DNA from: Catenovulum maritimum
Lineage (GTDB): Bacteria; Pseudomonadota; Gammaproteobacteria; Enterobacterales; Alteromonadaceae
DNA: 64,000 bases
Assembly (NCBI RefSeq): GCF_001050375.1
Contig: NZ_KQ130495.1
Location: 1-64,000, forward strand
Direction: 5' to 3'
The notes under the pieces were generated by a model that saw only the letters and a program-made list of their open reading frames with translations, was not told the DNA's origin and did not search any database. Shown piece by piece: positions 1 through 64,000 of the stretch. The first letter of the stretch is position 1. Every line of letters begins with the position of its first letter. Made by a program: the position numbers and the translations under genes.

Positions 1-1044
1 CCGTTTTAATTGATGGTTTTTGGCATAGGTTTGTAACTGAAACCTTTGGCCAACTGAATGGCTAAATTGGTTTTCTATTCCGGTTGAAAAGGCTAACCAA
101 TCTTCATCTGTTAATCCGAGTCTTTGGATTATTGAAGGTGTATTTGGTGCGATGAACCCCCGTTTATCTTGCCTAATTTGTCGACCAGTCCAATCGACTA
201 GTTCTAAATAATCAATTAATGAAAACGGAATATGGCTATTACAGCGCTTAAAGTTGGGTACTGACTCATTATTGGCTTTAACAAAAGGTAATAACTGAGC
301 TGGTGCGATAGAAGCTAAATTGTCATTAGGTGTAGCTGTTTTATGTTTTTGAGAACCGTCTTTATTTTGATGATTATCTGTTTCTACTGTTTTTGGTGAA
401 ATGCCTAATCTTTGTTGAATAGAAGTGAAATCAGAGCTTTCAGGCGTATCTGCCATTTTGGCTCTAATTGGATTTAAATCAACATAAGCCATACAGGCTA
501 AAACAGCGACATCATCTAATAAAGCTTGAGATTTAAACCGACCTTCCCAAAAGTGGCCTTTGCACTTATCTTCTGAATTTGCTTGTCTGGCAATAAACTC
601 ATTTAAAAAGCGCATAAACCAAGAGATACTCGTTAAGCGTTGGCGATAATCATGAACGCAATCATTCACGACCATTAGCTCGCACTCGGTTAAAGCATTA
701 CCTTGCTGCTTAGCCTGTAAATAACGGGCCACAATAGGTTTAGGCTGACACAAGGTATGCCAACGAGATAGAACCTCATCAGGGTTTAAAGTATCCGCAG
801 CATCTGTATCGACTCTTAAAACTAAGTGATAGTGATTACTCATAACAGCGAAAGCAGCTACATCTATGGTGAAAATAGCGGCGAGCTTTTGAATGCGCTC
901 AACTAACCAAACCTTCCTATGTTCAAAACTCTTTTTAGTGGTTTTATCATAACCACACAAATAACTACGCCTGACACAGCGCGCAATGCAATGATAATAA
1001 GGGGTATCAGATAATGATATTAAACTGCTTCTGGGTTTGGCCAT
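1..1044 (-). CDS. Y1-type (IS200/REP-associated-like) transposase, 3' end cut by window edge
   Basis: The reading frame opens at an ATG at 1044-1042 and stays open for 348 codons to the left edge, so the C-terminus is missing. The N-terminal part carries the HUH metal-binding motif of Y1 transposases (SNHYHLV, His71 and His73) and the later segments GHFWEGRFKSQALLDD and AYVDLNPIRAKMA, which mark a subfamily common in marine gammaproteobacteria. At the place where RAYT proteins have the catalytic tyrosine, this protein reads WFMRFLNEFIAR, with no Tyr. Either the nucleophile lies elsewhere or the family works differently. The gene is isolated and is preceded by inverted and palindromic repeats. 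Family assignment is firm; transposition activity is not shown. Confidence 0.85.
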   Translation of the reverse strand, partial: MAKPRSSLISLSDTPYYHCIARCVRRSYLCGYDKTTKKSFEHRKVWLVERIQKLAAIFTIDVAAFAVMSNHYHLVLRVDTDAADTLNPDEVLSRWHTLCQPKPIVARYLQAKQQGNALTECELMVVNDCVHDYRQRLTSISWFMRFLNEFIARQANSEDKCKGHFWEGRFKSQALLDDVAVLACMAYVDLNPIRAKMADTPESSDFTSIQQRLGISPKTVETDNHQNKDGSQKHKTATPNDNLASIAPAQLLPFVKANNESVPNFKRCNSHIPFSLIDYLELVDWTGRQIRQDKRGFIAPNTPSIIQRLGLTDEDWLAFSTGIENQFSHSVGQRFQLQTYAKNHQLKR

Positions 1045-1047
1045 AAG

Positions 1048-1089
1048 TTAACTGTGTTTATAGTCATGTGTGGTTATTTATACAGTTAA
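1048..1089. repeat. Inverted repeat just upstream of the transposase gene
   Basis: TTAACTGT (1048-1055) is mirrored by ACAGTTAA (1082-1089), starting 4 bases upstream of the transposase start codon. It could be a subterminal hairpin recognised by the transposase or simply a regulatory palindrome. Confidence 0.45.
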
Positions 1090-1163
1090 GTTTGGAGTGG
1101 ATTGCTGATTTGTCAAATCAACAATTAAAAATAAATAGACATGAGTTGTAAGTAATTGTAATT

Positions 1164-1235
1164 TATATTTTTTAACAATGCCTGTCATTCAGGTTTTTCT
1201 ATATTTTTTAACAATGCCTGTCATTCAGGTTTTTA
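1164..1235. repeat. Two tandem 36-bp palindromic units (REP-like)
   Basis: Two adjacent 36-bp copies (1164-1199 and 1200-1235) differ only at the last base. Each contains CCTGTCATTCAGG, a short hairpin (CCTG/CAGG), followed by a run of T. Their position beside a Y1 transposase suggests a REP/BIME-like element. The hairpin plus T-run could also end transcription on the plus strand. Confidence 0.6.
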
Positions 1236-1318
1236 TAGATTACACATTTCACTCGAACCTCTGTTAACAAAATAAACATTTCCCCTGTTTAATTAACTAT
1301 TTAGCAGGGAATTTTCAC

Positions 1319-1332
1319 TGCATACGTTTGCA
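1319..1332. promoter_or_regulatory. LacI-family-type operator upstream of alpha-amylase
   Basis: TGCATACGTTTGCA is a 14-bp palindrome with a central CG and one mismatched pair. This is the form of operators used by LacI/MalR-type sugar regulators. It lies about 100 bp upstream of the amylase start. No LacI-type regulator gene lies in the window, so the regulator is inferred. Confidence 0.5.
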
Positions 1333-1432
1333 TAAAACAGTCAGGTTCCATTTTTTTGTTTATAATTAAATTAACATATATTTAACGTCCCACTCAGGGA
1401 CTGTTATCGACTCTAAATAGAAAAAGAGAAAA

Positions 1433-3517
1433 ATGATTATGCGTAACAATAAAACATTGTTAGCTGCAAGCTTAGCGTTTGCTTTAACTGCCTGCTCAAG
1501 TAACGATACAAACTCTAGTGAAACAACCGACACACCTTCAAATGTATATGACACTAGTTACCTAACGCGCGATGTTAGAGACGATGTTTTTTATTTTGTC
1601 ATGCCTGACCGTTTCGAAAATGGTGACAAAACAAATGATATGGGCAATCCTGATAAGCCTGAGTCATACGGAGGTTATGATCCAACACTTAAAAGTCACT
1701 TCCATGGCGGCGATATGAAAGGGTTGGAAAACAAACTAGATTATTTAGAAGGTTTAGGTGTTACTGCAATCTGGATGACCCCAATTCTACGTAATCAAGC
1801 AGTACAAGGTGAAATAACCGGTTATCATGGCTACTGGGTACTCGACTTTACCGAAATCGACCCTCATTTAGGCACCAACCAAGATCTTAAAAACTTAATA
1901 GAAGCAGCCCACAAACGTGGCATGAAAATCTATTTCGACATTATTACAAATCACACAGCAGATGTTATCAAGTTTGCCGAATGTCATGGTGAAGATGGCA
2001 GTAAATGGTCACTAGATGCAGGGCCTTGCCCATATAAAACACGGGATCAAGTACAATCTGGTGATAAATACACTTTGGTTATCCCTGAAGAATCGGCCAA
2101 TATTAAAGTGCCTCAATGGCTTAATGACCCTAAATACTACCATAACCAAGGCGATTCAACTTGGCAAGGCGAAAGCTCTGTATATGGTGATTTTTCTGGC
2201 TTAGATGACATTGATACCGATAACCCAGAAGTTGTTGATGGCATGATTGATATTTTTAAAAATATCGTCACAGAATTACGTCCAGATGGATTTAGAGTAG
2301 ATACAGTTAAACACGTTAACACTGAGTTTTGGGCTGGTTTTTCACCTGCAATTATTGAACACGCTAAAAAAGAAGGTATTCCGAACTTCCATATTTTTGG
2401 TGAAGTATATAGTGGTGACGTAAACGTTTTAAGTCACTACACCACAGATGGAAAAATGCCTGCTATCTTAGATTTTGGTTTCCAGGGTTTAACTTATGAT
2501 TTATTTGTTAATGAATCTGCAACCGATAAGGCCAAGACATTATTTGATAATGACGATTATTATAATGATGGAGATAGCCGTGCAGACATGAATCCAACCT
2601 TCGTTGGTAATCATGATATGGGTCGGTTTTCTTACTTTTTAACCAAGTCAAAGACTCCATTATCAGAAGAACAAAGCCTAAATAAAATTAAACTTGCGCA
2701 TGCACTTATGTATTTTTCACGTGGTATCCCAGTAATATACTATGGCGATGAACAAGGTTTTGTTGGTAAAGGAGGTGACATGGATTCACGCCAAGATATG
2801 ATGCCTTCAAAAACTGCAACATATAACGAAGATGATGTATTAGGTACTGATTTATCAACCGCAGCTAACAACTTTGATACAAAGCACCCTCTTTATACTG
2901 CCTTTGCAGATTTAGCAAAAACCTTTAAAGCTCATAAATCTCTTAGACAAGGAGTACATCACACAAGAGCATTTACAACAGATGGCCCTGGTGTATATGC
3001 GTTTTCTCGCGTAGAAATCGACAACCCAGTAGAATATTTAGTGGTGTTTAATACATCAAATGAAGCGATAAACCCAACACTTTCAGCTACCAGCGCTCGT
3101 TATAACGATATTCACTCTAACGAAGCTATCGCTACACAAAATGGGTCAGTAACTGTTAATGTTCCAGCATTGAGTTATCGAATATTGAAAGCAAACTCGG
3201 CCGTCAGCTCAACCAAATTAGGTAATTTATCAATAACGAATTTTAACGATGGTGATAATGTAAAAGGTGAGTTCATATTTGAATACAGCCTTGCAGACGC
3301 AGGTAAAGCTGCCGTTCCAGTATTTGAGATGACAACCGAAGTGAGTGTTAATGGTGGTCAATTCGAAAAAATATCATTCGATAATACTTTACCGTTAAGT
3401 GCGCAATACGATGTTTCATTATTAAAGAACGGAACAAATATTAAGGTAGTATCAACTGTGACTAACTTTGCCGGTGAAGTTCAAAAACATAGTGCTAGTT
3501 TTGTAGTTAAAAATTAG
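1433..3517 (+). CDS. GH13 alpha-amylase family lipoprotein
   Basis: This 694-residue protein probably hydrolyses alpha-1,4-glucans or maltodextrins at the cell envelope. It begins with a lipoprotein signal (LALTAC-type lipobox, Cys21, followed by Ser), so an outer-membrane anchor is likely. The GH13 catalytic residues are all present: nucleophile Asp290 (DGFRVDTVKH), acid/base Glu324 (FGEVYSG) and transition-state Asp395 (VGNHDMGR). A TIM barrel of about 480 residues is followed by a beta-domain and an extra C-terminal domain of about 100 residues. The start could also be the in-frame Met3. The gene stands alone, with a LacI-type operator upstream and a strong terminator downstream. Exact substrate preference cannot be read from the sequence. 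Confidence 0.9.
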   Translation: MIMRNNKTLLAASLAFALTACSSNDTNSSETTDTPSNVYDTSYLTRDVRDDVFYFVMPDRFENGDKTNDMGNPDKPESYGGYDPTLKSHFHGGDMKGLENKLDYLEGLGVTAIWMTPILRNQAVQGEITGYHGYWVLDFTEIDPHLGTNQDLKNLIEAAHKRGMKIYFDIITNHTADVIKFAECHGEDGSKWSLDAGPCPYKTRDQVQSGDKYTLVIPEESANIKVPQWLNDPKYYHNQGDSTWQGESSVYGDFSGLDDIDTDNPEVVDGMIDIFKNIVTELRPDGFRVDTVKHVNTEFWAGFSPAIIEHAKKEGIPNFHIFGEVYSGDVNVLSHYTTDGKMPAILDFGFQGLTYDLFVNESATDKAKTLFDNDDYYNDGDSRADMNPTFVGNHDMGRFSYFLTKSKTPLSEEQSLNKIKLAHALMYFSRGIPVIYYGDEQGFVGKGGDMDSRQDMMPSKTATYNEDDVLGTDLSTAANNFDTKHPLYTAFADLAKTFKAHKSLRQGVHHTRAFTTDGPGVYAFSRVEIDNPVEYLVVFNTSNEAINPTLSATSARYNDIHSNEAIATQNGSVTVNVPALSYRILKANSAVSSTKLGNLSITNFNDGDNVKGEFIFEYSLADAGKAAVPVFEMTTEVSVNGGQFEKISFDNTLPLSAQYDVSLLKNGTNIKVVSTVTNFAGEVQKHSASFVVKN

Positions 3518-3530
3518 CATATTATTGATA

Positions 3531-3573
3531 ATAAACAGCCAGACTAATAAAATTGTCTGGCTGTTTATTTTTT
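3531..3573 (+). terminator. Rho-independent terminator after the amylase gene
   Basis: A 14-bp perfect stem (3531-3544 with 3555-3568, ATAAACAGCCAGAC and its complement) is followed by a T-run. It begins 13 bases after the amylase stop codon. Confidence 0.9.
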
Positions 3574-3890
3574 AGTAAGTTTAATTGCTTGTTAATCTTT
3601 CTAGTTATGTGATCAAAAAAACGGCAACTATCTAGATGGCAATTATCTAGATGGCAACTATCTAGACAGGCATTCATAGAAAATAATTAAATCAATAGGT
3701 TATGGTTTATCCTATTCCTATTATTTAGCTTATTCTGTGTTAATTGATAGTTTAATCCTAGCCAGTACAGTAAAGGATGACAGTGGTCGTCGTAAAAACC
3801 GACGAATAGGGCGTTTATTTTTCCCAAATACCCTAATGGGAGTGATTAGAGCAATAACAATACTAATTGTTAGAACTGATTGACCGAAGC
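3574..3890. other. Intergenic region between convergent amylase and mrp operons
   Basis: No coding frame is convincing here. The region holds a 15-bp tandem repeat (3623-3667) and a small hairpin TCGTCG/CGACGA (3787-3792 with 3800-3805), followed by CCC-TAAT-GGG at about 3831-3840. None has a T-run, so no clear terminator for the minus-strand mrp operon can be named. Confidence 0.5.
3623..3667. repeat. Three tandem copies of a 15-bp unit
   Basis: The unit GGCAACTATCTAGAT occurs three times in a row (3623-3637, 3638-3652, 3653-3667) with one or two changes. There are no spacers, so it is not a CRISPR array. Confidence 0.8.
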
Positions 3891-4223
3891 TTAATCCTTT
3901 TCAATTTTATCCACCCCTTGGGTATCCTTTCTCATATCTAATTTATGGTGAATAGCTGATTTAATCAAAACGTAACCACTAATTGGTGCTGTTATCAGCA
4001 GAAAAATTGAAATGAGGATTTCTTTAAAACTATAACTTGCGTGGGTTGCAGAGAAGTAAATCATGGCCGCGATTAACAAACATGCCATGCCTAGAGTGGT
4101 CGCTTTAGTTGGGCCATGTAAACGCATAAAAAAGTCTGGCATTTTAACTAAACCAATCGATCCAATTAAAATCAATATACCACCTAGTAATAATAAAACT
4201 GACACTATCCATTCGTATATCAT
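3891..4223 (-). CDS. mrpG: Na+/H+ antiporter subunit G
   Basis: This 110-residue membrane protein has three hydrophobic segments, with KMPDFFMRLHGPTKATTLG between the first and second, as in MrpG/MnhG. It is the last gene of a six-gene minus-strand operon encoding the multi-subunit Mrp cation/proton antiporter of the inner membrane. It starts 2 bases after mrpF ends. Length matches the family. Confidence 0.93.
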   Translation of the reverse strand: MIYEWIVSVLLLLGGILILIGSIGLVKMPDFFMRLHGPTKATTLGMACLLIAAMIYFSATHASYSFKEILISIFLLITAPISGYVLIKSAIHHKLDMRKDTQGVDKIEKD

Positions 4224-4225
4224 GA

Positions 4226-4495
4226 TTATTCGATTAAATCGCCTCTTAATAAAAATTTACATAGTGCAACTGTACTGACAAACCCCAGCATGGCTATTAA
4301 TAATGCGGCTTCGAAATACAAACTGGTTCCATTATGTAAGCCGTACAGAACAATAATCGCAATAGAGTTAATGTACATGGTATCTAGGGCAAGAATTCGG
4401 TCAGGTACAGATGGCCCTTTAAATAGTCTCCAAATATTTAGAAGCAAAGACAACCCCAACATGGCAAATACTACAATAATGACACTACCTAACAT
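4226..4495 (-). CDS. mrpF: Na+/H+ antiporter subunit F
   Basis: This 89-residue protein has three membrane segments and the family motif GPSVPDRILALDTM. It is a small structural subunit of the Mrp antiporter. Its start overlaps the end of mrpE by 7 bases, so the two are probably translationally coupled. Confidence 0.93.
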   Translation of the reverse strand: MLGSVIIVVFAMLGLSLLLNIWRLFKGPSVPDRILALDTMYINSIAIIVLYGLHNGTSLYFEAALLIAMLGFVSTVALCKFLLRGDLIE

Positions 4496-5010
4496 TGAAA
4501 GATCTCCTTAAGTGGTGCTTCGTAACGCTTTTTAATTTGCTCAATAAGTTTATCTTCGTCGTTTAAATCCAACACGTGGATCAACAAATATTTTTGCTCT
4601 TGTTTATCCCAGTCATCATGCTCTTCACTAATTGGATAGACTTCCGCACTGACTGTACCTGGTGTAAGTGAGACTGTGCTTGCCAATAAAGTAATAGGTA
4701 GGGCTTCTGTCATATCTAAGGGCACTTTAATAAAAGCTGGGCGTAGCTTCTTATTTGGACCAATTATCAACATAGCAACTTGGATATTTGCACTAATAAT
4801 ATCAAACAATACCAGCAGTAATTGCTTGATTGCCAGCCATGGTCGTTTAATCTTTGGGTGATCATCTGTAAAAGGTTGGGTGATCTTAGGAATAACGAAG
4901 GCTAAAAAACTACCTAGTAATATTTGCCCAAAAGACACACTATTATTTAGCAATAACCAAACTATCAATAATAAAATGCTCGTCGCTGGAGCTGGGAAAT
5001 AACGGTTCAT
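4489..5010 (-). CDS. mrpE: Na+/H+ antiporter subunit E
   Basis: MrpE of the Mrp antiporter has N-terminal membrane segments and a cytoplasmic C-terminal domain (ASTVSLTPGTVSAEV is the family signature). The frame is open to 5076, but I place the start at 5010. There the ATG overlaps the mrpD stop as TAATG, AGGGG lies just upstream, and the protein begins MNRYFPAPATSILLL as in its family. That gives 173 residues, the usual length. The longer form would start inside mrpD and add a polar extension without precedent. Confidence 0.9.
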   Translation of the reverse strand: MNRYFPAPATSILLLIVWLLLNNSVSFGQILLGSFLAFVIPKITQPFTDDHPKIKRPWLAIKQLLLVLFDIISANIQVAMLIIGPNKKLRPAFIKVPLDMTEALPITLLASTVSLTPGTVSAEVYPISEEHDDWDKQEQKYLLIHVLDLNDEDKLIEQIKKRYEAPLKEIFQC

Positions 5011-6515
5011 TACTGGCCCCTTATTATTTGAGATAAAGCTTCTGCGTGGTGGATTTGCATAGCAGCCTGTAGACAAAAATCTGTAATAGGCTTAGCAAAA
5101 ATCACCATCAATGGAGACACACAAACAAGTGTATAAACAGCTAAAACTTGCCAACGGTTGGCTTGTTTCACATCCACTTTAGCCATGTCATTAGATGTAT
5201 TTTGCCAAAAAACAATTGCTCCAGCTCTGGTCACACCAGCTAACAATAACAAACTTGAAAGTAAATATATTGGCCAAAACCAAGTAAATTCACCCTGATA
5301 GGTGGCTTTTAATATCAAAACTTTACCTACGAATCCAGCCAATGGCGGCATACCAACCACAGCCAATGCGGTGACAAAAAATGCAATGCCGAGTAATAAA
5401 CCTTGTTTAACGGGGCGGCCTGTTGTAATTCTATCTGCTACTTTTCCACGTTGGGTGGCTATTAAGTCAATACATAAAAACAAAGTCGCACAAATCAATG
5501 TGGAATGAATCAAATAATAAATCGCAGCAGCAGTCGCTTGAATATTTTGCATGCTCGCTAGTGCAATCAAAGTACCAGCAGACACAACAATTAAATTTGA
5601 GCACAATTTGCGTAAGTCCTTACTGGCAATTACACCTATAGTGCCGACAATAATGGTCGCTAATGCAGCATACCATAGCGTCTCTTGGCCCATAGAGCCA
5701 AGCGAACCACTTTCTGGACTAAACATTGAGTTATACACTCTGATAATCGAATAAATGCCGACTTTAGTCATAATTGCAAATTGAGCCGCTACAACAGGCA
5801 TGGCATTTGAGTATGTATTTGGTAACCACATATGCAAAGGTAAAAGAGCACCTTTCAAGGCAAACACAATCAGCAACAATGAGCCGGCAATTTTTGCCAA
5901 GTAAATGTCATCTCTTTTTAATTGGCTAATACGAATACCAACATCTTGAATATTGAGACTACCAATTACCCCATACATTGTGCCAAGTGCAATTAGGAAT
6001 ATTGCGGATCCAACTAGATTAAGAATGACATACTGAAGCGCAGCGCGCGTGTTATGTTTGTCTGCAGCGTGTACTAACAAAGAGTATGACGCGATCAACA
6101 AGACTTCAAAAAACACAAATAGATTAAATAAGTCACCAGTTAAAAAAGCGCCGCATACACCCATCAACAAAAAGTGGACTAATGGATGATAAAAACTACC
6201 CGAAGTGTCATCCCCTGCACAGCTAAAGACAACACAACATAAAGTTAAAAAGGTCGCTAAACTGGTTAAAGAAACAGCAAACAAATCAGCATATAAAGCA
6301 ATTCCAAAAGGTGCCTGCCAATTACCAACGGCATAACTTAATACGCCATCATTTAATATTTGTATTAATAAGCATAAATTAATACCAAGCGATACGATTA
6401 AAAAGCTTACGGATGCAACACGTCTTATTTTAACGCTTTTGCCACAAGGCGGCAGAAGCAAAAATAATGCACTCAATAAAGGGAATAAAATGGGTAATGC
6501 GACTAAATGCTGCAT
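5010..6515 (-). CDS. mrpD: Na+/H+ antiporter subunit D
   Basis: A 501-residue polytopic protein of the proton-translocating NADH dehydrogenase subunit superfamily (NuoL/M/N-like). Its motif LPLHMWLPNTYSNAMPVVAA is typical of MrpD, with the conserved lysine and glutamate residues of antiporter-like subunits. It is one of the two large proton/cation pathway subunits of the complex. It lies 2 bases after mrpC and overlaps mrpE by one base, so the operon is tightly coupled. Confidence 0.95.
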   Translation of the reverse strand: MQHLVALPILFPLLSALFLLLPPCGKSVKIRRVASVSFLIVSLGINLCLLIQILNDGVLSYAVGNWQAPFGIALYADLFAVSLTSLATFLTLCCVVFSCAGDDTSGSFYHPLVHFLLMGVCGAFLTGDLFNLFVFFEVLLIASYSLLVHAADKHNTRAALQYVILNLVGSAIFLIALGTMYGVIGSLNIQDVGIRISQLKRDDIYLAKIAGSLLLIVFALKGALLPLHMWLPNTYSNAMPVVAAQFAIMTKVGIYSIIRVYNSMFSPESGSLGSMGQETLWYAALATIIVGTIGVIASKDLRKLCSNLIVVSAGTLIALASMQNIQATAAAIYYLIHSTLICATLFLCIDLIATQRGKVADRITTGRPVKQGLLLGIAFFVTALAVVGMPPLAGFVGKVLILKATYQGEFTWFWPIYLLSSLLLLAGVTRAGAIVFWQNTSNDMAKVDVKQANRWQVLAVYTLVCVSPLMVIFAKPITDFCLQAAMQIHHAEALSQIIRGQ

Positions 6516-6517
6516 GA

Positions 6518-6868
6518 CTATTTTTTCGCTCCTATTTTATTATTCACTTGAGTTTGTTGGTTAACATAATCATTACCTAAATCAGCCCTTGCTCTGATGG
6601 CTAAAATAATTGAAAAAGCGGTCATCGCAAAACCTATCACAATTGCAGTTAACACCAAAGCCTGCGGCAAAGGATCTGCATATTGCTCATTCGAACTCAA
6701 AATTGCAGCTTTATTTATGGTTAAACGGCCAGAAGAAAATAAGAACAAATTGACCGCATAAGACAACATAGTTAAGCCCAAAACGATAGGGAAACTGCGC
6801 GCTCTAAGGATTAAGAATACACCACAGCTAACTAATACGCCGACACAAACCGAATACAACAACTCCAC
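6518..6868 (-). CDS. mrpC: Na+/H+ antiporter subunit C
   Basis: A NuoK-like protein of 116 residues with three membrane segments and the motif DPLPQALVLTAIVIGFA, diagnostic of MrpC. Its start codon overlaps the mrpA stop by one base. It is a small structural subunit needed for assembly of the antiporter. Confidence 0.94.
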   Translation of the reverse strand: MELLYSVCVGVLVSCGVFLILRARSFPIVLGLTMLSYAVNLFLFSSGRLTINKAAILSSNEQYADPLPQALVLTAIVIGFAMTAFSIILAIRARADLGNDYVNQQTQVNNKIGAKK

Positions 6869-9675
6869 TATTTGGCTCCTATTGATTTAGACTCTGACTT
6901 AGGATCGTCACTGGCAGTCTGCTGGCCTAAACTTGCTAAAATCATCATGGTTGCGCCAACAACGGTTATGTATACACCTAAGTCGAAAATCATGGCACTG
7001 GCTAATTCTGTTTTACCTACAAAAGGTATATCGAAGTAATCAAACCAGCTAGTTAAAAATGGTTTTTCGAATAACAAACTTCCTAAACCACAAATCGTCG
7101 CAATCATAACACCGCCAGCAATGGTTTTACGGTAGTTTAAAACCAGTCGAGTACCTACCCAGTTTGAACCGTGTGCAATATATTGCAAAATGATCGCCGT
7201 AGCCGTCACTAAACCAGCAATAAATCCACCGCCAGGTAAATTATGTCCTCGAATGAAAATAAAAGCCGAAACTAATAATGCCAAAGGCAATAAAGTTTGC
7301 GAAATCGTTGCAAGTAAAATTGGGTATTTTTCTTTGGCCCATTTACGTCCTTCACCATCTGTTGATGGGACAAACAAAGGCAAATTATTAAGTAACTTGT
7401 AAATACCGAGCGCAGCAATGCCTAATACGGTTATTTCGCCGAGCGTATCAAAACCTCTAAAATCTACTAAAATAACATTAACTACGTTGGTACCGCCGCC
7501 TCCAGTTTTTGCATTGGCAATAAAAAACTGAGAAATGGAGTCTAGCGGTCGCGTAATGAGTGCATAACAAATGCTACCGACAACTACACCGCAACCTGTT
7601 GCAATTAACACATCGCGTAGCACTCGAATGGAAGTTGATTCTTTAGGCGTTTTTTGTGGCAAAAAGAATAATGCTAACATCAACAAGACAATTGTAACTA
7701 CTTCAACACTCAGTTGTGTTAATGCGAGATCGGGCGCAGAAAAACGGGTAAATGCAACTGAAACCATTAACCCAACAATTGAAATCATAATTAACGAAAC
7801 CATACGTTGACGATGCCAAATTACTGTAGCGACAGCACCTGCGATCAGTAAAGCAGAACCAACAGCGTTAAACATATCAATAGGGCGAAGTTGGCTTTCA
7901 CCAACTAGCTTTTGCATATCAAACAAAGGCGCACTGGCAAAAAACAAAAAGACCGCAATCAGAATTATGATATACCTTTGCAATGAACCATTTTCAAATT
8001 GCTCAATGCGCATTTGACACCATAGTAAAATACTTTCGAAACTTTTTTCAAATATGGAGCGACCTTCTAAAGTGGGTAAAGATGCCTGAAACTGAAATAG
8101 ATGTTTCCTTAATGCATATATTGTTAATCCACCTACCACAGCCAGCGCGCTCATTAGTAGCGGGAGGTTAAATCCATGCCACAAAGCAATTTCAAAGACG
8201 GGGGTCTTAGTTGTTAAAACCGCACTAGATGCGACGTCTAATAGACCATCGACAACTAAATTTGGAAACATGCCAACTAACAAACAAATGGCAACTAAAA
8301 TTTCAATTGGCACACGCATATAGCGAGGTGCTTCATGTGGTTGTTTGGGTAAATCAATTGGATCACCGTTAAAAAACACATCATGAATAAAACGTGCAGA
8401 ATAGGCGACCGAGAGAGCCCCCGCCAATGTTGCTAACACTGGAATTAACCACGACATCGACCCTAACAGTTGAGAATGCAGAGTTTCCGCAAAAAACATT
8501 TCTTTTGACAAAAATCCATTAAGCAAAGGCACACCTGCCATTGCTGCAGCAGAAACCATAGCAAGGGTTGCGGTAAATGGCATATATTTCCACATGCCAT
8601 TTAATTTCCTCATATCACGAGTACCGGTTTCATGGTCTATGATACCGGTAGCCATAAATAGTGAGGCTTTAAAGGTTGCATGGTTAATAATATGAAAAAT
8701 GGCAGCAACGGTTGCTAATTCGGTATCTAAACCTAAAAGCAGCGTAATTAAACCTAAATGACTGATGGTTGAATAAGCAAGCAAGCCTTTTAAATCATGT
8801 TTAAACAAGGCGACATAAGCGCCTAATAATAGAGTCGCTAATCCAGTTAAGCTAACAATGATAAACCAGATATCTGTGCCAGCTAATACAGGATAAAAGC
8901 GCGCCATTAAAAAGATTCCAGCTTTAACCATAGTTGCTGAATGTAAATACGCACTGACCGGTGTCGGTGCTGCCATAGCGTGAGGTAACCAAAAATGAAA
9001 TGGGAACTGTGCAGATTTAGTAAAAGCGCCTAACAGGATTAATACTAATGACACTTCATACCACTGGCTTTGTTTAATAAGTTCACCACTGGCCAGCACT
9101 TGGTCAATCTGATAGCTACCGACAATATTCCCCAATATTAATAAGCCAGCAAGCAGAGCTAAGCCCCCAGCGCCTGTTATGATTAACGCCATCAATGCGC
9201 CCTTACGCGCTTCTGCTTTATCTGACCAATAACTGATCAATAAAAAAGAACTTATGCTGGTTAGCTCCCAAAAAAACCAAAGTTGGAGCATATTGTTGGA
9301 CATTACAATACCAAGCATGGCGGTCATAAAAAGCAACAGATAGGCATATAGCTTTGGCAGGGAATCTTTTTCGCTTAAATAATACCTAGCGTAAAAAATA
9401 ACTAAGCAGCCAATCCCTAGAATGAGTAAGCTAAACAGCAGTGATAAGCCGTCAAATCTAAAGCTTATGTGTATTCCAACAATATCTAACCATTGGATAT
9501 GGTCATAGAGTGTCTGACCACTATATACAGCAGGTGCATGGTAAAGACAAATAGCAAGAGCAATCAGCGGTGCGGTGAGGGCAATGGCTGCAGTTTCATT
9601 ACGACTGAGTTTGGTCGTAAATGAAGAAAGTAAACTGCCTATTGTTGTTATTATTGGAACCCAAAACAAAGCCAT
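6868..9675 (-). CDS. mrpA: Na+/H+ antiporter subunit A, fused with MrpB domain
   Basis: This 935-residue polytopic subunit contains a NuoL-like antiporter core (about residues 60-480; [23 protein letters not shown] motif region), an MrpA C-terminal extension (about 560-760), and an MrpB domain (about 780-915; [17 protein letters not shown]). Fusion of MrpA and MrpB is the hallmark of six-gene (group 2) mrp operons. The complex exports Na+ in exchange for protons across the inner membrane and supports pH and salt tolerance, which suits a marine bacterium. It is the first gene of the operon. No specific promoter could be assigned upstream. Confidence 0.95.
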
Positions 9676-10011
9676 ATGAAGAAATCCATTGATTGTTAAC
9701 GTGATGTCAGTATAGCAAAAACAATAAGATAACAGATTTTACTATAAGGTAAAAAGCATTCAACTCAAAAATAGTGGTTATCTTTTTTCATAATTTATCG
9801 GGCAAGGATTTATTTAGCTGATTTATTCTTTAACTGTTGAAATTAAAGCCTTTGTTACATTACTAGGGAAACCAAAGTTATCTGAGAAATCCGTAGATAA
9901 TTAGCTAATTTCTTATCCAGAATTTAGGTTAACTAGGCAGGTAAAAAATTCGCTGTGCCAGTTTAGTCAATACTAAACATCAGCTTGAGATGAAGATTGG
10001 TTGGTAGGATC
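9676..10011. other. Intergenic region between mrpA promoter side and serA terminator
   Basis: No coding frame is convincing. It holds a 25-bp sequence (9899-9923) that recurs at 14973-14997 and a perfect small hairpin GTTTAGT-CAAT-ACTAAAC (9961-9978). The mrp promoter must lie in the left part of this stretch, but I cannot define it. Confidence 0.4.
9899..9923. repeat. Dispersed 25-bp repeat, copy 1
   Basis: A 25-base sequence beginning AATTAGCTAATTTC is identical to 14973-14997. It includes the perfect 12-bp palindrome AATTAGCTAATT. Both copies are intergenic. Confidence 0.7.
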
Positions 10012-10038
10012 AAAAAAGCTCGCCGAAGCGAGCTTTTT
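10012..10038 (-). terminator. Rho-independent terminator after serA
   Basis: An 11-bp perfect stem (10013-10023 with 10028-10038, core GCTCGC/GCGAGC) with a TTCG loop on the minus strand is followed by a T-run there. It lies 20 bases past the serA stop. A-tracts and T-tracts on both sides could let it work in both directions. Confidence 0.9.
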
Positions 10039-10057
10039 AATTAAGCCAAACTGAAGC

Positions 10058-11293
10058 CTAAAGCAATACGCGAGCGCGGATTGTACCTTCAATTTGTTTC
10101 AATTCATCTAATGCTGCTTGGCTGTCGTCTGAATCAACTTCCAGTACAACATAACCGATTTTATCAGTTGTTTGTAAGAACTGAGCTGAGATATTAATAC
10201 CTTTTTCAGCAAAAGCTAAGTTGATCTTAGTTAAGATACCAGGACGGTTTGTGTGTACGTGTAATAAACGACTGCGACCTTCATGAGAAGGTAAAGAAAC
10301 TTCAGGGAAGTTAACCGCAGATAATGTAGAACCATTATCACTGTACTTAGCAAATTTACCAGCTACTTCGATACCGATATTTTGTTGTGCTTCTAATGTA
10401 GAGCCACCAATATGCGGTGTTAAGATAACATTGTTTATGCCACGTAATGGAGAAACAAATTCTTCATCATTAGACTTAGGCTCAACAGGGAATACGTCGA
10501 TCGCAGCACCACCTAGTTTAGGTGAGTCACCTTTAAGTGCTTCTGCTAATGCATCAATATCTACAACTGTACCGCGAGAAGCGTTGATGAAGATAGCGCC
10601 ATCTTTCATTGCCGCGAACTGCTCGGCACCAAACATATTTTGTGTGCTGTCAGTTTCTGGTACATGTAATGAAACAGCATCAGCTTGTGCTAAAAATTCA
10701 TTTAAATCGTGAACTTGGTTTGCATTACCTAGTGGCAATTTATCTTCGATATCGTAAAAAGTAACGTTCATACCGATAGTTTCAGCCAAAATACCTAACT
10801 GAGTACCTATGTGACCGTAACCAATAATACCAAGTGTTTTACCACGAGCTTCGATTGAGCCAGTCGCTGATTTATCCCAGCCACCTAAATGAGCTTTTGC
10901 ATTTTTCTCAGGAATTCGACGGAATAATAATAAGATTTCACCTATTACTAATTCTGCAACACTTCGTGTGTTTGAGAAAGGTGCATTGAATACTGGGATA
11001 CCTAATTCTTGTGCAGCTTCAAGATCAACTTGGTTAGTACCAATACAGAAACAACCAATACCGATTAGTTTTTCAGCTTCAGCTAGTACTTTACTGGTTA
11101 ATTGAGTTCTTGAACGAATACCAACAAAGTGAGCATCTTTAATTTTTTCGATTAGCTCTGGTTCTGCTAATGAAGTTTTTAAGTACTCAATGTTTGTATA
11201 TCCAGCATTATTTAATGTTTGAATCGCACTTTGATGTACGCCTTCAAGCAATAAAAATTTAATTTTGTCTTTCGCTAATGAAAATTTACTCAT
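10058..11293 (-). CDS. serA: D-3-phosphoglycerate dehydrogenase
   Basis: This enzyme oxidises 3-phosphoglycerate to 3-phosphohydroxypyruvate with NAD, the first step of serine synthesis in the cytoplasm. The 411-residue length matches the E. coli type. The Rossmann motif GIIGYGHIGTQLG lies near residue 160. The catalytic Arg is in NASRGTVVD, and the catalytic His is in LTPHIGGST. A C-terminal ACT domain (about 335-411, LLHVHTNRPGILTKI) is the usual serine-sensing feedback site. rpiA lies just upstream on the same strand, as in many gammaproteobacteria. Confidence 0.97.
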   Translation of the reverse strand: MSKFSLAKDKIKFLLLEGVHQSAIQTLNNAGYTNIEYLKTSLAEPELIEKIKDAHFVGIRSRTQLTSKVLAEAEKLIGIGCFCIGTNQVDLEAAQELGIPVFNAPFSNTRSVAELVIGEILLLFRRIPEKNAKAHLGGWDKSATGSIEARGKTLGIIGYGHIGTQLGILAETIGMNVTFYDIEDKLPLGNANQVHDLNEFLAQADAVSLHVPETDSTQNMFGAEQFAAMKDGAIFINASRGTVVDIDALAEALKGDSPKLGGAAIDVFPVEPKSNDEEFVSPLRGINNVILTPHIGGSTLEAQQNIGIEVAGKFAKYSDNGSTLSAVNFPEVSLPSHEGRSRLLHVHTNRPGILTKINLAFAEKGINISAQFLQTTDKIGYVVLEVDSDDSQAALDELKQIEGTIRARVLL

Positions 11294-11404
11294 TTGTATT
11301 TGGCCGTTTGCGTATCTGTTTGGAAGTATAGACGTCTAAAACTTTCGCTATTATATCGTTAAAAAAAGAAACTGCACTCTTTTTATGCACAGCTTTAACC
11401 GTTT

Positions 11405-12061
11405 TTAGCTAATTGTTTTAACGCCGTCTTTGCCTGCAACTAAAACAATATCTGCACCACGTTTGGCGAACAGTCCATTGGTCACAACACCAGTGATCTG
11501 ATTCAAGGTGTTTTCTAGGCTGACAGGGTCAGTGATTTGCATGTTATGTACGTCTAAGATCACATTACCATTGTCCGTTACCACACCTTGGCGATAAACC
11601 GGATCTCCACCTAATTTCACAATTTCACGAGCAACGTAACTGCGCGCCATTGGAATTACCTCTACAGGCAGTGGGAACTTACCCATTACATCAACAGGCT
11701 TGCTATCATCGGTAATGCAGATAAAGCGTTTCGCAACCGCAGCGACTATTTTTTCACGCGTTAATGCCGCGCCGCCGCCTTTAATCATATGTTTTTGTGG
11801 ATTAACTTCATCTGCGCCATCTACGTATATGTCGTAGCTGCTGACTTGATTTAGATCGAATACTTCAATGCCTAATGCTTTTAATCTTTCAGTTGAAGCT
11901 TCTGAGCTCGAAACCGCGCCTCTAATTTTGTCTGCTAAAGGTGCTAGTGCATCGATAAAGTAGTTTGTTGTGCTACCAGTACCGACACCTATGATGCTAT
12001 CTTCTTCTACATATTGTATCGCTGCTTCTGCAGCAGCTCTTTTTTTATCTTTTTGATTCAT
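11405..12061 (-). CDS. rpiA: Ribose-5-phosphate isomerase A
   Basis: It interconverts ribose 5-phosphate and ribulose 5-phosphate in the non-oxidative pentose phosphate pathway. The 218 residues include the phosphate-binding [11 protein letters not shown], the catalytic-acid motif DGADEVN and [14 protein letters not shown], all conserved in RpiA. It is about 110 bases upstream of serA on the same strand. The gap is long enough for serA to have its own promoter. Confidence 0.97.
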
Positions 12062-12215
12062 TTTTATGATATATCCACATAATCAAGAGGCGGTATTATA
12101 GCTGACAACTAAGCTATATTTAAATTTGATTTAAAAATAATTATTGATTCTTTTGAGTAATTGATTTGTAGTAACTAACCTCAGTAATAAGAACTCGTTT
12201 TTTATAAGGGATTAT

Positions 12216-12818
12216 ATGTTTAATAAAAAAGAAGGAAGCTTGTTAAAGACGCTTATATCTAAAGAAATCGATCAACTAAGAGGGTCGTTAGAGTCTATAA
12301 CCGAGCAGGCAGAAAGAGAAACAGCAGAAAACGAATTGATTTCTCTTGTGACTATCTACAACAAACTAAAACGCGATATTTTGAACCAACAAGACAATAA
12401 ATTAGCTCATGCTATGCCTAGAGTTTTACTGGTTGATGATGTTGAATCAATGCGAGAAGTCGCTAAAAAAATGTTAAGTGAGCTGGGTTTTCGCAAAGTT
12501 GATGAAGCGAGAAATGCTGAAATCGCCTTAAAAATGTTAGACAAAGCTTACATAGAAGGCCAGCCATATAAATTAGTGATTACTGATTGGGAAATGCCGG
12601 GTAAAAGTGGTTTAGATCTGCTTAAAGACATACGTATTAATGAAAATATTTCTGAAGCAGACGTTTTTCTTTTAACCTCTCATGGCGCGCAAAAAAATAT
12701 CGTTCAGGCAATTAATGCTGGTGTGACGGGCTATTTAGTCAAACCAATTAACTTTATAACCCTGCAAAAGAAATTTGGGAAATATTTAGCCCATATCGAA
12801 AAGCCAGCTATGGCTTAA
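12216..12818 (+). CDS. Receiver-domain response regulator with N-terminal helical extension
   Basis: A 200-residue cytoplasmic protein. Residues 1-66 are predicted helical, and residues 68-190 form a CheY-like receiver domain with all key residues: Asp74/Asp75, phospho-acceptor Asp124 (ITDWEMPG), Thr154/Ser155 and Lys176 (VKPI). There is no DNA-binding or enzymatic output domain, so it probably acts by protein contacts, as CheY-type regulators do. No kinase gene is adjacent. Its stop overlaps the convergent fau stop by 3 bases. The cognate kinase and target are unknown. Confidence 0.85.
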   Translation: MFNKKEGSLLKTLISKEIDQLRGSLESITEQAERETAENELISLVTIYNKLKRDILNQQDNKLAHAMPRVLLVDDVESMREVAKKMLSELGFRKVDEARNAEIALKMLDKAYIEGQPYKLVITDWEMPGKSGLDLLKDIRINENISEADVFLLTSHGAQKNIVQAINAGVTGYLVKPINFITLQKKFGKYLAHIEKPAMA

Positions 12819-13384
12819 ATGTTATAGCTGGGAGATATTATTTTATCCAGTGGCACATCCCAAGATTCGATAGGAAGTTTATCTACTTTCTGGCAGTCGT
12901 GTGCTAAGCCTATTAGTTTGGTTTTAGGGTTTTTGTGCTCGAAAGTTCGGTCATAAAAACCGCCTCCCATACCGAGCCTGTTGGCCTCACTATCAAATGC
13001 AACTAAAGGCAAAAATACATATTCAAGCTGTTTGATAGGGCAAATGGTTGTGCAGTTTAATTCTGGTTCTAAAATACCATATTTGTTTTTTATCATTGGG
13101 GTTTCTGGCTGGTACAGATAAAAAGATAAATACCCAGTACAGAAGTGATGTAAAACGGGTAAGTAAACTTTTACATCTAATTGCCATAAAGCCTGAATAA
13201 GCAGATGAGTATCTAATTCTCCGTCATTCGATAAGTAAATCGCGACATGATCTTTGTCGGTAAAATCAAAACGATTTAACACTTGTTCTGCAATCTGTTG
13301 GCTTGCTATTTGTTGCTCGGTTGGTGTTAGGTTTTGCCTGAGCTTTCTTATTTTTTGTCTGATTTGTTTTCTAGATTCTGTCAT
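12815..13384 (-). CDS. fau: 5-formyltetrahydrofolate cyclo-ligase
   Basis: This protein converts 5-formyl-THF to 5,10-methenyl-THF with ATP in folate metabolism. The 189 residues show the N-terminal KQIRQKIRKLRQNL segment and the nucleotide/folate-site motif GMGGGFYDR, both typical of the YgfA/Fau family. In many gammaproteobacteria zapA and 6S RNA sit next to this gene. Neither is seen here, because a palindromic repeat and xylR follow instead. Confidence 0.93.
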   Translation of the reverse strand: MTESRKQIRQKIRKLRQNLTPTEQQIASQQIAEQVLNRFDFTDKDHVAIYLSNDGELDTHLLIQALWQLDVKVYLPVLHHFCTGYLSFYLYQPETPMIKNKYGILEPELNCTTICPIKQLEYVFLPLVAFDSEANRLGMGGGFYDRTFEHKNPKTKLIGLAHDCQKVDKLPIESWDVPLDKIISPSYNI

Positions 13385-13430
13385 CGTGAGTGTAGCTCTA
13401 TAGAGATTGCTTTCTTCTTTGATTTATATA

Positions 13431-13591
13431 ATACCAATCCATCCTAATTATTGCTCAATTTTACGGGTTAAAAAGCACGTAAACTGCGTTATGAATTTTG
13501 CTATTAGTTTACTAGTAGCGGCAATTCATGCCTTGTTAGCGCACTTTTTTTCTACGTAAACTATAGATCAAAAATTTAGGTGAACTGGTAT
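13431..13591. mobile_element. MITE-like palindromic element (~160 bp) between fau and xylR
   Basis: The ends form imperfect terminal inverted repeats (ATACCAATCCATCC... and its partner ending ...GAACTGGTAT). The interior continues as a long imperfect hairpin, for example GCGTTATGAATT against AATTCATGCCTTGTTAGCGC and ACGTAAACT on both arms. There is no coding capacity. This is the form of a miniature inverted-repeat element. It fills most of the 354-base gap between two divergent genes. Confidence 0.6.
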
Positions 13592-13738
13592 AATTTATAT
13601 TTGGGTTATAAAATTAATTATTTAAATTTAATTAATTTTTACATAAGTTTACTTATGAATGAGTTAACGGTGATTATAATTGCTGAAATGTAAACTTTGT
13701 GAAAAAAGTTCAATAAATAAAATGAAGGCTCTAGTTTA

Positions 13739-14911
13739 ATGCCAGTCAGTAAAAAAATAACACTTTTGTTTAACGCGAATAAGGCGTACGACAGAAAAAT
13801 AATATCTGGTGTTGCTAGGTATTTACAGCAAGGCGTAAATTGGGAGTTATTCTTAGAAGACGACTACCTAACTCATCTAGAAAAAATTAAATATTGGCAG
13901 GGTGATGGCGTAATCGCTGATTTTGATGACCCCAGTATCGTGGATTTTGTGTTAGAGCAAAATATGAAAGTTGTCGGAGTGGGTGGATCATTTCAAGATG
14001 CGAGTAAATACCCTGCAAACGTGCATTATGTTGCGACTAACAATCACACAATTTCAAAGTTAGCTGTTGAGCACTTTCTGTCTTTAGGTTACCAAGGTAT
14101 GGCCTTTTATGGCGTACCGGATAGAGCCAACAATCAATGGTCTATTGAACGAGAAAATAGTTTTTGCCAATTGGTTGAGGAATTAACCGCGGGTCAAGTT
14201 AAGCCCAATATTTACCGTGGTCACCTAAGTAGTTATCGAAATTGGCATAAAGCCATGAAACGATTGCAGGATTGGATCATTAGTCTACCTAAGCCGATAG
14301 CGATTATGGCTGCAACCGATAATAGAGCTAGGCAGCTGATTGATGCTTGTCGTAATTTAGATATAAAAGTGCCAGAGCAGGTTGCTATTCTAGGGGTTGA
14401 TGACGATGACATAGTTAACGTTTTAACCGGTAATAAACTCAGTAGTATTCGTCAAGGTACAGAGTATATGGGTTATTTAGCCGCATCAATTCTCGATAAG
14501 TTGTTAAATGATGAAGAAGTCGAGCCTCTAATTAATCTGGTTGAGCCAATTGGGGTCGTGCAAAATGCATCGACTGATCACCTCTCAGTTGATGATCACG
14601 TGGTAAAAAAAGCAATTAGTTATATTAAAGAACACGCTTGCGATGGTATACAAGCCACGCATGTTTTACGGCATTTGCAGTTATCTAGAGCGAATGTTGA
14701 AAATCGCTTTCGTGAACATTTAAACAGCTCTATCCATCAAGAAATCGTTAAAGTTCAGCTCGCGAATGTAAAGCAGATGCTGTTAAATACCGGCTTAACT
14801 TTGAGTGATATCTCGGAGAAAACCGGCTACAACACAGTACAATACATGATTATGGTATTTAAGAAGCAAACCGGACTGACACCAAGTCAATATAGAGAAA
14901 GGTTTATGTAA
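13739..14911 (+). CDS. xylR: Xylose operon transcriptional activator XylR
   Basis: A 390-residue regulator with an N-terminal periplasmic-binding-protein-like sugar domain (about 1-270) and a C-terminal AraC-type double helix-turn-helix (about 285-388). The start ITLLFNANKAYDRKIISGV and the segments DGVIADFDD and VGVGGS match E. coli XylR closely. In that protein D-xylose binding allows activation of xylose genes. No xylose catabolic or transport gene is in this window, so its targets lie elsewhere. Confidence 0.9.
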   Translation: MPVSKKITLLFNANKAYDRKIISGVARYLQQGVNWELFLEDDYLTHLEKIKYWQGDGVIADFDDPSIVDFVLEQNMKVVGVGGSFQDASKYPANVHYVATNNHTISKLAVEHFLSLGYQGMAFYGVPDRANNQWSIERENSFCQLVEELTAGQVKPNIYRGHLSSYRNWHKAMKRLQDWIISLPKPIAIMAATDNRARQLIDACRNLDIKVPEQVAILGVDDDDIVNVLTGNKLSSIRQGTEYMGYLAASILDKLLNDEEVEPLINLVEPIGVVQNASTDHLSVDDHVVKKAISYIKEHACDGIQATHVLRHLQLSRANVENRFREHLNSSIHQEIVKVQLANVKQMLLNTGLTLSDISEKTGYNTVQYMIMVFKKQTGLTPSQYRERFM

Positions 14912-15382
14912 TTAACCTTAACTCGGGAGAAAAATTTACTTTGTTGAGTGCTTTTTCCTGATAGCTGCATTGAATTAGCTAATTTCTTATCCAGAATCCA
15001 GAGTGGGGTGAATATAAATATAGGATAGGAAGTTAGCTAAAAGCCTCTTGATCTAACCTCAAGCATTAACGCAAACCCGAAAGTAAGTATAAACGCCACA
15101 CAAACCTCAAACACAAAAGAAAATACGAGCGTTATGTCCACATTTATAGTCCGCCAATCAGGTGCATGGCTATCGATTTATATCTGTCTATTCGCCAATG
15201 TGAATACTTTTACTATGAATTAAATATGTAACTTAATTGTAAATTTAATGCTTATTTTTATTTGTATTGTTTTCTATTTATCGCTTAAAAATATCAGGTT
15301 TTGTTTAACCTTCTGATTTTAATTGTTTTATTTTTGTTTTTGTGTTTTTTTTAAATAAATGATTTAGATTCAATTTAATCAT
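14912..15382. other. Intergenic region upstream of the Pho boxes
   Basis: I see no gene in this stretch. It contains the second copy of the 25-bp dispersed repeat as part of an inverted repeat (14973-15038). The right half is extremely AT-rich and leads into the PhoB sites of the next gene. Confidence 0.5.
14973..15038. repeat. Inverted repeat containing dispersed 25-bp repeat, copy 2
   Basis: Bases 14973-14997 are identical to 9899-9923. In addition AGCTAATTTCTTATCC (14977-14992) is matched in inverted form by GGATAGGAAGTTAGCT (15023-15038) with two changes. The element thus looks like a short palindromic repeat, of which only one arm is clear at the other site. Confidence 0.6.
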
Positions 15383-15422
15383 TTGTCACCTAACTGTCAT
15401 GTTTTTGGCATGTTTCTGTCAT
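15383..15422 (+). promoter_or_regulatory. Two tandem Pho boxes (PhoB sites) upstream of the lipoprotein gene
   Basis: Four 7-base half-sites follow each other at exactly 11-bp intervals: TTGTCAC (15383), CTGTCAT (15394), TTGGCAT (15405) and CTGTCAT (15416). The 4-base spacers are AT-rich. This is the PhoB box format (CTGTCAT repeats, 11-bp period). A -10 candidate TAATCT (15433-15438) lies exactly 10 bp downstream, where PhoB promoters have it. The last half-site replaces the -35 element. Confidence 0.85.
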
Positions 15423-15432
15423 TTTCTCTGCG

Positions 15433-15438
15433 TAATCT
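15433..15438 (+). promoter_or_regulatory. -10 element of the PhoB-type promoter
   Basis: TAATCT is separated from the last PhoB half-site by 10 bp and lies 58 bp before the start codon of the lipoprotein gene. Confidence 0.6.
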
Positions 15439-15496
15439 TCGACGCAAATAATTAAAGCTATTACTCAATTTAGAATAAATAAATATCGGAGATATT

Positions 15497-18142
15497 ATGA
15501 ATCTTAAGAACATTTTTGCGATGAGTGCTGTGGCAGCATCATTAGCTTTAGCAGGTTGTGGTGGTGATATAAACATTGACGCTAGTGCGGATGATAACAG
15601 CGTAACAAATATTACAAATGAAGGTGATAACACAGGTGGTGGCTCAACAGTTACTTTCCCAGCTGAATCACCAATTACATTAGGTAAAGCATCTAAAGAT
15701 ACTGTTTTATCTTCAGGTTTAGATAAAGATGTATATGTTTTATCTGGCACTATCACTGACGACATGGTTTTACATGCAGACGTTTACTGGGCAATTGAAG
15801 GCTCTGTTTTTGTTGGTAAAGATATCGCAACTGACGGTTATACAGCAGCTGATTCAGCTGAATTAGGTATCGAAGCTGGCACAGTTATTTTTGGTAAATC
15901 AGGTAGCGACGTTATTGTTGTTAGCCGTGGTTCAAAAATAAATGCAGTTGGTACAGCAGCTAAACCAATCGTATTTACAGCATTAAATGACGTAAACGAA
16001 ACCGTAACTAAAAATGACTCAGGTTTATGGGGTGGTTTAGTTATTAATGGTCAAGCGCCAAATAGTAAAGGTGAAAACGTTGCTGGTGAAGCTAACACAG
16101 GTACATATGGTGGTAGCATTGCTGACGATAACAGCGGTATCTTAAAATATGTTCAAGTTAGATTTGCTGGTTTTAAAATTGATGGTGCTAACGAGTTAAA
16201 CGGTATTGCTTTCCAATCAGTTGGTTCTGGTACAACAGTTGATTATGTACAAGTTCACAACAACTCTGATGATGGTGTTGAGTTCTTTGGTGGTACAGTT
16301 AATGTTAAACATTTAGTTTTAACAGGCAACCAAGATGATAGCTTAGATTGGACTCAAGGTTGGTCTGGTAAGGTACAACATGTACTCATTAAGCAAAACG
16401 AAATTGGCGGTGACCATGCATTAGAAGGCGACGGTGCTGCTGGTGGTATTCCAAATTCAGATCCAAAAATTGCTAACTTAACTTTCTTAGGTAGCAGTGC
16501 GCCAGACTCAAACGGCATGGATATCCGTAAAGGTTCACAAGGTGAATTTTATAACTTCCTATTTGTTGGCGGTAACGACAAAGCTTGTTTAGATATCGAT
16601 GATGATAATGCAAAAGGATTCGCTGCGGATGATTCTTTAGATATCGAAAACTCAATTGTGAATTGTACGACACCTTATGCTGACGCTGATGGTGTTACAA
16701 CTGTTGCAGATTGGTTCACAACGGCTGGCGAAATGAACTCATTAGCTGACGCTAAACTTGTTAACTACATGCCTGTTTCTAATTCTCCTGCGTTAGGCAT
16801 GGGTAAAAATGTTGCAAATGAAGTTGATGGTTTCTTTGACTCGGTTGATTACATTGGTGCGTTTGACGGTCAAAATGACTGGACTCAAGGTTGGACATAC
16901 GGTTTACACGATACAGTGACTAGCTGTCCGACAGGTACAACAGAAGTTGCTGAAGTTTCAGCTGGTCAATTAACATGTGCTTTAAGCGGCGTAATTACTG
17001 AAGATGTAACTTTATCTCAAGGCGCGGTTTATCAATTAACTGGTGCAGTTTTCATCGGTAAAGATGTTGCTTCAACTGGTTATACTTCTGCTGACTCAGC
17101 AACTTTAACAATTGACGCTGGTGTGACTGTATTTGGTCAATCAGGTGCTGATTACTTAGTTGTTAGCCGTGGCTCTAAAATTGAAGCAACAGGTTCAGCT
17201 GCTGCTCCAGTCGTATTTACTTCTTCTTCTGATGTTTTAGGTACTGTTACCGAAGACGATTCAGGTTTATGGGGTGGTTTAGTCTTAAATGGTCAAGCAC
17301 CAAACAGCGAAGGTGTAAACGTTGCTGGTGAAGCTAATACTGGTACTTACGGCGGTAATATCGCAGACGATAACAGCGGTACACTTCAATATGTACAAGT
17401 TAAATATGCCGGCTTTAAAGTTGACGGTTCAAATGAATTAAATGGTGTTGCTTTCCAATCAGTTGGTTCTGGTACTAAGGTTGAGTACTTACAAGTTCAC
17501 AATAACTCAGATGACGGTGTTGAGTTCTTCGGTGGTACAGTCAATGCGAAATACTTAGTATTAACTGGCAACCAAGATGATAGTTTAGATTGGACACAAG
17601 GTTGGAACGGTAACGTTCAGTATGTCCTAATCAAACAAAATGATTTAGGTGGTGACCACGCTCTTGAAGGTGATGGTGCTGCGGGTGGTACGCCAAATTC
17701 AAAACCAACTATCGCAAACTTAACATTTATGGGTAGCAATGCACCTAAATCAAACGGTGTTGATATTCGTAAAGGTTCAGAAGGTGCATTCTATAACTTC
17801 TTATTTGTAGAGCCAGCAACAGATGGTAGCTGTTTAGATATTGACGATGATATTGCAAAAGCAAATGCTGTTTCTGGTGAATTATCTATCGAAACTTCAG
17901 TTATCTCATGTGCTAAAGATTATGCAAATACTGAAGCTCAAGCTTGGTTTGAAAAAGCTGGTGCAGGTAATGAGTCTGTTGCAGCTGTCACTTTAGATGC
18001 AAACTATGTTGCTTCATCTACTGGTACTGTAACTGCGACTGACGTCAATGCTAAGAATACATTCTTTGATGCAACTGATTATGTTGGTGCTGTTAAAGAT
18101 GTGAATGACACTTGGTGGAAAACTTGGACTCACGGCTTATAA
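15497..18142 (+). CDS. Large surface lipoprotein with tandem-duplicated domain
   Basis: An 881-residue protein with a lipoprotein signal (LALAGC, Cys21, then Gly), so probably anchored in the outer membrane. Two similar halves (about 65-460 and 490-880) repeat the same segments, for example DSGLWGGLV-NGQAPNS, NTGTYGG-IADDNSG, VHNNSDDGVEFFGGTVN and DSLDWTQGW. The repeated short strands suggest a parallel beta-helix. I know such proteins only as uncharacterised lipoproteins found next to TonB-dependent receptors. Tandem Pho boxes upstream and the receptor gene downstream suggest a role in acquiring a phosphorus compound at the surface. That role is inference. Confidence 0.8.
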   Translation: MNLKNIFAMSAVAASLALAGCGGDINIDASADDNSVTNITNEGDNTGGGSTVTFPAESPITLGKASKDTVLSSGLDKDVYVLSGTITDDMVLHADVYWAIEGSVFVGKDIATDGYTAADSAELGIEAGTVIFGKSGSDVIVVSRGSKINAVGTAAKPIVFTALNDVNETVTKNDSGLWGGLVINGQAPNSKGENVAGEANTGTYGGSIADDNSGILKYVQVRFAGFKIDGANELNGIAFQSVGSGTTVDYVQVHNNSDDGVEFFGGTVNVKHLVLTGNQDDSLDWTQGWSGKVQHVLIKQNEIGGDHALEGDGAAGGIPNSDPKIANLTFLGSSAPDSNGMDIRKGSQGEFYNFLFVGGNDKACLDIDDDNAKGFAADDSLDIENSIVNCTTPYADADGVTTVADWFTTAGEMNSLADAKLVNYMPVSNSPALGMGKNVANEVDGFFDSVDYIGAFDGQNDWTQGWTYGLHDTVTSCPTGTTEVAEVSAGQLTCALSGVITEDVTLSQGAVYQLTGAVFIGKDVASTGYTSADSATLTIDAGVTVFGQSGADYLVVSRGSKIEATGSAAAPVVFTSSSDVLGTVTEDDSGLWGGLVLNGQAPNSEGVNVAGEANTGTYGGNIADDNSGTLQYVQVKYAGFKVDGSNELNGVAFQSVGSGTKVEYLQVHNNSDDGVEFFGGTVNAKYLVLTGNQDDSLDWTQGWNGNVQYVLIKQNDLGGDHALEGDGAAGGTPNSKPTIANLTFMGSNAPKSNGVDIRKGSEGAFYNFLFVEPATDGSCLDIDDDIAKANAVSGELSIETSVISCAKDYANTEAQAWFEKAGAGNESVAAVTLDANYVASSTGTVTATDVNAKNTFFDATDYVGAVKDVNDTWWKTWTHGL

Positions 18143-18160
18143 GTAATATTAGCCGCTAAT

Positions 18161-18188
18161 TAAGGCGCTATTTAGCGCCTTATTTTTT
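18161..18188 (+). terminator. Terminator between lipoprotein and TonB-receptor genes
   Basis: TAAGGCGCTA-TT-TAGCGCCTTA is a perfect 10-bp stem followed by TTTTTT. It lies between two genes that seem to belong together. It may therefore act as a partial terminator that sets receptor expression below that of the lipoprotein. Confidence 0.85.
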
Positions 18189-18217
18189 GTATCAAGAATA
18201 GTTTCCGAGGTAAGAAT

Positions 18218-20845
18218 ATGTTTAGTAATAAAAAATTGCTAACCAATAAAGTAAGCGCAGCGGTTTTGTTAGCCCTAGCTTCTACTGCCGTTAATGCAGC
18301 AGAAAGTGATGACGAGCTAATGGAAGAAGTTGTTGCAACTGCAAGTCGATTACAAGGTAGTGCTGCTGCGGTTATAGAAGAAAGAAAAAGCCAAGCTTTT
18401 GTTGCTGACTTATTGGGGTCTGAGCAAATATCTAGAACGGGTGACAGCGACGCAGCTTCAGCATTAAAACGTGTAACAGGTTTAACCCTAGTCGGTGGCA
18501 AATTCATCTATGTACGTGGTTTAGGTGAACGCTACTCTAGCACAACATTAAATGGTGCTAACGTACCATCGCCAGATCCAACTCGTAAAGTTGTGCCTTT
18601 AGATATGTTCCCAAGTGGTATTATCGAAAATTTATCAGTACAAAAATCTTATTCTCCTGATATGGCTGGTGAATTTGGTGGTGGCGCGATTGATATTCGA
18701 ACTAAGTCAATCCCAAGTGAGTTTGTGTTTAAACTTAACTTTGGTTTGGGTTATAACAGTGAAAATAGCGACGATGGCTTGAGTTATGATGGCGGCAGTA
18801 GCTTTTTAGGTGAAGATAAAAGCAGAGCTTTACCTGAAACGGTTCGACGCAATGTCGAGCAATATGGCGTTATTAATGAATCTATTTTAGCTTCTACTTT
18901 AGGTGATGCAGATAAAGCTGCGCAAATTGTTGATGAGACAGTTCTAGCGTTTGATAATAGTAATCACATTCAGCCAGAGAGCCTTGACCCTGACTTTGGT
19001 TTTGGTTTTGCAGTTGGTAACCGATTTGATATTGGTGAAGACACTGTATTTGGTTTCTTACTCGCGTCAGAATATGACAATAGCTGGAGCAATTCTAAAG
19101 AGCGTAAAGTTCGATTTGATACAGCTGACGTTGGTATTAACGCTATCGAAGATAAGAAAATATTATCAACTGAGCACGAAGTAGAGCTCAGCAATATTTT
19201 GAATTTGGGTCTTGAATTAGGCAAAGATCATAAGTTTGAAACCACGACTATCTTCTTAAGAAATACACGCGATAAAGTCGACTTAGAGCAAGGCGACGAT
19301 TTTGATTACGATGCGAATGCTGATGTATATGGTATTTTATACGAGCAACGTGAGTTAATTACGAATCAAATTCGAGGCATGCATAACTTCCCAAGCCTAA
19401 TGAATTTAGGTGTTGACTGGCAGTTTAGTAAGTCTAAAGCAACGCGTAATGCTCCAGATGAAAGAGAAATTGTTTATTTACCACTTCAAGGTGAAATGGC
19501 GTTAGCAACAGATTCTGTGACGCCATCTTTAACTCGATTTTTTAGTGAGTTAGAAGATAAAGCAGAAACTTTTCAATGGAATGCGACTTTACCTATCTAC
19601 TTAGATTCAGCTGAAATCGAATTAAAAGCCGGTGCTGACTTTTCTAAAAAATGGAGAACGTCTAACGGTTTATTCTTTCAATATCTTTCTAAGTTCACAC
19701 CTGCAGAAACCGGTGAATCTAACTACTTAGCAGGGAACATTGATGAGGTTTATACTGACGAAGTGTTAACTTCTGACAGTACTAAGTTTCAGCAGTTATT
19801 GAGAGTTGATGATTATATTGCAGCACGTATGCTAGATGCTTACTATGGTCAATTTGATATTTTCTTTAATGATAAATATCGCCTAAGTGGTGGTGTTCGT
19901 TATGAAGATTGGCGCCAAGCTGTTGTTCCAATTGGTTTTGAAGATAACAAGAAGAAAGCATTGCAGCCAACTGCAATTTCTGAAGAAGAATTCTTACCTG
20001 CATTATCATTTACTTACATCATGAGTGATGAGCAGCAAGTTAGGTTGGGTTATGGTAAAACATTAGTTCGACCTGATTTAAAAGAGCTTTCTCCGGTACG
20101 TTATTTAGATCCATTAACCGATAACCCAGTATTTGGTAACCCAGACCTAAAAGTTACTGAAATTCAAAACTTTGATATACGTTGGGAGTATTACACTCCA
20201 ACTTCAGATAATTTATCTGTCGCTGTATTTTACAAAGATTTAACTGCGCCAATTGAGAACGTTCAATTGCCAGGTGCGGATGAGTCGAATGTATCTTTTA
20301 TTAACGCACAAAGTGGTGAAATATACGGTACTGAAATCGAGTGGATGAAGAGCCTAGACTTTATGGGTGATGGATTCGATCGGTTTTTCTTCTCGGGTAA
20401 TATTACATTATCAGACTCTGAAATTGTGATTCCAGACCAATACTCATATTTCAGTTTAGCCAACCAAGCTTTATTGCCTATCACTAAAGACGATAATGCC
20501 TATGTGACTAATCCAACTAGAAAAATGACGGGCCACTCTGAGTACGTCGTTAATTTACAACTTGGGTTTGATTCGTATGATGGTGAGCACACAGCTTCAT
20601 TGGTTTATAACCGATTTGCAGAGCGTATTATGAGTGCGGGTATAGATAGAATGCCTGATCTAATTGAATCGCCTTTCGATTCATTAGATGCTGTTTATAC
20701 TTATTACCCAACGTTTGAAACAAAACTGACTTTTAAAGTTAAAAACCTAATGGGTGATTCTCAGGAATTTACTCGTAACGGTGAAGTTGCTGAAGCAGTT
20801 GAAACTGGACGTTCAATTAGCATGAGCTTTTCTTGGGAGCTTTAG
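18218..20845 (+). CDS. TonB-dependent outer-membrane receptor
   Basis: An 875-residue precursor with a signal peptide ending near residue 27 (STAVNA|AES) and a TonB box-like EEVVATASR at about 35. A plug domain follows (about 60-180; RVTGLTLVGGKFIYVRGLGERYSSTTLNG), then a 22-strand-type barrel ending in SISMSFSWEL with aromatic/hydrophobic termination. It would import a substrate across the outer membrane with energy from the TonB complex encoded just downstream. The substrate is not readable from the sequence. The PhoB sites upstream of the preceding gene and of the TonB operon point to a phosphorus source. Confidence 0.92.
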   Translation: MFSNKKLLTNKVSAAVLLALASTAVNAAESDDELMEEVVATASRLQGSAAAVIEERKSQAFVADLLGSEQISRTGDSDAASALKRVTGLTLVGGKFIYVRGLGERYSSTTLNGANVPSPDPTRKVVPLDMFPSGIIENLSVQKSYSPDMAGEFGGGAIDIRTKSIPSEFVFKLNFGLGYNSENSDDGLSYDGGSSFLGEDKSRALPETVRRNVEQYGVINESILASTLGDADKAAQIVDETVLAFDNSNHIQPESLDPDFGFGFAVGNRFDIGEDTVFGFLLASEYDNSWSNSKERKVRFDTADVGINAIEDKKILSTEHEVELSNILNLGLELGKDHKFETTTIFLRNTRDKVDLEQGDDFDYDANADVYGILYEQRELITNQIRGMHNFPSLMNLGVDWQFSKSKATRNAPDEREIVYLPLQGEMALATDSVTPSLTRFFSELEDKAETFQWNATLPIYLDSAEIELKAGADFSKKWRTSNGLFFQYLSKFTPAETGESNYLAGNIDEVYTDEVLTSDSTKFQQLLRVDDYIAARMLDAYYGQFDIFFNDKYRLSGGVRYEDWRQAVVPIGFEDNKKKALQPTAISEEEFLPALSFTYIMSDEQQVRLGYGKTLVRPDLKELSPVRYLDPLTDNPVFGNPDLKVTEIQNFDIRWEYYTPTSDNLSVAVFYKDLTAPIENVQLPGADESNVSFINAQSGEIYGTEIEWMKSLDFMGDGFDRFFFSGNITLSDSEIVIPDQYSYFSLANQALLPITKDDNAYVTNPTRKMTGHSEYVVNLQLGFDSYDGEHTASLVYNRFAERIMSAGIDRMPDLIESPFDSLDAVYTYYPTFETKLTFKVKNLMGDSQEFTRNGEVAEAVETGRSISMSFSWEL

Positions 20846-20855
20846 GCTAAATAGC

Positions 20856-20881
20856 AAAGGGTGTGATATTTCACACCCTTT
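20856..20881 (+). terminator. Hairpin terminator after the TonB receptor
   Basis: AAAGGGTGTGA-TATT-TCACACCCTTT is a perfect 11-bp stem, 10 bases after the receptor stop codon. The downstream tract is T-rich but interrupted. Confidence 0.8.
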
Positions 20882-20979
20882 AACTTCTTATTTTTATTCA
20901 CCAATCATCCCCTAAATCTCTTCTTAAACGCTATTACACCACAATAAAGACACTCTAGAATACATTCTTGTCTTTTATC

Positions 20980-21019
20980 TTGTCATATTACTGTCATTTC
21001 TGGTTAATCCAACTGTCAC
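20980..21019 (+). promoter_or_regulatory. Two tandem Pho boxes upstream of the TonB operon
   Basis: Half-sites TTGTCAT (20980), CTGTCAT (20991), GGTTAAT (21002, degenerate) and CTGTCAC (21013) follow at exactly 11-bp spacing. A -10 candidate TATTAT (21030-21035) lies exactly 10 bp after the last half-site, the same geometry as at 15383-15438. The array lies between the receptor terminator and the DUF3450 gene. Confidence 0.85.
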
Positions 21020-21029
21020 ACAACCGCAA

Positions 21030-21035
21030 TATTAT
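21030..21035 (+). promoter_or_regulatory. -10 element of the PhoB-type promoter of the TonB operon
   Basis: TATTAT is spaced 10 bp from the last PhoB half-site and 42 bp before the DUF3450 start codon. Confidence 0.6.
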
Positions 21036-21077
21036 GCTTCCAATTTCTTAGTTAAACTAACTTCAGGAAGCTTTCAG

Positions 21078-21866
21078 ATGAGCCTTTCTCGTACATTAAA
21101 AGTAACAGTAAAAACGTCGGTCATTGCGACAGCAATCGCGATGAGCACATTTACTCAGGCTAACAGCCTAAAACCTGCAATCAATGCAAGTAAACAAATC
21201 AATCAGTCAGCTGAAAAATCGCAACAAAAAATCGATTCGATCAGTGACGATATCCAAACTCGTTTAGAACAATTCAAAGCAATCAATAAAGAAATTGAAG
21301 GTTTAGAAATTTATAACAAACAAGTTTCAGCGCAAATTTCTGATCAAGAAGCAACTATGCAAGATATCAATGATTCAATTGATAAAATCTCAGTTGTTGA
21401 GCGTCAAGTTATGCCTTTAATGACGCGTATGATTGACGGTTTAGAGCAATTTATCGCGTTGGATGTACCTTTCTTAAAAGAAGAGCGTAGTGAGCGAATT
21501 GCTAGCTTGAAAAAAATGATGAGCAGTGCTGGTTCTTCTCCGGCTGATAAATTCCGTCGCGTGTTAGAAGCTTATACAATTGAGCTTGATTACGGTAACA
21601 CAATTGAAGCTTACACAAGTACGCTTGAAGTAGATGGTGTTGAACGTGATGTTGATTTTTTACGTGTCGGTCGAGTCGCATTTATTTACCAAACTAAAGA
21701 CGGTAAGCAAAGTGGTGTATGGCAAGCAGACAAAAATGAATTTGTCGCTTTATCAAGTGACTACCGTACAAAAATTACCAAAGCATTACGTATTGCACGT
21801 AAACAACTTGCACCTGATTTATTAAGTGTACCGTTATTAACTGCAAAAAATGTAGCAGCTGAATAA
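21078..21866 (+). CDS. Periplasmic coiled-coil protein (DUF3450 family)
   Basis: A 262-residue protein with a signal peptide (cut near residue 29, TFTQANS) and a long coiled coil (about 35-115), followed by a conserved domain with FLRVGRVAFIYQT and GVWQADKNEF. This is the DUF3450 protein typically encoded just before ttpC in Shewanella- and Vibrio-like TonB2 operons. It probably works in the periplasm with TtpC, whose N-terminal half has a similar layout. Its biochemical role is unknown. It is the first gene of the PhoB-preceded operon. Confidence 0.85.
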   Translation: MSLSRTLKVTVKTSVIATAIAMSTFTQANSLKPAINASKQINQSAEKSQQKIDSISDDIQTRLEQFKAINKEIEGLEIYNKQVSAQISDQEATMQDINDSIDKISVVERQVMPLMTRMIDGLEQFIALDVPFLKEERSERIASLKKMMSSAGSSPADKFRRVLEAYTIELDYGNTIEAYTSTLEVDGVERDVDFLRVGRVAFIYQTKDGKQSGVWQADKNEFVALSSDYRTKITKALRIARKQLAPDLLSVPLLTAKNVAAE

Positions 21867-21898
21867 GCCTGACATTCTGATTAGAAAGAGTATTTAAC

Positions 21899-23275
21899 AT
21901 GAAAAATTTAATTAAAGGTTTGATTACCTCAGCTGCATTAACATTTACGCTTACAGCAAATGCTGCAACTGAAAGCAATGCATTAAATCTTGATCAATTA
22001 TTAAACCAATTAGAGCAAGGTAAGTTATTTCAGAATGAACAAAACCAGCAACGTGAAGCTGAGTTTTTGGCTAAAAAAGGTGAGCAAGTAAAATTACTTG
22101 AGCAAGCGATTGCACGCCGTGATGCTGAGTTACGTTTATCTGATAAATTAGAAACCCAAGCAGAAAACAACGACCAAACAATTAAAGATCTAGAAGCGTC
22201 ATATGACAATAGATTAGGTTCTTTAAAAGAGTTATTAGGTGAGCTTCAGCGCACCGCTGGTGATGCAAAAGGTAGCTTAGAGTCGTCAATTATTTCTGCT
22301 CAGTATCCTAATCGTCATCAATTTTTAGGTGATTTAGCACAAAAAATTGGTGGTAGTTCAAAGCTAACTTCAATTGATGAAATTGAACGTTTCTGGTTTG
22401 AATTACAGCGTGAAATGACAGAATCAGGCAAAATCGTTAGCTTTAAAGCACCTGTTATTGAAGCAGAAACTGGCGCTAAAGTTGAAAAAGAAGTGGTACG
22501 AGTTGGCTCATTTAATTTAGTTTCAGATGGTAAGTTTTTAGATTATTCAATCGAAACAGGTTCATTATCTGAATTAGCACGTCAACCGGCTGCTCGCCAC
22601 TTAGATACAGCGGCTGCAATCCAATCAAATGCTGAAGGCTTTGTTCAATTTTCGTTAGACCCAACTGCTGGCTCTATCCTAGGTTTATTAGTTCAAGCAC
22701 CAAATATGCAAGAGCGAGTAGAGCAAGGTGGTACAGTTGGTTACATTATCTTAGCTGTTGGTTTAGTTGGTTTGTTAATCGCACTTGAGCGCTTCATTAG
22801 CTTAAGTATTGTTGGCGCTAAAATTAAGTCTCAGCTTAAAAATATTTCAACACCTAAAGCTAATAATCCACTTGGCCGAGTGTTAAGTGTTAAAGACCAG
22901 CACCCAACTGCTGACACAGAAACGTTTGAGCTTAAATTAAGTGAAGCTATTTTACGCGAAGTACCTAAATTACAACGTAACTTAACCTTTATTAAAATTA
23001 TCTCTGTAGTGGCACCGCTTATGGGTCTACTGGGTACAGTAACCGGTATGATCAATACCTTCCAAGCGATTACATTATTCGGTACTGGTGACCCTAAATT
23101 AATGGCGGGTGGTATTTCACAAGCACTTGTTACTACTGTATTAGGTCTAGTTGTCGCTATTCCGACCTTATTACTTTACACCATGTTAAATACACGCAGC
23201 CGTGGCTTAGTTTCTATTTTACAAGAACAAAGCACGGGTCTTATCGCAGAGCGAGCTGAAAAAGCAGCTGAGTAA
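21899..23275 (+). CDS. ttpC: TtpC-like MotA/TolQ/ExbB proton channel family protein
   Basis: A 458-residue protein with a signal peptide (residues 1-23) and a periplasmic coiled-coil region (about 30-115). A domain resembling DUF3450 follows (about 130-240). The ExbB-like module has three membrane segments near 277-300, 360-385 and 405-430 (MGLLGTVTGMINTF). TtpC is the extra component that vibrio-type TonB2 systems need besides ExbB2/ExbD2. It is inner-membrane located and helps transmit energy to TonB. It starts 32 bases after the DUF3450 gene. Confidence 0.9.
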   Translation: MKNLIKGLITSAALTFTLTANAATESNALNLDQLLNQLEQGKLFQNEQNQQREAEFLAKKGEQVKLLEQAIARRDAELRLSDKLETQAENNDQTIKDLEASYDNRLGSLKELLGELQRTAGDAKGSLESSIISAQYPNRHQFLGDLAQKIGGSSKLTSIDEIERFWFELQREMTESGKIVSFKAPVIEAETGAKVEKEVVRVGSFNLVSDGKFLDYSIETGSLSELARQPAARHLDTAAAIQSNAEGFVQFSLDPTAGSILGLLVQAPNMQERVEQGGTVGYIILAVGLVGLLIALERFISLSIVGAKIKSQLKNISTPKANNPLGRVLSVKDQHPTADTETFELKLSEAILREVPKLQRNLTFIKIISVVAPLMGLLGTVTGMINTFQAITLFGTGDPKLMAGGISQALVTTVLGLVVAIPTLLLYTMLNTRSRGLVSILQEQSTGLIAERAEKAAE

Positions 23276-23285
23276 GGAGCATAAA

Positions 23286-23825
23286 GTGTTTGCTTTTAAC
23301 GAAATGATGGAGGCTATCCAAGGTTTCATGGAAACCGGCGGTGATGTACTCCTTTATATCGGCTTGCTTATATTTGTCATGTGGTTGTTGATATTTGAGC
23401 GTATTGCTTTTTTCACAACCACATACCGAAAGTACCAAGCTGATCTTGTATCAGCTTGGGCTAAGCGAAACGATAAAAACTCTTGGAATGCGCATCAAAT
23501 TAGAGAAGCGGTTATTTCAAGAGCAACAAACAAGTTAAACCAAAACCTGATGTTGTTAGGTGCTTTAGTTGCTTTATGTCCATTACTTGGTCTGATGGGA
23601 ACAGTAACAGGCATGATTGAAGTGTTCGATGTGATGGCAATTTCTGGTACAGGTAATGCGAGATCTATGGCATCTGGTGTTTCTAAAGCCACAATTCCAA
23701 CAATGGCAGGCATGGTTGGCGCACTATCTGGCGTGTTTGCATCTACCTGGTTAGGTCGAGTTGCAAAAAGAGAAGCGGAATTACTCGCGGATCATTTAGA
23801 AATAGAACACGAGAAAAAACATTAA
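23286..23825 (+). CDS. exbB: ExbB-type proton channel subunit
   Basis: A 179-residue inner-membrane protein of the MotA/TolQ/ExbB family with three membrane segments and the signature LLGLMGTVTGMIEVF. It forms the proton channel with ExbD and energises TonB. The start is a GTG at 23286, supported by AAGGAG 6-7 bases upstream. The next ATG (23304) has no comparable ribosome site. Being shorter than canonical ExbB, it fits the ExbB2 type. Confidence 0.93.
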   Translation: MFAFNEMMEAIQGFMETGGDVLLYIGLLIFVMWLLIFERIAFFTTTYRKYQADLVSAWAKRNDKNSWNAHQIREAVISRATNKLNQNLMLLGALVALCPLLGLMGTVTGMIEVFDVMAISGTGNARSMASGVSKATIPTMAGMVGALSGVFASTWLGRVAKREAELLADHLEIEHEKKH

Positions 23826-23873
23826 TTGTCTTCGCTTAAATTGATTAGCGAACAAAAACAGGATTGAAGAATT

Positions 23874-24281
23874 ATGCGAGCAAGTCCTTTAAATCAAATA
23901 ATGGAAGAAGAAGAGTCAACAATTGATATGACACCTATGCTAGATGTTGTATTTATTATGCTTATTTTCTTCATTGTCACTGCGTCTTTTGTAAAAGAAG
24001 CGGGTATAGACGTGAACAGACCTGATGCACCTACAGCTGTCGTTAAACCAAACACAAGCATATTAATTGCAATTAATGCTGATGGTGAAGTTTGGCTAGA
24101 CAAGCGTCAAATCGATGTGCGCTCGGTTGAAGCAAATGTTCGTCGCTTAAAAGCTGAAAACCCTAAAGGTTCAGTTGTTATTCAAGCGGATAAAAAAGCA
24201 GACGTTGAAACCTTAATTAAAGTAATGGATGGCTCTCGCGCTGCGGGTGCTTATGACGTTTCAATTGCAGCGAATGACTAA
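23874..24281 (+). CDS. exbD: ExbD-type energy transducer
   Basis: A 135-residue protein with one membrane helix (about 20-43), carrying the essential proton-carrying Asp24 (TPMLDVVFIML), and a periplasmic domain. It is the partner of ExbB in the proton-motive-force motor for TonB. It lies 48 bases after exbB and 5 bases before tonB. Confidence 0.94.
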   Translation: MRASPLNQIMEEEESTIDMTPMLDVVFIMLIFFIVTASFVKEAGIDVNRPDAPTAVVKPNTSILIAINADGEVWLDKRQIDVRSVEANVRRLKAENPKGSVVIQADKKADVETLIKVMDGSRAAGAYDVSIAAND

Positions 24282-24286
24282 AGATT

Positions 24287-24892
24287 ATGATTAGATATTT
24301 AATAGCCATTGGGCTTGCCGTATCTGTTACTTTTTTGCTCTTTTTTGGCATGCAGTCACTTATTGCAAGTGGTGAAGGTGCTTTAAAAGAGCCAGCGAAA
24401 GGCAAGGTGTTAGACTTTGTTAGAGTTAAAAAAGAACAGGTTGTTGAAAAGCAAAGAGAAAAGCCGAAGAAGCCACCTAAGCCACAAGAGCCACCACCGC
24501 CAATGGATACGCCACCAATGGATACGCCAGATCCAGCGGCTAATGCAATTGTGACTAATTTTGCTGCAGAAGTTAAAGCCGATGTTGGTTTACAAGGCGG
24601 CTTGTCATTAGGTTCTGGTGATGGTGACTTTGTACCAATTACAAAAGTTGCACCTGTGTACCCAAGAAGAGCACAGCAACGTGGTATTGAAGGCTATGTC
24701 ATCGTTGAGTTTACTGTGACTAAACTGGGTAAGGTAAAAGATCCAGTGGTCGTAAAAGCCGAGCCTGAAAATATATTTGATAAGGCGGCTGTAGCGGCTG
24801 CGATGAAATTTAAATATAAACCAAGAGTGGTTAATGGTGAGCCTATGGAAGTTGCTGGGGTTCAAAATAAAATTTCATTTGAAATTGATTAA
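24287..24892 (+). CDS. tonB: TonB energy transducer
   Basis: A 201-residue TonB with an N-terminal membrane anchor (about 3-25), a proline-rich periplasmic spacer (about 55-85, PKKPPKPQEPPPP), and a C-terminal TonB domain (about 115-201; PVYPRRAQQRGIEGYVIVEF). It contacts the TonB box of outer-membrane receptors, most probably including the receptor at 18218-20845. The short spacer is like that of TonB2 proteins. Confidence 0.95.
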   Translation: MIRYLIAIGLAVSVTFLLFFGMQSLIASGEGALKEPAKGKVLDFVRVKKEQVVEKQREKPKKPPKPQEPPPPMDTPPMDTPDPAANAIVTNFAAEVKADVGLQGGLSLGSGDGDFVPITKVAPVYPRRAQQRGIEGYVIVEFTVTKLGKVKDPVVVKAEPENIFDKAAVAAAMKFKYKPRVVNGEPMEVAGVQNKISFEID

Positions 24893-24903
24893 GGTGATTT
24901 GAG

Positions 24904-26193
24904 ATGAAAAAAACATTTTCTCCTTTGATATTAGCTTTAAGTTTAGCGATTGGTTTTAGTCCTGTTGCAACCTCAGTATATGCTGCGGATACAGCTACCA
25001 CTAAAACTAAACGTGTACCAACTATGCGGGCTAAGGTTTATGAACAATTAGCTAGAGCTCAAGCTTTAGCCGATGAAGGTAAGCCACAAGAAGCCATTGC
25101 TGCACTGGATAATGTGAGCCGTAAGAAAAACTCTATGAATAGTTATGAAATCGCTATGATGAATAACTTTTATGCTTTTATTTACTACGGTTTAGAGGAT
25201 ATGCCTAACGCAATTGCGAGTTTTGAAAAAGTCGTTGCCGAAGAAGCCATTCCTGAAGGACTTAAGCTGAGTACGTTATACAGTTTAGCTCAGTTATATA
25301 TGGCTGAAGAAAAGTTTGAAAAAACGGTTGAATATACCAATAAATGGATAGCTGAAAGTAAACCTGATACTAATTTTGTTAACGCTTATATCTTATTAGC
25401 CCAAGCAAATTATCAGTTGAAAGACTATGATGCAGCATTGGAACCTTTAATTAAAGCAATTAAGGTAACGGCTGATTCTGGCGAAACGCCACAAGAAAAC
25501 TGGTTTGTATTACAGCGTGCAATTTATTATTCAATGAAGAAGCCAACTGAAGTTGCCGATGTAACTGAAACCTTGGTGAGACTATTTAATAAAGCTGAAT
25601 ACTGGTTACAACTAGCAGGCATGTATGGTGAGTTAGGTTGGGAAGAAAAGCAGCTTGCTATGATGGAAATTGCCTACCAGCAAGGTTTTGTGACAAAACG
25701 TTCTGATATTATTGCGCTGGCACAACTTTACGTTTATCACCAAGTGCCGGTTAAAGGCGCTGTCTTGATGGAAAAAGCCATGCAACAAGGCGTCGTTGAA
25801 AGTAATGTTAAAAACTTAACTTTTTTAGCGCAAGCCTACACTTTAGCTAAGGAAGATAGCAAAGCGATTCCGGTATTAGCTAAAGCGGCTGATTTATCAG
25901 AAGACGGTAATTTAGATGCTCAACTAGGGCAAACTTATTTAAACCTAGAGCAATTTGAGTTAGCTATTGAAGCGACAGAAAAGGCGCTTAAAAAGGGCGA
26001 CTTAAAAGATGAAGGACGAGCTCAGTTAGTTTTAGGTATGGCTTATTTTAACCTGAAATACTTTGATAAATCACTCAAAGCTTTAGCTATTGCTGCCGAA
26101 CATAATGGTAGTAAAAAAATGGCTCAGCAGTGGAAAAAATATGTCGCAAAAGAAAAGCAGCATGCAGAGCAGCTAAAACAAATGGCCAGCTAA
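24904..26193 (+). CDS. Periplasmic TPR protein of the TonB operon
   Basis: A 429-residue protein with a signal peptide (cleaved near residue 28, SVYAAD) and a series of tetratricopeptide-like repeats throughout. It lies 11 bases after tonB as the last gene of the operon, a position typical of Shewanella/Vibrio TonB2 loci. It probably scaffolds protein contacts in the periplasm. No catalytic motif is seen. Confidence 0.88.
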   Translation: MKKTFSPLILALSLAIGFSPVATSVYAADTATTKTKRVPTMRAKVYEQLARAQALADEGKPQEAIAALDNVSRKKNSMNSYEIAMMNNFYAFIYYGLEDMPNAIASFEKVVAEEAIPEGLKLSTLYSLAQLYMAEEKFEKTVEYTNKWIAESKPDTNFVNAYILLAQANYQLKDYDAALEPLIKAIKVTADSGETPQENWFVLQRAIYYSMKKPTEVADVTETLVRLFNKAEYWLQLAGMYGELGWEEKQLAMMEIAYQQGFVTKRSDIIALAQLYVYHQVPVKGAVLMEKAMQQGVVESNVKNLTFLAQAYTLAKEDSKAIPVLAKAADLSEDGNLDAQLGQTYLNLEQFELAIEATEKALKKGDLKDEGRAQLVLGMAYFNLKYFDKSLKALAIAAEHNGSKKMAQQWKKYVAKEKQHAEQLKQMAS

Positions 26194-26251
26194 CTTTTAT
26201 TTTCGCGGTAACCATTCTCCAGAAACGCTAAGCTGAAAAGCTAATAATGTT

Positions 26252-26291
26252 AAAGCCTGATTTTGAAATTTAATCGAAATCAGGCTTTTTT
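26252..26291 (+). terminator. Rho-independent terminator of the TonB operon
   Basis: AAAGCCTGATTT (26252-26263) pairs with AAATCAGGCTTT (26277-26288), followed by a T-run. It is about 60 bases after the TPR gene stop. Confidence 0.9.
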
Positions 26292-26359
26292 GTTCGTCCC
26301 CTTAACTAATTTAAAAATCCTGCCATAATTACTACAAATCAATTCTTCTTTAGTGGCTT

Positions 26360-29300
26360 ATGGCGAACCAGTTAATTAATCAAAATCAATCTTTTATGCC
26401 TCTTTTTGATGTTATGCCTTGTGGCTTAATGCAAATCGATAAGTTGGGGGTTATTCAATTATTTAACCCTGCAGCAGAGCGAATCTTTGGTTATGAAGCT
26501 ACAGACGTTATAGGTAATAAATTTGAAATATTACTACCCGAATCAATTAAGGCATTTCACCATAACTTATTTACTCAGTATTTAACTGAACCTGTTGCCA
26601 AAGGCATGAATAACCGGTCTGTATTTCCTGCGCTTAATAGTCAAGGTGAAACCATTTATTTAAAAATTAGCTTAGCACCAATAGATGAAGCGATTTGTGT
26701 GGTGATGGAAGAGGTAACTGAACTCACCATCGCTAAAAAACAAATTTTGTCACTTGATCAGCAAATGCAAATAGCGGCTGATGCAGCCAATATTGGCATA
26801 TGGTGTTATGAACCTTCGGAAGATAAATTGATCTGGAATGATAAAATGTTCGAGCTGTATGGTAAAGCGCACAGTTCGTTCTGTTCGAGTTATCAAGATT
26901 TTATTAATTCAGTCTATCCAAGTGACGTGGATCATATAGATAAGGAATTCAAACAAGCACTAGCTAACCAGCAAAACTATAGCACTAAATTTAGAATTTT
27001 AGTTAGCCATAATCAAATTAGGTATTTATCAGCCTCAATTAAATTCAGCAAACTTGAAGCTGGCAAGGTGATTGTGACAGGCGTCAATCAAGATATTACA
27101 GAAGACGTCTTGGCTAAGCAGGAATTAGAGCGGAATGTAAAAGAGAATAATAAGCTCGCTAGAGTGGTAGAGTCCACAACTGAAGCTGTGATTATCACAG
27201 ATGCGAAAAGGAAAATAACATGGGTAAATCAAGCTTTTACTGAGATTACAGGTTACAGCACAACAGAAGTATTAGGTTATTCGCCAAGTGTTATTTTACA
27301 AGGTAATAAGACAGATAAAGCTGTGATTCAGCGAATGAAAAATGCTTTAGATAATCGCCAGGCGTTTTGTGAAGAAGTCATTAATTACCACAAAAAAGGA
27401 CATGAGTACTGGATAAGAATCAGTTGCCAACCTATTTATGAAAATGGCGTTTTTAGTGGCTTTATGGCAATAGAATCTGACATTACTAAGCAGAAGCAGG
27501 TTGAAAGGGCCTTAATTGAGTCCAGCCATTTTAATGAAGCCATTCTTAAAAGCGCAAACCTGTCGATTATCTCAACTGCGGTTGATGGTACGATTAAAAC
27601 ATTTAATCATATGGCTGAGGCCATCACAGGCTATAAAGCAAGTGAAATGATTAATCTCGCCACCCCTGCTATGTTCCATGATTTAGATGAGGTTACACAA
27701 AGAGCAGAGGTGTTAACCGCTGAATTAAACCGTAACGTCGAGGTTGGGTTTGAAACCTTTATCGCTAAAGCAAAACTCGGCTCTGTAGATGAAAACGAAT
27801 GGACTTACATACATAAGAGTGGAGAAAGAGTTCCTGTATTACTCGCGGTTACAGCGATTGTTGATGATGATGGATCTATCTTGGGGTATTTGGGTGTTGC
27901 TCGTGATTTAAGGGTAGAAAAAGCGAAAGACTATGAACAATTACGGAACCATAAATTGCTTGAAGCGACCGGTAAAATGGCACAACTTGGCGGCTGGGAA
28001 TTTAATTTAGTCAATGGCGAACTCTATTGGTCTGAGCAAGTTTATAAAATTCACGAGATAGAGGTAGGTACAGAAATTATTGTCGATGAGGCGATTAATT
28101 ATTATGCCCCTGAACATCGCCAGACTATTTCAAATGCGGTTCAAAATTGTATTGAGAACGGAGCATCTTGGGATTTACAACTAGAGCTGATTACCGCGCT
28201 TGGCAATCGTATTTGGGTTCGCGCAACTGGAGAAGGGATTCGAGAACAAGGTAAGGTTGTTAAGTTAGTCGGCGCATTTCAAGATATATCCAGCATTAAA
28301 GCGGCAGAAGAAAAAGCCAAGGCAGCCAATAAGGCTAAAGGTGAATTTTTAGCCAATATGAGCCATGAAATTAGAACACCAATTAATGGCATATTAGGGA
28401 TGAATGAGGTTTTATTAAACACTCAATTAACGGCGCAACAAACTCATTATGCGGAGCTCGTTGCACAAAGTAGCCGATCTTTGCTTAACATAGTTAATGA
28501 TATTTTAGATTTTTCTAAAATAGAGGCGGGCAAGCTAAGCATAGAAAATATACGATTTGATTTAGTGGACTTGGTTGAGTCTTTGTCTGCTGGGATTGAA
28601 TTAAGCGCAGAAGCCAAAGGGGTTAATTTTCAGCTCAAATTGATGGATACATCGGTAAGGTATCTGATGGGCGACCCAACCCGAACCAGACAAATTTTAC
28701 TCAACTTATTATCTAATGCCGTCAAATTCACTGAACAAGGCGAAATTAACATGGAAGTGAATTTAGAGCAGCTTGAGTCGACTAAACAAGTTAAGGTTAT
28801 TCTTATTGTTTCTGATACCGGAATTGGTATAGAGCAAAATAAATTAGATTTGTTATTTGATAAATTTAGTCAAGTAGACAGTTCGACCACTCGCTTGTAT
28901 GGCGGGACAGGGTTGGGATTAGCGATTGTTAAAGAGTTACTCAGTTTGATGAATGGCTCTATTCAGGTGGACAGCAAAATCGGCAAAGGGAGTTGTTTTA
29001 AGCTTGAGATTCCAATGCAAGTATCGGAATCACAAGATAGAGAGGATGAGTTAGTTAAACCTGTATTAATTAGCCCTAATACCAGTATAGAGAAAAAGAA
29101 AATTTTGCTAGTTGAAGATAATTTTATTAACCAGCAAGTTGCTAAATCTATGGTCGAAAATCTAGGTTATTTGGTTGAAATAGCTGAACATGGCGAACAG
29201 GCTATTTCAATGCTAAATGAGTCTGAGTTTGATATTATTTTAATGGACTGCCAAATGCCCGTGATGGACGGTTATGATGCCACAAGAAATATACGTACTG

Positions 29301-29458
29301 GACATACTCAAGCTCAAATTCCCATTATTGCAATGACAGCTCACGCGATGACAGGGGACAAACAAAAATGTTTAGATGCTGGAATGAATGACTATATCTC
29401 GAAACCGATTGATAGCGAGTTATTAGAAAATTTAATAGCTAAATATAGCTATCCTTGA
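26360..29458 (+). CDS. Multi-PAS hybrid sensor histidine kinase
   Basis: A 1032-residue sensor without clear membrane segments, so probably cytoplasmic. About five PAS domains (roughly 10-125, 130-250, 260-375, 385-515, 530-645) precede a HisKA domain with phospho-acceptor His669 (FLANMSHEIRTP). A HATPase domain follows (NLLSNAVKFT; DTGIGIEQNK; YGGTGLGLAI). A C-terminal receiver domain carries Asp963 (ILMDCQMPVMDG) and Lys (SKPID). There is no Hpt domain, so a separate phosphotransfer protein is expected. Signal and target are unknown. The gene is monocistronic, between a terminator and a convergent gene. Confidence 0.93.
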   Translation: MANQLINQNQSFMPLFDVMPCGLMQIDKLGVIQLFNPAAERIFGYEATDVIGNKFEILLPESIKAFHHNLFTQYLTEPVAKGMNNRSVFPALNSQGETIYLKISLAPIDEAICVVMEEVTELTIAKKQILSLDQQMQIAADAANIGIWCYEPSEDKLIWNDKMFELYGKAHSSFCSSYQDFINSVYPSDVDHIDKEFKQALANQQNYSTKFRILVSHNQIRYLSASIKFSKLEAGKVIVTGVNQDITEDVLAKQELERNVKENNKLARVVESTTEAVIITDAKRKITWVNQAFTEITGYSTTEVLGYSPSVILQGNKTDKAVIQRMKNALDNRQAFCEEVINYHKKGHEYWIRISCQPIYENGVFSGFMAIESDITKQKQVERALIESSHFNEAILKSANLSIISTAVDGTIKTFNHMAEAITGYKASEMINLATPAMFHDLDEVTQRAEVLTAELNRNVEVGFETFIAKAKLGSVDENEWTYIHKSGERVPVLLAVTAIVDDDGSILGYLGVARDLRVEKAKDYEQLRNHKLLEATGKMAQLGGWEFNLVNGELYWSEQVYKIHEIEVGTEIIVDEAINYYAPEHRQTISNAVQNCIENGASWDLQLELITALGNRIWVRATGEGIREQGKVVKLVGAFQDISSIKAAEEKAKAANKAKGEFLANMSHEIRTPINGILGMNEVLLNTQLTAQQTHYAELVAQSSRSLLNIVNDILDFSKIEAGKLSIENIRFDLVDLVESLSAGIELSAEAKGVNFQLKLMDTSVRYLMGDPTRTRQILLNLLSNAVKFTEQGEINMEVNLEQLESTKQVKVILIVSDTGIGIEQNKLDLLFDKFSQVDSSTTRLYGGTGLGLAIVKELLSLMNGSIQVDSKIGKGSCFKLEIPMQVSESQDREDELVKPVLISPNTSIEKKKILLVEDNFINQQVAKSMVENLGYLVEIAEHGEQAISMLNESEFDIILMDCQMPVMDGYDATRNIRTGHTQAQIPIIAMTAHAMTGDKQKCLDAGMNDYISKPIDSELLENLIAKYSYP

Positions 29459-29504
29459 TTTTGCTTTGAGTCACTATCAATTTTCAGCCATTTTTTTCAG
29501 GGAC

Positions 29505-29774
29505 TTATTCTTTATTAAAGAAAGTATTTCGGATTATGTTGTAAAGAATTGCGCAAGCTAAAACTAAGGTAATGATATTCGCTATGATCATCGCCATATC
29601 TTGCTTTATCCAGCCATAAGCTAACCACAAGCCGACACCAATAGTAAAAATTAGATACATAGATAAGGATAGTGACTGTGTATCTCTCGTCTTTAGTACT
29701 TTTAATGCTTGAGGCATAAAAGCAATCGTAGTGCAAAACGCAGCTAAAAAACCTATTAAATCAGTTGAACTCAC
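29505..29774 (-). CDS. SemiSWEET-type (PQ-loop) small sugar transporter
   Basis: An 89-residue membrane protein with three helices and the family motif CTTIAFMPQALKVLKTRDT, containing the PQ dipeptide. SemiSWEETs dimerise to form a sugar-permeable channel in the inner membrane. The substrate here is unknown. The gene is alone on the minus strand, convergent with the hybrid kinase and divergent from the HAD gene. Confidence 0.82.
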   Translation of the reverse strand: MSSTDLIGFLAAFCTTIAFMPQALKVLKTRDTQSLSLSMYLIFTIGVGLWLAYGWIKQDMAMIIANIITLVLACAILYNIIRNTFFNKE

Positions 29775-29857
29775 AGTTAACTCTTAGTTGTTATTTTTAA
29801 TTGATAGTGTTTGCGTATAATACTGTAAAAATATACGAATTCTAGCTTTGAGGTAAT

Positions 29858-30460
29858 ATGTACGAAGAATATGACGCGATCATTTTTGATATGGATGGCA
29901 CTTTAGTCGATAGTGGTCGCTTGCATCAAAATGCCTGGACATTAACCTTAAATAAATTTGGTATCCCGATTGAACCTGAACTCATGCGTTCTTTAGCTGG
30001 TGTGCCGACAAAAGAAACGGTAGAAATTTTAGTCGAACATTTTGAGATAGCCCTAAAAGCTTCAACTGACGAAGTCAATGATTATAAAGAAGCGATCGTC
30101 CAAGAAACTATTCAAAATTATGTTAAACCAACTCAATTAGCTGAATTTGCTTTGGATAATTTAGGTAAAAGGCCTATGGCGGTGGGAACTGGTGCCTATA
30201 CTGAAGAAGCTAAATTAGTATTGGAAACCTGTGGTTTGAGCCATTTAATTGACTATGTCGTCGGTGCTGATCAAGTTTTAAATCCGAAACCAGCACCAGA
30301 TACTTTTTTGCGATGTGCAGAACTGATGGGAATGAAACCAGAGCAATGTATTGTTTTTGAAGATGCAAAAGCAGGAATTAAGGCTGCACAAGATGCGGGA
30401 ATGGACGTTATTGATGTACTGGAAGTATTTAAGATAGAAAACGATTATTTTTTGTCTTAG
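29858..30460 (+). CDS. HAD-superfamily phosphatase, YqaB/beta-phosphoglucomutase-like
   Basis: A 200-residue cytoplasmic HAD hydrolase. Motif I is DMDGTLVDS (nucleophile Asp and acid/base Asp, residues about 11 and 13). A helical cap follows, with motif II in GTGAYT and motif III/IV in KPAPDTF and FEDAKAGIKAA. Size and motifs fit the YqaB (fructose-1-phosphatase-like) branch, which acts on small sugar phosphates. The exact substrate is not certain. Confidence 0.88.
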   Translation: MYEEYDAIIFDMDGTLVDSGRLHQNAWTLTLNKFGIPIEPELMRSLAGVPTKETVEILVEHFEIALKASTDEVNDYKEAIVQETIQNYVKPTQLAEFALDNLGKRPMAVGTGAYTEEAKLVLETCGLSHLIDYVVGADQVLNPKPAPDTFLRCAELMGMKPEQCIVFEDAKAGIKAAQDAGMDVIDVLEVFKIENDYFLS

Positions 30461-30530
30461 CTAATACAGCTAAAACTAAAGCAGGCATGGGCTTAGTTAT
30501 ATTGGTCGTTATTCAGCATAAAAAAGCCAC

Positions 30531-30563
30531 GTCAAATAAATTTGACGTGGCTTATAAATTTCA
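30531..30563 (-). terminator. Terminator shared by HAD gene and mdh
   Basis: AAGCCACGTCAAA (30534-30546) pairs with TTTGACGTGGCTT (30551-30563). On the minus strand it is followed by a T-run, so it ends mdh transcription. It may also stop plus-strand transcription from the HAD gene. Confidence 0.88.
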
Positions 30564-30584
30564 GAAAAATGTTTTTCAGTGGGC

Positions 30585-31523
30585 TTATTCAGCTTGACCG
30601 AATTCAACACCTTTATCTATGTCGCCTTGTAATGTAGGTAACATATCATCTAATGCTTTTTGTTCAAATGCGCTTAATGAACCGTAATCAAGAATCGTTT
30701 CTACGCCATCTTTACCTAATTTAACTGGTTGAGCAAAGAAAGGTGCGTTGTCGCCACTACCTTGAACGTATGCACATTCAATTACTTCTTCACCGCTTAA
30801 GCCTTTAATTAAAGATAAACCGAAACGTGCCGCTGCTTGACCCATAGAAAGTGTCGCAGAACCGCCACCTGCTTTAGCTTCAACAACTTCAGTACCTGCA
30901 TTTTGGATACGAGTTGTTAATGCAGCAATCTCTTCTTCAGAGAACTCAACACCTTCAATTTGAGAAAGTAGAGGTAAAATAGTTACACCACTGTGGCCAC
31001 CGATAACGTCAACATCAACTTCAGAAGTAGATTTACCTTTAGCTTCAGCAACGAAAGTTTCAGCACGGATAACGTCTAAAGTTGTTACACCGAATAAACG
31101 CTTAGGATCATATACACCCGCTTTCTTTAAAACTTCAGCTGCAATTGGAACAGTTGTGTTTACTGGGTTAGTGATAATACCTAATAAAGCTTTTGGACAA
31201 ACTTCAGCAACTTTACCAGCTAAAGTTTTGATGATACCAGCGTTGATATTAAATAAATCAGCACGGTCCATACCAGGTTTACGAGCAACACCCGCAGAGA
31301 TTAAAACAACATCAGCACCTTCAAGCGCTGGTGTACAGTCAGGGCCACCAAAGCCATCAACTTGCACATCTGTTGGGATGTGGCTTAAATCAGCAGCAAC
31401 ACCAGGTGTTACAGGGGCAATATCGTATAAGCTTAATTTTGAACCAGCAGGTAAGTTAAGTTTTAGTAATAAGCCTAAAGCTTGACCTATACCACCAGCA
31501 GCACCGATAACAGCAACTTTCAT
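30585..31523 (-). CDS. mdh: Malate dehydrogenase
   Basis: NAD-dependent malate dehydrogenase of the TCA cycle, 312 residues. It begins [20 protein letters not shown] (dinucleotide-binding motif) and has substrate Arg motifs ([13 protein letters not shown]) and the active-site His in [12 protein letters not shown]. The frame is open to 31628, but the start is set at 31523: GGAG lies 6 bases upstream and the family begins exactly there. The 35 extra residues are not protein-like for this family. Confidence 0.97.
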
Positions 31524-31697
31524 TTTATTCTCCATTAGATTTGACAGATTCAACTCTGTTTTAATAGGCCTACAAGATAAAAGATCACAATTAAAATAAC
31601 AATCGAACTTAATGCAATCTGCTATCAATAAACGCTATATTCAATATCAATTTTACAAACTTCACAATTATATACTTTATTCTACGTTGCAACACCC

Positions 31698-33224
31698 TTA
31701 GTTTGGACCAGCAAGTCGGATTGATTCTGCTACATCGTATTGTTCGAAGTTGGCTTGAAACAGTTTAGCTAATTTTGCTGCAGCTTGACGATATTTTTCA
31801 TGGCTCTGCCAGTTTTTTTCTGGGTTAAGTAATTTTGAATCAAATCCAGCTAGGCTTACTGGGATATCAAGATTCATAATATCATTGCGTATGGTTTGGC
31901 AATTGACTAATTTACCTTCGACTATATTGTTAATTACACATCTCGTTTCTGGTATGGTAAACCTTCTTCCTTCACCGTATGACCCACCTGTCCAGCCTGT
32001 ATTGACTAAATACACTTGTGCGCCTGAGTGCTCAATCCGCTTAATTAATAAATTCGCGTATTGAGATGCTGGACGCGGGAAAAAAGGAGCGCCAAAACAG
32101 GTGCTAAAGGTTGGTTTTATCGCTGAATCACTGCCGATTTCAGTTGAGCCGACCAGAGCAGTGTAACCACTTAAGAAATGATAAGCAGCTGCCTCTTTAG
32201 AAAGCAAAGATACAGGTGGAATAACGCCCATGAGATCGCAAGTTAAGAATATGACTGCTTTAGGTTGGCCGCCTGTATTCGTCGGGCTAATTTTTTTGAT
32301 ATGCTCAAGTGGGTAGGCTACCCTTGAGTTAGCTGTAATTGAGTCATCGTGATAGTTAGGGGTTTTATCTGAGTTTAACTGTACATTTTCAAGAACAGCA
32401 CCAAATTTAATCGCATCCCAAATTAGAGGCTCATTTTCTTGAGATAAATCGATACATTTTGCATAGCATCCTCCTTCAAGGTTAAATACTTGAGTATCAC
32501 TCCAACCATGTTCATCATCACCGATTAAATAGCGTTTAGGATCGGCTGATAGTGTCGTTTTTCCCGTGCCGGATAAGCCAAAGTAAAGGGCGCTTTCACC
32601 TCCGTCAGCTAAATTCGCAGAGCAGTGCATTGGGAGTACATCTTGTGAAACCAATAAATAGTTCTGGACTGAAAATATCGCTTTTTTCATTTCACCGGCA
32701 TACGCCATTCCAGCCAGTAAAACTTTTCGTTGGGCTAGGTTGATAATGACCACTCCATCACTATTTGTGCCATCTAACTCGGGTTGGCATTTAAAGGAAG
32801 GCACATTTAACACCCGCCAAACTTCTTTGTTTTTAGGGTTGTAGTCGGATACTCGGCGGATAAACATATTGCTTGCAAATAATTGGTGCCAAGCCGTTTC
32901 GGTGTTTATTTCTAGAGCAATGTAATGTTCATCATCTTCGCCACTATGATATAGTCCTTGATATAGTGATTTATCTAATGTGTAGTTTTCGACCTTTTGC
33001 CAAAGTAAATCAAATTTTTCTTGTGGGAAAGGGCGATTTATCTCACCCCAATCAATAAATTTTGAGCTTGTTTCTTCATCTACTATGAATCTATCTTTGG
33101 GTGATCTACCGGTTCTTTTGCCTGTTTTTACCGAAATTGCACCTGTACTTGAAAACTCAGCTTCCTGATTTTTAATTGCATCTGTTATTAAATCTGTAGG
33201 ACAAAGACGTTTAAGCATTTGCAT
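31698..33224 (-). CDS. pckA: Phosphoenolpyruvate carboxykinase (ATP)
   Basis: It converts oxaloacetate and ATP to phosphoenolpyruvate in gluconeogenesis. The 508 residues include [12 protein letters not shown] near the start, the P-loop [12 protein letters not shown] (Lys222), and GDDEHGW with the metal-binding acids. The start at 33224 has AGGAG 5 bases upstream. The in-frame Met3 is the alternative. It lies upstream of mdh on the same strand but 174 bases apart, so it is probably a separate unit. Confidence 0.96.
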
Positions 33225-33512
33225 AACCTCTCCTTGATAAATTTATATAAACAAAGATCAACAGACCCAAGGTTAGTCTAATCTTTTGATTAATTAAATT
33301 TAGCGCTCAAATTTATATTTTTCATTGATCCGAGACAATGAAAGTCGTGTCCAAGTTGTAAATTGAGGAAAATTGGATAGGGCTTGTGAGATATGTCTTA
33401 AAGTGGAAGGAAATGTAAATAAAGGTAAGCGCCTTAGCTGTTTTTGGTCTATCTTTCTTTTCCTAAGGTAATAATTAAGAACTAAGATTTACAAAAAGTA
33501 AAAGGAGCCAAT

Positions 33513-33716
33513 ATGTTGTTTAGCTTACCTCACTCTATCCGAATCGCTTTTGCGCTAGGTTCACTAGTGTTTTTATATGAGTTTGTGTTTGTTAAAGCAA
33601 GTGAAATTGATTGGTTTGCAGCCCCGGTAGTCACGGTTTTAACATTCTTATTGCTGCAATTCATCGGCTTACTACTTCGTCAACCAAGTGAATCACAACG
33701 AGATAACATAAGTTAG
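33513..33716 (+). CDS. Small membrane protein of unknown function
   Basis: A 67-residue protein with two hydrophobic segments (about 8-27 and 36-55). The ribosome site AAAAGGAG 6 bases before the ATG is one of the best in the window, which supports real translation. I do not recognise the family. It lies between divergent pckA and convergent hslO, with no operon partner. Confidence 0.65.
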   Translation: MLFSLPHSIRIAFALGSLVFLYEFVFVKASEIDWFAAPVVTVLTFLLLQFIGLLLRQPSESQRDNIS

Positions 33717-33836
33717 CTAACGTCTCGCCCCAAATGCAGGTTAAGTTAATTACACTTACTAAGCCTTATTACTTTATCTGATTTACTGCAAGAGCTTGTA
33801 CGGTCAACTTTATTTTCCCAAACTTAAGAATGAGCT

Positions 33837-33856
33837 CCAGAGTTTAGTAACTCTGG
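33837..33856. other. Hairpin between the small membrane protein and hslO
   Basis: CCAGAGTT-TAGT-AACTCTGG is a perfect 8-bp stem 9 bases past the hslO stop, without a good T-run on either strand. It may be a weak bidirectional terminator. Confidence 0.45.
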
Positions 33857-33865
33857 ATTTCAATT

Positions 33866-34738
33866 TTACTGAGGCGTTTCATTGGCATTAAGCAGATGTT
33901 GTAAATCTCCTGCTTTGAAAATATAGTCTTTTAAACAATACTCACACTTCACATTGATCTCATTTTGCTCTGCTAATATTTGTTTCAACTCACTTGGTTG
34001 AATGCTGGTTAATGCGTTTAAGCTCTTTTCCTTTGAGCAACCACAATTAAAGCTGACAAGACTCGGATCAAACAGTCTTACTTTTTCTTGGTGATATAAA
34101 CGGTATAAAACTTCTTCAGCTTCTAAACTAAATAGCTCTTCTGTTTTGACTGTATTGGTTAATTGTGCCAAATGCTCTAAATCAGCAAAGTCTGTTGATA
34201 CAGAAGCTTGACTCGGTAAACTCTGAAGCAGCATGCCTGCAGCAACTTGCTTTGTCGTGTCAGTAAACAACCAAATGTTGGTTGCCAGCTGTTCTGATTG
34301 TCTGAAATACTCTTCTAAGCAAGCTGCCAAATTTGCTTTATCTAAAGCGACTACACCTTGATATCTTTCCCCTTTACTCGGTGTAATGGTAATAACCATA
34401 ATGGCCTTTTCACCAAGTAGATCTCTTAAGTCAGCTGATTTAGGGGCTTGGGTATATCTGGCTACGCCCCTTAGTTCTTGTTTGTGACTACCATTTATTG
34501 CGACATAAGAAACAGGACCATTATTACCTTGGAGCTGTACCGCAATTTCACCTTCAAATTTTAAAGTTGCAGTCAGTAAACTCGTTGCAGCAAATAGTTC
34601 ACCAATAATTTGTTGAATTGGCTCTGGGTAATCATGATTTTGTAGCATAGCTTGGTAGCTTTCAGCTAGTTGAACTAGCTCGCCACGGACATTTACATTT
34701 TCAAAAATGTATCGATTCAGTTGATCTGTGTTTTTCAT
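33866..34738 (-). CDS. hslO: Redox-regulated chaperone Hsp33
   Basis: Hsp33 is a cytoplasmic holdase switched on by oxidation of a zinc centre. The 290-residue protein has the four zinc-binding cysteines in the canonical CxC...CxxC form (Cys232, Cys234, Cys265, Cys268). It follows hslR by 3 bases on the same strand, the common hslR-hslO arrangement. Confidence 0.96.
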
Positions 34739-34741
34739 AAA

Positions 34742-35155
34742 TTAAACTTTTTGCTGTTTTACTTGGATTAGTTGACGTCTTTGTTTTTTGTCCGGTTTGG
34801 TTTCTGGACTTGGGTTGTTATTGTACTGTAATTTACGCTGTAATGCCTGTTCTGTCCGTTTTTTTATACTCTCTTGGGTTTCTTGATAAAGTTGTTGCGC
34901 TTCTGTTGCACTACGTCTAGTTTCTGAAAGTGCTAAAACTTCAATTTGTTTAATCTCAACGCCTTGTTGCACTGTAATGAAAGCGCCGATTTCGACACTT
35001 CTGCTCGGTTTAGATTTTTGCTGATTGTATTTTACTTTTCCTGTTTCAACCATACTTTTAGCAATTGCTCGAGTCTTATAAAATCGGGCAGCCCAAAGCC
35101 ATTTATCTAGCCTAGTAGGATTTTTTATTTCTTCTGAGGAACTTTTATGTTTCAT
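34742..35155 (-). CDS. hslR: Ribosome-associated heat-shock protein Hsp15
   Basis: A 137-residue S4-domain RNA-binding protein (TRLDKWLWAARFYKTRAIAKSMVETG, positions about 14-39) with a basic C-terminal tail. Hsp15 binds stalled 50S subunits carrying nascent chains after heat shock. It is the first gene of the hslR-hslO pair and diverges from the gsp operon. Confidence 0.94.
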   Translation of the reverse strand: MKHKSSSEEIKNPTRLDKWLWAARFYKTRAIAKSMVETGKVKYNQQKSKPSRSVEIGAFITVQQGVEIKQIEVLALSETRRSATEAQQLYQETQESIKKRTEQALQRKLQYNNNPSPETKPDKKQRRQLIQVKQQKV

Positions 35156-35392
35156 ATTTCACTAATATTTATTTGTTAATCCGAGTTTGTTTGATTAGCA
35201 TGGTTAGCTTACTTTTTATCTGTAATTTAAATTAGCCCTAAATTTATTTTTGATTTAGGTATAATAAAAATTAAAAGTTTAAAAATTTGTAACTAAAACC
35301 TATTCATTTTGTCTGTATTATATAGGTTCAACTTGCAAATTAATAAAAAACGTAACATTCTGTTGGCATAATATTAGGCTTAACTATTTTTA

Positions 35393-36352
35393 TTGCCGCT
35401 TTTTATATTTAAGTTTATTTGGTCGTTTATTTTGCAAGAAAAATTATTACACGGATTGCAGTTTTTACAGAAACTTCCGCAACATAAATTAAGTTTACTT
35501 ACCCAAGTGATTCTCGGTGTTTATATTACTTGGTTATTTGCACAAATGACTTGGCAATTATTTCCTCAGCCAGTTCAAAATAGTATTTCTCAGTCTATGC
35601 CTGCACAAGCTAATCAAGCAGATAAGCAGATAGATGTTTCAAAGATATCTAGGCTGAATTTGTTTGGCAATTATAATGCTGCACCTAAGCCAATTGAGAG
35701 ACTTCCTGAACCTGAAAACGCACCACAAACTAAATTGAACCTAAAGTTAACAGGGGTTGTCCCAAGTTCAGAACCAGCAAGAGCTGCTGCTATTATCGAA
35801 AAAAGTGGTTCTCAAGATGTTTACGGCATCAATGAAAAAATTGACGGTACACGTGCAGTGATTAAAGAGATCTTTGCCGATAGAGTTATTCTAGAGCAAT
35901 CAGGACGGCGAGAAACCTTAATGTTAGAAGGCCGTGATTATAAAGCGGAAGCCGCAGGCTCTAGTTATGCCAGTTCTAATAAGTCTACTGCAACAAAAGA
36001 ACAAGTAAGTGAACAAAAACAAGTTATTAAAGAAGAAGATAGAGCCGCAATTGAACAATTAAGAAAAGATGCATTTTCTGACCCAGGTAAATTAATTGAT
36101 TATATAAAAGTTAATCCACTACGTAAAAATGGTGAGTTAATTGGTTATCGACTTTACCCTGGTAAAGATGCCAAACTGTTTAGCTCTGTCGGATTAAAAG
36201 CTGGTGATGTCGCGATTGAAATTAATGGCTATGACTTAACCAATTTATCTCAAGCCTTACAGGCTATGACCGAATTAAAGTCTGCTCAAGAAGCCAGTCT
36301 AATGGTTGATCGTAATGGATCAGTAACACAAATATTCTTTTCGCTTTATTAA
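35393..36352 (+). CDS. gspC: Type II secretion protein GspC
   Basis: GspC is the inner-membrane clamp that links the inner-membrane platform to the GspD secretin. The 319 residues comprise one membrane helix (about 37-57), an HR domain (about 80-185; LNLKLTGVVPS), and a C-terminal PDZ domain (about 225-319; GLKAGDVAIEINGYDL). The start is uncertain: a TTG at 35393 gives the full frame. Another TTG at 35432 would begin at QEKLLHGLQFLQ, closer to the family's usual start, and neither has a strong ribosome site. It is the first gene of gspC-N, with 1-20-base gaps or overlaps throughout. Confidence 0.9.
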   Translation: MPLFIFKFIWSFILQEKLLHGLQFLQKLPQHKLSLLTQVILGVYITWLFAQMTWQLFPQPVQNSISQSMPAQANQADKQIDVSKISRLNLFGNYNAAPKPIERLPEPENAPQTKLNLKLTGVVPSSEPARAAAIIEKSGSQDVYGINEKIDGTRAVIKEIFADRVILEQSGRRETLMLEGRDYKAEAAGSSYASSNKSTATKEQVSEQKQVIKEEDRAAIEQLRKDAFSDPGKLIDYIKVNPLRKNGELIGYRLYPGKDAKLFSSVGLKAGDVAIEINGYDLTNLSQALQAMTELKSAQEASLMVDRNGSVTQIFFSLY

Positions 36353-36386
36353 AATGAAATTACTAAAAATAACGGAGCCCAAGGGC

Positions 36387-38552
36387 ATGCGCACTAGAAA
36401 AAGCCCAAGTAAATCAGCTGCTATTCAAAAACGTTTAGGCGTTTTAGCTTTGTCTGCATTTTTCACCTTTATGAACCCATCAGCAGCGGTTTCAGCTGAG
36501 TATTCACCTAATTTTAAAGGTACAGACATAAATGAATTCATCAATATAGTCGGTAAAAATTTGAAGAAAACGATTATTGTTGATCCTAATGTACGCGGCA
36601 AAATTACGGTTCGTAGCTATGATTTATTATCGGAAGAGCAATATTATCAATTTTTCCTAAATGTGCTGGAAGTATATGATTACGCTGTTGTTGAAATGGG
36701 TAATGGTGTATTAAAAGTCATTCGAGATAAAGACGCAAAAACCTCTTCTATCCCTGTTGTTGAAGGTCAAGAACAAGGTGATGGGGATGAAATGGTGACT
36801 CGCGTTGTTCAAGTTTACAACGTTTCAGTTAAAGAATTATCACCTTTATTACGACAATTAAATGACCAAGCCGGTGGTGGTAACGTAGTTCATTATGATC
36901 CATCTAATGTAATCATGCTGACTGGTCGAGCTGCTGTGGTTAATCGTTTAGCTGAAATTATTGCGCGAGTAGACCAAGCAGGTGATCAGGAAGTTGAAAT
37001 TATAAAATTAGAATTCGCTTCAGCTAGTGAAATTGTTCGAATCATTGAAACTTTAAATAAAAGCTCAGGAAAGGACAGAACCCCTGAAAACCTAATCCCT
37101 AAAGTAGTCGCTGACGACAGAACCAACAGCATTATTATTAGTGGTGAAGGCAAAGCACGTAAACGTACAATTCAAATGATCAAGCGTTTAGATAGTGAAC
37201 TTGAGAATAACGGTAATACCAAAGTTTATTATTTAAAATATGCAAAAGCTGAAGACTTAGTTAAAGTTTTACAAGGTGTTAGTACTAGTCTAGCGGAAGA
37301 TAAAAAAGCTGGTTCTTCTAGTAAAACTCGATCTAGTTCATCTTCTCGTGATGTTAATATTGATGCGCATGAAGACAGTAATGCATTGGTCATTACAGCT
37401 GAACCAGACATGATGCGTTCACTAGAAGATGTGATCCGCAGACTTGATATTCGCCGTGCACAAGTTCAGGTTGAAGCTATTATTGTTGAAGTGTTTGATG
37501 GTGATGGGTTTAACTTAGGCGTGCAATGGATTAGCGAAGAAGGTGGCATGGTTCAGTTCACTAATTCAACGCCAATTGGCTCTTTAGCGGTTGGTGCAGA
37601 ACAAGCTCGCACACGTTATGGTCAAGATCAAATTACTTATCGTACTGATGCATCTGGCGACCCTGTTTACAATGCTGATGGTAGCCGAGCGATTGCAACT
37701 TTAGTCGAAGGTGAAGAAATTGTTGGTGACTTTAGTACGCTAGCTGGCTTATTAGGCGGTTTGAACGGTACTATGGTTGGTGTGGTTAAAGATGGATGGG
37801 GCGCAGTATTACAAGCAGTTACAACATCAACTAAGTCTAATATTTTGGCAACGCCAAGCCTAACCACGTTAGATAATGAAGAAGCTTCATTTATTGTAGG
37901 CCAAGAAGTGCCAACTATTACAGGTGCAACCGCTTCTAGCTCTAATTCAAACCCATTCCAAACAGTAGAGCGCAAAGAGGTTGGTATTAAATTAAAAGTG
38001 ACGCCGCAAATTAATGAAGGCGACGCTGTTATGTTGACGATTGAGCAGGAAGTATCTAGCGTTGCTGGTGCAACCGGTATAGATGTGAGCTTTAATAAAC
38101 GTGAAATCAAAACTACGGTTATGGCTGATAGTGGTGGCACGATCGTACTTGGCGGTTTGATTGACGAAGATGTGCAAGAAAGTGTGTCTAAAGTTCCTTT
38201 ATTAGGTGATATTCCTATTATTGGTAACTTATTTAAATCAACCAGCAATACTAAGCGTAAGCGTAACCTTATGGTGTTTATTCGCCCAACTATTATCCGT
38301 GATGGTTTAAGTCAGAATAAAATTAGTCATGGTAAATATAACTTTATTCGCGCACAGCAATTAAAACGTCAATCAGAAGGTAGCTTCTTATCGTACAGCG
38401 ATGAGATTCCGGTACTGCCTCAGTGGGATAGTTCGTTAACTTTGCCTCCTTCATTTGAGAAATACTTGATTGAAAAAGGTGCTTTGGATGAATATATGTC
38501 TGAAGAAGTACAAAAAGAATTAAATACTAACTCTAAATCGACGAAAGAGTAG
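36387..38552 (+). CDS. gspD: Type II secretion outer-membrane secretin GspD
   Basis: GspD forms the outer-membrane channel through which folded exoproteins leave. The protein has a signal peptide (ending near VSA|EYSP), N0-N3 domains (about 40-340), and the secretin domain (about 380-630; VPLLGDIPIIGNLF motif). A C-terminal S-domain probably binds a pilotin. The frame starts at 36354, but I prefer the ATG at 36387: CGGAG lies 9 bases upstream, whereas 36354 has no ribosome site. The longer form would add 11 residues before the signal peptide. Confidence 0.93.
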   Translation: MRTRKSPSKSAAIQKRLGVLALSAFFTFMNPSAAVSAEYSPNFKGTDINEFINIVGKNLKKTIIVDPNVRGKITVRSYDLLSEEQYYQFFLNVLEVYDYAVVEMGNGVLKVIRDKDAKTSSIPVVEGQEQGDGDEMVTRVVQVYNVSVKELSPLLRQLNDQAGGGNVVHYDPSNVIMLTGRAAVVNRLAEIIARVDQAGDQEVEIIKLEFASASEIVRIIETLNKSSGKDRTPENLIPKVVADDRTNSIIISGEGKARKRTIQMIKRLDSELENNGNTKVYYLKYAKAEDLVKVLQGVSTSLAEDKKAGSSSKTRSSSSSRDVNIDAHEDSNALVITAEPDMMRSLEDVIRRLDIRRAQVQVEAIIVEVFDGDGFNLGVQWISEEGGMVQFTNSTPIGSLAVGAEQARTRYGQDQITYRTDASGDPVYNADGSRAIATLVEGEEIVGDFSTLAGLLGGLNGTMVGVVKDGWGAVLQAVTTSTKSNILATPSLTTLDNEEASFIVGQEVPTITGATASSSNSNPFQTVERKEVGIKLKVTPQINEGDAVMLTIEQEVSSVAGATGIDVSFNKREIKTTVMADSGGTIVLGGLIDEDVQESVSKVPLLGDIPIIGNLFKSTSNTKRKRNLMVFIRPTIIRDGLSQNKISHGKYNFIRAQQLKRQSEGSFLSYSDEIPVLPQWDSSLTLPPSFEKYLIEKGALDEYMSEEVQKELNTNSKSTKE

Positions 38553-38558
38553 GCAATA

Positions 38559-40097
38559 ATGAGTGAATCGTTAGAGTCATTAGTTGACGCTGATCTAGTA
38601 GAAACGCCAGAAGACGAGATACTACCAATAGGTGCATCTCGTTTACCATTTAGCTTTGCTAATCGCCAAGGTGTGTTATTAGAAAAAGAAGATAACCAGT
38701 GGCGCGCTATTTGTCGTAATAATGTTTCTTTAGAAACCCTATTAGAAGTAAGACGCTTTTTAGGTGAAGAGTTTAGTGTAGATAAATTATCTGTTGATGC
38801 ATTCGAACTTAGAATGACCACTGCTTACCAACGTGATTCATCAGAAGCTCGACAGTTGATGGAAGATATAGGTAATGAAGCTGATTTATTCTCACTTGTC
38901 GATGAATTACCAGAAACGGAAGACTTACTCGAAAACGAAGATGATGCGCCTATCATTAAGCTAATCAATGCTATGTTGAGTGAAGCGATTAAAGAAGGTG
39001 CGTCAGATGTTCACGTTGAAACCTTTGAAAAAGAGCTAAAAATTCGATTTAGGGTTGATGGTATATTACGTGAAGTCTTAAAACCAAATCGTAAGCTTGC
39101 TTCTGTGTTAATTTCGCGAATTAAGGTTATGGCTAAGTTAGATATCGCAGAGAAACGCGTGCCGCAAGATGGCCGTATTTCACTTAAAATAGCAGGCCGT
39201 GCGGTCGATGTGCGTGTATCGACTATGCCTTCTAACCATGGTGAAAGAGCGGTACTCAGACTATTAGATAAAAATAATGCACGCTTAAATCTTAAAGATT
39301 TAGGCATGACTAAAGCTAACCGAGATATTTTTGATCAGCTTATTCATAAACCGCATGGCATTATTCTGGTAACTGGACCAACTGGTTCAGGTAAATCAAC
39401 GACTCTATATGCCGGCTTAACTGAACTAAACTCAGTCGACCGCAATATTTTAACCGTGGAAGACCCAATTGAATTTGCTTTGGAAGGGATAGGTCAAACT
39501 CAAGTTAACTCGAAAGTTGATATGACATTTGCAAGAGGATTGAGATCGATACTTCGTCAAGATCCTGATGTAGTCATGGTTGGTGAAATTCGAGACATGG
39601 AAACCGGTCAAATTGCCGTTCAAGCGAGTTTAACGGGTCACCTTGTTATGTCTACTTTACATACCAATACGGCTGCAGGTGCGATTACGCGTTTAGAAGA
39701 TATGGGAATTGAACCTTTCTTATTATCTTCCAGTCTACTTGGTGTATTGGCTCAGCGATTGGTTAGAACTTTATGCCCGCATTGTCGAGTTGCACACATA
39801 GCCGACGAGAGTGAATGCAGCATACTCAATGTTGAACCAAGTGAAAATGTAACAGTTTATCGAGCAGCTGGTTGTTCTGAATGTAATCACACGGGTTATA
39901 AAGGACGAACGGGTATTCATGAGCTACTTGTTGTGACTGATGAGGTTCGTGAAATGATACATAATGGCGCTGGTGAACAAGCTATTGAAAAAGTGATTCG
40001 CTCTACGACTCCGAGTATCCGACAAGATGGTTGTGCAAAAGTCTTGACTGGAGAAACCTCTCTTGAAGAAGTGATTCGAGTAACTCGAGAGGATTAA
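38559..40097 (+). CDS. gspE: Type II secretion ATPase GspE
   Basis: GspE is the cytoplasmic hexameric ATPase that powers pseudopilus assembly. The 512 residues have an N-terminal GspL-binding domain and the Walker A motif [10 protein letters not shown] (Lys279). An Asp box, Walker B ([12 protein letters not shown]), a His box (STLHTNTA), and a zinc-binding CPHC...CSEC pair (about 408-448) follow. All are standard for GspE. Confidence 0.97.
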
Positions 40098-40100
40098 GCC

Positions 40101-41327
40101 ATGGCGGCATTTGAATATAAAGCAATTGACGCTAAAGGGCGCAATAAAAAAGGTTTAATAGAAGCTGATACAGCGAAAGGCGCGAGACAGTTACTCAGAG
40201 AGAAAGGCTTAATGCCGACTGAGATTAATTCTGCAGCGTCACAAGAAAAGCAGCTTGCAGGGCAAGCAAAAAGCTTTTTGAGTTTTGAAAGTAAAATATC
40301 AGCAGCCGATTTGGCCTTGATAACACGTCAATTGTCGACTTTAGTTGCATCAGGTTTACCAATAGAAGAAGCCTTATTAGCGGTTTCTCAGCAATGTGAC
40401 ACAGCTAAGATTGAGCGCATGATCATGGCGGTTCGTTCTAAAGTAACCGAAGGTTATACATTAGCAGACAGCATGGCTGAGTATCCGCATATTTTTGATG
40501 AATTATTCTGTGCCATGGTAGCAGCCGGTGAGAAATCTGGACATTTAGATACAGTTCTAGAGCGTTTAGCCGATTATACCGAGCAACGGCAAGCAACTAA
40601 ATCTAAAATCACTCAAGCATCGGTTTATCCAACCATGCTAATGGTAGTTGCCTTTTCCGTGGTATATTTTTTATTGACCTCTGTGGTCCCTAAAATTGTT
40701 GATCAATTTGATCGTCTTGGTGGTGACTTACCTGCAACAACTCAGTTTATGATAGCTGTCAGTGAATTTTTAACGAGTTATGGTGGAACTATCATTTTAG
40801 TTGTTTTAGCCGCATCAGTTGCATTTCAACGTATGATTAAAAAACCTGATTTTAGATTTAAATATCACAAAGCGTTACTCAGCATGCCTATGATAGGTAA
40901 AGTTTCGCGTGGCTTAAATACCGCTAGATTTGCACGCACTCTGAGTATTTTAACAGCAAGTGCAGTACCGCTTTTGGAAAGTATGAAGATCTCTGGTGAA
41001 GTACTGACTAATGATTATATTCGCCAAGCAATTAAAGAAGCTGGGGCGAATGTACGTGAAGGGAGCAGCTTAAGAGCTTCGTTACAACAAACAAAATTAT
41101 TCCCACCTATGATGCTGCATATGATAGCAAGTGGTGAGAAAAGTGGTGAGCTAGAAAACATGCTGGCCCGAGCAGCAGATAATCAAGATAGAGAATTTGA
41201 AGCCTTAGTCAATATTACTGTGAGCATCATAGGTCCTGCTATGGTGTTATCTATGGCTGGGATTGTCTTTTTTATAGTTATTTCAATTTTACAGCCAATT
41301 ATGGCACTTAACTCAATGGTAGGATAA
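40101..41327 (+). CDS. gspF: Type II secretion inner-membrane protein GspF
   Basis: A 408-residue platform protein with two duplicated cytoplasmic T2SSF domains (about 70-195 and 275-395) and three membrane helices. It starts AAFEYKAIDAKGRNKKGLIEAD, as the family does. It couples GspE ATPase action to pseudopilin assembly. It lies 3 bases after gspE. Confidence 0.97.
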   Translation: MAAFEYKAIDAKGRNKKGLIEADTAKGARQLLREKGLMPTEINSAASQEKQLAGQAKSFLSFESKISAADLALITRQLSTLVASGLPIEEALLAVSQQCDTAKIERMIMAVRSKVTEGYTLADSMAEYPHIFDELFCAMVAAGEKSGHLDTVLERLADYTEQRQATKSKITQASVYPTMLMVVAFSVVYFLLTSVVPKIVDQFDRLGGDLPATTQFMIAVSEFLTSYGGTIILVVLAASVAFQRMIKKPDFRFKYHKALLSMPMIGKVSRGLNTARFARTLSILTASAVPLLESMKISGEVLTNDYIRQAIKEAGANVREGSSLRASLQQTKLFPPMMLHMIASGEKSGELENMLARAADNQDREFEALVNITVSIIGPAMVLSMAGIVFFIVISILQPIMALNSMVG

Positions 41328-41333
41328 AGCAAG

Positions 41334-41762
41334 ATGAACCGTAAACAACAAGGTTTTACCATATTAGAAATTATGGTTGTATTAGTTATTATTGGTATTT
41401 TGGCCGGTATGATAGCGCCAAACTTTTTAGATAAAGGTGAAGAAGCTAGAATTAAAAAAGCGGCAACTGATATTGTTTCGCTAGAGCAAGCTATGGATAT
41501 GTATAAATTAGAAAACCATAGATACCCGACAACAGAGCAAACATTATCAGCATTAGTTGAAGAACCTACATTTGAACCAATTCCAAAGAAATACCCAGAG
41601 AACGGTTATATAAAGCGTTTACCAAAAGATCCTTGGGATAATGATTACATTTTGGTTAGCCCAGGTGAGAATGGCAAGATAGACATATTCTCAGTTGGAC
41701 CTGATGGTGAAGCTGATACCGAAGATGATATTGGTAACTGGAATATTGACGAATTTTTATAA
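41334..41762 (+). CDS. gspG: Major pseudopilin GspG
   Basis: A 142-residue prepilin-like protein. The leader MNRKQQG is cut before Phe by prepilin peptidase (GFTILEIMVVLVIIGILAG), with Glu5 of the mature helix conserved. The C-terminus holds the Ca-binding loop region (PGENGKIDIFSVGPDGEAD). It polymerises into the pseudopilus piston. No prepilin peptidase (gspO) is in this operon, so processing depends on a peptidase gene elsewhere. Confidence 0.97.
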   Translation: MNRKQQGFTILEIMVVLVIIGILAGMIAPNFLDKGEEARIKKAATDIVSLEQAMDMYKLENHRYPTTEQTLSALVEEPTFEPIPKKYPENGYIKRLPKDPWDNDYILVSPGENGKIDIFSVGPDGEADTEDDIGNWNIDEFL

Positions 41763-41783
41763 GCCAATACAGAAGTTTATTCG

Positions 41784-42386
41784 GTGACACAATTATACTC
41801 AGTTAAAAGCCGCAATCGCGGCTTTACTTTACTTGAAATCATGCTGGTTATGGTCTTAATGGCTGTAGTAATCAGTAGTGTCACCCTATCTTTTGATATT
41901 CGTAGTACAGACAAAAAAGTAGAAGATGAAGCTAAGCGTTTTCATGCGGTTTATCAGTTAGCATCTGACTATGCTTTGTTAAACAATTTGCAGCTAGGCA
42001 TGGCAATTAGCCCAACCCGTTATCAGTTTTTAGTTTTCGATGGCGAAGGTTGGCAAACTATCAATGATGATAAAGTACTTTCGCCACACGAATTAGAGGA
42101 AGGCTTCCAATTAGAGCTCACATTAGGGGAGCTTGATTGGTTAGATGATGGCGGTTTTGATTTAGATAAAGGTCTATTTTCTGACGACGATGAGGATGAC
42201 GATTCTAAAATTAAGAAAGTGATTCCGCAGATATATTTATTTTCGAGCGGTGAGATCACGCCTTTTACACTCAAGATAAGTTACGAATTAGCATTCTCTG
42301 GCGAAGATAAAATTGAGTATCAAATTGTTGGTGATAGTGAATTGCCTCTAAAAGTTGAAAATATGGCGGAGCTGACACTTGAATAA
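41784..42386 (+). CDS. gspH: Minor pseudopilin GspH
   Basis: A 200-residue minor pseudopilin with the class III signal RGFTLLEIMLVM. It begins at a GTG (41784), with no strong ribosome site. An acidic insert (SDDDEDDDS, about residues 133-141) lies in the globular domain. It caps or nucleates the pseudopilus tip with GspI, J and K. Its 3' end overlaps gspI by 8 bases. Confidence 0.92.
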   Translation: MTQLYSVKSRNRGFTLLEIMLVMVLMAVVISSVTLSFDIRSTDKKVEDEAKRFHAVYQLASDYALLNNLQLGMAISPTRYQFLVFDGEGWQTINDDKVLSPHELEEGFQLELTLGELDWLDDGGFDLDKGLFSDDDEDDDSKIKKVIPQIYLFSSGEITPFTLKISYELAFSGEDKIEYQIVGDSELPLKVENMAELTLE

Positions 42387-42753
42387 GCTACGCCAACGAG
42401 GTTTTACGATATTAGAAGTTATGGTTGCTATGGTGATTTTAGCAACCGCGGGCATAGCAATAGTGCAGTCGGCTTCTGTTCATATCACAAATCAAGATAG
42501 ATTGAAGCAAAATACCTTTGCGACTTGGGTGGCGAGTAATAAATTAAACGAATTATTAATTGTCAAAAAATGGCCAATTAAAAACAATGAAAGAGGCAGT
42601 TCAGAGTTAGCTGGACAAGAATGGTTTTGGCAAGTCTCAAGATTAAAAACTGCCTATGGTGATGATTTAGTCGCTGTTACTGTTGAAGTGTATGCAGACG
42701 AAGCCCGAAAAGAATATGTCACAGAACTGACAACTTATATGAGTAAGCCATAA
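42379..42753 (+). CDS. gspI: Minor pseudopilin GspI
   Basis: A 124-residue minor pseudopilin (RGFTILEVMVAMVILA). It starts at a TTG inside the gspH end, so translation is probably coupled. GspI initiates the GspI-J-K tip complex. Its stop overlaps the gspJ start as TAATG. Confidence 0.93.
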   Translation: MNKLRQRGFTILEVMVAMVILATAGIAIVQSASVHITNQDRLKQNTFATWVASNKLNELLIVKKWPIKNNERGSSELAGQEWFWQVSRLKTAYGDDLVAVTVEVYADEARKEYVTELTTYMSKP

Positions 42754-43370
42754 TGACTTTTCCATATAAAATGCAGAGACAACAAGGCTTCACCTTAATT
42801 GAAATGCTTCTAGCAATTTCAATTTTTGCCTTAATGAGTTTGGCTGGATTTAATATTTTATCGAGTACAGTTGATAGTAACGAGTTATCGCTTAAACATG
42901 GCGATAAGATGGCAAAGTTACAAAGAGCTATGCTCACGATAGAAAGAGATTTTACCCAAATAAGTCAGCGTAAAGTTCGAATTAATGGTGAAGCGCCGAG
43001 TGCTAATTTATTAGCACATGGCGAGCTAATTTTAGATAGCGAATCGCAAGTTTTGGCTTTTAGAAGAGTAGGCTGGACTAACCCTATGAATATGTTGCCA
43101 AGAAGCGAAGTGCAGTCACTGGCTTACCGTATCTTTGATGGCAACTTGGAGCGTTTGCATTATGTGTTTCCAGATCCGGTGCAGGGAGAAGAGCCTAAAG
43201 TACGAGTGCTTTTAGAAGATGTGGAACAAATCGAATTTGAATTTTTTGACCCTGAAGCAAAATCTTGGCAAACCACTTGGGAAAAAACAAGCTTACCATC
43301 TGGTGTCAGCATTAAATTATACAGTCAAGATTTTGGTGAAATTCAGCGTGTTTTCAATTTGGTTAACTAG
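42753..43370 (+). CDS. gspJ: Minor pseudopilin GspJ
   Basis: A 205-residue minor pseudopilin with the signal QGFTLIEMLLAISIFALMS and the usual mid-protein FRRVGWTNPM segment. It is part of the pseudopilus tip complex with GspI and GspK. It overlaps gspI by one base. Confidence 0.95.
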   Translation: MTFPYKMQRQQGFTLIEMLLAISIFALMSLAGFNILSSTVDSNELSLKHGDKMAKLQRAMLTIERDFTQISQRKVRINGEAPSANLLAHGELILDSESQVLAFRRVGWTNPMNMLPRSEVQSLAYRIFDGNLERLHYVFPDPVQGEEPKVRVLLEDVEQIEFEFFDPEAKSWQTTWEKTSLPSGVSIKLYSQDFGEIQRVFNLVN

Positions 43371-43383
43371 GTAATAATAAAGA

Positions 43384-44448
43384 ATGGTTAAGCAAAAAGG
43401 GGTTGCCTTAATAACAGTTCTGCTGATTGTCGCTTTAGTGACTATAGTCGCTGCAGAAATGGCTGTGAGGTTACAGTTTCAGATTAAACGTACTGAAAAT
43501 TTGGCTTTCAATCAGCAAGCCTATTGGTTTGCAATGGGAGGCGAATCTTTAGTCTCTCTTGTACTGAATGAATCGCTTGCTGCTAAATCAGGACAATTTA
43601 ACTTGTCTCAGCCTTGGGCAGTTGAAGAAATGAGCTTTCCACTGGAAGGTGGCGCAACGATTAGTGGCAGTGTAAAAGACTTAAGTAGTTGTTTTAATTT
43701 GAATGCGAGTATTGAACCGCCTGCTAAAAATGAAGATGGCTCTAAGCCAAATGTTTCTAATGAGCAAAGCCGCAATGACGCGAATGACTCTGGACGCACT
43801 GAGAATTCAAAAACCTTTGATATTGAACCCGAGCAACAGTTACAATTTTTATTAGAAAATGCTGGACTGGATTCGTACGACGCGGAGCAAGTAAGGGATG
43901 CTATTTTAGATTGGTTAGATGCTGATAGTATAACACGTGGATATGGAGCGGAAGATTATGTGTATGAAGCGAAAGCAGCCCCGTATATTACAGCAAATGG
44001 CCATTTTGTTGATTTGTCTGAGTTAAAGCTTATCCAGGGGTTAGATACAATTGCTTCTAAAAATGTTCTGGATGACTTACTTGAGTTAGCCTGCGTTGTG
44101 CCTAATTATGCTGAGCAAACGCTTAATGTGAATACCATTAAGGACGATCAAGCAGGTGTGTTGACTGCTATGTTTGGTAATAAGTTATCGATGCAGGATG
44201 CTAAGAGTATTATTTCGACTAGACCGATAGAAGGTTTTGCTAAGATTGAAGATTTTTGGGATTTATCAGAGATCAAAGCAATCGGGAATATATCAGCCCG
44301 AGTTAAAAAGCAATTTAGTGTGACCAGTAAATACTTTAAGTTGAAAACAAGAACAGAATACAATCAAAGTTGGGTCGATCTTTCGTCGATATTTGCACTA
44401 GATAAAAATGGCAAGTTTGTCGTTATAGCCCGAAAAATTGGAGTTTAA
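43384..44448 (+). CDS. gspK: Minor pseudopilin GspK
   Basis: A 354-residue atypical pseudopilin (QKGVALITVLLIVALVTIVAAEMA). It has a large alpha-helical domain inserted in the pilin fold and Val in place of the common leader Phe. It sits at the extreme tip of the pseudopilus. A low-complexity Asn/Ser/Asp-rich stretch (about 100-125) interrupts the early globular region. Confidence 0.95.
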   Translation: MVKQKGVALITVLLIVALVTIVAAEMAVRLQFQIKRTENLAFNQQAYWFAMGGESLVSLVLNESLAAKSGQFNLSQPWAVEEMSFPLEGGATISGSVKDLSSCFNLNASIEPPAKNEDGSKPNVSNEQSRNDANDSGRTENSKTFDIEPEQQLQFLLENAGLDSYDAEQVRDAILDWLDADSITRGYGAEDYVYEAKAAPYITANGHFVDLSELKLIQGLDTIASKNVLDDLLELACVVPNYAEQTLNVNTIKDDQAGVLTAMFGNKLSMQDAKSIISTRPIEGFAKIEDFWDLSEIKAIGNISARVKKQFSVTSKYFKLKTRTEYNQSWVDLSSIFALDKNGKFVVIARKIGV

Positions 44449-44450
44449 GA

Positions 44451-45668
44451 GTGTCAGAACAATTATATATTCGACTTGGTTCTAAACGAGAGCAGCCTGT
44501 TTTTTGGTTGATCTGGTCTGATACTGAAAAAGAAGTGATTGCATCGGGTGAGCTACCATCTGCATTTGAATTAGCAAGTTTAGAGCAAAGAGCCGGTGGT
44601 CGTAATGCTAGTATTTTAGTGCCGAGCTCATGTGTATCATTTAAAAAAGTCATCACCCCGGCAAAAGCAAATCGACAGGTTTTGCAAGCTTTACCTTATA
44701 TGCTAGAAGAAGAGCTAGCTAATGATGTTGATGAGTTATTTTTTGCGATAGGCGATAAATACAGTGCAGACGAAGGTAATGTGCTTGAGACTGCGGTTGT
44801 CAGCCAAGAACAGATGACAGAGTGGTTGGACTGGCTCGACGAAGCTAAAATTCAGTGCCGCAAAATACTGCCTGATAGTTTAGCACTTCCTTGGCAAGCG
44901 GGATGTATCTCTATAATTCAATTAGGCGATGAGTGGTTGGTTCGTAGCGAATCGTTTTTAGGCTTAGTGTGTTGTGAAGAAAATCTAGATTTTTGGCTTG
45001 AACATACTGCAGGGGAATCAACTAAACTAATTCATTATTCCCCTCTACCTGAATCTTTAACTGTAAATTCTAAGTTTGAAGTGGAGGCGGGGGATTATAG
45101 CCTAGCATTAGAATTATTGGCTAAAGGCTGCAAAGAGAGCAAATTTAATTTACGCCAAGGCCAATTTCAATTTAAAAAAGATAGTTCGCAATTTGTCAAA
45201 ATATGGCGCAATGCTGCCATCGTCGCTGCTATCGCCATTGGTGTTAATATCGTCAGTAAAGTAATTGAAGTAAATAACTTAAATGAACAAGTTGCTAGTT
45301 TGGATAAGCAAATTAGACAGACTTATTCGAGTGTCTTCCCTAATGCAAGAAACTTAAGTGTTGCTTTAATTAGTAAAGAAATAAAGAAAAAGCTGGCCGC
45401 TTCAGGCACAAGTAGCGATGCTAGTTTTTTGCATTTAATTGATGCTAGCGCACAGGCATTCTCAGCCGTGCCAGATTTAAAACCTGATAGTATTCGTTAT
45501 GATGCTAAAAGGGCGGAAATACGAATTAATGCAAGTGCCAATAATTTCCAAAGTTTTGAGCGTTTTAAGACGACGGCAGCTCAATCAGACCTGGTGGTTG
45601 AGCAAGGTTCGTTAAATAGCAAAGGTTCTCAAGTTGTGGGTGCGATTAGTATTAGGAGTGCATCATGA
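44451..45668 (+). CDS. gspL: Type II secretion protein GspL
   Basis: A 405-residue inner-membrane protein. An actin-like cytoplasmic domain (about 1-235) binds GspE, one membrane helix lies at about 247-267, and a periplasmic ferredoxin-like domain pairs with GspM. The start is a GTG 2 bases after the gspK stop. It overlaps gspM by 4 bases. Confidence 0.94.
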   Translation: MSEQLYIRLGSKREQPVFWLIWSDTEKEVIASGELPSAFELASLEQRAGGRNASILVPSSCVSFKKVITPAKANRQVLQALPYMLEEELANDVDELFFAIGDKYSADEGNVLETAVVSQEQMTEWLDWLDEAKIQCRKILPDSLALPWQAGCISIIQLGDEWLVRSESFLGLVCCEENLDFWLEHTAGESTKLIHYSPLPESLTVNSKFEVEAGDYSLALELLAKGCKESKFNLRQGQFQFKKDSSQFVKIWRNAAIVAAIAIGVNIVSKVIEVNNLNEQVASLDKQIRQTYSSVFPNARNLSVALISKEIKKKLAASGTSSDASFLHLIDASAQAFSAVPDLKPDSIRYDAKRAEIRINASANNFQSFERFKTTAAQSDLVVEQGSLNSKGSQVVGAISIRSAS

Positions 45669-46132
45669 AGCAGTGGTTTGAAAGCTTAGCGCCAAGAGAG
45701 CGTCAGTTAGTGATTGCTGCTGGTATAGTATTAGTCATAGGTTTATTTTTCCAATTGGTCATAGGCCCTTTGAATGAAAATTTGTCCCAAGCTCAATCTA
45801 AATTAGAGAAAAAACAAAAGTTACTGAAATTTGTTGAAGAGAAGACGGCTGTTTTAAAGAATAGTAAGTCACAAACAAAGCGCAGCGTATCTGGCTCTTT
45901 AACTCAAATTGTCAATAATTCAGCTAGAAAATCTGGAATTGCTTTAGCTAGAATGCAACCGCAAGGTGCTTCATTACAAGTTCAAATTGATGAGATCGAA
46001 TTTAATGCGTTACTAGGTTGGTTAAATGAGTTGACCGCCAAGCAAGGTCTAATATTAGAATCTCTAGATATTTCTCAATCAGACAAAACAGGTGCAGTAA
46101 AAGTGAGACGGTTACAGGTGACTAAAGCATGA
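45665..46132 (+). CDS. gspM: Type II secretion protein GspM
   Basis: A 155-residue bitopic inner-membrane protein. It begins MKQWFESLAPRERQLVIAAG, typical of GspM, with a membrane helix at about 15-35 and a periplasmic ferredoxin-like domain. It stabilises GspL. It overlaps both neighbours by 4 bases (ATGA-type junctions). Confidence 0.94.
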   Translation: MKQWFESLAPRERQLVIAAGIVLVIGLFFQLVIGPLNENLSQAQSKLEKKQKLLKFVEEKTAVLKNSKSQTKRSVSGSLTQIVNNSARKSGIALARMQPQGASLQVQIDEIEFNALLGWLNELTAKQGLILESLDISQSDKTGAVKVRRLQVTKA

Positions 46133-46890
46133 TAAAGCAGTGGATTAATCGTTTTACTTGGGCCTTGTTATTATATTTAATCTTTTTAATTGCTACCCTA
46201 CCGGCTAACTTAGTTGTTACTCAAGATAAAATAGGTAAACAAGCTAAATTAGGCAATGTTTCAGGCTCTATTTGGTCAGGAAAAATTGACGCGGTCTTGG
46301 TTAATAACATCTTAATTAAAGATGTTAAATGGCAGTTTAATTTTTTACAGCTGCTGACAGCCAAAGCGGGTGTTGACCTTGAATTTGGGAGCAAACGTAA
46401 AATATTAGAACCTCAAGGTACGGGGCAAGTCGCTTACGGCTTTTCTGGGATTTTAATTTCTGATTGGCAGTCAAGTTTTCCATCTGAATTGATTACGCAA
46501 AATATTCGTTTACCGATAAAAGCTAGCGCTTCAGGTCTAGTTAAGTTAACGGTTGCAGAAGCTCAATTAGGTCAACCTGTATGTAGTGTATTATCAGGCG
46601 AAATTAATTGGTTGAATGCGTCAGTTAATGCAATGAAGAGCCAGATTGATTATGGGGACATCAAAGCCGCGCTTTCTTGTGATAAGGGGGCTTTGGTGGC
46701 TAAAGTTTCTGGTAATCAAGATGTGCTAGATTTAACGGCGACGGCTAAATATCAAGGTGGCAATAAATACTCGCTCATTGGTCAAGTCGCTGCTGGTGAC
46801 AAAGCAGATGCGGTATTGGTTAATACACTTAGTCTTTTAGGCAATAAAAATAGTCAAGGTAAGTACCTTATTAACCTTAGCTCGGGATAA
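46129..46890 (+). CDS. gspN: Type II secretion protein GspN
   Basis: A 253-residue protein with an N-terminal membrane anchor and a predicted beta-rich periplasmic domain (WQFNFLQLL region, SGSIWSGK). GspN is present in some type II systems only, and its exact role is not settled. It is the last gene of the operon and is followed by a terminator. Confidence 0.9.
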   Translation: MIKQWINRFTWALLLYLIFLIATLPANLVVTQDKIGKQAKLGNVSGSIWSGKIDAVLVNNILIKDVKWQFNFLQLLTAKAGVDLEFGSKRKILEPQGTGQVAYGFSGILISDWQSSFPSELITQNIRLPIKASASGLVKLTVAEAQLGQPVCSVLSGEINWLNASVNAMKSQIDYGDIKAALSCDKGALVAKVSGNQDVLDLTATAKYQGGNKYSLIGQVAAGDKADAVLVNTLSLLGNKNSQGKYLINLSSG

Positions 46891-46908
46891 CAACTTGCTT
46901 TCTTGAGG

Positions 46909-46934
46909 GCCTTGTTATTAGAAACAAGGCTTTT
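46909..46934 (+). terminator. Terminator of the gsp operon
   Basis: GCCTTGTT (46909-46916) pairs with AACAAGGC (46923-46930), followed by TTTT. It lies 18 bases past the gspN stop. Confidence 0.75.
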
Positions 46935-46990
46935 AAATAAAAAATTAAATAATTAGCCCTGAATTGGGCCAACTAAATCAAGGATGATTT

Positions 46991-47506
46991 ATGCCGATTT
47001 CCTCACACCACGTAGCTAAATTACTCGTTAACCGTATTTTATTAGGCTGGGTGACAAACTTTTCTATTGTTTTAATTTGTTTACAAATTATTCTTCAATT
47101 TAACGCGTTTTATCAATATGAAGATTTTACCAAGAAACTTGAGCTATATTGGCTGCAGGAGGAAGGGATCGCTATTCTACTAATTTGTTTCGGTGTTGTG
47201 TTGGAAGGTCGTGAAATCTTATTGAAACGGTTCGCGTCTAAAAAACAACTCGATATTCAACATGATACCAATGAAGCTTGTGAATATTATGGACTAATGC
47301 TGTTGATTATTGGCTTGGTGATTGAGGTTTTTGCCGTTTTTGCTCATTTAATCGATCTTCACCCAATATTTAATTTTTATAGTCAGGTTTGTATAACTAT
47401 GCCACTGAATTTATATAGTGTGTATTTATTGATAGGCTTGAGTATGGCCTTGTATAAAAGCCATTGGATTAAGCTTATACAGCTTTGGGCTGTGAGAAGC
47501 CGGTAG
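46991..47506 (+). CDS. Hypothetical inner-membrane protein
   Basis: A 171-residue protein with four predicted membrane segments (about 16-38, 55-73, 98-120, 135-155) and short charged loops. I do not recognise the family and see no catalytic motif. It stands alone between the gsp terminator and convergent prsR. Confidence 0.65.
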   Translation: MPISSHHVAKLLVNRILLGWVTNFSIVLICLQIILQFNAFYQYEDFTKKLELYWLQEEGIAILLICFGVVLEGREILLKRFASKKQLDIQHDTNEACEYYGLMLLIIGLVIEVFAVFAHLIDLHPIFNFYSQVCITMPLNLYSVYLLIGLSMALYKSHWIKLIQLWAVRSR

Positions 47507-47513
47507 AAAGTAA

Positions 47514-47534
47514 GCACCAGTCATAAACTGGTGC
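47514..47534. terminator. Hairpin between convergent membrane-protein gene and prsR
   Basis: GCACCAGT-CATAA-ACTGGTGC is a perfect 8-bp stem in the 53-base gap between two convergent stops. The tails are only moderately T-rich, so it is a weak bidirectional terminator at best. Confidence 0.5.
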
Positions 47535-47559
47535 ATAATTTATGCTTAGAAGGGATTGG

Positions 47560-48918
47560 TTAAGATTTTATATCTGTCATTTCATACTTATCAAGTAGCG
47601 AATATAGCGTCGGCCTAGTTACGCCGAGTAACTCTGCTGTTCTTGAAATATTCTTCTCAGACAAATTATAGGCATGGCGAATTGCAGCCGTTTCTGCTTT
47701 CTCTCTCACTTCTCTTAAATTTAAAGAAGTAAATTCAGGTGTTGGCGTATCGCTTGCTACAAAGAGGCCTAAATCATCTGCGGTAATAAAGGGGGTATCT
47801 GCCATAACCACAGCTGTTTTGAGCTTGTTTTGCAGTTCTCGAATATTACCTGGCCACTTGTGTCCAGCTAACGCTGCTTTAGCGTCGTCACTAAAACCGC
47901 GAATTGATTTATTAAATTGATCGTTGTAACTATCTAGGAAAGATTTTGCGAGTAGTAAAACATCATTTCCTCTGTCTCTAAGTGGCGGGATATTGATAAT
48001 TAACTCACTGATCCGATAGAATAAATCTTCTCTGAATGTTTCTTGCGCTGACATGTCTTGTAAGTTTCTATGAGTCGCACAGATAACTCTGATATCGACG
48101 GGAATTTCTTCTCTTCCGCCAACTCGTTCAATCACTCGCTCCTGCAAGAATCGTAACATTTTAGCTTGCAAAGCGATTGGCATATCACCTATTTCATCTA
48201 AAAATAAAGTGCCGCTTTGTGCCGTCTCAATTTTCCCTTTAGTTGTTTTATTTGCACCCGTGAAAGCGCCTTTTTCATAACCAAATAGTTCAGATTCAAG
48301 TAAGTTCTCAGGTATCGACGCACAGTTTATTGCGACGAATGCTTTATTCGCTCTGTCACTTGAATTATGAATTGCTCGGGCAAAAACTTCTTTACCCGTA
48401 CCACTTTCACCAAGTAATAAAGTTGTTATTTCGGTTTTTGCTATTTTCTCAGCTCTTTTCGCTGCGGCTAAAATAGAATCACTATTACCTATAATAGTGC
48501 CCATAGCAGCATCGGTTTTTGATAAGCGACGATTCTCTTGTTCAAGTTCGACTAAATTGAAGGCGCGGGCAATGATGGTATTTAAAGTATCAACATCGAC
48601 AGGCTTTTGATAAAAGTCGTATGCCCCGAGTTCAACTGACTTCAACGCATTTTCTTTATCTGTATTCCCTGTTAGCACGATAACTTTTGTTTTCGGTGCT
48701 AGTGACAATATCTCAGTGAGAGCGGCTATTCCTTCTGATGCATTTGCCGCGTCAGGTGGTAAACCTAAATCAAGTGTAACCACTTCAGGTTCAAACCTTC
48801 TTAATTGAGTGATTGCACTTTGCCTGTCATCTGCAAAAATTATTTCGTAGTCGGATAAACCCCATTTTAATTGTTTTTGGATGCCTTTATCGTCATCCAC
48901 TACGAGTAACTTAGCCAT
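47560..48918 (-). CDS. prsR: PEP-CTERM-associated sigma-54 response regulator PrsR
   Basis: A 452-residue NtrC-type activator. The receiver domain has phospho-acceptor Asp50 (VVTLDLGLP) and Lys105. The AAA+ domain has Walker A GESGTGKE (170-177) and the sigma-54 contact loop GAFTGA (217-222). A C-terminal Fis-type helix-turn-helix lies at about 424-448. Its pairing with prsK identifies it as the regulator that accompanies exosortase/PEP-CTERM systems. It should bind enhancer-like sites and activate sigma-54 promoters. Dyads at 51064 and 59163, with -24/-12 promoters downstream of them, are the best candidates. Confidence 0.93.
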   Translation of the reverse strand: MAKLLVVDDDKGIQKQLKWGLSDYEIIFADDRQSAITQLRRFEPEVVTLDLGLPPDAANASEGIAALTEILSLAPKTKVIVLTGNTDKENALKSVELGAYDFYQKPVDVDTLNTIIARAFNLVELEQENRRLSKTDAAMGTIIGNSDSILAAAKRAEKIAKTEITTLLLGESGTGKEVFARAIHNSSDRANKAFVAINCASIPENLLESELFGYEKGAFTGANKTTKGKIETAQSGTLFLDEIGDMPIALQAKMLRFLQERVIERVGGREEIPVDIRVICATHRNLQDMSAQETFREDLFYRISELIINIPPLRDRGNDVLLLAKSFLDSYNDQFNKSIRGFSDDAKAALAGHKWPGNIRELQNKLKTAVVMADTPFITADDLGLFVASDTPTPEFTSLNLREVREKAETAAIRHAYNLSEKNISRTAELLGVTRPTLYSLLDKYEMTDIKS

Positions 48919-48942
48919 TACGAGTCCTTGAATTTTCTTGGT

Positions 48943-50991
48943 TTAATTGATTGGCAATTGAATTGTAAAACGTGTGCCGACATCTTCGACTGAATCAACT
49001 TTGAGATGTCCGCCTGCTTGCTCAACATAGAGCTGAGCATCATAGGCACCTATGCCCATTCCTGCATTTCCTTTCGTTGTTACAAAAGGTTTAAATAGCT
49101 TATCACGAATAAACTCACTCGACATGCCACAACCATTATCTTTTAGTTCAATAATTAAATTATTTTCACTTCTATTGATCGAAATACTGACTTCACCGTC
49201 GTCAGGTGTCGCTTGTTGGGCATTATCTATCAAGTGGTACATGATATTTGAGAATTTTTCACTATCTAGAGATAATTCCACTGTCTCAAGTTCGATTACC
49301 TTAGGTTTAGGTAAAATATTGAGGCACTTATCTTTGATTAACTGCCTAAGTAAATCACCAATGTTAAGTTTATTGACACTGATATTCTCTTCTACGGATT
49401 TATTCATCAACTGAGACAACATTTTTTCCATTCGTTGTTTGGTATATCCTAATGTCTCAAAAGTATCGTCGATAAAATCTGGATTATGTTTATGTTTTTC
49501 CGCATTCGATAAAATCATATCGACTTGGGAGAGCACATTTTTTAAATCGTGAATGACAAATGCAGACATGCGGCTGAAAGCGGCAAACTGGGCATTTTCT
49601 GTGATTAATTGCATTGCCTCATGCTGAAAAATGTAATGTCCTACTTGATTCGTCACAACTGTCATATAGTCTCTTATTTCCCAATTAAAGATGAGTTGTT
49701 CACCACTCAAGTTGTTGAGACATACAACCCCCCATAATTCGGCTTCTTGGTATATTGGGATAATTACGTGATATGAGCAGGATTCAATTAATTCGTACGA
49801 AATATGCAGTCCTGGATAATTTTGACTATTTGATTGGTAGTCTTTTAAATCGACGATCCAATGTTTCTTTTGAATAAATGGAATGACTAAGTCTAAAACT
49901 TGATCACAGCTAGAATTTGCCGGGATGTTTTTATATTGCTCTGTTGTTTTGGGGTAATGATAAGAAGCTAATTCTGGTGTGCCTTTTTTCAGTTTTATCA
50001 GCATGCCAGAGTCGTACTCTGTCGAGTATAAGAATGCCTGTAAGCTTCTGTCGTAAAAATTATTGTCCTCGTCCAATGGCAAGTTGAGTAAGTTAGTTAG
50101 ATTTAACCATCTAACACGATAATCAAATTGATTGGCAAAGAAGTTTTTCTCTAAAAAAACTTTAAAATTACGCTTTAAAGTTTCGGAAATAAATAGTGCA
50201 AAGAGGATAGTGAAGGCCAAAGCGATAAAGATGCTTTGAATCATTCCTGTCCATTGTGATTCTATACTTTTGATATAAAAACCGACTATAGCCATTAAGC
50301 ATAAATAAAATCCTGCAGCAATCAGTAAACTACTTTGAAATACCATTTCTCTGGATATGTAAACCTTAATGCCTAAAGATTTACTTCGCTTCACAGACCA
50401 GAGTAAAAGAGGCACTAAGGCTGTATGTAAGTAACCCCTTGCTAACCACATGTCGTTGTTTATCTGAATAACTAAGCTTGCATCTGCAAAAACAATGAAA
50501 TCAAAAATTAATAGCGTCCCCAACCCTAAAATAAGTGGTTTTAAACCCCAGAGTTCCTCCGCTGCTCGGCGGTATAAAATCTCTAAAAATATCAGGGCAG
50601 CAACCGTCAGTGCCAAATAGCCGATGAAGAATAATGCTGGTGAAATAATGTTGTAATGTGAAAAAAGAGGAATACAGATAGCAACTAAACTTATTCCTAA
50701 GGTGTATTGGTTTGTTAATAACGTTTTCGCTGTTGCTGTTTTATTGAGCATACTAAATAAAAGTATGCAGGTTATTGCTATTCGAATACTTTCAGCCCAA
50801 TTTACAATAGTTTCATTTATCAAAGAAAACTCAGCTAATAAATGAGTTGCGCCCCAAATTAAACTAGCAGAAGAGAATAAGATAAATACTCTATGAGGGA
50901 GGTTTTTGTTTTTACCGATACAACTCAGTAAAGTTAAAGCTAAATAAGCTATAGTTGCGAGCAAAAAGCCGAGCCAGGTAAGTATGTCCAT
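48943..50991 (-). CDS. prsK: PEP-CTERM-associated sensor histidine kinase PrsK
   Basis: A 682-residue inner-membrane kinase. The N-terminal half has about nine hydrophobic segments (1-265), followed by a GAF-like domain (about 320-455). The phospho-acceptor is His481 (VIHDLKNVLSQ), and a HATPase domain (about 570-680; DNGCGMS) ends the protein. The HDLKN box is typical of PrsK. It lies 24 bases upstream of prsR and is its cognate kinase. The sensed signal is unknown. The intergenic region upstream is shared with the divergent Tat-protein operon. Confidence 0.93.
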   Translation of the reverse strand: MDILTWLGFLLATIAYLALTLLSCIGKNKNLPHRVFILFSSASLIWGATHLLAEFSLINETIVNWAESIRIAITCILLFSMLNKTATAKTLLTNQYTLGISLVAICIPLFSHYNIISPALFFIGYLALTVAALIFLEILYRRAAEELWGLKPLILGLGTLLIFDFIVFADASLVIQINNDMWLARGYLHTALVPLLLWSVKRSKSLGIKVYISREMVFQSSLLIAAGFYLCLMAIVGFYIKSIESQWTGMIQSIFIALAFTILFALFISETLKRNFKVFLEKNFFANQFDYRVRWLNLTNLLNLPLDEDNNFYDRSLQAFLYSTEYDSGMLIKLKKGTPELASYHYPKTTEQYKNIPANSSCDQVLDLVIPFIQKKHWIVDLKDYQSNSQNYPGLHISYELIESCSYHVIIPIYQEAELWGVVCLNNLSGEQLIFNWEIRDYMTVVTNQVGHYIFQHEAMQLITENAQFAAFSRMSAFVIHDLKNVLSQVDMILSNAEKHKHNPDFIDDTFETLGYTKQRMEKMLSQLMNKSVEENISVNKLNIGDLLRQLIKDKCLNILPKPKVIELETVELSLDSEKFSNIMYHLIDNAQQATPDDGEVSISINRSENNLIIELKDNGCGMSSEFIRDKLFKPFVTTKGNAGMGIGAYDAQLYVEQAGGHLKVDSVEDVGTRFTIQLPIN

Positions 50992-51063
50992 GTTATTATT
51001 CTTGATTATTTATTTGATTCGTTCACAATATTACTCAATTGACACGCTTAAGCATATTAAAAC

Positions 51064-51080
51064 TGTCTACTTTTTTTACA
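51064..51080. promoter_or_regulatory. Candidate PrsR enhancer site, TGT-N11-ACA dyad
   Basis: TGTCTACTTTTTTTACA shares its TGTC start, T-rich core and TTTTTTACA end with sites at 59163-59179 and 60418-60434. It lies about 80 bp upstream of a -24/-12 promoter, which suits binding of a Fis-type sigma-54 activator such as PrsR. It sits between prsK and the Tat-protein gene and could serve both. Confidence 0.6.
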
Positions 51081-51141
51081 ATAAAAAAAAATAGATGTTT
51101 TATCAGTATAAAAGTTCAATAATAACAAATACTTGTTCTTG

Positions 51142-51158
51142 TTGGTGCGTATCTTGCT
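51142..51158 (+). promoter_or_regulatory. Sigma-54 (-24/-12) promoter of the Tat/PqqD/HprK/NTase operon
   Basis: TTGGTGCGTATCTTGCT has GG (51144-51145) and GC (51156-51157) separated by exactly 10 bases, with TTGG and TTGC contexts close to the sigma-54 consensus. Transcription would begin near 51169, about 70 bases before the chosen start codon. Confidence 0.65.
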
Positions 51159-51236
51159 TTTGTTCATGTATATAGTATAAATTTGCTTAAGCTGTAAATG
51201 TCTTTGACAAATTACAGTTTTTAAATGGAGACTGAG

Positions 51237-51962
51237 ATGTCTAATAAAACAATTCAAAGTAACTCAAGTAATCCTCGCCGTAGCTTTATTAAAAAAGGGG
51301 CGCTTGGTGCAGCCTTAGTTACCACTATCAGTAGTAAATCAGCTTGGGGTAGTGTTACTAGCTGTACTGTATCAGGAACACTCTCAGGCAACTTATCTAA
51401 TACACATGATTTCTCTGCTTGTCAGTTAAAAGGTTATAGCCATGGGAGTTGGAGCAAACCGCATGGTAACGGAAAGGCTAGATGGGATTTTATTAAACAA
51501 AATACCAGCCCTAAAGTGAAACCAACGCATCCAATTCAAAATATCTTAGGTACAGGTTTGAACGGTATTGATGATGACGCTGAAATACTTATGTTCTTGA
51601 AAGATAAGAAAATTAAGCATATGGGTGATAATGAAAAAACTAGGTTAAACATCACGCAGACTAACGAAAATAAGAATACAAAATATTCAGAGTTGGTACT
51701 GGATAATAAAAATGATGCAGGTATTTGGAGGCAGAGAATTACAGCTGCTTTAAATGCATTTTTATTCTACACTATGAAGAAAGTATACGAAGCAGATAAT
51801 AATGCAAACTTTTCAAACATTGTTGCTTCGGATTTCTTTTATGAAATAAGAAGTGAGTTACCAGGCGCGAACTCTGAAGATCATTTAGAGGCTACTATTT
51901 TATGGATTTTAGCGTCAAATGACGAGAGTGAAATTATGGGTGGGTCTGATTGGGCTTATTAA
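51237..51962 (+). CDS. Twin-arginine-signal protein of unknown function
   Basis: The protein starts with a Tat-like signal (NPRRSFIKKGALGAALVTT, about residues 11-29 from this start) and would be exported folded. The remaining ~200 residues have no family I recognise. Cysteines occur only in the TSCTVSG and FSACQLKG segments. The C-terminus is acidic and ends GGSDWAY. The start at 51237 has GGAG 6 bases upstream. The frame also has an ATG at 51225, but that ATG overlaps the ribosome site. It is the first gene of the operon with the PqqD-like, HprK-like and nucleotidyltransferase genes, so it may be their substrate. That is inference. Confidence 0.75.
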   Translation: MSNKTIQSNSSNPRRSFIKKGALGAALVTTISSKSAWGSVTSCTVSGTLSGNLSNTHDFSACQLKGYSHGSWSKPHGNGKARWDFIKQNTSPKVKPTHPIQNILGTGLNGIDDDAEILMFLKDKKIKHMGDNEKTRLNITQTNENKNTKYSELVLDNKNDAGIWRQRITAALNAFLFYTMKKVYEADNNANFSNIVASDFFYEIRSELPGANSEDHLEATILWILASNDESEIMGGSDWAY

Positions 51963-51979
51963 TTAATCTAGCTCTTTAA

Positions 51980-52234
51980 ATGTATTTAAAATTAAGCCAT
52001 GCACTAATTTACTCTAAATTAGGAGAAAGCATGGCTGTATATAATAAATTAACCGATGATACACATATTATCGGTTTTCCTTATTCTAGTGTGTTGAGTG
52101 GGTTAAATAACTCAATTGATACATTCGATGATCTGAACGAATTTTTATCTACTAACTTTTCAATTGAAGAGTCAACTGAAAATTTAATCATGCATTTAGA
52201 AAAGCTCGGTGTAATTGTTGTGGTGCCAAGTTGA
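51980..52234 (+). CDS. PqqD-like peptide-binding protein (HPr-rel-A system)
   Basis: An 84-residue PqqD-related protein, of the winged-helix fold that in RiPP pathways binds leader peptides. The start at 51980 is kept because LKLSHALIYSKLGESMAVYN-like residues belong to the family pattern before the THIIGF segment. A strong ribosome site (AGGAG at 52021) before an internal ATG at 52031 could also give a 67-residue form. It overlaps the kinase gene by 4 bases, so the two are translationally coupled. It probably presents a peptide or protein substrate to the kinase or nucleotidyltransferase. Confidence 0.8.
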   Translation: MYLKLSHALIYSKLGESMAVYNKLTDDTHIIGFPYSSVLSGLNNSIDTFDDLNEFLSTNFSIEESTENLIMHLEKLGVIVVVPS

Positions 52235-53094
52235 ATTTGTGTCGTTTCACAGTCCAAACTGGACCTTTTTCCTTTTCAATAAATAGTAATATTAGTTACC
52301 TAGTCCAAGAACTTGGCAAAATGTATGAAGGGTTTTCTGAGTGCACTCCTAATCAGTTCATTGACTTTAATATATCAATCCAGCATAGCAAGGGGTTGAG
52401 GCGCATTATCAAACCTCAAGCAAATTTCTTTCTTGATGAGTTTTCCCCATTTAAACCACTTCCTGCTATACAAGCCTACCCAATGTTAGAGTGGGGGATG
52501 AATTGGTGCATGGCCCAGCATGCGCATCATTATTTAATGTTACATGCTGGGGTTGTCGAAAAAAATGGAAAAGCGATAGTGCTACCTGCAACGTCGGGTT
52601 CTGGAAAAAGTACTTTGACAGCTGCACTTGTATTTAATGGGTGGCGACTTTTCTCTGATGAGATTGCATTATTTTCTTTGAAAGATGAATTGCTCTATCC
52701 TTGTTCCAGACCAATTAATTTAAAGAATGAATCAATCGAAATAATCAAAAATTACATTCCAGATGCGGTCTTTAGCAATATTGCATTGGATACACATAAA
52801 GGCACAGTGTCTTTATTAAAACCTCCTGCGGATAGTGTGAGGAGAATGCATGAACCAGCACCTTTAGGTATGTATGTTTTTCCCACATACAAAGCAGGAA
52901 GTGCCGCACGTTTAAATACTATTTCACCAGAGCAGGCTTTGCGTAATTTAACTCAACATAGTTTTAATTATCATATTATTGGAAAATCAGGCTTTGAGCT
53001 TTTAGTGAAACAATTACAAACAACGCCTTGCTATGAGTTTCAATATAGTTCATTTGACGATGCAATTGATGTTTTTAATGGTTTGGTCGATTAA
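52231..53094 (+). CDS. HprK-related P-loop kinase (HprK-related kinase A)
   Basis: A 287-residue protein with the HprK-like core: LHAGVVEKNGKAIVLPA leads into a P-loop (TSGSGKST, Lys126), followed by WRLFSDE in place of the HprK GHRLVADD region. It lacks the N-terminal HprK domain and the HPr-specific signature, so HPr is unlikely to be the target. Relatives in lasso-peptide clusters phosphorylate the precursor peptide. Here it is joined to a PqqD-like gene upstream (4-base overlap) and a nucleotidyltransferase downstream (1-base overlap). Confidence 0.85.
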   Translation: MNLCRFTVQTGPFSFSINSNISYLVQELGKMYEGFSECTPNQFIDFNISIQHSKGLRRIIKPQANFFLDEFSPFKPLPAIQAYPMLEWGMNWCMAQHAHHYLMLHAGVVEKNGKAIVLPATSGSGKSTLTAALVFNGWRLFSDEIALFSLKDELLYPCSRPINLKNESIEIIKNYIPDAVFSNIALDTHKGTVSLLKPPADSVRRMHEPAPLGMYVFPTYKAGSAARLNTISPEQALRNLTQHSFNYHIIGKSGFELLVKQLQTTPCYEFQYSSFDDAIDVFNGLVD

Positions 53095-54188
53095 TGTCTA
53101 TATTAATAGCTGTATTGAATGATGCTGAACTTATAAATAACTTTGGTGTTAAAGAGTGGAGTTTACTTAAATTAGAAGCTAAATCTGCTAATTTAGTCGG
53201 GCCATTATTTACTTATTTAAAGTGTAAAGAAAAATCAATACCAGAGTATGTTTCTTGGCACTTTGAATCATCACTGATTATCGCTAATAAACAGCGCAGA
53301 CAAGCTTTAAGAGAAATTAAAGATATAAACCTTTCTTTAGCTGCATTTAAAGATGTTACTTTTCTAAAGGGTGCTGCTTATATAATTCATCACCTTGATT
53401 GTAGTGTAGGGCGGTTGTTTTCTGATATAGATTTACTTGTTAATAAAGCTGAGTTAGCTCAAGTTGAAAGAGCGCTGTATTTTAATGGCTGGCTACAGAC
53501 TGAAGTTGAAGATTACGATGAAAAGTATTATCGCGAATGGATGCATGAGATCCCACCTATGCAGCATGTAAGCAGAGGAACTGTGTTGGATGTTCACCAT
53601 AATATATTGCCGAAAACCAACCAACTATGTTTAAGCCCTTCACTTTTTGAATTTGAAGATGTTGATCTAGAAGATATTGGTCGAATTAAAACATTATCTA
53701 AAAATGATATGTTTATACATTGTGCTGTTCATCTGTTTACTGAGAGTGAGTTTCATAATGGGCTTAGAGACCTATGGGATTTACACTGTATGATTATACA
53801 ATTTTCAAAAGAAAAAAGTTGTTTTATTGATGATGTTTACACACGTTCATGTGAGTTAGGTTTAGAGTCTTACGTATTACTTGCCTTTAGATATACTAAT
53901 AAAGTTTTTTTTACTCCATTAAATAATGATATTAGAAATGTATTGGATAATGAGAGATTTATACAAAAATTTTGTTGGGATTTCGCATTTTTAAATATAT
54001 TTAAACCAGATGCTAAAGCTTGTCGAACTTGGAAAACACCTATTGCAACGTTTTTAACTTATTGGCGCGGTCACTTAATTCGTATGCCATTACGCTTGTT
54101 AGCTCCCCATTTAATGCGTAAGTTATGGATGCAATTTAGAGATGCTTTAGATAAGACTCCTAAAGAAGAAGCACAGAATTTACCTTAA
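53094..54188 (+). CDS. Nucleotidyltransferase (NTP_transf_5-like)
   Basis: A 364-residue protein with the nucleotidyltransferase core LKGAAYIIHH, then GRLFSDIDLLV (the two metal-binding aspartates) and a third acid in VLDVHHN. This is the family annotated as uncharacterised nucleotidyltransferases, also found near lasso-peptide kinases. It could transfer a nucleotide to a protein, peptide or small molecule. It overlaps the kinase gene by one base (TAATG) and ends at the stop of the convergent protease gene. Confidence 0.82.
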   Translation: MSILIAVLNDAELINNFGVKEWSLLKLEAKSANLVGPLFTYLKCKEKSIPEYVSWHFESSLIIANKQRRQALREIKDINLSLAAFKDVTFLKGAAYIIHHLDCSVGRLFSDIDLLVNKAELAQVERALYFNGWLQTEVEDYDEKYYREWMHEIPPMQHVSRGTVLDVHHNILPKTNQLCLSPSLFEFEDVDLEDIGRIKTLSKNDMFIHCAVHLFTESEFHNGLRDLWDLHCMIIQFSKEKSCFIDDVYTRSCELGLESYVLLAFRYTNKVFFTPLNNDIRNVLDNERFIQKFCWDFAFLNIFKPDAKACRTWKTPIATFLTYWRGHLIRMPLRLLAPHLMRKLWMQFRDALDKTPKEEAQNLP

Positions 54189-54941
54189 TTATAACTTTTC
54201 GATTAACTCATTTAAATATTTGATTGGTATAGCATAAGTAATTGCACTGGGATCACTTAATACAGATTCTTTAGTTTCTTTTACAAATACCTTGTTAACG
54301 ATTGCAATGACTTCACCTGTGTCATGTAAATATACAGCACTGCCGCTGTTTCCTGGGTAGGCAGTAGCATCTAACTGATAAGTATAAAATGGGTTTCTAA
54401 GTCTTTTTAATGCCGCTATGGTTAACTGGTTACTATTAGATGAAGGCGTTACCACAGGCGTTTTAGCCGAAATAATACCTCTGTGAGTCACAGGGTATAA
54501 GCCTAATACAGCACCGATTGGAAATCCAGTAAAGGCAACTTGGGTTCCGTCTGGCTTAAATTCAGTATTGGATAATTTTACAGCCGGTAGTTTACCACTG
54601 ATGATTTTTAGAATGGCGATATCGTGGACTGGATCACTTGAAACTATTTCGACAAAGTAAATTTCTGGTTTATTTCCGATACCAGCAAAGATAACTCGTT
54701 TCTCATTTGCGTTTTCGTCAAGTGAATTACTAACTACATGATAATTGGTCGCTACATGCTGGCCTAGCATAATGACAAATCCAGTACCTTGTAAACTTGC
54801 TCTTGGACTGTTTAATGGGTTATATACGCCAACACCTACAACAGACGGTTTGATTTTTGCTATAGTCTCGACCAAGTTAGCTTTGGCTGTGAAACTGATT
54901 AAAATGATCAGTGTTAAAATAAAAACTAAGCTTTTCTTCAT
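54189..54941 (-). CDS. Periplasmic trypsin-like serine protease
   Basis: A 250-residue protein with a signal peptide (ending near residue 21, TAKA|N). A chymotrypsin fold with the full triad follows: His in ATNYHVV, Asp in VHDIAILKI and Ser in AYPGNSGSAVY. There is no PDZ domain, unlike DegP/DegS. It lies end to end with the nucleotidyltransferase gene and divergent from the YdcF-like gene. Its location in the PEP-CTERM island suggests a role in processing exported proteins, but no substrate is evident. Confidence 0.85.
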   Translation of the reverse strand: MKKSLVFILTLIILISFTAKANLVETIAKIKPSVVGVGVYNPLNSPRASLQGTGFVIMLGQHVATNYHVVSNSLDENANEKRVIFAGIGNKPEIYFVEIVSSDPVHDIAILKIISGKLPAVKLSNTEFKPDGTQVAFTGFPIGAVLGLYPVTHRGIISAKTPVVTPSSNSNQLTIAALKRLRNPFYTYQLDATAYPGNSGSAVYLHDTGEVIAIVNKVFVKETKESVLSDPSAITYAIPIKYLNELIEKL

Positions 54942-54970
54942 AATTAAACTTATCGGATTTGGTTAATTTA

Positions 54971-55756
54971 ATGGATATTTTATTTACAATCAAAAAGGTG
55001 CTTGGTGTTATTATTTCACCTTTCCCAATTTGTTGCTTTATTATTTTTGTAGGCCTTATTATTTTATTTAAAGCAAAAAGGGATTTAAACAAAATTAAGC
55101 GAGCTAAATGCTTTCTGTCTATCGGAATCCTGTTATTGTTGCTTATATCCTCACCTATCGTTTCTTTTCAACTTCTTCGACCAATAGAAACAGTTTACGC
55201 TAAATATCAAGATGTTGAGCAAAGTGTCGATAATATCATAGTGCTGGGGTGCTATAATACAGAGGATGCTTCACTTCCTTTGGTAGCAAACATTAAACCT
55301 TGTTCTTTATACAGAGTCGTTGAGGCAGCTCGGCTTGCTAGAGTATACCCTGAAGCTGAAATTATTTTATCAGGCTGGCAGAAAACAAAAGGTCGGGAAT
55401 ATAGCCACCCAGCTTACATGGCTCAATTATTAATATCTTTAGGCATAGATGAAGAAAGAATCGTTTTAAAAGAAGAAAATAATGATACCTCGGAAGAGGC
55501 AATTAGCTTAAAATCAATAGCAGTTGGTAAATCAAATTTATTAGTAAGCTCTGCGAGCCATTTAAAACGGGCTGTAAAAATATTTGACGCACAGGGAATT
55601 AGTGTAACGCCCGTGCCTGCAGAGTTTTTAGCTAGAGAAGTGGGAGGGAGCTTTCATGCTTTATTACCATCTGGTGATGCGATTAATAACACTCAGCGTG
55701 CATTTTACGAATTATTAGGTAACATTTGGGTATGGATGCTTTCCGTACTAAAATAA
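54971..55756 (+). CDS. YdcF/ElyC-family (DUF218) membrane protein
   Basis: An inner-membrane protein with two N-terminal membrane segments (about 10-32 and 40-65) and a DUF218 domain (IIVLGCYNTEDASL; AEIILSGWQKTKGRE; NNDTSEEAIS). This family includes ElyC/SanA, linked to envelope and polysaccharide precursor integrity. The ATG at 54971 is chosen. A TTG at 54959 would add four residues, and neither site has a strong ribosome motif. It is 12 bases before the patatin gene. Confidence 0.82.
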   Translation: MDILFTIKKVLGVIISPFPICCFIIFVGLIILFKAKRDLNKIKRAKCFLSIGILLLLLISSPIVSFQLLRPIETVYAKYQDVEQSVDNIIVLGCYNTEDASLPLVANIKPCSLYRVVEAARLARVYPEAEIILSGWQKTKGREYSHPAYMAQLLISLGIDEERIVLKEENNDTSEEAISLKSIAVGKSNLLVSSASHLKRAVKIFDAQGISVTPVPAEFLAREVGGSFHALLPSGDAINNTQRAFYELLGNIWVWMLSVLK

Positions 55757-55768
55757 ATTTGGATTTAT

Positions 55769-56641
55769 ATGGATACCCTAGCAGAAACACTTGCTCAATT
55801 TGAGCAACTTGATCAAACCAAAATCGTTCCCGTTTTCTCTGGCGGTGGAACCCGAGCTTCGGCGCATATTGGGATACTACAAGCATTAAAAGAATTAAAA
55901 ATTGAATTTGATAACCTTGTCGGTGTTTCTGGCGGGAGTATTATTTCAGCATTGTACTGCTCAGGAATGGATATTAATGATATTAAGCAACTCGCTTTAG
56001 ATACTGATTTTAAGCAGTTCAGAGGTTACAGCCTGATTCGCTTATTTCGAGATGGTGGCTTAGATTCAGGTGATAAGTTTGAAAAATGGATGGATCATCA
56101 TTTAAAAGGCGCAACATTTGCTGATTTAAAATACAATTTAAATGTATTAGCAACGGATGTAAATGGAGGCGGTCCAGTCGTCTTTAATAAAACTAGAACA
56201 CCTAGTTTAAAAGTTTCTAAAGCTGTTCGATTCTCTATGTCTATACCACTCATGTTCAGCTTCCAAAAATATGAGGATCACATTTTAACAGATGGCGCCA
56301 TTTTAGCTGAAGATGCTTTATTTAATGATTGGGCTGGGGATGGAACACCAACGATTTGCTTCAGATTAAAAAGTAAACCGGGTAAACAAAAACCGCAAAG
56401 GGCTTCGATTTTTCCATTGAAAAATTATGTCCTAATGCTAGTTAGAACTTTTATGACAGCAGTTTCTCGAGAATATGTTCAAGCAAATCACTGGCATAGC
56501 ACAATTGTAATTGACACAGGCACGATTTCACCGGTCGATTTCAACCTAAATAACGAACAAAAGGAAGAGTTGTATCAAGCAGGCTACTCGACAGTGTTAT
56601 CAATAATTCCTAAGAAGCTTTTTCAACCTGTGAAAGGTTAG
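55769..56641 (+). CDS. Patatin-like phospholipase
   Basis: A 290-residue protein with the patatin oxyanion motif FSGGGTRASAHIG (about 27-39), the nucleophile elbow GVSGGS (Ser near 58) and the catalytic Asp in LTDGAI. It has no signal peptide. It would hydrolyse acyl esters of lipids. It is probably co-transcribed with the YdcF-like gene, and its neighbours suggest a role in lipid supply or envelope changes. Confidence 0.88.
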   Translation: MDTLAETLAQFEQLDQTKIVPVFSGGGTRASAHIGILQALKELKIEFDNLVGVSGGSIISALYCSGMDINDIKQLALDTDFKQFRGYSLIRLFRDGGLDSGDKFEKWMDHHLKGATFADLKYNLNVLATDVNGGGPVVFNKTRTPSLKVSKAVRFSMSIPLMFSFQKYEDHILTDGAILAEDALFNDWAGDGTPTICFRLKSKPGKQKPQRASIFPLKNYVLMLVRTFMTAVSREYVQANHWHSTIVIDTGTISPVDFNLNNEQKEELYQAGYSTVLSIIPKKLFQPVKG

Positions 56642-56820
56642 CGTTTGCTGTTGGCAATAACTCGCCTTTTATCGGCTCTGATTAGCATTGTTTATTTTGC
56701 CTAATATTCAATTAGATATATCAATTTAACTTACACGAAGCTAAACTGATTTATATTTTTATTTTTTATTTATTTAGAAAATAACTTTATATATATTAAT
56801 CTTAGTTATTATGCTGAATT

Positions 56821-56836
56821 GTTAGAATTTTCTAAC
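56821..56836. promoter_or_regulatory. 16-bp palindrome upstream of the acyltransferase gene
   Basis: GTTAGAA-TT-TTCTAAC is a perfect inverted repeat 50 bases before the acyltransferase start codon. It has the size of a repressor or activator site. No regulator can be assigned. Confidence 0.4.
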
Positions 56837-56885
56837 TTTGTTATTACAGTCGAATTTTATTTAAACAAGGCTAGTTAGGTATAAA

Positions 56886-57719
56886 ATGAAAGCATTACGG
56901 AAATTAGCAGATAAGCCTATTATTGGTCCAGTTGTAAAAGCTGCTATTCGTTATTTTGCAGATAAAGAAGTCGATGGTATCTCTGGACATTTTTCCCAGT
57001 TTTTAACTCCTTTACTTGCGACAACTCCTGAGCTTAAACAAGATACATACAGAGTTAGACATAATGTGTACTGTGAAGAGCTATCATTTTTGGAAAAGCA
57101 TGAATCTGGAATGGAACAAGATCATTTTGATGCCCATTCCATCCATTGTGCTATCAAGCACAAGCATACAGATGCATATGCTGGTACGGTTCGTTTGGTC
57201 GTTTCATCTAGCCTAGATGAAAAGTTGCCTCTGGAAGAATATTGCCCTGACTCTATCGACAATGATGAAGTCCACCCTAGTGACTTTAGCCGCGATAAAA
57301 TATGCGAAATATCTAGACTTGCAATCCCCGCTGACTTTAGGAGGCGTAACGCAGATAAATTCTCAGGAGCAGCAACCGGTGCTATTAATGAGGTATCTTA
57401 TTCAGAATCTGAATTAAGATGTTTCCCTTTTATCGCCGTTGGTTTATACATGTCTTGTGCGTCTATCGCCCATCAACGTGGGATTAAGCATTGCTTTGTT
57501 ATGATGGAGCCTAGATTGGCCAGAAGCCTAAAATTTGTCGGCATTCAATTTAAAAAAATAGGCCCGACAGTGGAATACCATGGTCAAAGAGCACCTTATT
57601 ATATTAGTAATAAAATGTTAATGGATAGCTTAAGTCCTGGCTTTAAAAAATTAATGTACCGAATTGAAGATGATATTGAACTTCAATATAAAGACGCATT
57701 TAAAAAAGGCTTAATGTAA
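56886..57719 (+). CDS. PEP-CTERM/exosortase-associated acyltransferase (FeeM-like)
   Basis: A 277-residue GNAT-fold protein related to N-acyl amino acid synthases and acyl-homoserine-lactone synthases. Signatures are YRVRHNVYCEELSFL (about 57-71), AGTVRLVV (about 101-108) and EISRLAIPADFR (about 145-156). It probably transfers an acyl chain from acyl-ACP to an amine. Proteins of this subfamily occur near exosortase systems. It is paired with the ThiF-like gene 42 bases downstream. The product is unknown. Confidence 0.85.
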   Translation: MKALRKLADKPIIGPVVKAAIRYFADKEVDGISGHFSQFLTPLLATTPELKQDTYRVRHNVYCEELSFLEKHESGMEQDHFDAHSIHCAIKHKHTDAYAGTVRLVVSSSLDEKLPLEEYCPDSIDNDEVHPSDFSRDKICEISRLAIPADFRRRNADKFSGAATGAINEVSYSESELRCFPFIAVGLYMSCASIAHQRGIKHCFVMMEPRLARSLKFVGIQFKKIGPTVEYHGQRAPYYISNKMLMDSLSPGFKKLMYRIEDDIELQYKDAFKKGLM

Positions 57720-57761
57720 AGTCATCATTCTCTTTTAAAATGGATATAAAGGTTTAGTAAA

Positions 57762-58619
57762 ATGTTTAATTACGAGAACGCATTTTCAAGAAATATTGGT
57801 TGGGTCACAGAAAGCGAGCAACAAGTTCTCAGAAGCAAAAGAGTTGCAACCGCAGGGGCTGGGGGAGTTGGGAGTGAGCATATAGTTACCTTAGCTAGAT
57901 TAGGCATAGGTAAATTTAATATATCTGATTTTGACGAATATGAAGTTCATAATTTTAACCGGCAAGCTGGGGCATTTATGTCTACTATAGACAGACCAAA
58001 GGTTGAAGTTATGGAAGAAATCGCCAAAGACATCAATCCAGAAGCTGAAATTAAGTCTTTTCCGGAAGGAATTAATGAATCTAATGTTGATGAGTTTCTT
58101 CAAGATGTTGATGTTTATGTTGATAGCCTAGATTATTTTGCACTCCAAGCCCGTAAATTAGTTTATAAAAAGTGCCTTGAAAAAAATATTCCCGTTGTAG
58201 TTGCTGCGCCAATTGGGATGGGGACTGCACTATTGTGTTTTACGGAAGATAGCATGAACTATGAGGAATATTTTCGCTTTGAAGATTGTAAAACTGAAAA
58301 TGAACAACTCGTTAAATTCTTAATAGGTTTGAGTCCTTCTTTAATTCAACGAAGTTATTTAGTCGATCCATCAACAAGTGATTTTATTGCTAAAAAAGCG
58401 CCTTCATTACCTATGGGAGTTAAATTGTGTGGAGGTGCTGCGGCTTCTTATGTTCTGAAAATTTTACTCGGACGTGGAGAGCTCGTTAAAGCGCCTTATG
58501 GAATACACTTTGACGCTTATAAAAATAAAATGGTTAAGACGTGGCGTCCTTGGGGGAATAGAAACCCAATCCAGCGCTTAATGTTTAGCATCGCCAAGAA
58601 AGTTGTACTTAAAAAATAA
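57762..58619 (+). CDS. ThiF-family E1-like adenylyltransferase
   Basis: A 285-residue Rossmann protein with GAGGVGSEHIVTLARLGIG (about 32-50) and the ATP-site motif DFDEYEVHNFNRQ. These are the key features of ThiF/MoeB/E1 enzymes that adenylate a carboxyl group. The zinc CxxC pairs of MoeB are absent, and no conserved sulfur-carrier or ubiquitin-like gene is nearby. Co-occurrence with the FeeM-like acyltransferase suggests joint synthesis or modification of an acylated small molecule. That is inference. Confidence 0.85.
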   Translation: MFNYENAFSRNIGWVTESEQQVLRSKRVATAGAGGVGSEHIVTLARLGIGKFNISDFDEYEVHNFNRQAGAFMSTIDRPKVEVMEEIAKDINPEAEIKSFPEGINESNVDEFLQDVDVYVDSLDYFALQARKLVYKKCLEKNIPVVVAAPIGMGTALLCFTEDSMNYEEYFRFEDCKTENEQLVKFLIGLSPSLIQRSYLVDPSTSDFIAKKAPSLPMGVKLCGGAAASYVLKILLGRGELVKAPYGIHFDAYKNKMVKTWRPWGNRNPIQRLMFSIAKKVVLKK

Positions 58620-58638
58620 CAAGTTTTTAAAATTCTAA

Positions 58639-58669
58639 GCAGGTGAAACGGTTATTTCACTTGCTTTTT
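58639..58669 (+). terminator. Terminator after the ThiF-like gene
   Basis: GCAGGTGAAA (58639-58648) pairs with TTTCACTTGC (58655-58664) with one G-T pair, followed by TTTTT. It lies 19 bases past the stop. Confidence 0.85.
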
Positions 58670-58800
58670 ATTAAAAAAACACGTCTAGTGGGCGTGGATA
58701 TTTACTTTAAAATATGTTGGTGACTATATAATTTATCTTGGAGTGAAATAATTAGTCATAACATGAATAGGAAGTAAAGTACTCAGAGGAATGTATTCTA

Positions 58801-58832
58801 ATTGCTTTTCCTTCGGCAAGGAATATGGCAAT
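58801..58832 (+). other. Nested hairpin, possible structured RNA
   Basis: An inner stem TTCCTT-CGGC-AAGGAA is enclosed by ATTGC...GCAAT. The region has no gene within 180 bases on the left or 480 on the right. It could be part of a small RNA. Confidence 0.35.
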
Positions 58833-58981
58833 AATAAAGCTATATAGTCAACTCAGTGGCCAATAAAAATGTTAGAATTATTAACGAAAAAGTTAAGACC
58901 AGACTTTAACTTGAAACTGTTCTGTTCGATTCTATCTACCTAGCTATAAAATTACCCACTTAACAAAGCTTGACTAACGCT

Positions 58982-59029
58982 TTAGGCATGCTATTAGGCA
59001 TGCTATTAGGTATGCTATTAGGCATGCTA
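58982..59029. repeat. Four tandem copies of a 12-bp unit
   Basis: The unit TTAGGCATGCTA is repeated four times without gaps, with one base change in the third copy. Each copy contains the palindrome GCATGC. The array lies about 130 bp upstream of the candidate PrsR site. Confidence 0.85.
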
Positions 59030-59162
59030 GTTACCGCGCGTATATTATCTTTGACTCTCGTTACGTATATGCTCAAGCAAGCGCTTTCCCCATATTTAAT
59101 GTTAACTTGAGTTTCTTTTCTAGGAGTTGTTGACATCGCTCTCGTTTTAAATTCTGTTTGTA

Positions 59163-59179
59163 TGTCAGTATTTTTTACA
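59163..59179. promoter_or_regulatory. Candidate PrsR enhancer site upstream of the PEP-CTERM gene
   Basis: TGTCAGTATTTTTTACA has the TGT-N11-ACA form. The embedded AGTAT-TTTTT-ACACT dyad (59167-59181) has one mismatch. It lies about 83 bp upstream of the -24 element of a sigma-54 promoter, a normal enhancer distance. Confidence 0.65.
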
Positions 59180-59251
59180 CTAGTGTTTCGGTAATAATTG
59201 AAATATTTACCAGGGCCCCTTAATTTGTTGTTTTTATTGGGTTTTTTAAAG

Positions 59252-59268
59252 TTGGCATTGGGGTTGCA
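59252..59268 (+). promoter_or_regulatory. Sigma-54 (-24/-12) promoter of the PEP-CTERM gene
   Basis: TTGGCATTGGGGTTGCA matches the sigma-54 consensus TGGCA-N6-TTGCA. GG (59254-59255) and GC (59266-59267) are exactly 10 bases apart. Transcription would begin near 59279, about 40 bases before the start codon. Confidence 0.8.
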
Positions 59269-59320
59269 TTATTGTGGTTACAAGCAACATAATATTCTTA
59301 ACGATACAGGAAACTTAATT

Positions 59321-60358
59321 ATGAAAAAGTTAAATAAATTAGCTCTAGGGATTGCACTAAGTACAGTATCTGCTTTTTCTCAAGCTGGTACTATCATTAC
59401 TAACTGGGGCTATATCAATGAAGCTGGTTTCGCAAATGCGACTACTGGTTATGCTAAAGAAGTTCAAACAGTTAATGGCGCAAAAAACTCATTTTTAGAT
59501 CCGAATACATTACAGCCACTAGATTCAACTGGTGCAGCATCACCGACTAATGGCAATAACTGGGCACTAAATTATGAAGATGGTTTAGTATATGATTTGG
59601 GAACAGCGGGTTATGTTAGTGGTTCTTCTAACGTGAGTGATAGCTCTACTGGTCTTTCAATTTTCGAAGAACCTACTGTTAACAACCCTGCAGGCATTCC
59701 AAGTGGTGCTTTATATGATGAAATATGTTGGGGTAAAGGCCCTAGCTGTTTGTCTTTTAAAGACGGAAACGGCGCTGATGTATCTCGTTTAGAAGGTACA
59801 GCGACAGTTAACGCAAATGGTGGTACCAACTGGAATACTGGTACAACAATGTCACACAAAAATAAAATTACTGGTTCTCCTTCATTAACTTCAATCGATT
59901 TGATTGACGGTTTGAAATTATTCAGTAATGAAGTTGTTGGTGGGCAGTTACCGTTAATCGAATTAGGTTTCGACATCATCTTCAATGAAACATATGATGC
60001 GCCTGAATTGTTTGACTACGCGCCAGATGATGCATTTATCGTATCAATTCCAGCTGAGTTTAACTCTCTTGTAACTTTTGGTGCTGACTATATTGATATC
60101 ACTTTAGGTTTAGACCTTACTGGTGCAGTAGCTGCTGGTTATCACACTGATTATGAAGTTGTAACTCGTATTAGTGGTTTAGAAGTTGTTTCTGTCTCTA
60201 ATAACCAAGCGTTTGGTTTAATTACTCCTGAAGGCGGAACTAACCTTTTAAATGCTGCATTCGCAATTCGCGCAGTAGGTGTTCCAGAGCCAGTATCGAT
60301 CGCTATCTTCGGTCTTGGCTTGTTAGGTTTAGCTGGTGCAAGTCGCAGAAAAGCTTAA
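59321..60358 (+). CDS. PEP-CTERM sorting-signal protein
   Basis: A 345-residue exported protein with a signal peptide (cut near STVSAFSQA|G) and a C-terminal PEP-CTERM signal: VPEP (321-324), a hydrophobic helix, then RRKA. Exosortase cleaves such tails during surface sorting. The middle has a SHKN segment (about residue 178) like the THxN subfamily. The start at 59321 is chosen because a proper signal peptide begins there. The longer frame from 59198 would run through the sigma-54 promoter. The function of the mature protein is unknown. No exosortase gene is in the window. Confidence 0.92.
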   Translation: MKKLNKLALGIALSTVSAFSQAGTIITNWGYINEAGFANATTGYAKEVQTVNGAKNSFLDPNTLQPLDSTGAASPTNGNNWALNYEDGLVYDLGTAGYVSGSSNVSDSSTGLSIFEEPTVNNPAGIPSGALYDEICWGKGPSCLSFKDGNGADVSRLEGTATVNANGGTNWNTGTTMSHKNKITGSPSLTSIDLIDGLKLFSNEVVGGQLPLIELGFDIIFNETYDAPELFDYAPDDAFIVSIPAEFNSLVTFGADYIDITLGLDLTGAVAAGYHTDYEVVTRISGLEVVSVSNNQAFGLITPEGGTNLLNAAFAIRAVGVPEPVSIAIFGLGLLGLAGASRRKA

Positions 60359-60378
60359 TTTAAATAGTACTAAATACT

Positions 60379-60411
60379 AAAACCGTTACTATATTAGTAA
60401 CGGTTTTTTTT
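60379..60411 (+). terminator. Terminator after the PEP-CTERM gene
   Basis: AAAACCGTTACTA (60379-60391) pairs with TAGTAACGGTTTT (60395-60407), followed by more T. The 13-bp stem has a 3-base loop. Confidence 0.9.
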
Positions 60412-60417
60412 ATTGTA

Positions 60418-60434
60418 TGTCAGTGTTTTTTACA
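60418..60434. promoter_or_regulatory. Third TGT-N11-ACA site, upstream of prsT
   Basis: TGTCAGTGTTTTTTACA is nearly identical to 59163-59179 and includes the perfect dyad AGTGT-TTTTT-ACACT (60422-60436). It lies about 180 bp before prsT. I found no GG-N10-GC promoter between it and prsT, so its target is uncertain. Confidence 0.6.
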
Positions 60435-60614
60435 CTTTCTGTTGATTAATTTTTAATGTCATTATATTATCCGAGACATTCCATTCCTATTAATCGATAT
60501 CTAATCTAATCATTTTTTATGTTGTGAAGATAATATTAATATTTTTATTACACATAGCGATTTAAAAGTTATAAGCTATAAATACGATGTATAGGTTTTA
60601 ATAAATATGAGTAT

Positions 60615-63380
60615 ATGGATCATATGAATAATAATATTGGCATTTTGGGAGTTTGTTTTTTTTGTTTAGCGTTGTCCGGTTGCTTTAGTTCAAAGTCAAC
60701 AGATACTTATATTGCAGAGTCTAAAGCTTACATCGCTAATAATGATACATCAGCTGCCATTATTGCTTTAAAAAATGCGGTTGCGAGCGAACCATCAAAC
60801 GCTGAGGCGCGTTATTTACTCGGTAATGAATATTTAAAAATAGGTTCATATTTACAAGCTCAAAAAGAGATTGAAATAGCTTATGAGTTAACCCCGACCG
60901 AAGATATTGCGCTCAGTTACGCTAAAGTGTTATACCTAGTTGATTCATTTACTGAAAGTTTATCTGTTATTGATGGTATAAAGCCTGAAAATTTATCTCT
61001 GGATGAACTGCATTATTATAAATACTTGAATCTATTTGCGCTTGGGGAAATTGACGAAGCGCTCTCTGTACTTTCCCTAAACAAAGCTAAACAAGAGCCT
61101 TATATTAGTTTATATAAGGCAATTATGTTATTAGAGCAAAAAAAGGGTGTAGAAGCTTATACATTAACCAAAAATATTGCTGAGGCACATCAGAATCATC
61201 TAGAGTTTGTTCAAGTTCACGCTAGGTTAGCTAATTTAAATCAAGATTTTGGCGTTGCTGCTGAGTTTTATGAGCATTACTCACGTTTGCAGCCTGAGCA
61301 GCATATTATTAAGCTCATGCTTGCTGACGCGTATATCAAAGATAAAAATTTTAAACCCGCATCATTAATACTAGACAAGCTATTGAAGGAATTTCCTTCT
61401 AATGGATATTCTAACTTGTTTAGAGCTATGGTCCATTTTGAGCAGCAGCAATGCAAGCAAGCACATTCTAGAGCGGTAAAAGCAATTCAAGCAGGACTAT
61501 CAACTAACACGAGTCGACTAATCGCAGGTACTTGCGCATATAAAATTGATAAATTAGAAGAAGCTTACAGCCATTTAATTGCACTTCAAAAAATATCAAC
61601 CTTGGATGAGTCAATTAAACGTTTGTTGTCTGTTGTACAACTAAGACTAGGTTATTCTGATGACGCAGTTGATAATTTGATGTCGTTAACGGAAACTTCG
61701 GAAGCTGACTCATCACTGTTTATTGAGGCAGGCATGCAAGCATATAAGAGTGGAAATGAGTCTGTTGCTAAAGCGATGGTTGAGCGCTCTAAAGCACTTT
61801 CTCCTTCCAAAATAGAAGATCTGACTAAGTTGGGTCTTTTAGATTTTTCTGTTTCTCAAGATGATAGCTTATTAAGAGACCTCTCTGATACAGATAATGC
61901 TAACGGTAAGAGTCGATTAGCATTAATCGCAGTATATTTACGCCAGAAGAAATTTTCTGACGCTTTAAAGGAAGCGGAAAAGTGGCTTGCTTTAGACGGA
62001 GAAAATGTAGAGGCGCTAAATGTTGCAGGGTATAGCGCTATGAATTTAACCCGTGACGATTTAGCTGCTAGTTACTTTGAAAAGTCGCTGTCGATTAAAT
62101 CAGACAATACTATGGCTATCACGTTTTTCGCGGATAAGTACATCGCTCAAAAAGACTTAGAAAACGCTCAAAAAATGTTATCTAAGCTGATTGGCTCTGA
62201 ACAAGCAAGCCTGATTAATTACACCTATTATTATGCTGGCTACAAAAGAATGGGACTAGAGGAACAAGCTATACAAGTCCTCGCCTCCAAATACAAATCA
62301 AATAAAGAAAATGCGGACTTTCTTTATTTATACACTAAAGCGCTTTTCTCTGAAAAAAAATATCATAAAGTGATAGATTTGCTAAGAAGTACTTCGGCGA
62401 ATAAAATTTATCCTGAACAACATTGGTACATGCTTGCTGAAAGTTATGTTGCTCTAAAAGAGTTGGAAGCAGCGTTTAGAGCTTTCGAACTTTGGACTAA
62501 ATCTTCGCCTAGCTCTATCCGCCCTTGGTTAAGATTACTTTCTTTGTCAGAAATGACAATGCAATACTCAAAAGGTAGCTCTATTGTCCGCCAAGCGAAA
62601 GTTCATTTTCCAGATGATGTAAAGTTGGATATTTATGATATTAACTTTAGGCTTAAACTAAAAAATACAACAGGTGTCGAAAAGCTTATTGAGAAGGTAG
62701 AACTATTTGATCCTAATTTAGTTACATTATGGAGATTCAAGAGTGAACTGGCGTTATTGTTGAATAAGCATGATGACTCAGTACTTGCACTAACGGAGTA
62801 TTATAAGCTGAAGCCAACGAATAAAGCTGCATTAAGTGTATATCAATTGATGAAATCCGATATTAAAACTAAAAATCGTTCGTATGAATTTTTAACGACT
62901 CATGCTGAAAAGTTTCCTCAAAGAGCAAAAGATATGTGGTTTATTTTAGGCAATGATTATTTGTCTACGGATCCCAACAAAGCTAAATCTGCTTATTTAA
63001 AAAGCATCGATTTGAATGACAAAAATTATATTGCTCATAATAACTTGGCTTGGCTATATTCTCAGAGTGGAGAGATGGATAAAGCAATAGAGCATGGACT
63101 ATCTGCCAACAAACTTAGTCCTAATAATCCTCAAATTATGGATACATTAGGAATGGTATATTTAAAAAATAAAGAATATAGCAAAGCTTATGGTTATTTG
63201 TTTGAGGCATTTCAAGTAGATTCGGATAATACGGCTATTGCTTCTAATCTGATAGAGGTGCTTATTGATATAACAGATAAGTCTCAATTAAATGATGCCA
63301 TTAACTTAATTGAATCTAGTCCTGTTGGGAGTGAAGCTTCTTTGTCTGAAAAACTCAATGACATTAAAGCTAAACTATAA
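60615..63380 (+). CDS. prsT: PEP-CTERM system TPR-repeat lipoprotein PrsT
   Basis: A 921-residue lipoprotein (lipobox LALSGC, Cys23) built almost entirely of tetratricopeptide repeats. Size and layout match the TPR lipoprotein that accompanies exosortase systems together with PrsK and PrsR. It is probably envelope-anchored and holds export or polysaccharide assembly partners together. Met4 (60624) is an alternative start, and neither has a good ribosome site. The gene after it (63445) is also of a type found with exosortase loci. Confidence 0.93.
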   Translation: MDHMNNNIGILGVCFFCLALSGCFSSKSTDTYIAESKAYIANNDTSAAIIALKNAVASEPSNAEARYLLGNEYLKIGSYLQAQKEIEIAYELTPTEDIALSYAKVLYLVDSFTESLSVIDGIKPENLSLDELHYYKYLNLFALGEIDEALSVLSLNKAKQEPYISLYKAIMLLEQKKGVEAYTLTKNIAEAHQNHLEFVQVHARLANLNQDFGVAAEFYEHYSRLQPEQHIIKLMLADAYIKDKNFKPASLILDKLLKEFPSNGYSNLFRAMVHFEQQQCKQAHSRAVKAIQAGLSTNTSRLIAGTCAYKIDKLEEAYSHLIALQKISTLDESIKRLLSVVQLRLGYSDDAVDNLMSLTETSEADSSLFIEAGMQAYKSGNESVAKAMVERSKALSPSKIEDLTKLGLLDFSVSQDDSLLRDLSDTDNANGKSRLALIAVYLRQKKFSDALKEAEKWLALDGENVEALNVAGYSAMNLTRDDLAASYFEKSLSIKSDNTMAITFFADKYIAQKDLENAQKMLSKLIGSEQASLINYTYYYAGYKRMGLEEQAIQVLASKYKSNKENADFLYLYTKALFSEKKYHKVIDLLRSTSANKIYPEQHWYMLAESYVALKELEAAFRAFELWTKSSPSSIRPWLRLLSLSEMTMQYSKGSSIVRQAKVHFPDDVKLDIYDINFRLKLKNTTGVEKLIEKVELFDPNLVTLWRFKSELALLLNKHDDSVLALTEYYKLKPTNKAALSVYQLMKSDIKTKNRSYEFLTTHAEKFPQRAKDMWFILGNDYLSTDPNKAKSAYLKSIDLNDKNYIAHNNLAWLYSQSGEMDKAIEHGLSANKLSPNNPQIMDTLGMVYLKNKEYSKAYGYLFEAFQVDSDNTAIASNLIEVLIDITDKSQLNDAINLIESSPVGSEASLSEKLNDIKAKL

Positions 63381-63444
63381 GGTTATGTGCAAGGGAATGG
63401 TTCAAACACTCTCTTGCTGATAAATAAAATGTTTAATTTCTCTT

Positions 63445-64000
63445 GTGACTGACTCTTCATTTAGTATTACGCCAATTGATAAAAGTAATTTGCTTCAATT
63501 ATCTGAATTATGGAGAGCTGTAGAAAGCACGGCTGACAATTCTTTTTTTATTAGTTGGGCGTGGATTTCTAATTGGATAAATACCATTCCTGATCCTGTA
63601 TATTTATTGAAATATATGGAATCAGGCAGTTTGTCCCTAGGTATTCTTTGCCACCAAAAAACATTCCTAAGCAGCACATACTTACTTAATAAAACGGGTT
63701 CTAAAGCAAAAGATCAAATTTGGATCGAGCATAACGCCTTATTGCATGGCCCTTCGTTCCCTAAACATATTAATCTGCTCAAGCATTTTTCAGAAGGAAA
63801 AATTAAATCCTCTCTTGTTATCGGTGTTAGCCAGTCAGATTATTTATCACGCTTTGATACTCTTGGCTATATTGCCAGATGTGTTTGGAGAGCTCCATCG
63901 TATTCTAAAAAATTGACTAAGAATTGCCAAGATTATGACTACCTATTAAATACGTTTTCTAAAAATACCAAAACACAAATTAAAAGAAGTTATAAATATA
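63445..64000 (+). CDS. FemAB/GNAT-like (CelD/BcsL-type) acyltransferase, 3' end cut by window edge
   Basis: A frame opens at a GTG (63445) and stays open to the window end, 185 codons. The N-terminal segment (LSELWRAVESTADNSFFISWAWISNW) resembles the start of CelD/BcsL and FemAB-type GNAT proteins, which transfer acyl or aminoacyl groups in envelope polysaccharide pathways. An ATG at 63429 is in another frame and stops after seven codons, so the GTG is the likely start, although no strong ribosome site is seen. It lies 64 bases after prsT, so it may be co-transcribed. The C-terminal catalytic part is outside the window. Confidence 0.7.
   Translation, partial: MTDSSFSITPIDKSNLLQLSELWRAVESTADNSFFISWAWISNWINTIPDPVYLLKYMESGSLSLGILCHQKTFLSSTYLLNKTGSKAKDQIWIEHNALLHGPSFPKHINLLKHFSEGKIKSSLVIGVSQSDYLSRFDTLGYIARCVWRAPSYSKKLTKNCQDYDYLLNTFSKNTKTQIKRSYKY

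Follow-up and report, generated by a model that had tools for sequence, protein, structure and literature searches.

Within the window, a 64,000-nucleotide stretch of Catenovulum maritimum DNA, four same-strand genes encode a protein with a twin-arginine (Tat) signal, a PqqD-like protein, an HprK-related kinase and a nucleotidyltransferase-fold protein. Our preferred reading, which we hold with a probability barely above even, is that this cassette represents a Tat-coupled version of phosphorylated RiPP pathways, with the Tat-signal protein as putative substrate. Judged from sequence, the kinase and its two helpers would probably add phosphate-based groups to this partner before its folded export, as a contribution to matrix building, in many environmental bacteria. 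Gene linkage, conserved serines, motifs in the kinase and transferase, the predicted kinase fold, a regulon box and an association with exosortase were computed, and support this reading. The first-pass annotation, which had proposed the modification of an exported protein or of a hidden peptide, was supported in part; it had missed both the PEP-CTERM/exosortase regulon context and the invariant serines. If the reading is true, a RiPP-type adaptor and a serine kinase would act on a Tat-exported protein, phosphorylated-peptide chemistry would extend from small peptides of Bacillota to larger exported proteins of Pseudomonadota, and the floc- and biofilm-linked PEP-CTERM/exosortase matrix system would gain a modification step. 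The uncharacterised 'HPr-rel-A' families can be given a regulon and candidates for both the substrate and the target residues.

Locus layout and linkage of the four genes

The Tat-signal protein is encoded at 51237..51962 (forward strand, as are the other three genes); a second in-frame ATG lies at 51225, and GGAG directly precedes the start at 51237. A 17-base gap, without overlap, separates this gene from that of the PqqD-like protein (51980..52234), a putative recruiter of the RRE type. The latter overlaps by 4 bases the gene of the kinase (52231..53094, with TTG as start codon), a putative serine kinase, which in turn overlaps by 1 base the gene of the PF14907 nucleotidyltransferase-fold protein (53094..54188), a candidate for a second modification step. 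This confirmed the arrangement first described, of four genes in one direction with overlaps of 1–4 bases among the last three. The operon is placed between prsK/prsR and prsT: the histidine kinase PrsK (48943..50991, reverse strand; TIGR02916, 561 bits, cut-off 300) and the sigma-54 activator PrsR, a PEP-CTERM-box response regulator (47560..48918, reverse strand; TIGR02915, 700 bits, cut-off 502.6), on one side, and the TPR lipoprotein PrsT (60615..63380, forward strand; TIGR02917, 408 bits, cut-off 312) on the other. An exosortase-associated acyltransferase and one PEP-CTERM gene are also neighbours.

The nucleotidyltransferase and the Tat protein were found beside the kinase in all 101 loci gathered (the window, 20 relatives and 80 named loci, the last being the best matches to the query and not a random sample). 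The four-gene set is beyond chance, given that 21/21 loci of relatives (counting the window) and 80/80 named loci combine the kinase with a nucleotidyltransferase and a Tat-type protein. The PqqD-like protein was called by position in the 21 loci of relatives, where few copies match that of the window by phmmer, and its presence in 80/80 named loci is partly by construction, since the ORFs occupying this position in those very loci had served to build the profile. In a phylum-wide sample, the Tat-type protein and PqqD were kept in 49 of the 55 kinase genomes examined (four also among the 101 loci), the 55 being drawn from 61 kinase genomes by leaving out G319, G242, G394, G421, G180 and G226. 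By these counts the Tat-protein gene is not absent from most loci, in keeping with the grouping first proposed. The set was missing in six of the 55 genomes, which counts against the preferred reading. The kinase occurs without Tat protein and PqqD in L179, L180, L183 and L198, two of which adjoin Asn-synthase-like genes as read by eye; in L193 PqqD is present and no Tat protein was found, and G078 (L157), on a short contig, shows neither. The nucleotidyltransferase was not found in nine loci, in eight of which the kinase was still accompanied by PqqD and the Tat protein.

The Tat-signal protein and its conserved serines

As had been noted initially, the Tat protein is an unassigned partner: neither Pfam nor NCBIfam has a family that it matches at E 0.01. 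PEP-CTERM models matched neither the window protein nor, at E 0.05, any of 73 aligned Tat proteins, and the Tat-signal model TIGR01409 gave 14.4–14.5 bits on the window protein, below its cut-off of 16.7. A twin arginine before a hydrophobic stretch was present in 73/73 aligned proteins, whose starts were placed by the twin arginine, and in 20 of the 21 loci of relatives, L043 having no signal in frame. The protein diverges fast (mean column identity in the alignment, 13%), and R14, R15, S46 and S50, counted from the M at 51237, are the sole invariant residues across the 73 sequences, which were found by a profile from relatives already containing the serine motif; S54 is kept in 65 of them. 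This alignment is without eight of the 80 named loci, owing to doubtful starts or truncation (L057, L073, L091, L104, L110, L116, L120 and L122). With numbering from 51225, S50, S54 and S58 are kept in 20, 20 and 19, respectively, of the 21 loci of relatives. The invariant pair forms an S-x3-S motif ∼7 residues into the mature protein, the first serine lying 7 residues (median, n = 71) past a plausible cleavage site, with C43 (72/73) and C62 (66/73) beside the serines. A regular expression detected the serine motif in 91 of the 101 loci; the alignment count was used instead, several of the 10 misses being cases in which the wrong twin arginine had been picked.

In other lineages, the C-terminus of the Tat protein reads [ST]C[WFYI]xS[FLI] in 32 of 33 proteins, shuffling giving 0.0001 per protein. 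Seven of 40 loci were left out of this count: L179, L180, L183, L193 and L198, where no Tat protein was found; L181, which was missed by the filter, yet carries the motif; and L200, which has a window-type protein whose end is without it. The conserved serines lie at opposite ends of the protein in the two lineage groups, so a single common site is not evident, and this counts against the preferred reading. For a model of the Tat protein from relative L080 (pLDDT 70.9), Foldseek retrieved nothing from the PDB at E 0.001 (its best match had E 9.1), and none of 17 chains compared by VIA-align reached Z ≥ 2; for such a model, absent structural matches do not prove a new fold. The serine segment was modelled with low confidence (pLDDT about 55), and a sequence profile of the protein run against PDB chains gave two weak matches to virus capsid proteins (E 0.8). 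Mean pairwise identity was 0.35/0.32/0.48 in the signal versus 0.11/0.16/0.21 in the mature part (20, 72 and 28 proteins, respectively). The corresponding values for Rieske proteins were 0.74/0.66 (29 proteins), a poor control since the Rieske signal stays as a membrane anchor, and the comparison was not used as an argument.

The enzymes and the nearest known systems

The kinase scored 358.2 bits on TIGR04352 (HprK_rel_A; cut-off 200), and the nucleotidyltransferase 124 bits on PF14907 (NTP_transf_5; gathering threshold 31.2). The residues singled out in the first-pass annotation proved invariant in the alignments made, namely the P-loop of the kinase (with lysine K126) and D111, D113 and D166 of the nucleotidyltransferase (31/31 aligned, out of 81 at hand), where K92 and G93 were likewise invariant. 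The kinase has a predicted PEPCK/HprK fold. Its model aligned with PEPCK by VIA at Z up to 16.9 (268 residues, rmsd 4.4), while HprK was among the matches listed by Foldseek, at a best E of 2.6e-4; of the two, these fold searches place PEPCK, which acts on small molecules, nearer to the model. This counts against the preferred reading and leaves a protein substrate putative. With sequence profiles run against PDB chains, P-loop matches predominated for the kinase (HprK among these, E 0.027) and designed helical proteins for the PqqD-like protein; the nucleotidyltransferase had no matches. In locus L197 the kinase and the nucleotidyltransferase are fused into one protein (708 aa), which counts for the preferred reading. 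No kinase relatives were found among viral contigs in one scan with a single-sequence query. The NCBIfam name 'HPr-rel-A system', which had been given for the kinase and PqqD-like families, holds for the kinase by its TIGR04352 score; the PqqD-like copy of the window scored 21.5 bits on TIGR04353, under the cut-off of 35, while 5/5 relatives tested scored 52–75 bits, so that by score and gene position only it is taken as a divergent relative. That system has no model covering the Tat protein, and no paper naming it was found in the literature searched.

Judged by analogy, the closest known system is that of the linear polyphosphorylated peptides of Bacillota (LPP; lppAKBSDN), in which a linear leader peptide is reported to receive phosphate from LppK on S3 of its core (Popov et al. 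2026, PMC13381572). The lasso-tailoring analogy drawn in the first-pass annotation was apt, and LPP is a linear system, studied by experiment, that is related in its mode of action. Matched by enzyme type, both systems bring together an HprK-like kinase, a discrete RRE adaptor (here the putative, PqqD-like one) and an NTP transferase; both have a precursor (putative in the cassette) with a conserved N-terminal part and a variable rest, lack a cyclase and often lie near polysaccharide genes. The phosphate of LPP sits on a serine near the mature N-terminus, where the cassette has an invariant serine (73/73) as candidate site. As far as that description goes, LPP uses a dedicated archaeal-type signal peptidase (SpI-like) and an MsbA-like exporter, neither of which was found among the window genes from prsR to prsT (47.5–63.4 kb), whereas the leader of the window protein is a Tat signal. 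The YxxP leader motif of LPP is also missing: the lasso/LPP motif [YW]xxPx[LVIFA] occurred in 1/73 leaders and in 0/29 in other lineages, which counts against the preferred reading. Further, LPP is described as restricted to Bacillota, while the cassette carriers seen are mostly Pseudomonadota, an Undibacterium and a Rhodoferax strain (loci L064 and L056) among them; the putative substrate of the cassette is larger, with a predicted folded domain, and its operon has a PrsR box and a sigma-54 promoter.

In the tailoring of paeninodin and pseudomycoidin (PadeK, PsmK, PsmN), as reviewed in PMC9266682 and PMC8498205, an HprK-like kinase acts on a serine, and PsmN, a nucleotidyltransferase homologue, places hexoses, not a nucleotide, on the phosphate. 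The cassette shares this enzyme pair, and the C-terminal serine motif of the other lineages is reminiscent of the serine at the C-terminus of lasso peptides. The Asn-synthetase-like macrolactam cyclase and the B2 peptidase of lasso clusters were not found among the scanned window genes, which run from prsR to prsT, in agreement with the earlier observation that a cyclase and a leader protease are lacking; the product there is a lasso peptide, and here the putative substrate is an exported protein.

Regulon, proposed mechanism and alternative readings

Upstream of the operon lie a PEP-CTERM 'motif 1' box (TGTC-N8-TTACA; 51064..51080, forward strand), a predicted PrsR site, and a predicted sigma-54 −24/−12 promoter (TGGTGCGtatcTTGCT; 51143..51158, forward strand). 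A further box stands upstream of prsT (60418–60434). The box, the sigma-54 motif and the prsR/prsK/prsT neighbours are common to the PEP-CTERM/exosortase (XrtA) system (Haft et al. 2006, PMC1569441); in the part of that paper available the cassette is unnamed, and the Tat protein differs from PEP-CTERM proteins in matching none of their models. The box was present in 58/101 upstream regions versus 0.4 expected, a value not corrected for motif search, since the pattern was found in the same regions and then counted; it agrees, nevertheless, with the independently published motif. A sigma-54 site scoring at least 9/12 was found in 71/101 regions (10.0 expected). Box-to-sigma-54 spacings showed an 11-bp period, tested after the spacings had been seen, by comparison with uniformly random ones, on related loci whose sigma-54 score was at least 9, leaving out outlying spacings of 137 and 196. 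In the window's genome, the three box-plus-−24/−12 sites with a 50–78 base gap belong to the operon and to two PEP-CTERM genes. Exosortase was found in 21/21 kinase genomes versus 17/39 others among 60 relatives, in 32/61 versus 50/337 in the phylum sample, and, within the latter, in 13/13 of the kinase genomes that belong to the class of the window. As an obligate partner it is ruled out at the phylum level: it was not found in 29/61 kinase genomes, so that a matrix role through exosortase does not hold throughout, although some absences may be false, many of these genomes being incomplete drafts (57–99% complete).

We infer the identity of the substrate, the chemistry, leader binding by the PqqD-like protein, the order of steps and the matrix role as follows. 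PrsK/PrsR and sigma-54 would have the Tat-signal protein made along with enzymes dedicated to its modification. The PqqD-like adaptor would recruit it in the cytoplasm, most likely via the twin-arginine leader, and the HprK/PEPCK-fold kinase would put one or more phosphates on its conserved serine(s): those of S-x3-S just past the leader in the window lineage and the named Beta- and Gammaproteobacteria, and that of the C-terminal [ST]C[WFYI]xS[FLI] elsewhere. The PF14907 enzyme may then decorate the phosphate with a sugar or nucleotide; the modified protein would exit folded through Tat, be cut by signal peptidase and join the PEP-CTERM/exopolysaccharide matrix. A more specific version is offered tentatively: the twin-arginine signal might double as a RiPP-type leader, with the PqqD-like protein a proofreading chaperone that holds the protein until kinase and PF14907 enzyme have produced a cluster of serines carrying (poly)phosphate or phosphosugar, only the modified folded protein passing through Tat to enter the PEP-CTERM matrix as a component that is anionic or linked to glycan. 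There is no need for the hidden short precursor peptide envisaged initially: the almost constant partner is the Tat protein, which has its own leader-plus-core anatomy; short ORFs were viewed in the Tat–kinase interval of the 21 loci of relatives.

Were the enzyme a conventional HPr kinase that controls the sugar phosphotransferase system, the superfamily name and the P-loop would be accounted for, but the window kinase scored 16.3 bits on TIGR00679 (HPr kinase) against a cut-off of 240, and we know of no HPr kinase that fits a constant Tat-protein partner plus a PEP-CTERM box; this is very improbable. It is possible, though rather unlikely, that the kinase and nucleotidyltransferase activate a small molecule, such as a sugar or an exopolysaccharide building block, with the PqqD-like protein serving the enzymes and the Tat protein as a separate exported partner. 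The end-to-end alignment of the kinase model with PEPCK, the four of 40 loci in which the kinase lacks both Tat protein and PqqD (in two of them Asn-synthase-like genes lie alongside) and the tracking of exosortase among the 60 relatives would fit such a role; the persistence of PqqD and Tat protein in eight of nine loci where no nucleotidyltransferase was found, the two serines as sole invariant mature residues in 73 proteins and the 29/61 phylum-sample kinase genomes in which no exosortase was found speak against it. Improbable, too, is that the serines are structural or bind a partner (e.g. PqqD or a metal) while the kinase has another target, for instance PEP-CTERM proteins. The conserved cysteines C43 and C62, one on either side of the serines, would be compatible with a structural segment, and the shared box gives PEP-CTERM genes and cassette one predicted control; a structural role, however, leaves unexplained both the putative serine kinase beside the Tat protein in 101/101 loci and the differing serine motif of the other lineages.

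The four-gene cassette and its distribution

Gene calls in the window bear out the four genes, all on the + strand, that the first-pass annotation had proposed as a peptide or protein modification system. The Tat-protein gene, whose best start is at 51237, is separated by 17 bases from that of the PqqD-like protein (51980-52234), which overlaps by 4 bases the kinase gene (52231-53094, with a TTG start); the latter overlaps by 1 base the gene for a PF14907 nucleotidyltransferase (53094-54188). The kinase belongs to NCBIfam HprK-related kinase A (358 bits against a cut-off of 200). With TIGR04353 the PqqD-like protein scores 21.5 bits, under the 35-bit cut-off, while the proteins at this position in five relatives reach 52-75 bits. 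Pfam and NCBIfam scans assigned the Tat protein to no family, and rendered only scattered Tat-signal matches and weak single matches for its relatives.

The kinase was found above the cut-off in 21 of 60 related genomes, and the neighbourhoods of all 21, the window's included, were inspected. In each, the nucleotidyltransferase adjoins the kinase, a Tat-type protein is encoded upstream (recognised by eye in locus L041; in L043 the mature part is present and the signal absent in frame), and a small ORF, assigned by position and mostly not by profile, occupies the PqqD position between the two. Named genomes were then scanned with the kinase alignment, retaining the best 80 of at least 340 stretches encoding a relative; by record titles these are mostly from Beta- and Gammaproteobacteria, Malonomonas rubra (L059) also being among them. 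Profiles built from the relatives only detected both the nucleotidyltransferase and the Tat protein in all 80 (weakest Tat-protein match, E 0.02); the PqqD-like protein was also found in 80/80, with a profile derived from those very loci. Since the relatives' and named loci keep the Tat protein with the kinase, the objection that its gene might be mostly missing beside the other three does not hold. The best Tat match lay upstream of the kinase in 75 of these best 80, and downstream of the nucleotidyltransferase in L048, L051, L052, L053 and L054. Two Tat-protein copies follow the nucleotidyltransferase in L048 and L052, as if a single enzyme set served several substrates; in L054 a second kinase and nucleotidyltransferase come after the Tat gene.

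Across the phylum, the kinase exceeded the cut-off in 61 of 398 genomes, 55 of which were examined (28 via 1.5-kb flanks and 40 via larger stretches, with 17 common to both, plus 4 among the relatives). A Tat-type protein and PqqD accompanied it in 49/55, or in 35/40 when only the larger stretches are considered. The exceptions were L193, with PqqD present and no Tat protein found; L179, L180, L183 and L198, with neither in the stretches searched (L180 has little upstream sequence); and genome G078 (L157), where neither was found on a short contig. The kinases of L179, L180, L183 and L198, all above the HprK_rel_A cut-off, possibly represent a second subtype within polysaccharide clusters. An Asn-synthase-like ORF lies near the nucleotidyltransferase in L180 and L183. 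In L149 the Tat and PqqD genes are on the strand opposite to the kinase. The nucleotidyltransferase profile matched 31 of the 40 larger stretches, and in seven (L161, L162, L165, L166, L168, L182 and L183) the frame starts 1.3-2.3 kb after the kinase; three of the nine stretches with no match (L167, L173 and L184) have <2.6 kb of downstream sequence. Tat protein, PqqD and kinase thus form the most closely linked unit across these phylum-wide loci. In L197, from the same genome as L154, kinase and nucleotidyltransferase form a natural fusion in one 708-residue frame.

Conserved residues of the Tat protein and the enzymes

When the Tat proteins of the window and of 72 of the best 80 of at least 340 named loci were aligned, mean column identity was 13%, and R14, R15, S46 and S50 (numbered from the M at 51237) were the only invariant columns (73/73 each). 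Near-invariant were C43 (72), N173 (71), L172 (67), C62 (66) and S54 (65). The three corresponding serines are kept in 20, 20 and 19 of the 21 proteins of the relatives' alignment. The first conserved serine lies at position 7 after a plausible A-x-A/G site (median; quartiles 6 and 8; n = 71). In the structure model of a relative, the serine segment has a pLDDT of about 55 and precedes a confident helical part, which fits an accessible tail without proving one. In other lineages the mature part differs, and a C-terminal [ST]C[WFYI]xS[FLI] motif occurs in 32/33 proteins (exception, L199), a descriptive count since the motif was derived from 19 and 7 of the same proteins; shuffled mature sequences give it at 0.0001 per protein. 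L181 also has the motif, though outside the 33-protein count because the script filter missed it. Among L161-L197, it is common to two otherwise unlike mature domains.

The residues invariant in the 41 kinases aligned (41/81) include H105, G123, G125, K126, S127, T128, D143, E144, R160, P161, K165, N166, T188, K190 and G191. H105, K126 and D143/E144 are putative counterparts of HprK active-site residues. In the 31 nucleotidyltransferases aligned (31/81), K92, G93, D111, D113 and D166 are invariant. Within these sets, the kinase P-loop and the nucleotidyltransferase aspartates, a possible weak point of the first-pass proposal, are therefore conserved. PEP carboxykinases align end to end with the kinase model (pLDDT 95.6; Z up to 16.9, rmsd 4.4, 268 residues), for which Foldseek also returns HprK (best E 2.6e-4).

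Comparison with known modification systems

Reviews covering the lasso peptide pseudomycoidin describe a serine phosphorylated by PsmK, to which hexoses are then added by PsmN (PMC9266682, PMC8498205). For the linear polyphosphorylated peptides (LPP) of Bacillota, PMC13381572 reports that the precursor is linear and receives phosphate at core residue 3 from an HprK-like kinase, that LppS leader cleavage was observed only with the RRE protein LppB present, that deletion of the NTP transferase gene led to no visible change in a heterologous host, and that polysaccharide loci often accompany LPP and paeninodin clusters. The cassette shares these enzyme types and likewise has a leader, here the Tat signal, followed closely by an invariant serine, and a variable core. 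The lasso/LPP leader motif was found in just 1/73 cassette leaders, and it would be the Tat leader that the PqqD-like protein binds. The Tat route exports folded proteins, and would suit the cassette if its modification has to be completed in the cytoplasm.

Literature searches, including HprK-related kinase, HPr-rel-A and TIGR04352/TIGR04353, found no paper on the cassette in the collection searched; looser matches included three lasso-peptide papers. Neither PqqD with HprK, nucleotidyltransferase and lasso peptide, nor PqqD with Tat signal peptide and kinase, nor PEP-CTERM/exosortase with HprK returned a paper. The terms Proteobacteria, Pseudomonadota, twin-arginine and Tat are all absent from the main text of the LPP paper (PMC13381572), and part of PMC10040529 provides a lasso-like gene list. 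The cassette appears to be a previously undescribed version of a known type of system.

Association with the PEP-CTERM/exosortase system

The cassette is flanked by the regulatory genes prsK/prsR (47560-50991) and by prsT (60615-63380), which encodes a TPR lipoprotein. The cassette's neighbours include a PEP-CTERM gene and a gene for an exosortase-associated acyltransferase, and an exosortase is encoded at 91.2-91.9 kb of the same contig. Among the 60 relatives, an exosortase was present in 21/21 kinase genomes vs 17/39 others (Fisher P 4e-6, too small a value given kinship); in the phylum sample the figures were 32/61 vs 50/337. That sample includes 13 kinase genomes from the window's class, and every one encodes an exosortase; the 29 without one all fall outside this class, many being incomplete drafts.

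Upstream of the window's Tat gene are a TGTC-N8-TTACA box and a -24/-12 site. The exact TGTC-N8-TTAC box, a pattern discovered in these same regions, occurs in 58 of 101 loci, where mononucleotide shuffles predict 0.4; a sigma-54 site scoring at least 9/12 is present in 71/101, against 10.0 predicted by dinucleotide shuffles. For PEP-CTERM genes, PMC1569441 describes a motif 1/motif 2 pair in which motif 1 is predicted to bind PrsR; the box and sigma-54 site of the cassette agree with this pair. Spacings from the box to the -24 element follow an 11-bp period (50/52), and 0/5000 uniform random sets were as strong in this post hoc test; such periodicity is as expected for an activator that would bind one helix face. 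The joint pattern, with a gap of 50-78 bases, appears three times in the window's genome, at the cassette and at two PEP-CTERM genes.

A PEP-CTERM box with a sigma-54 site (TGGCATT-GGGG-TTGCA) is found at 59163-59268, upstream of a THxN-family PEP-CTERM gene; because the listed TTG at 59198 precedes the promoter, translation probably begins at an in-frame ATG, at 59321. A further copy of the box upstream of prsT (60418-60434) suggests that the predicted regulon includes its own TPR lipoprotein. Exact box matches also occur inside an ORF (20218-20234) and, on the - strand, between the cassette promoter and the Tat gene (51193-51209). The 54189-58619 block encodes an HtrA-like protease, an ElyC-like DUF218 protein, a patatin, the exosortase-associated acyltransferase and a ThiF-like protein; judged by size, similar genes in similar order recur by the cassette in several relatives. 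Type II secretion operon-like genes, of which GspK was the one checked, adjoin the PEP-CTERM region at about 36.3-46.9 kb.
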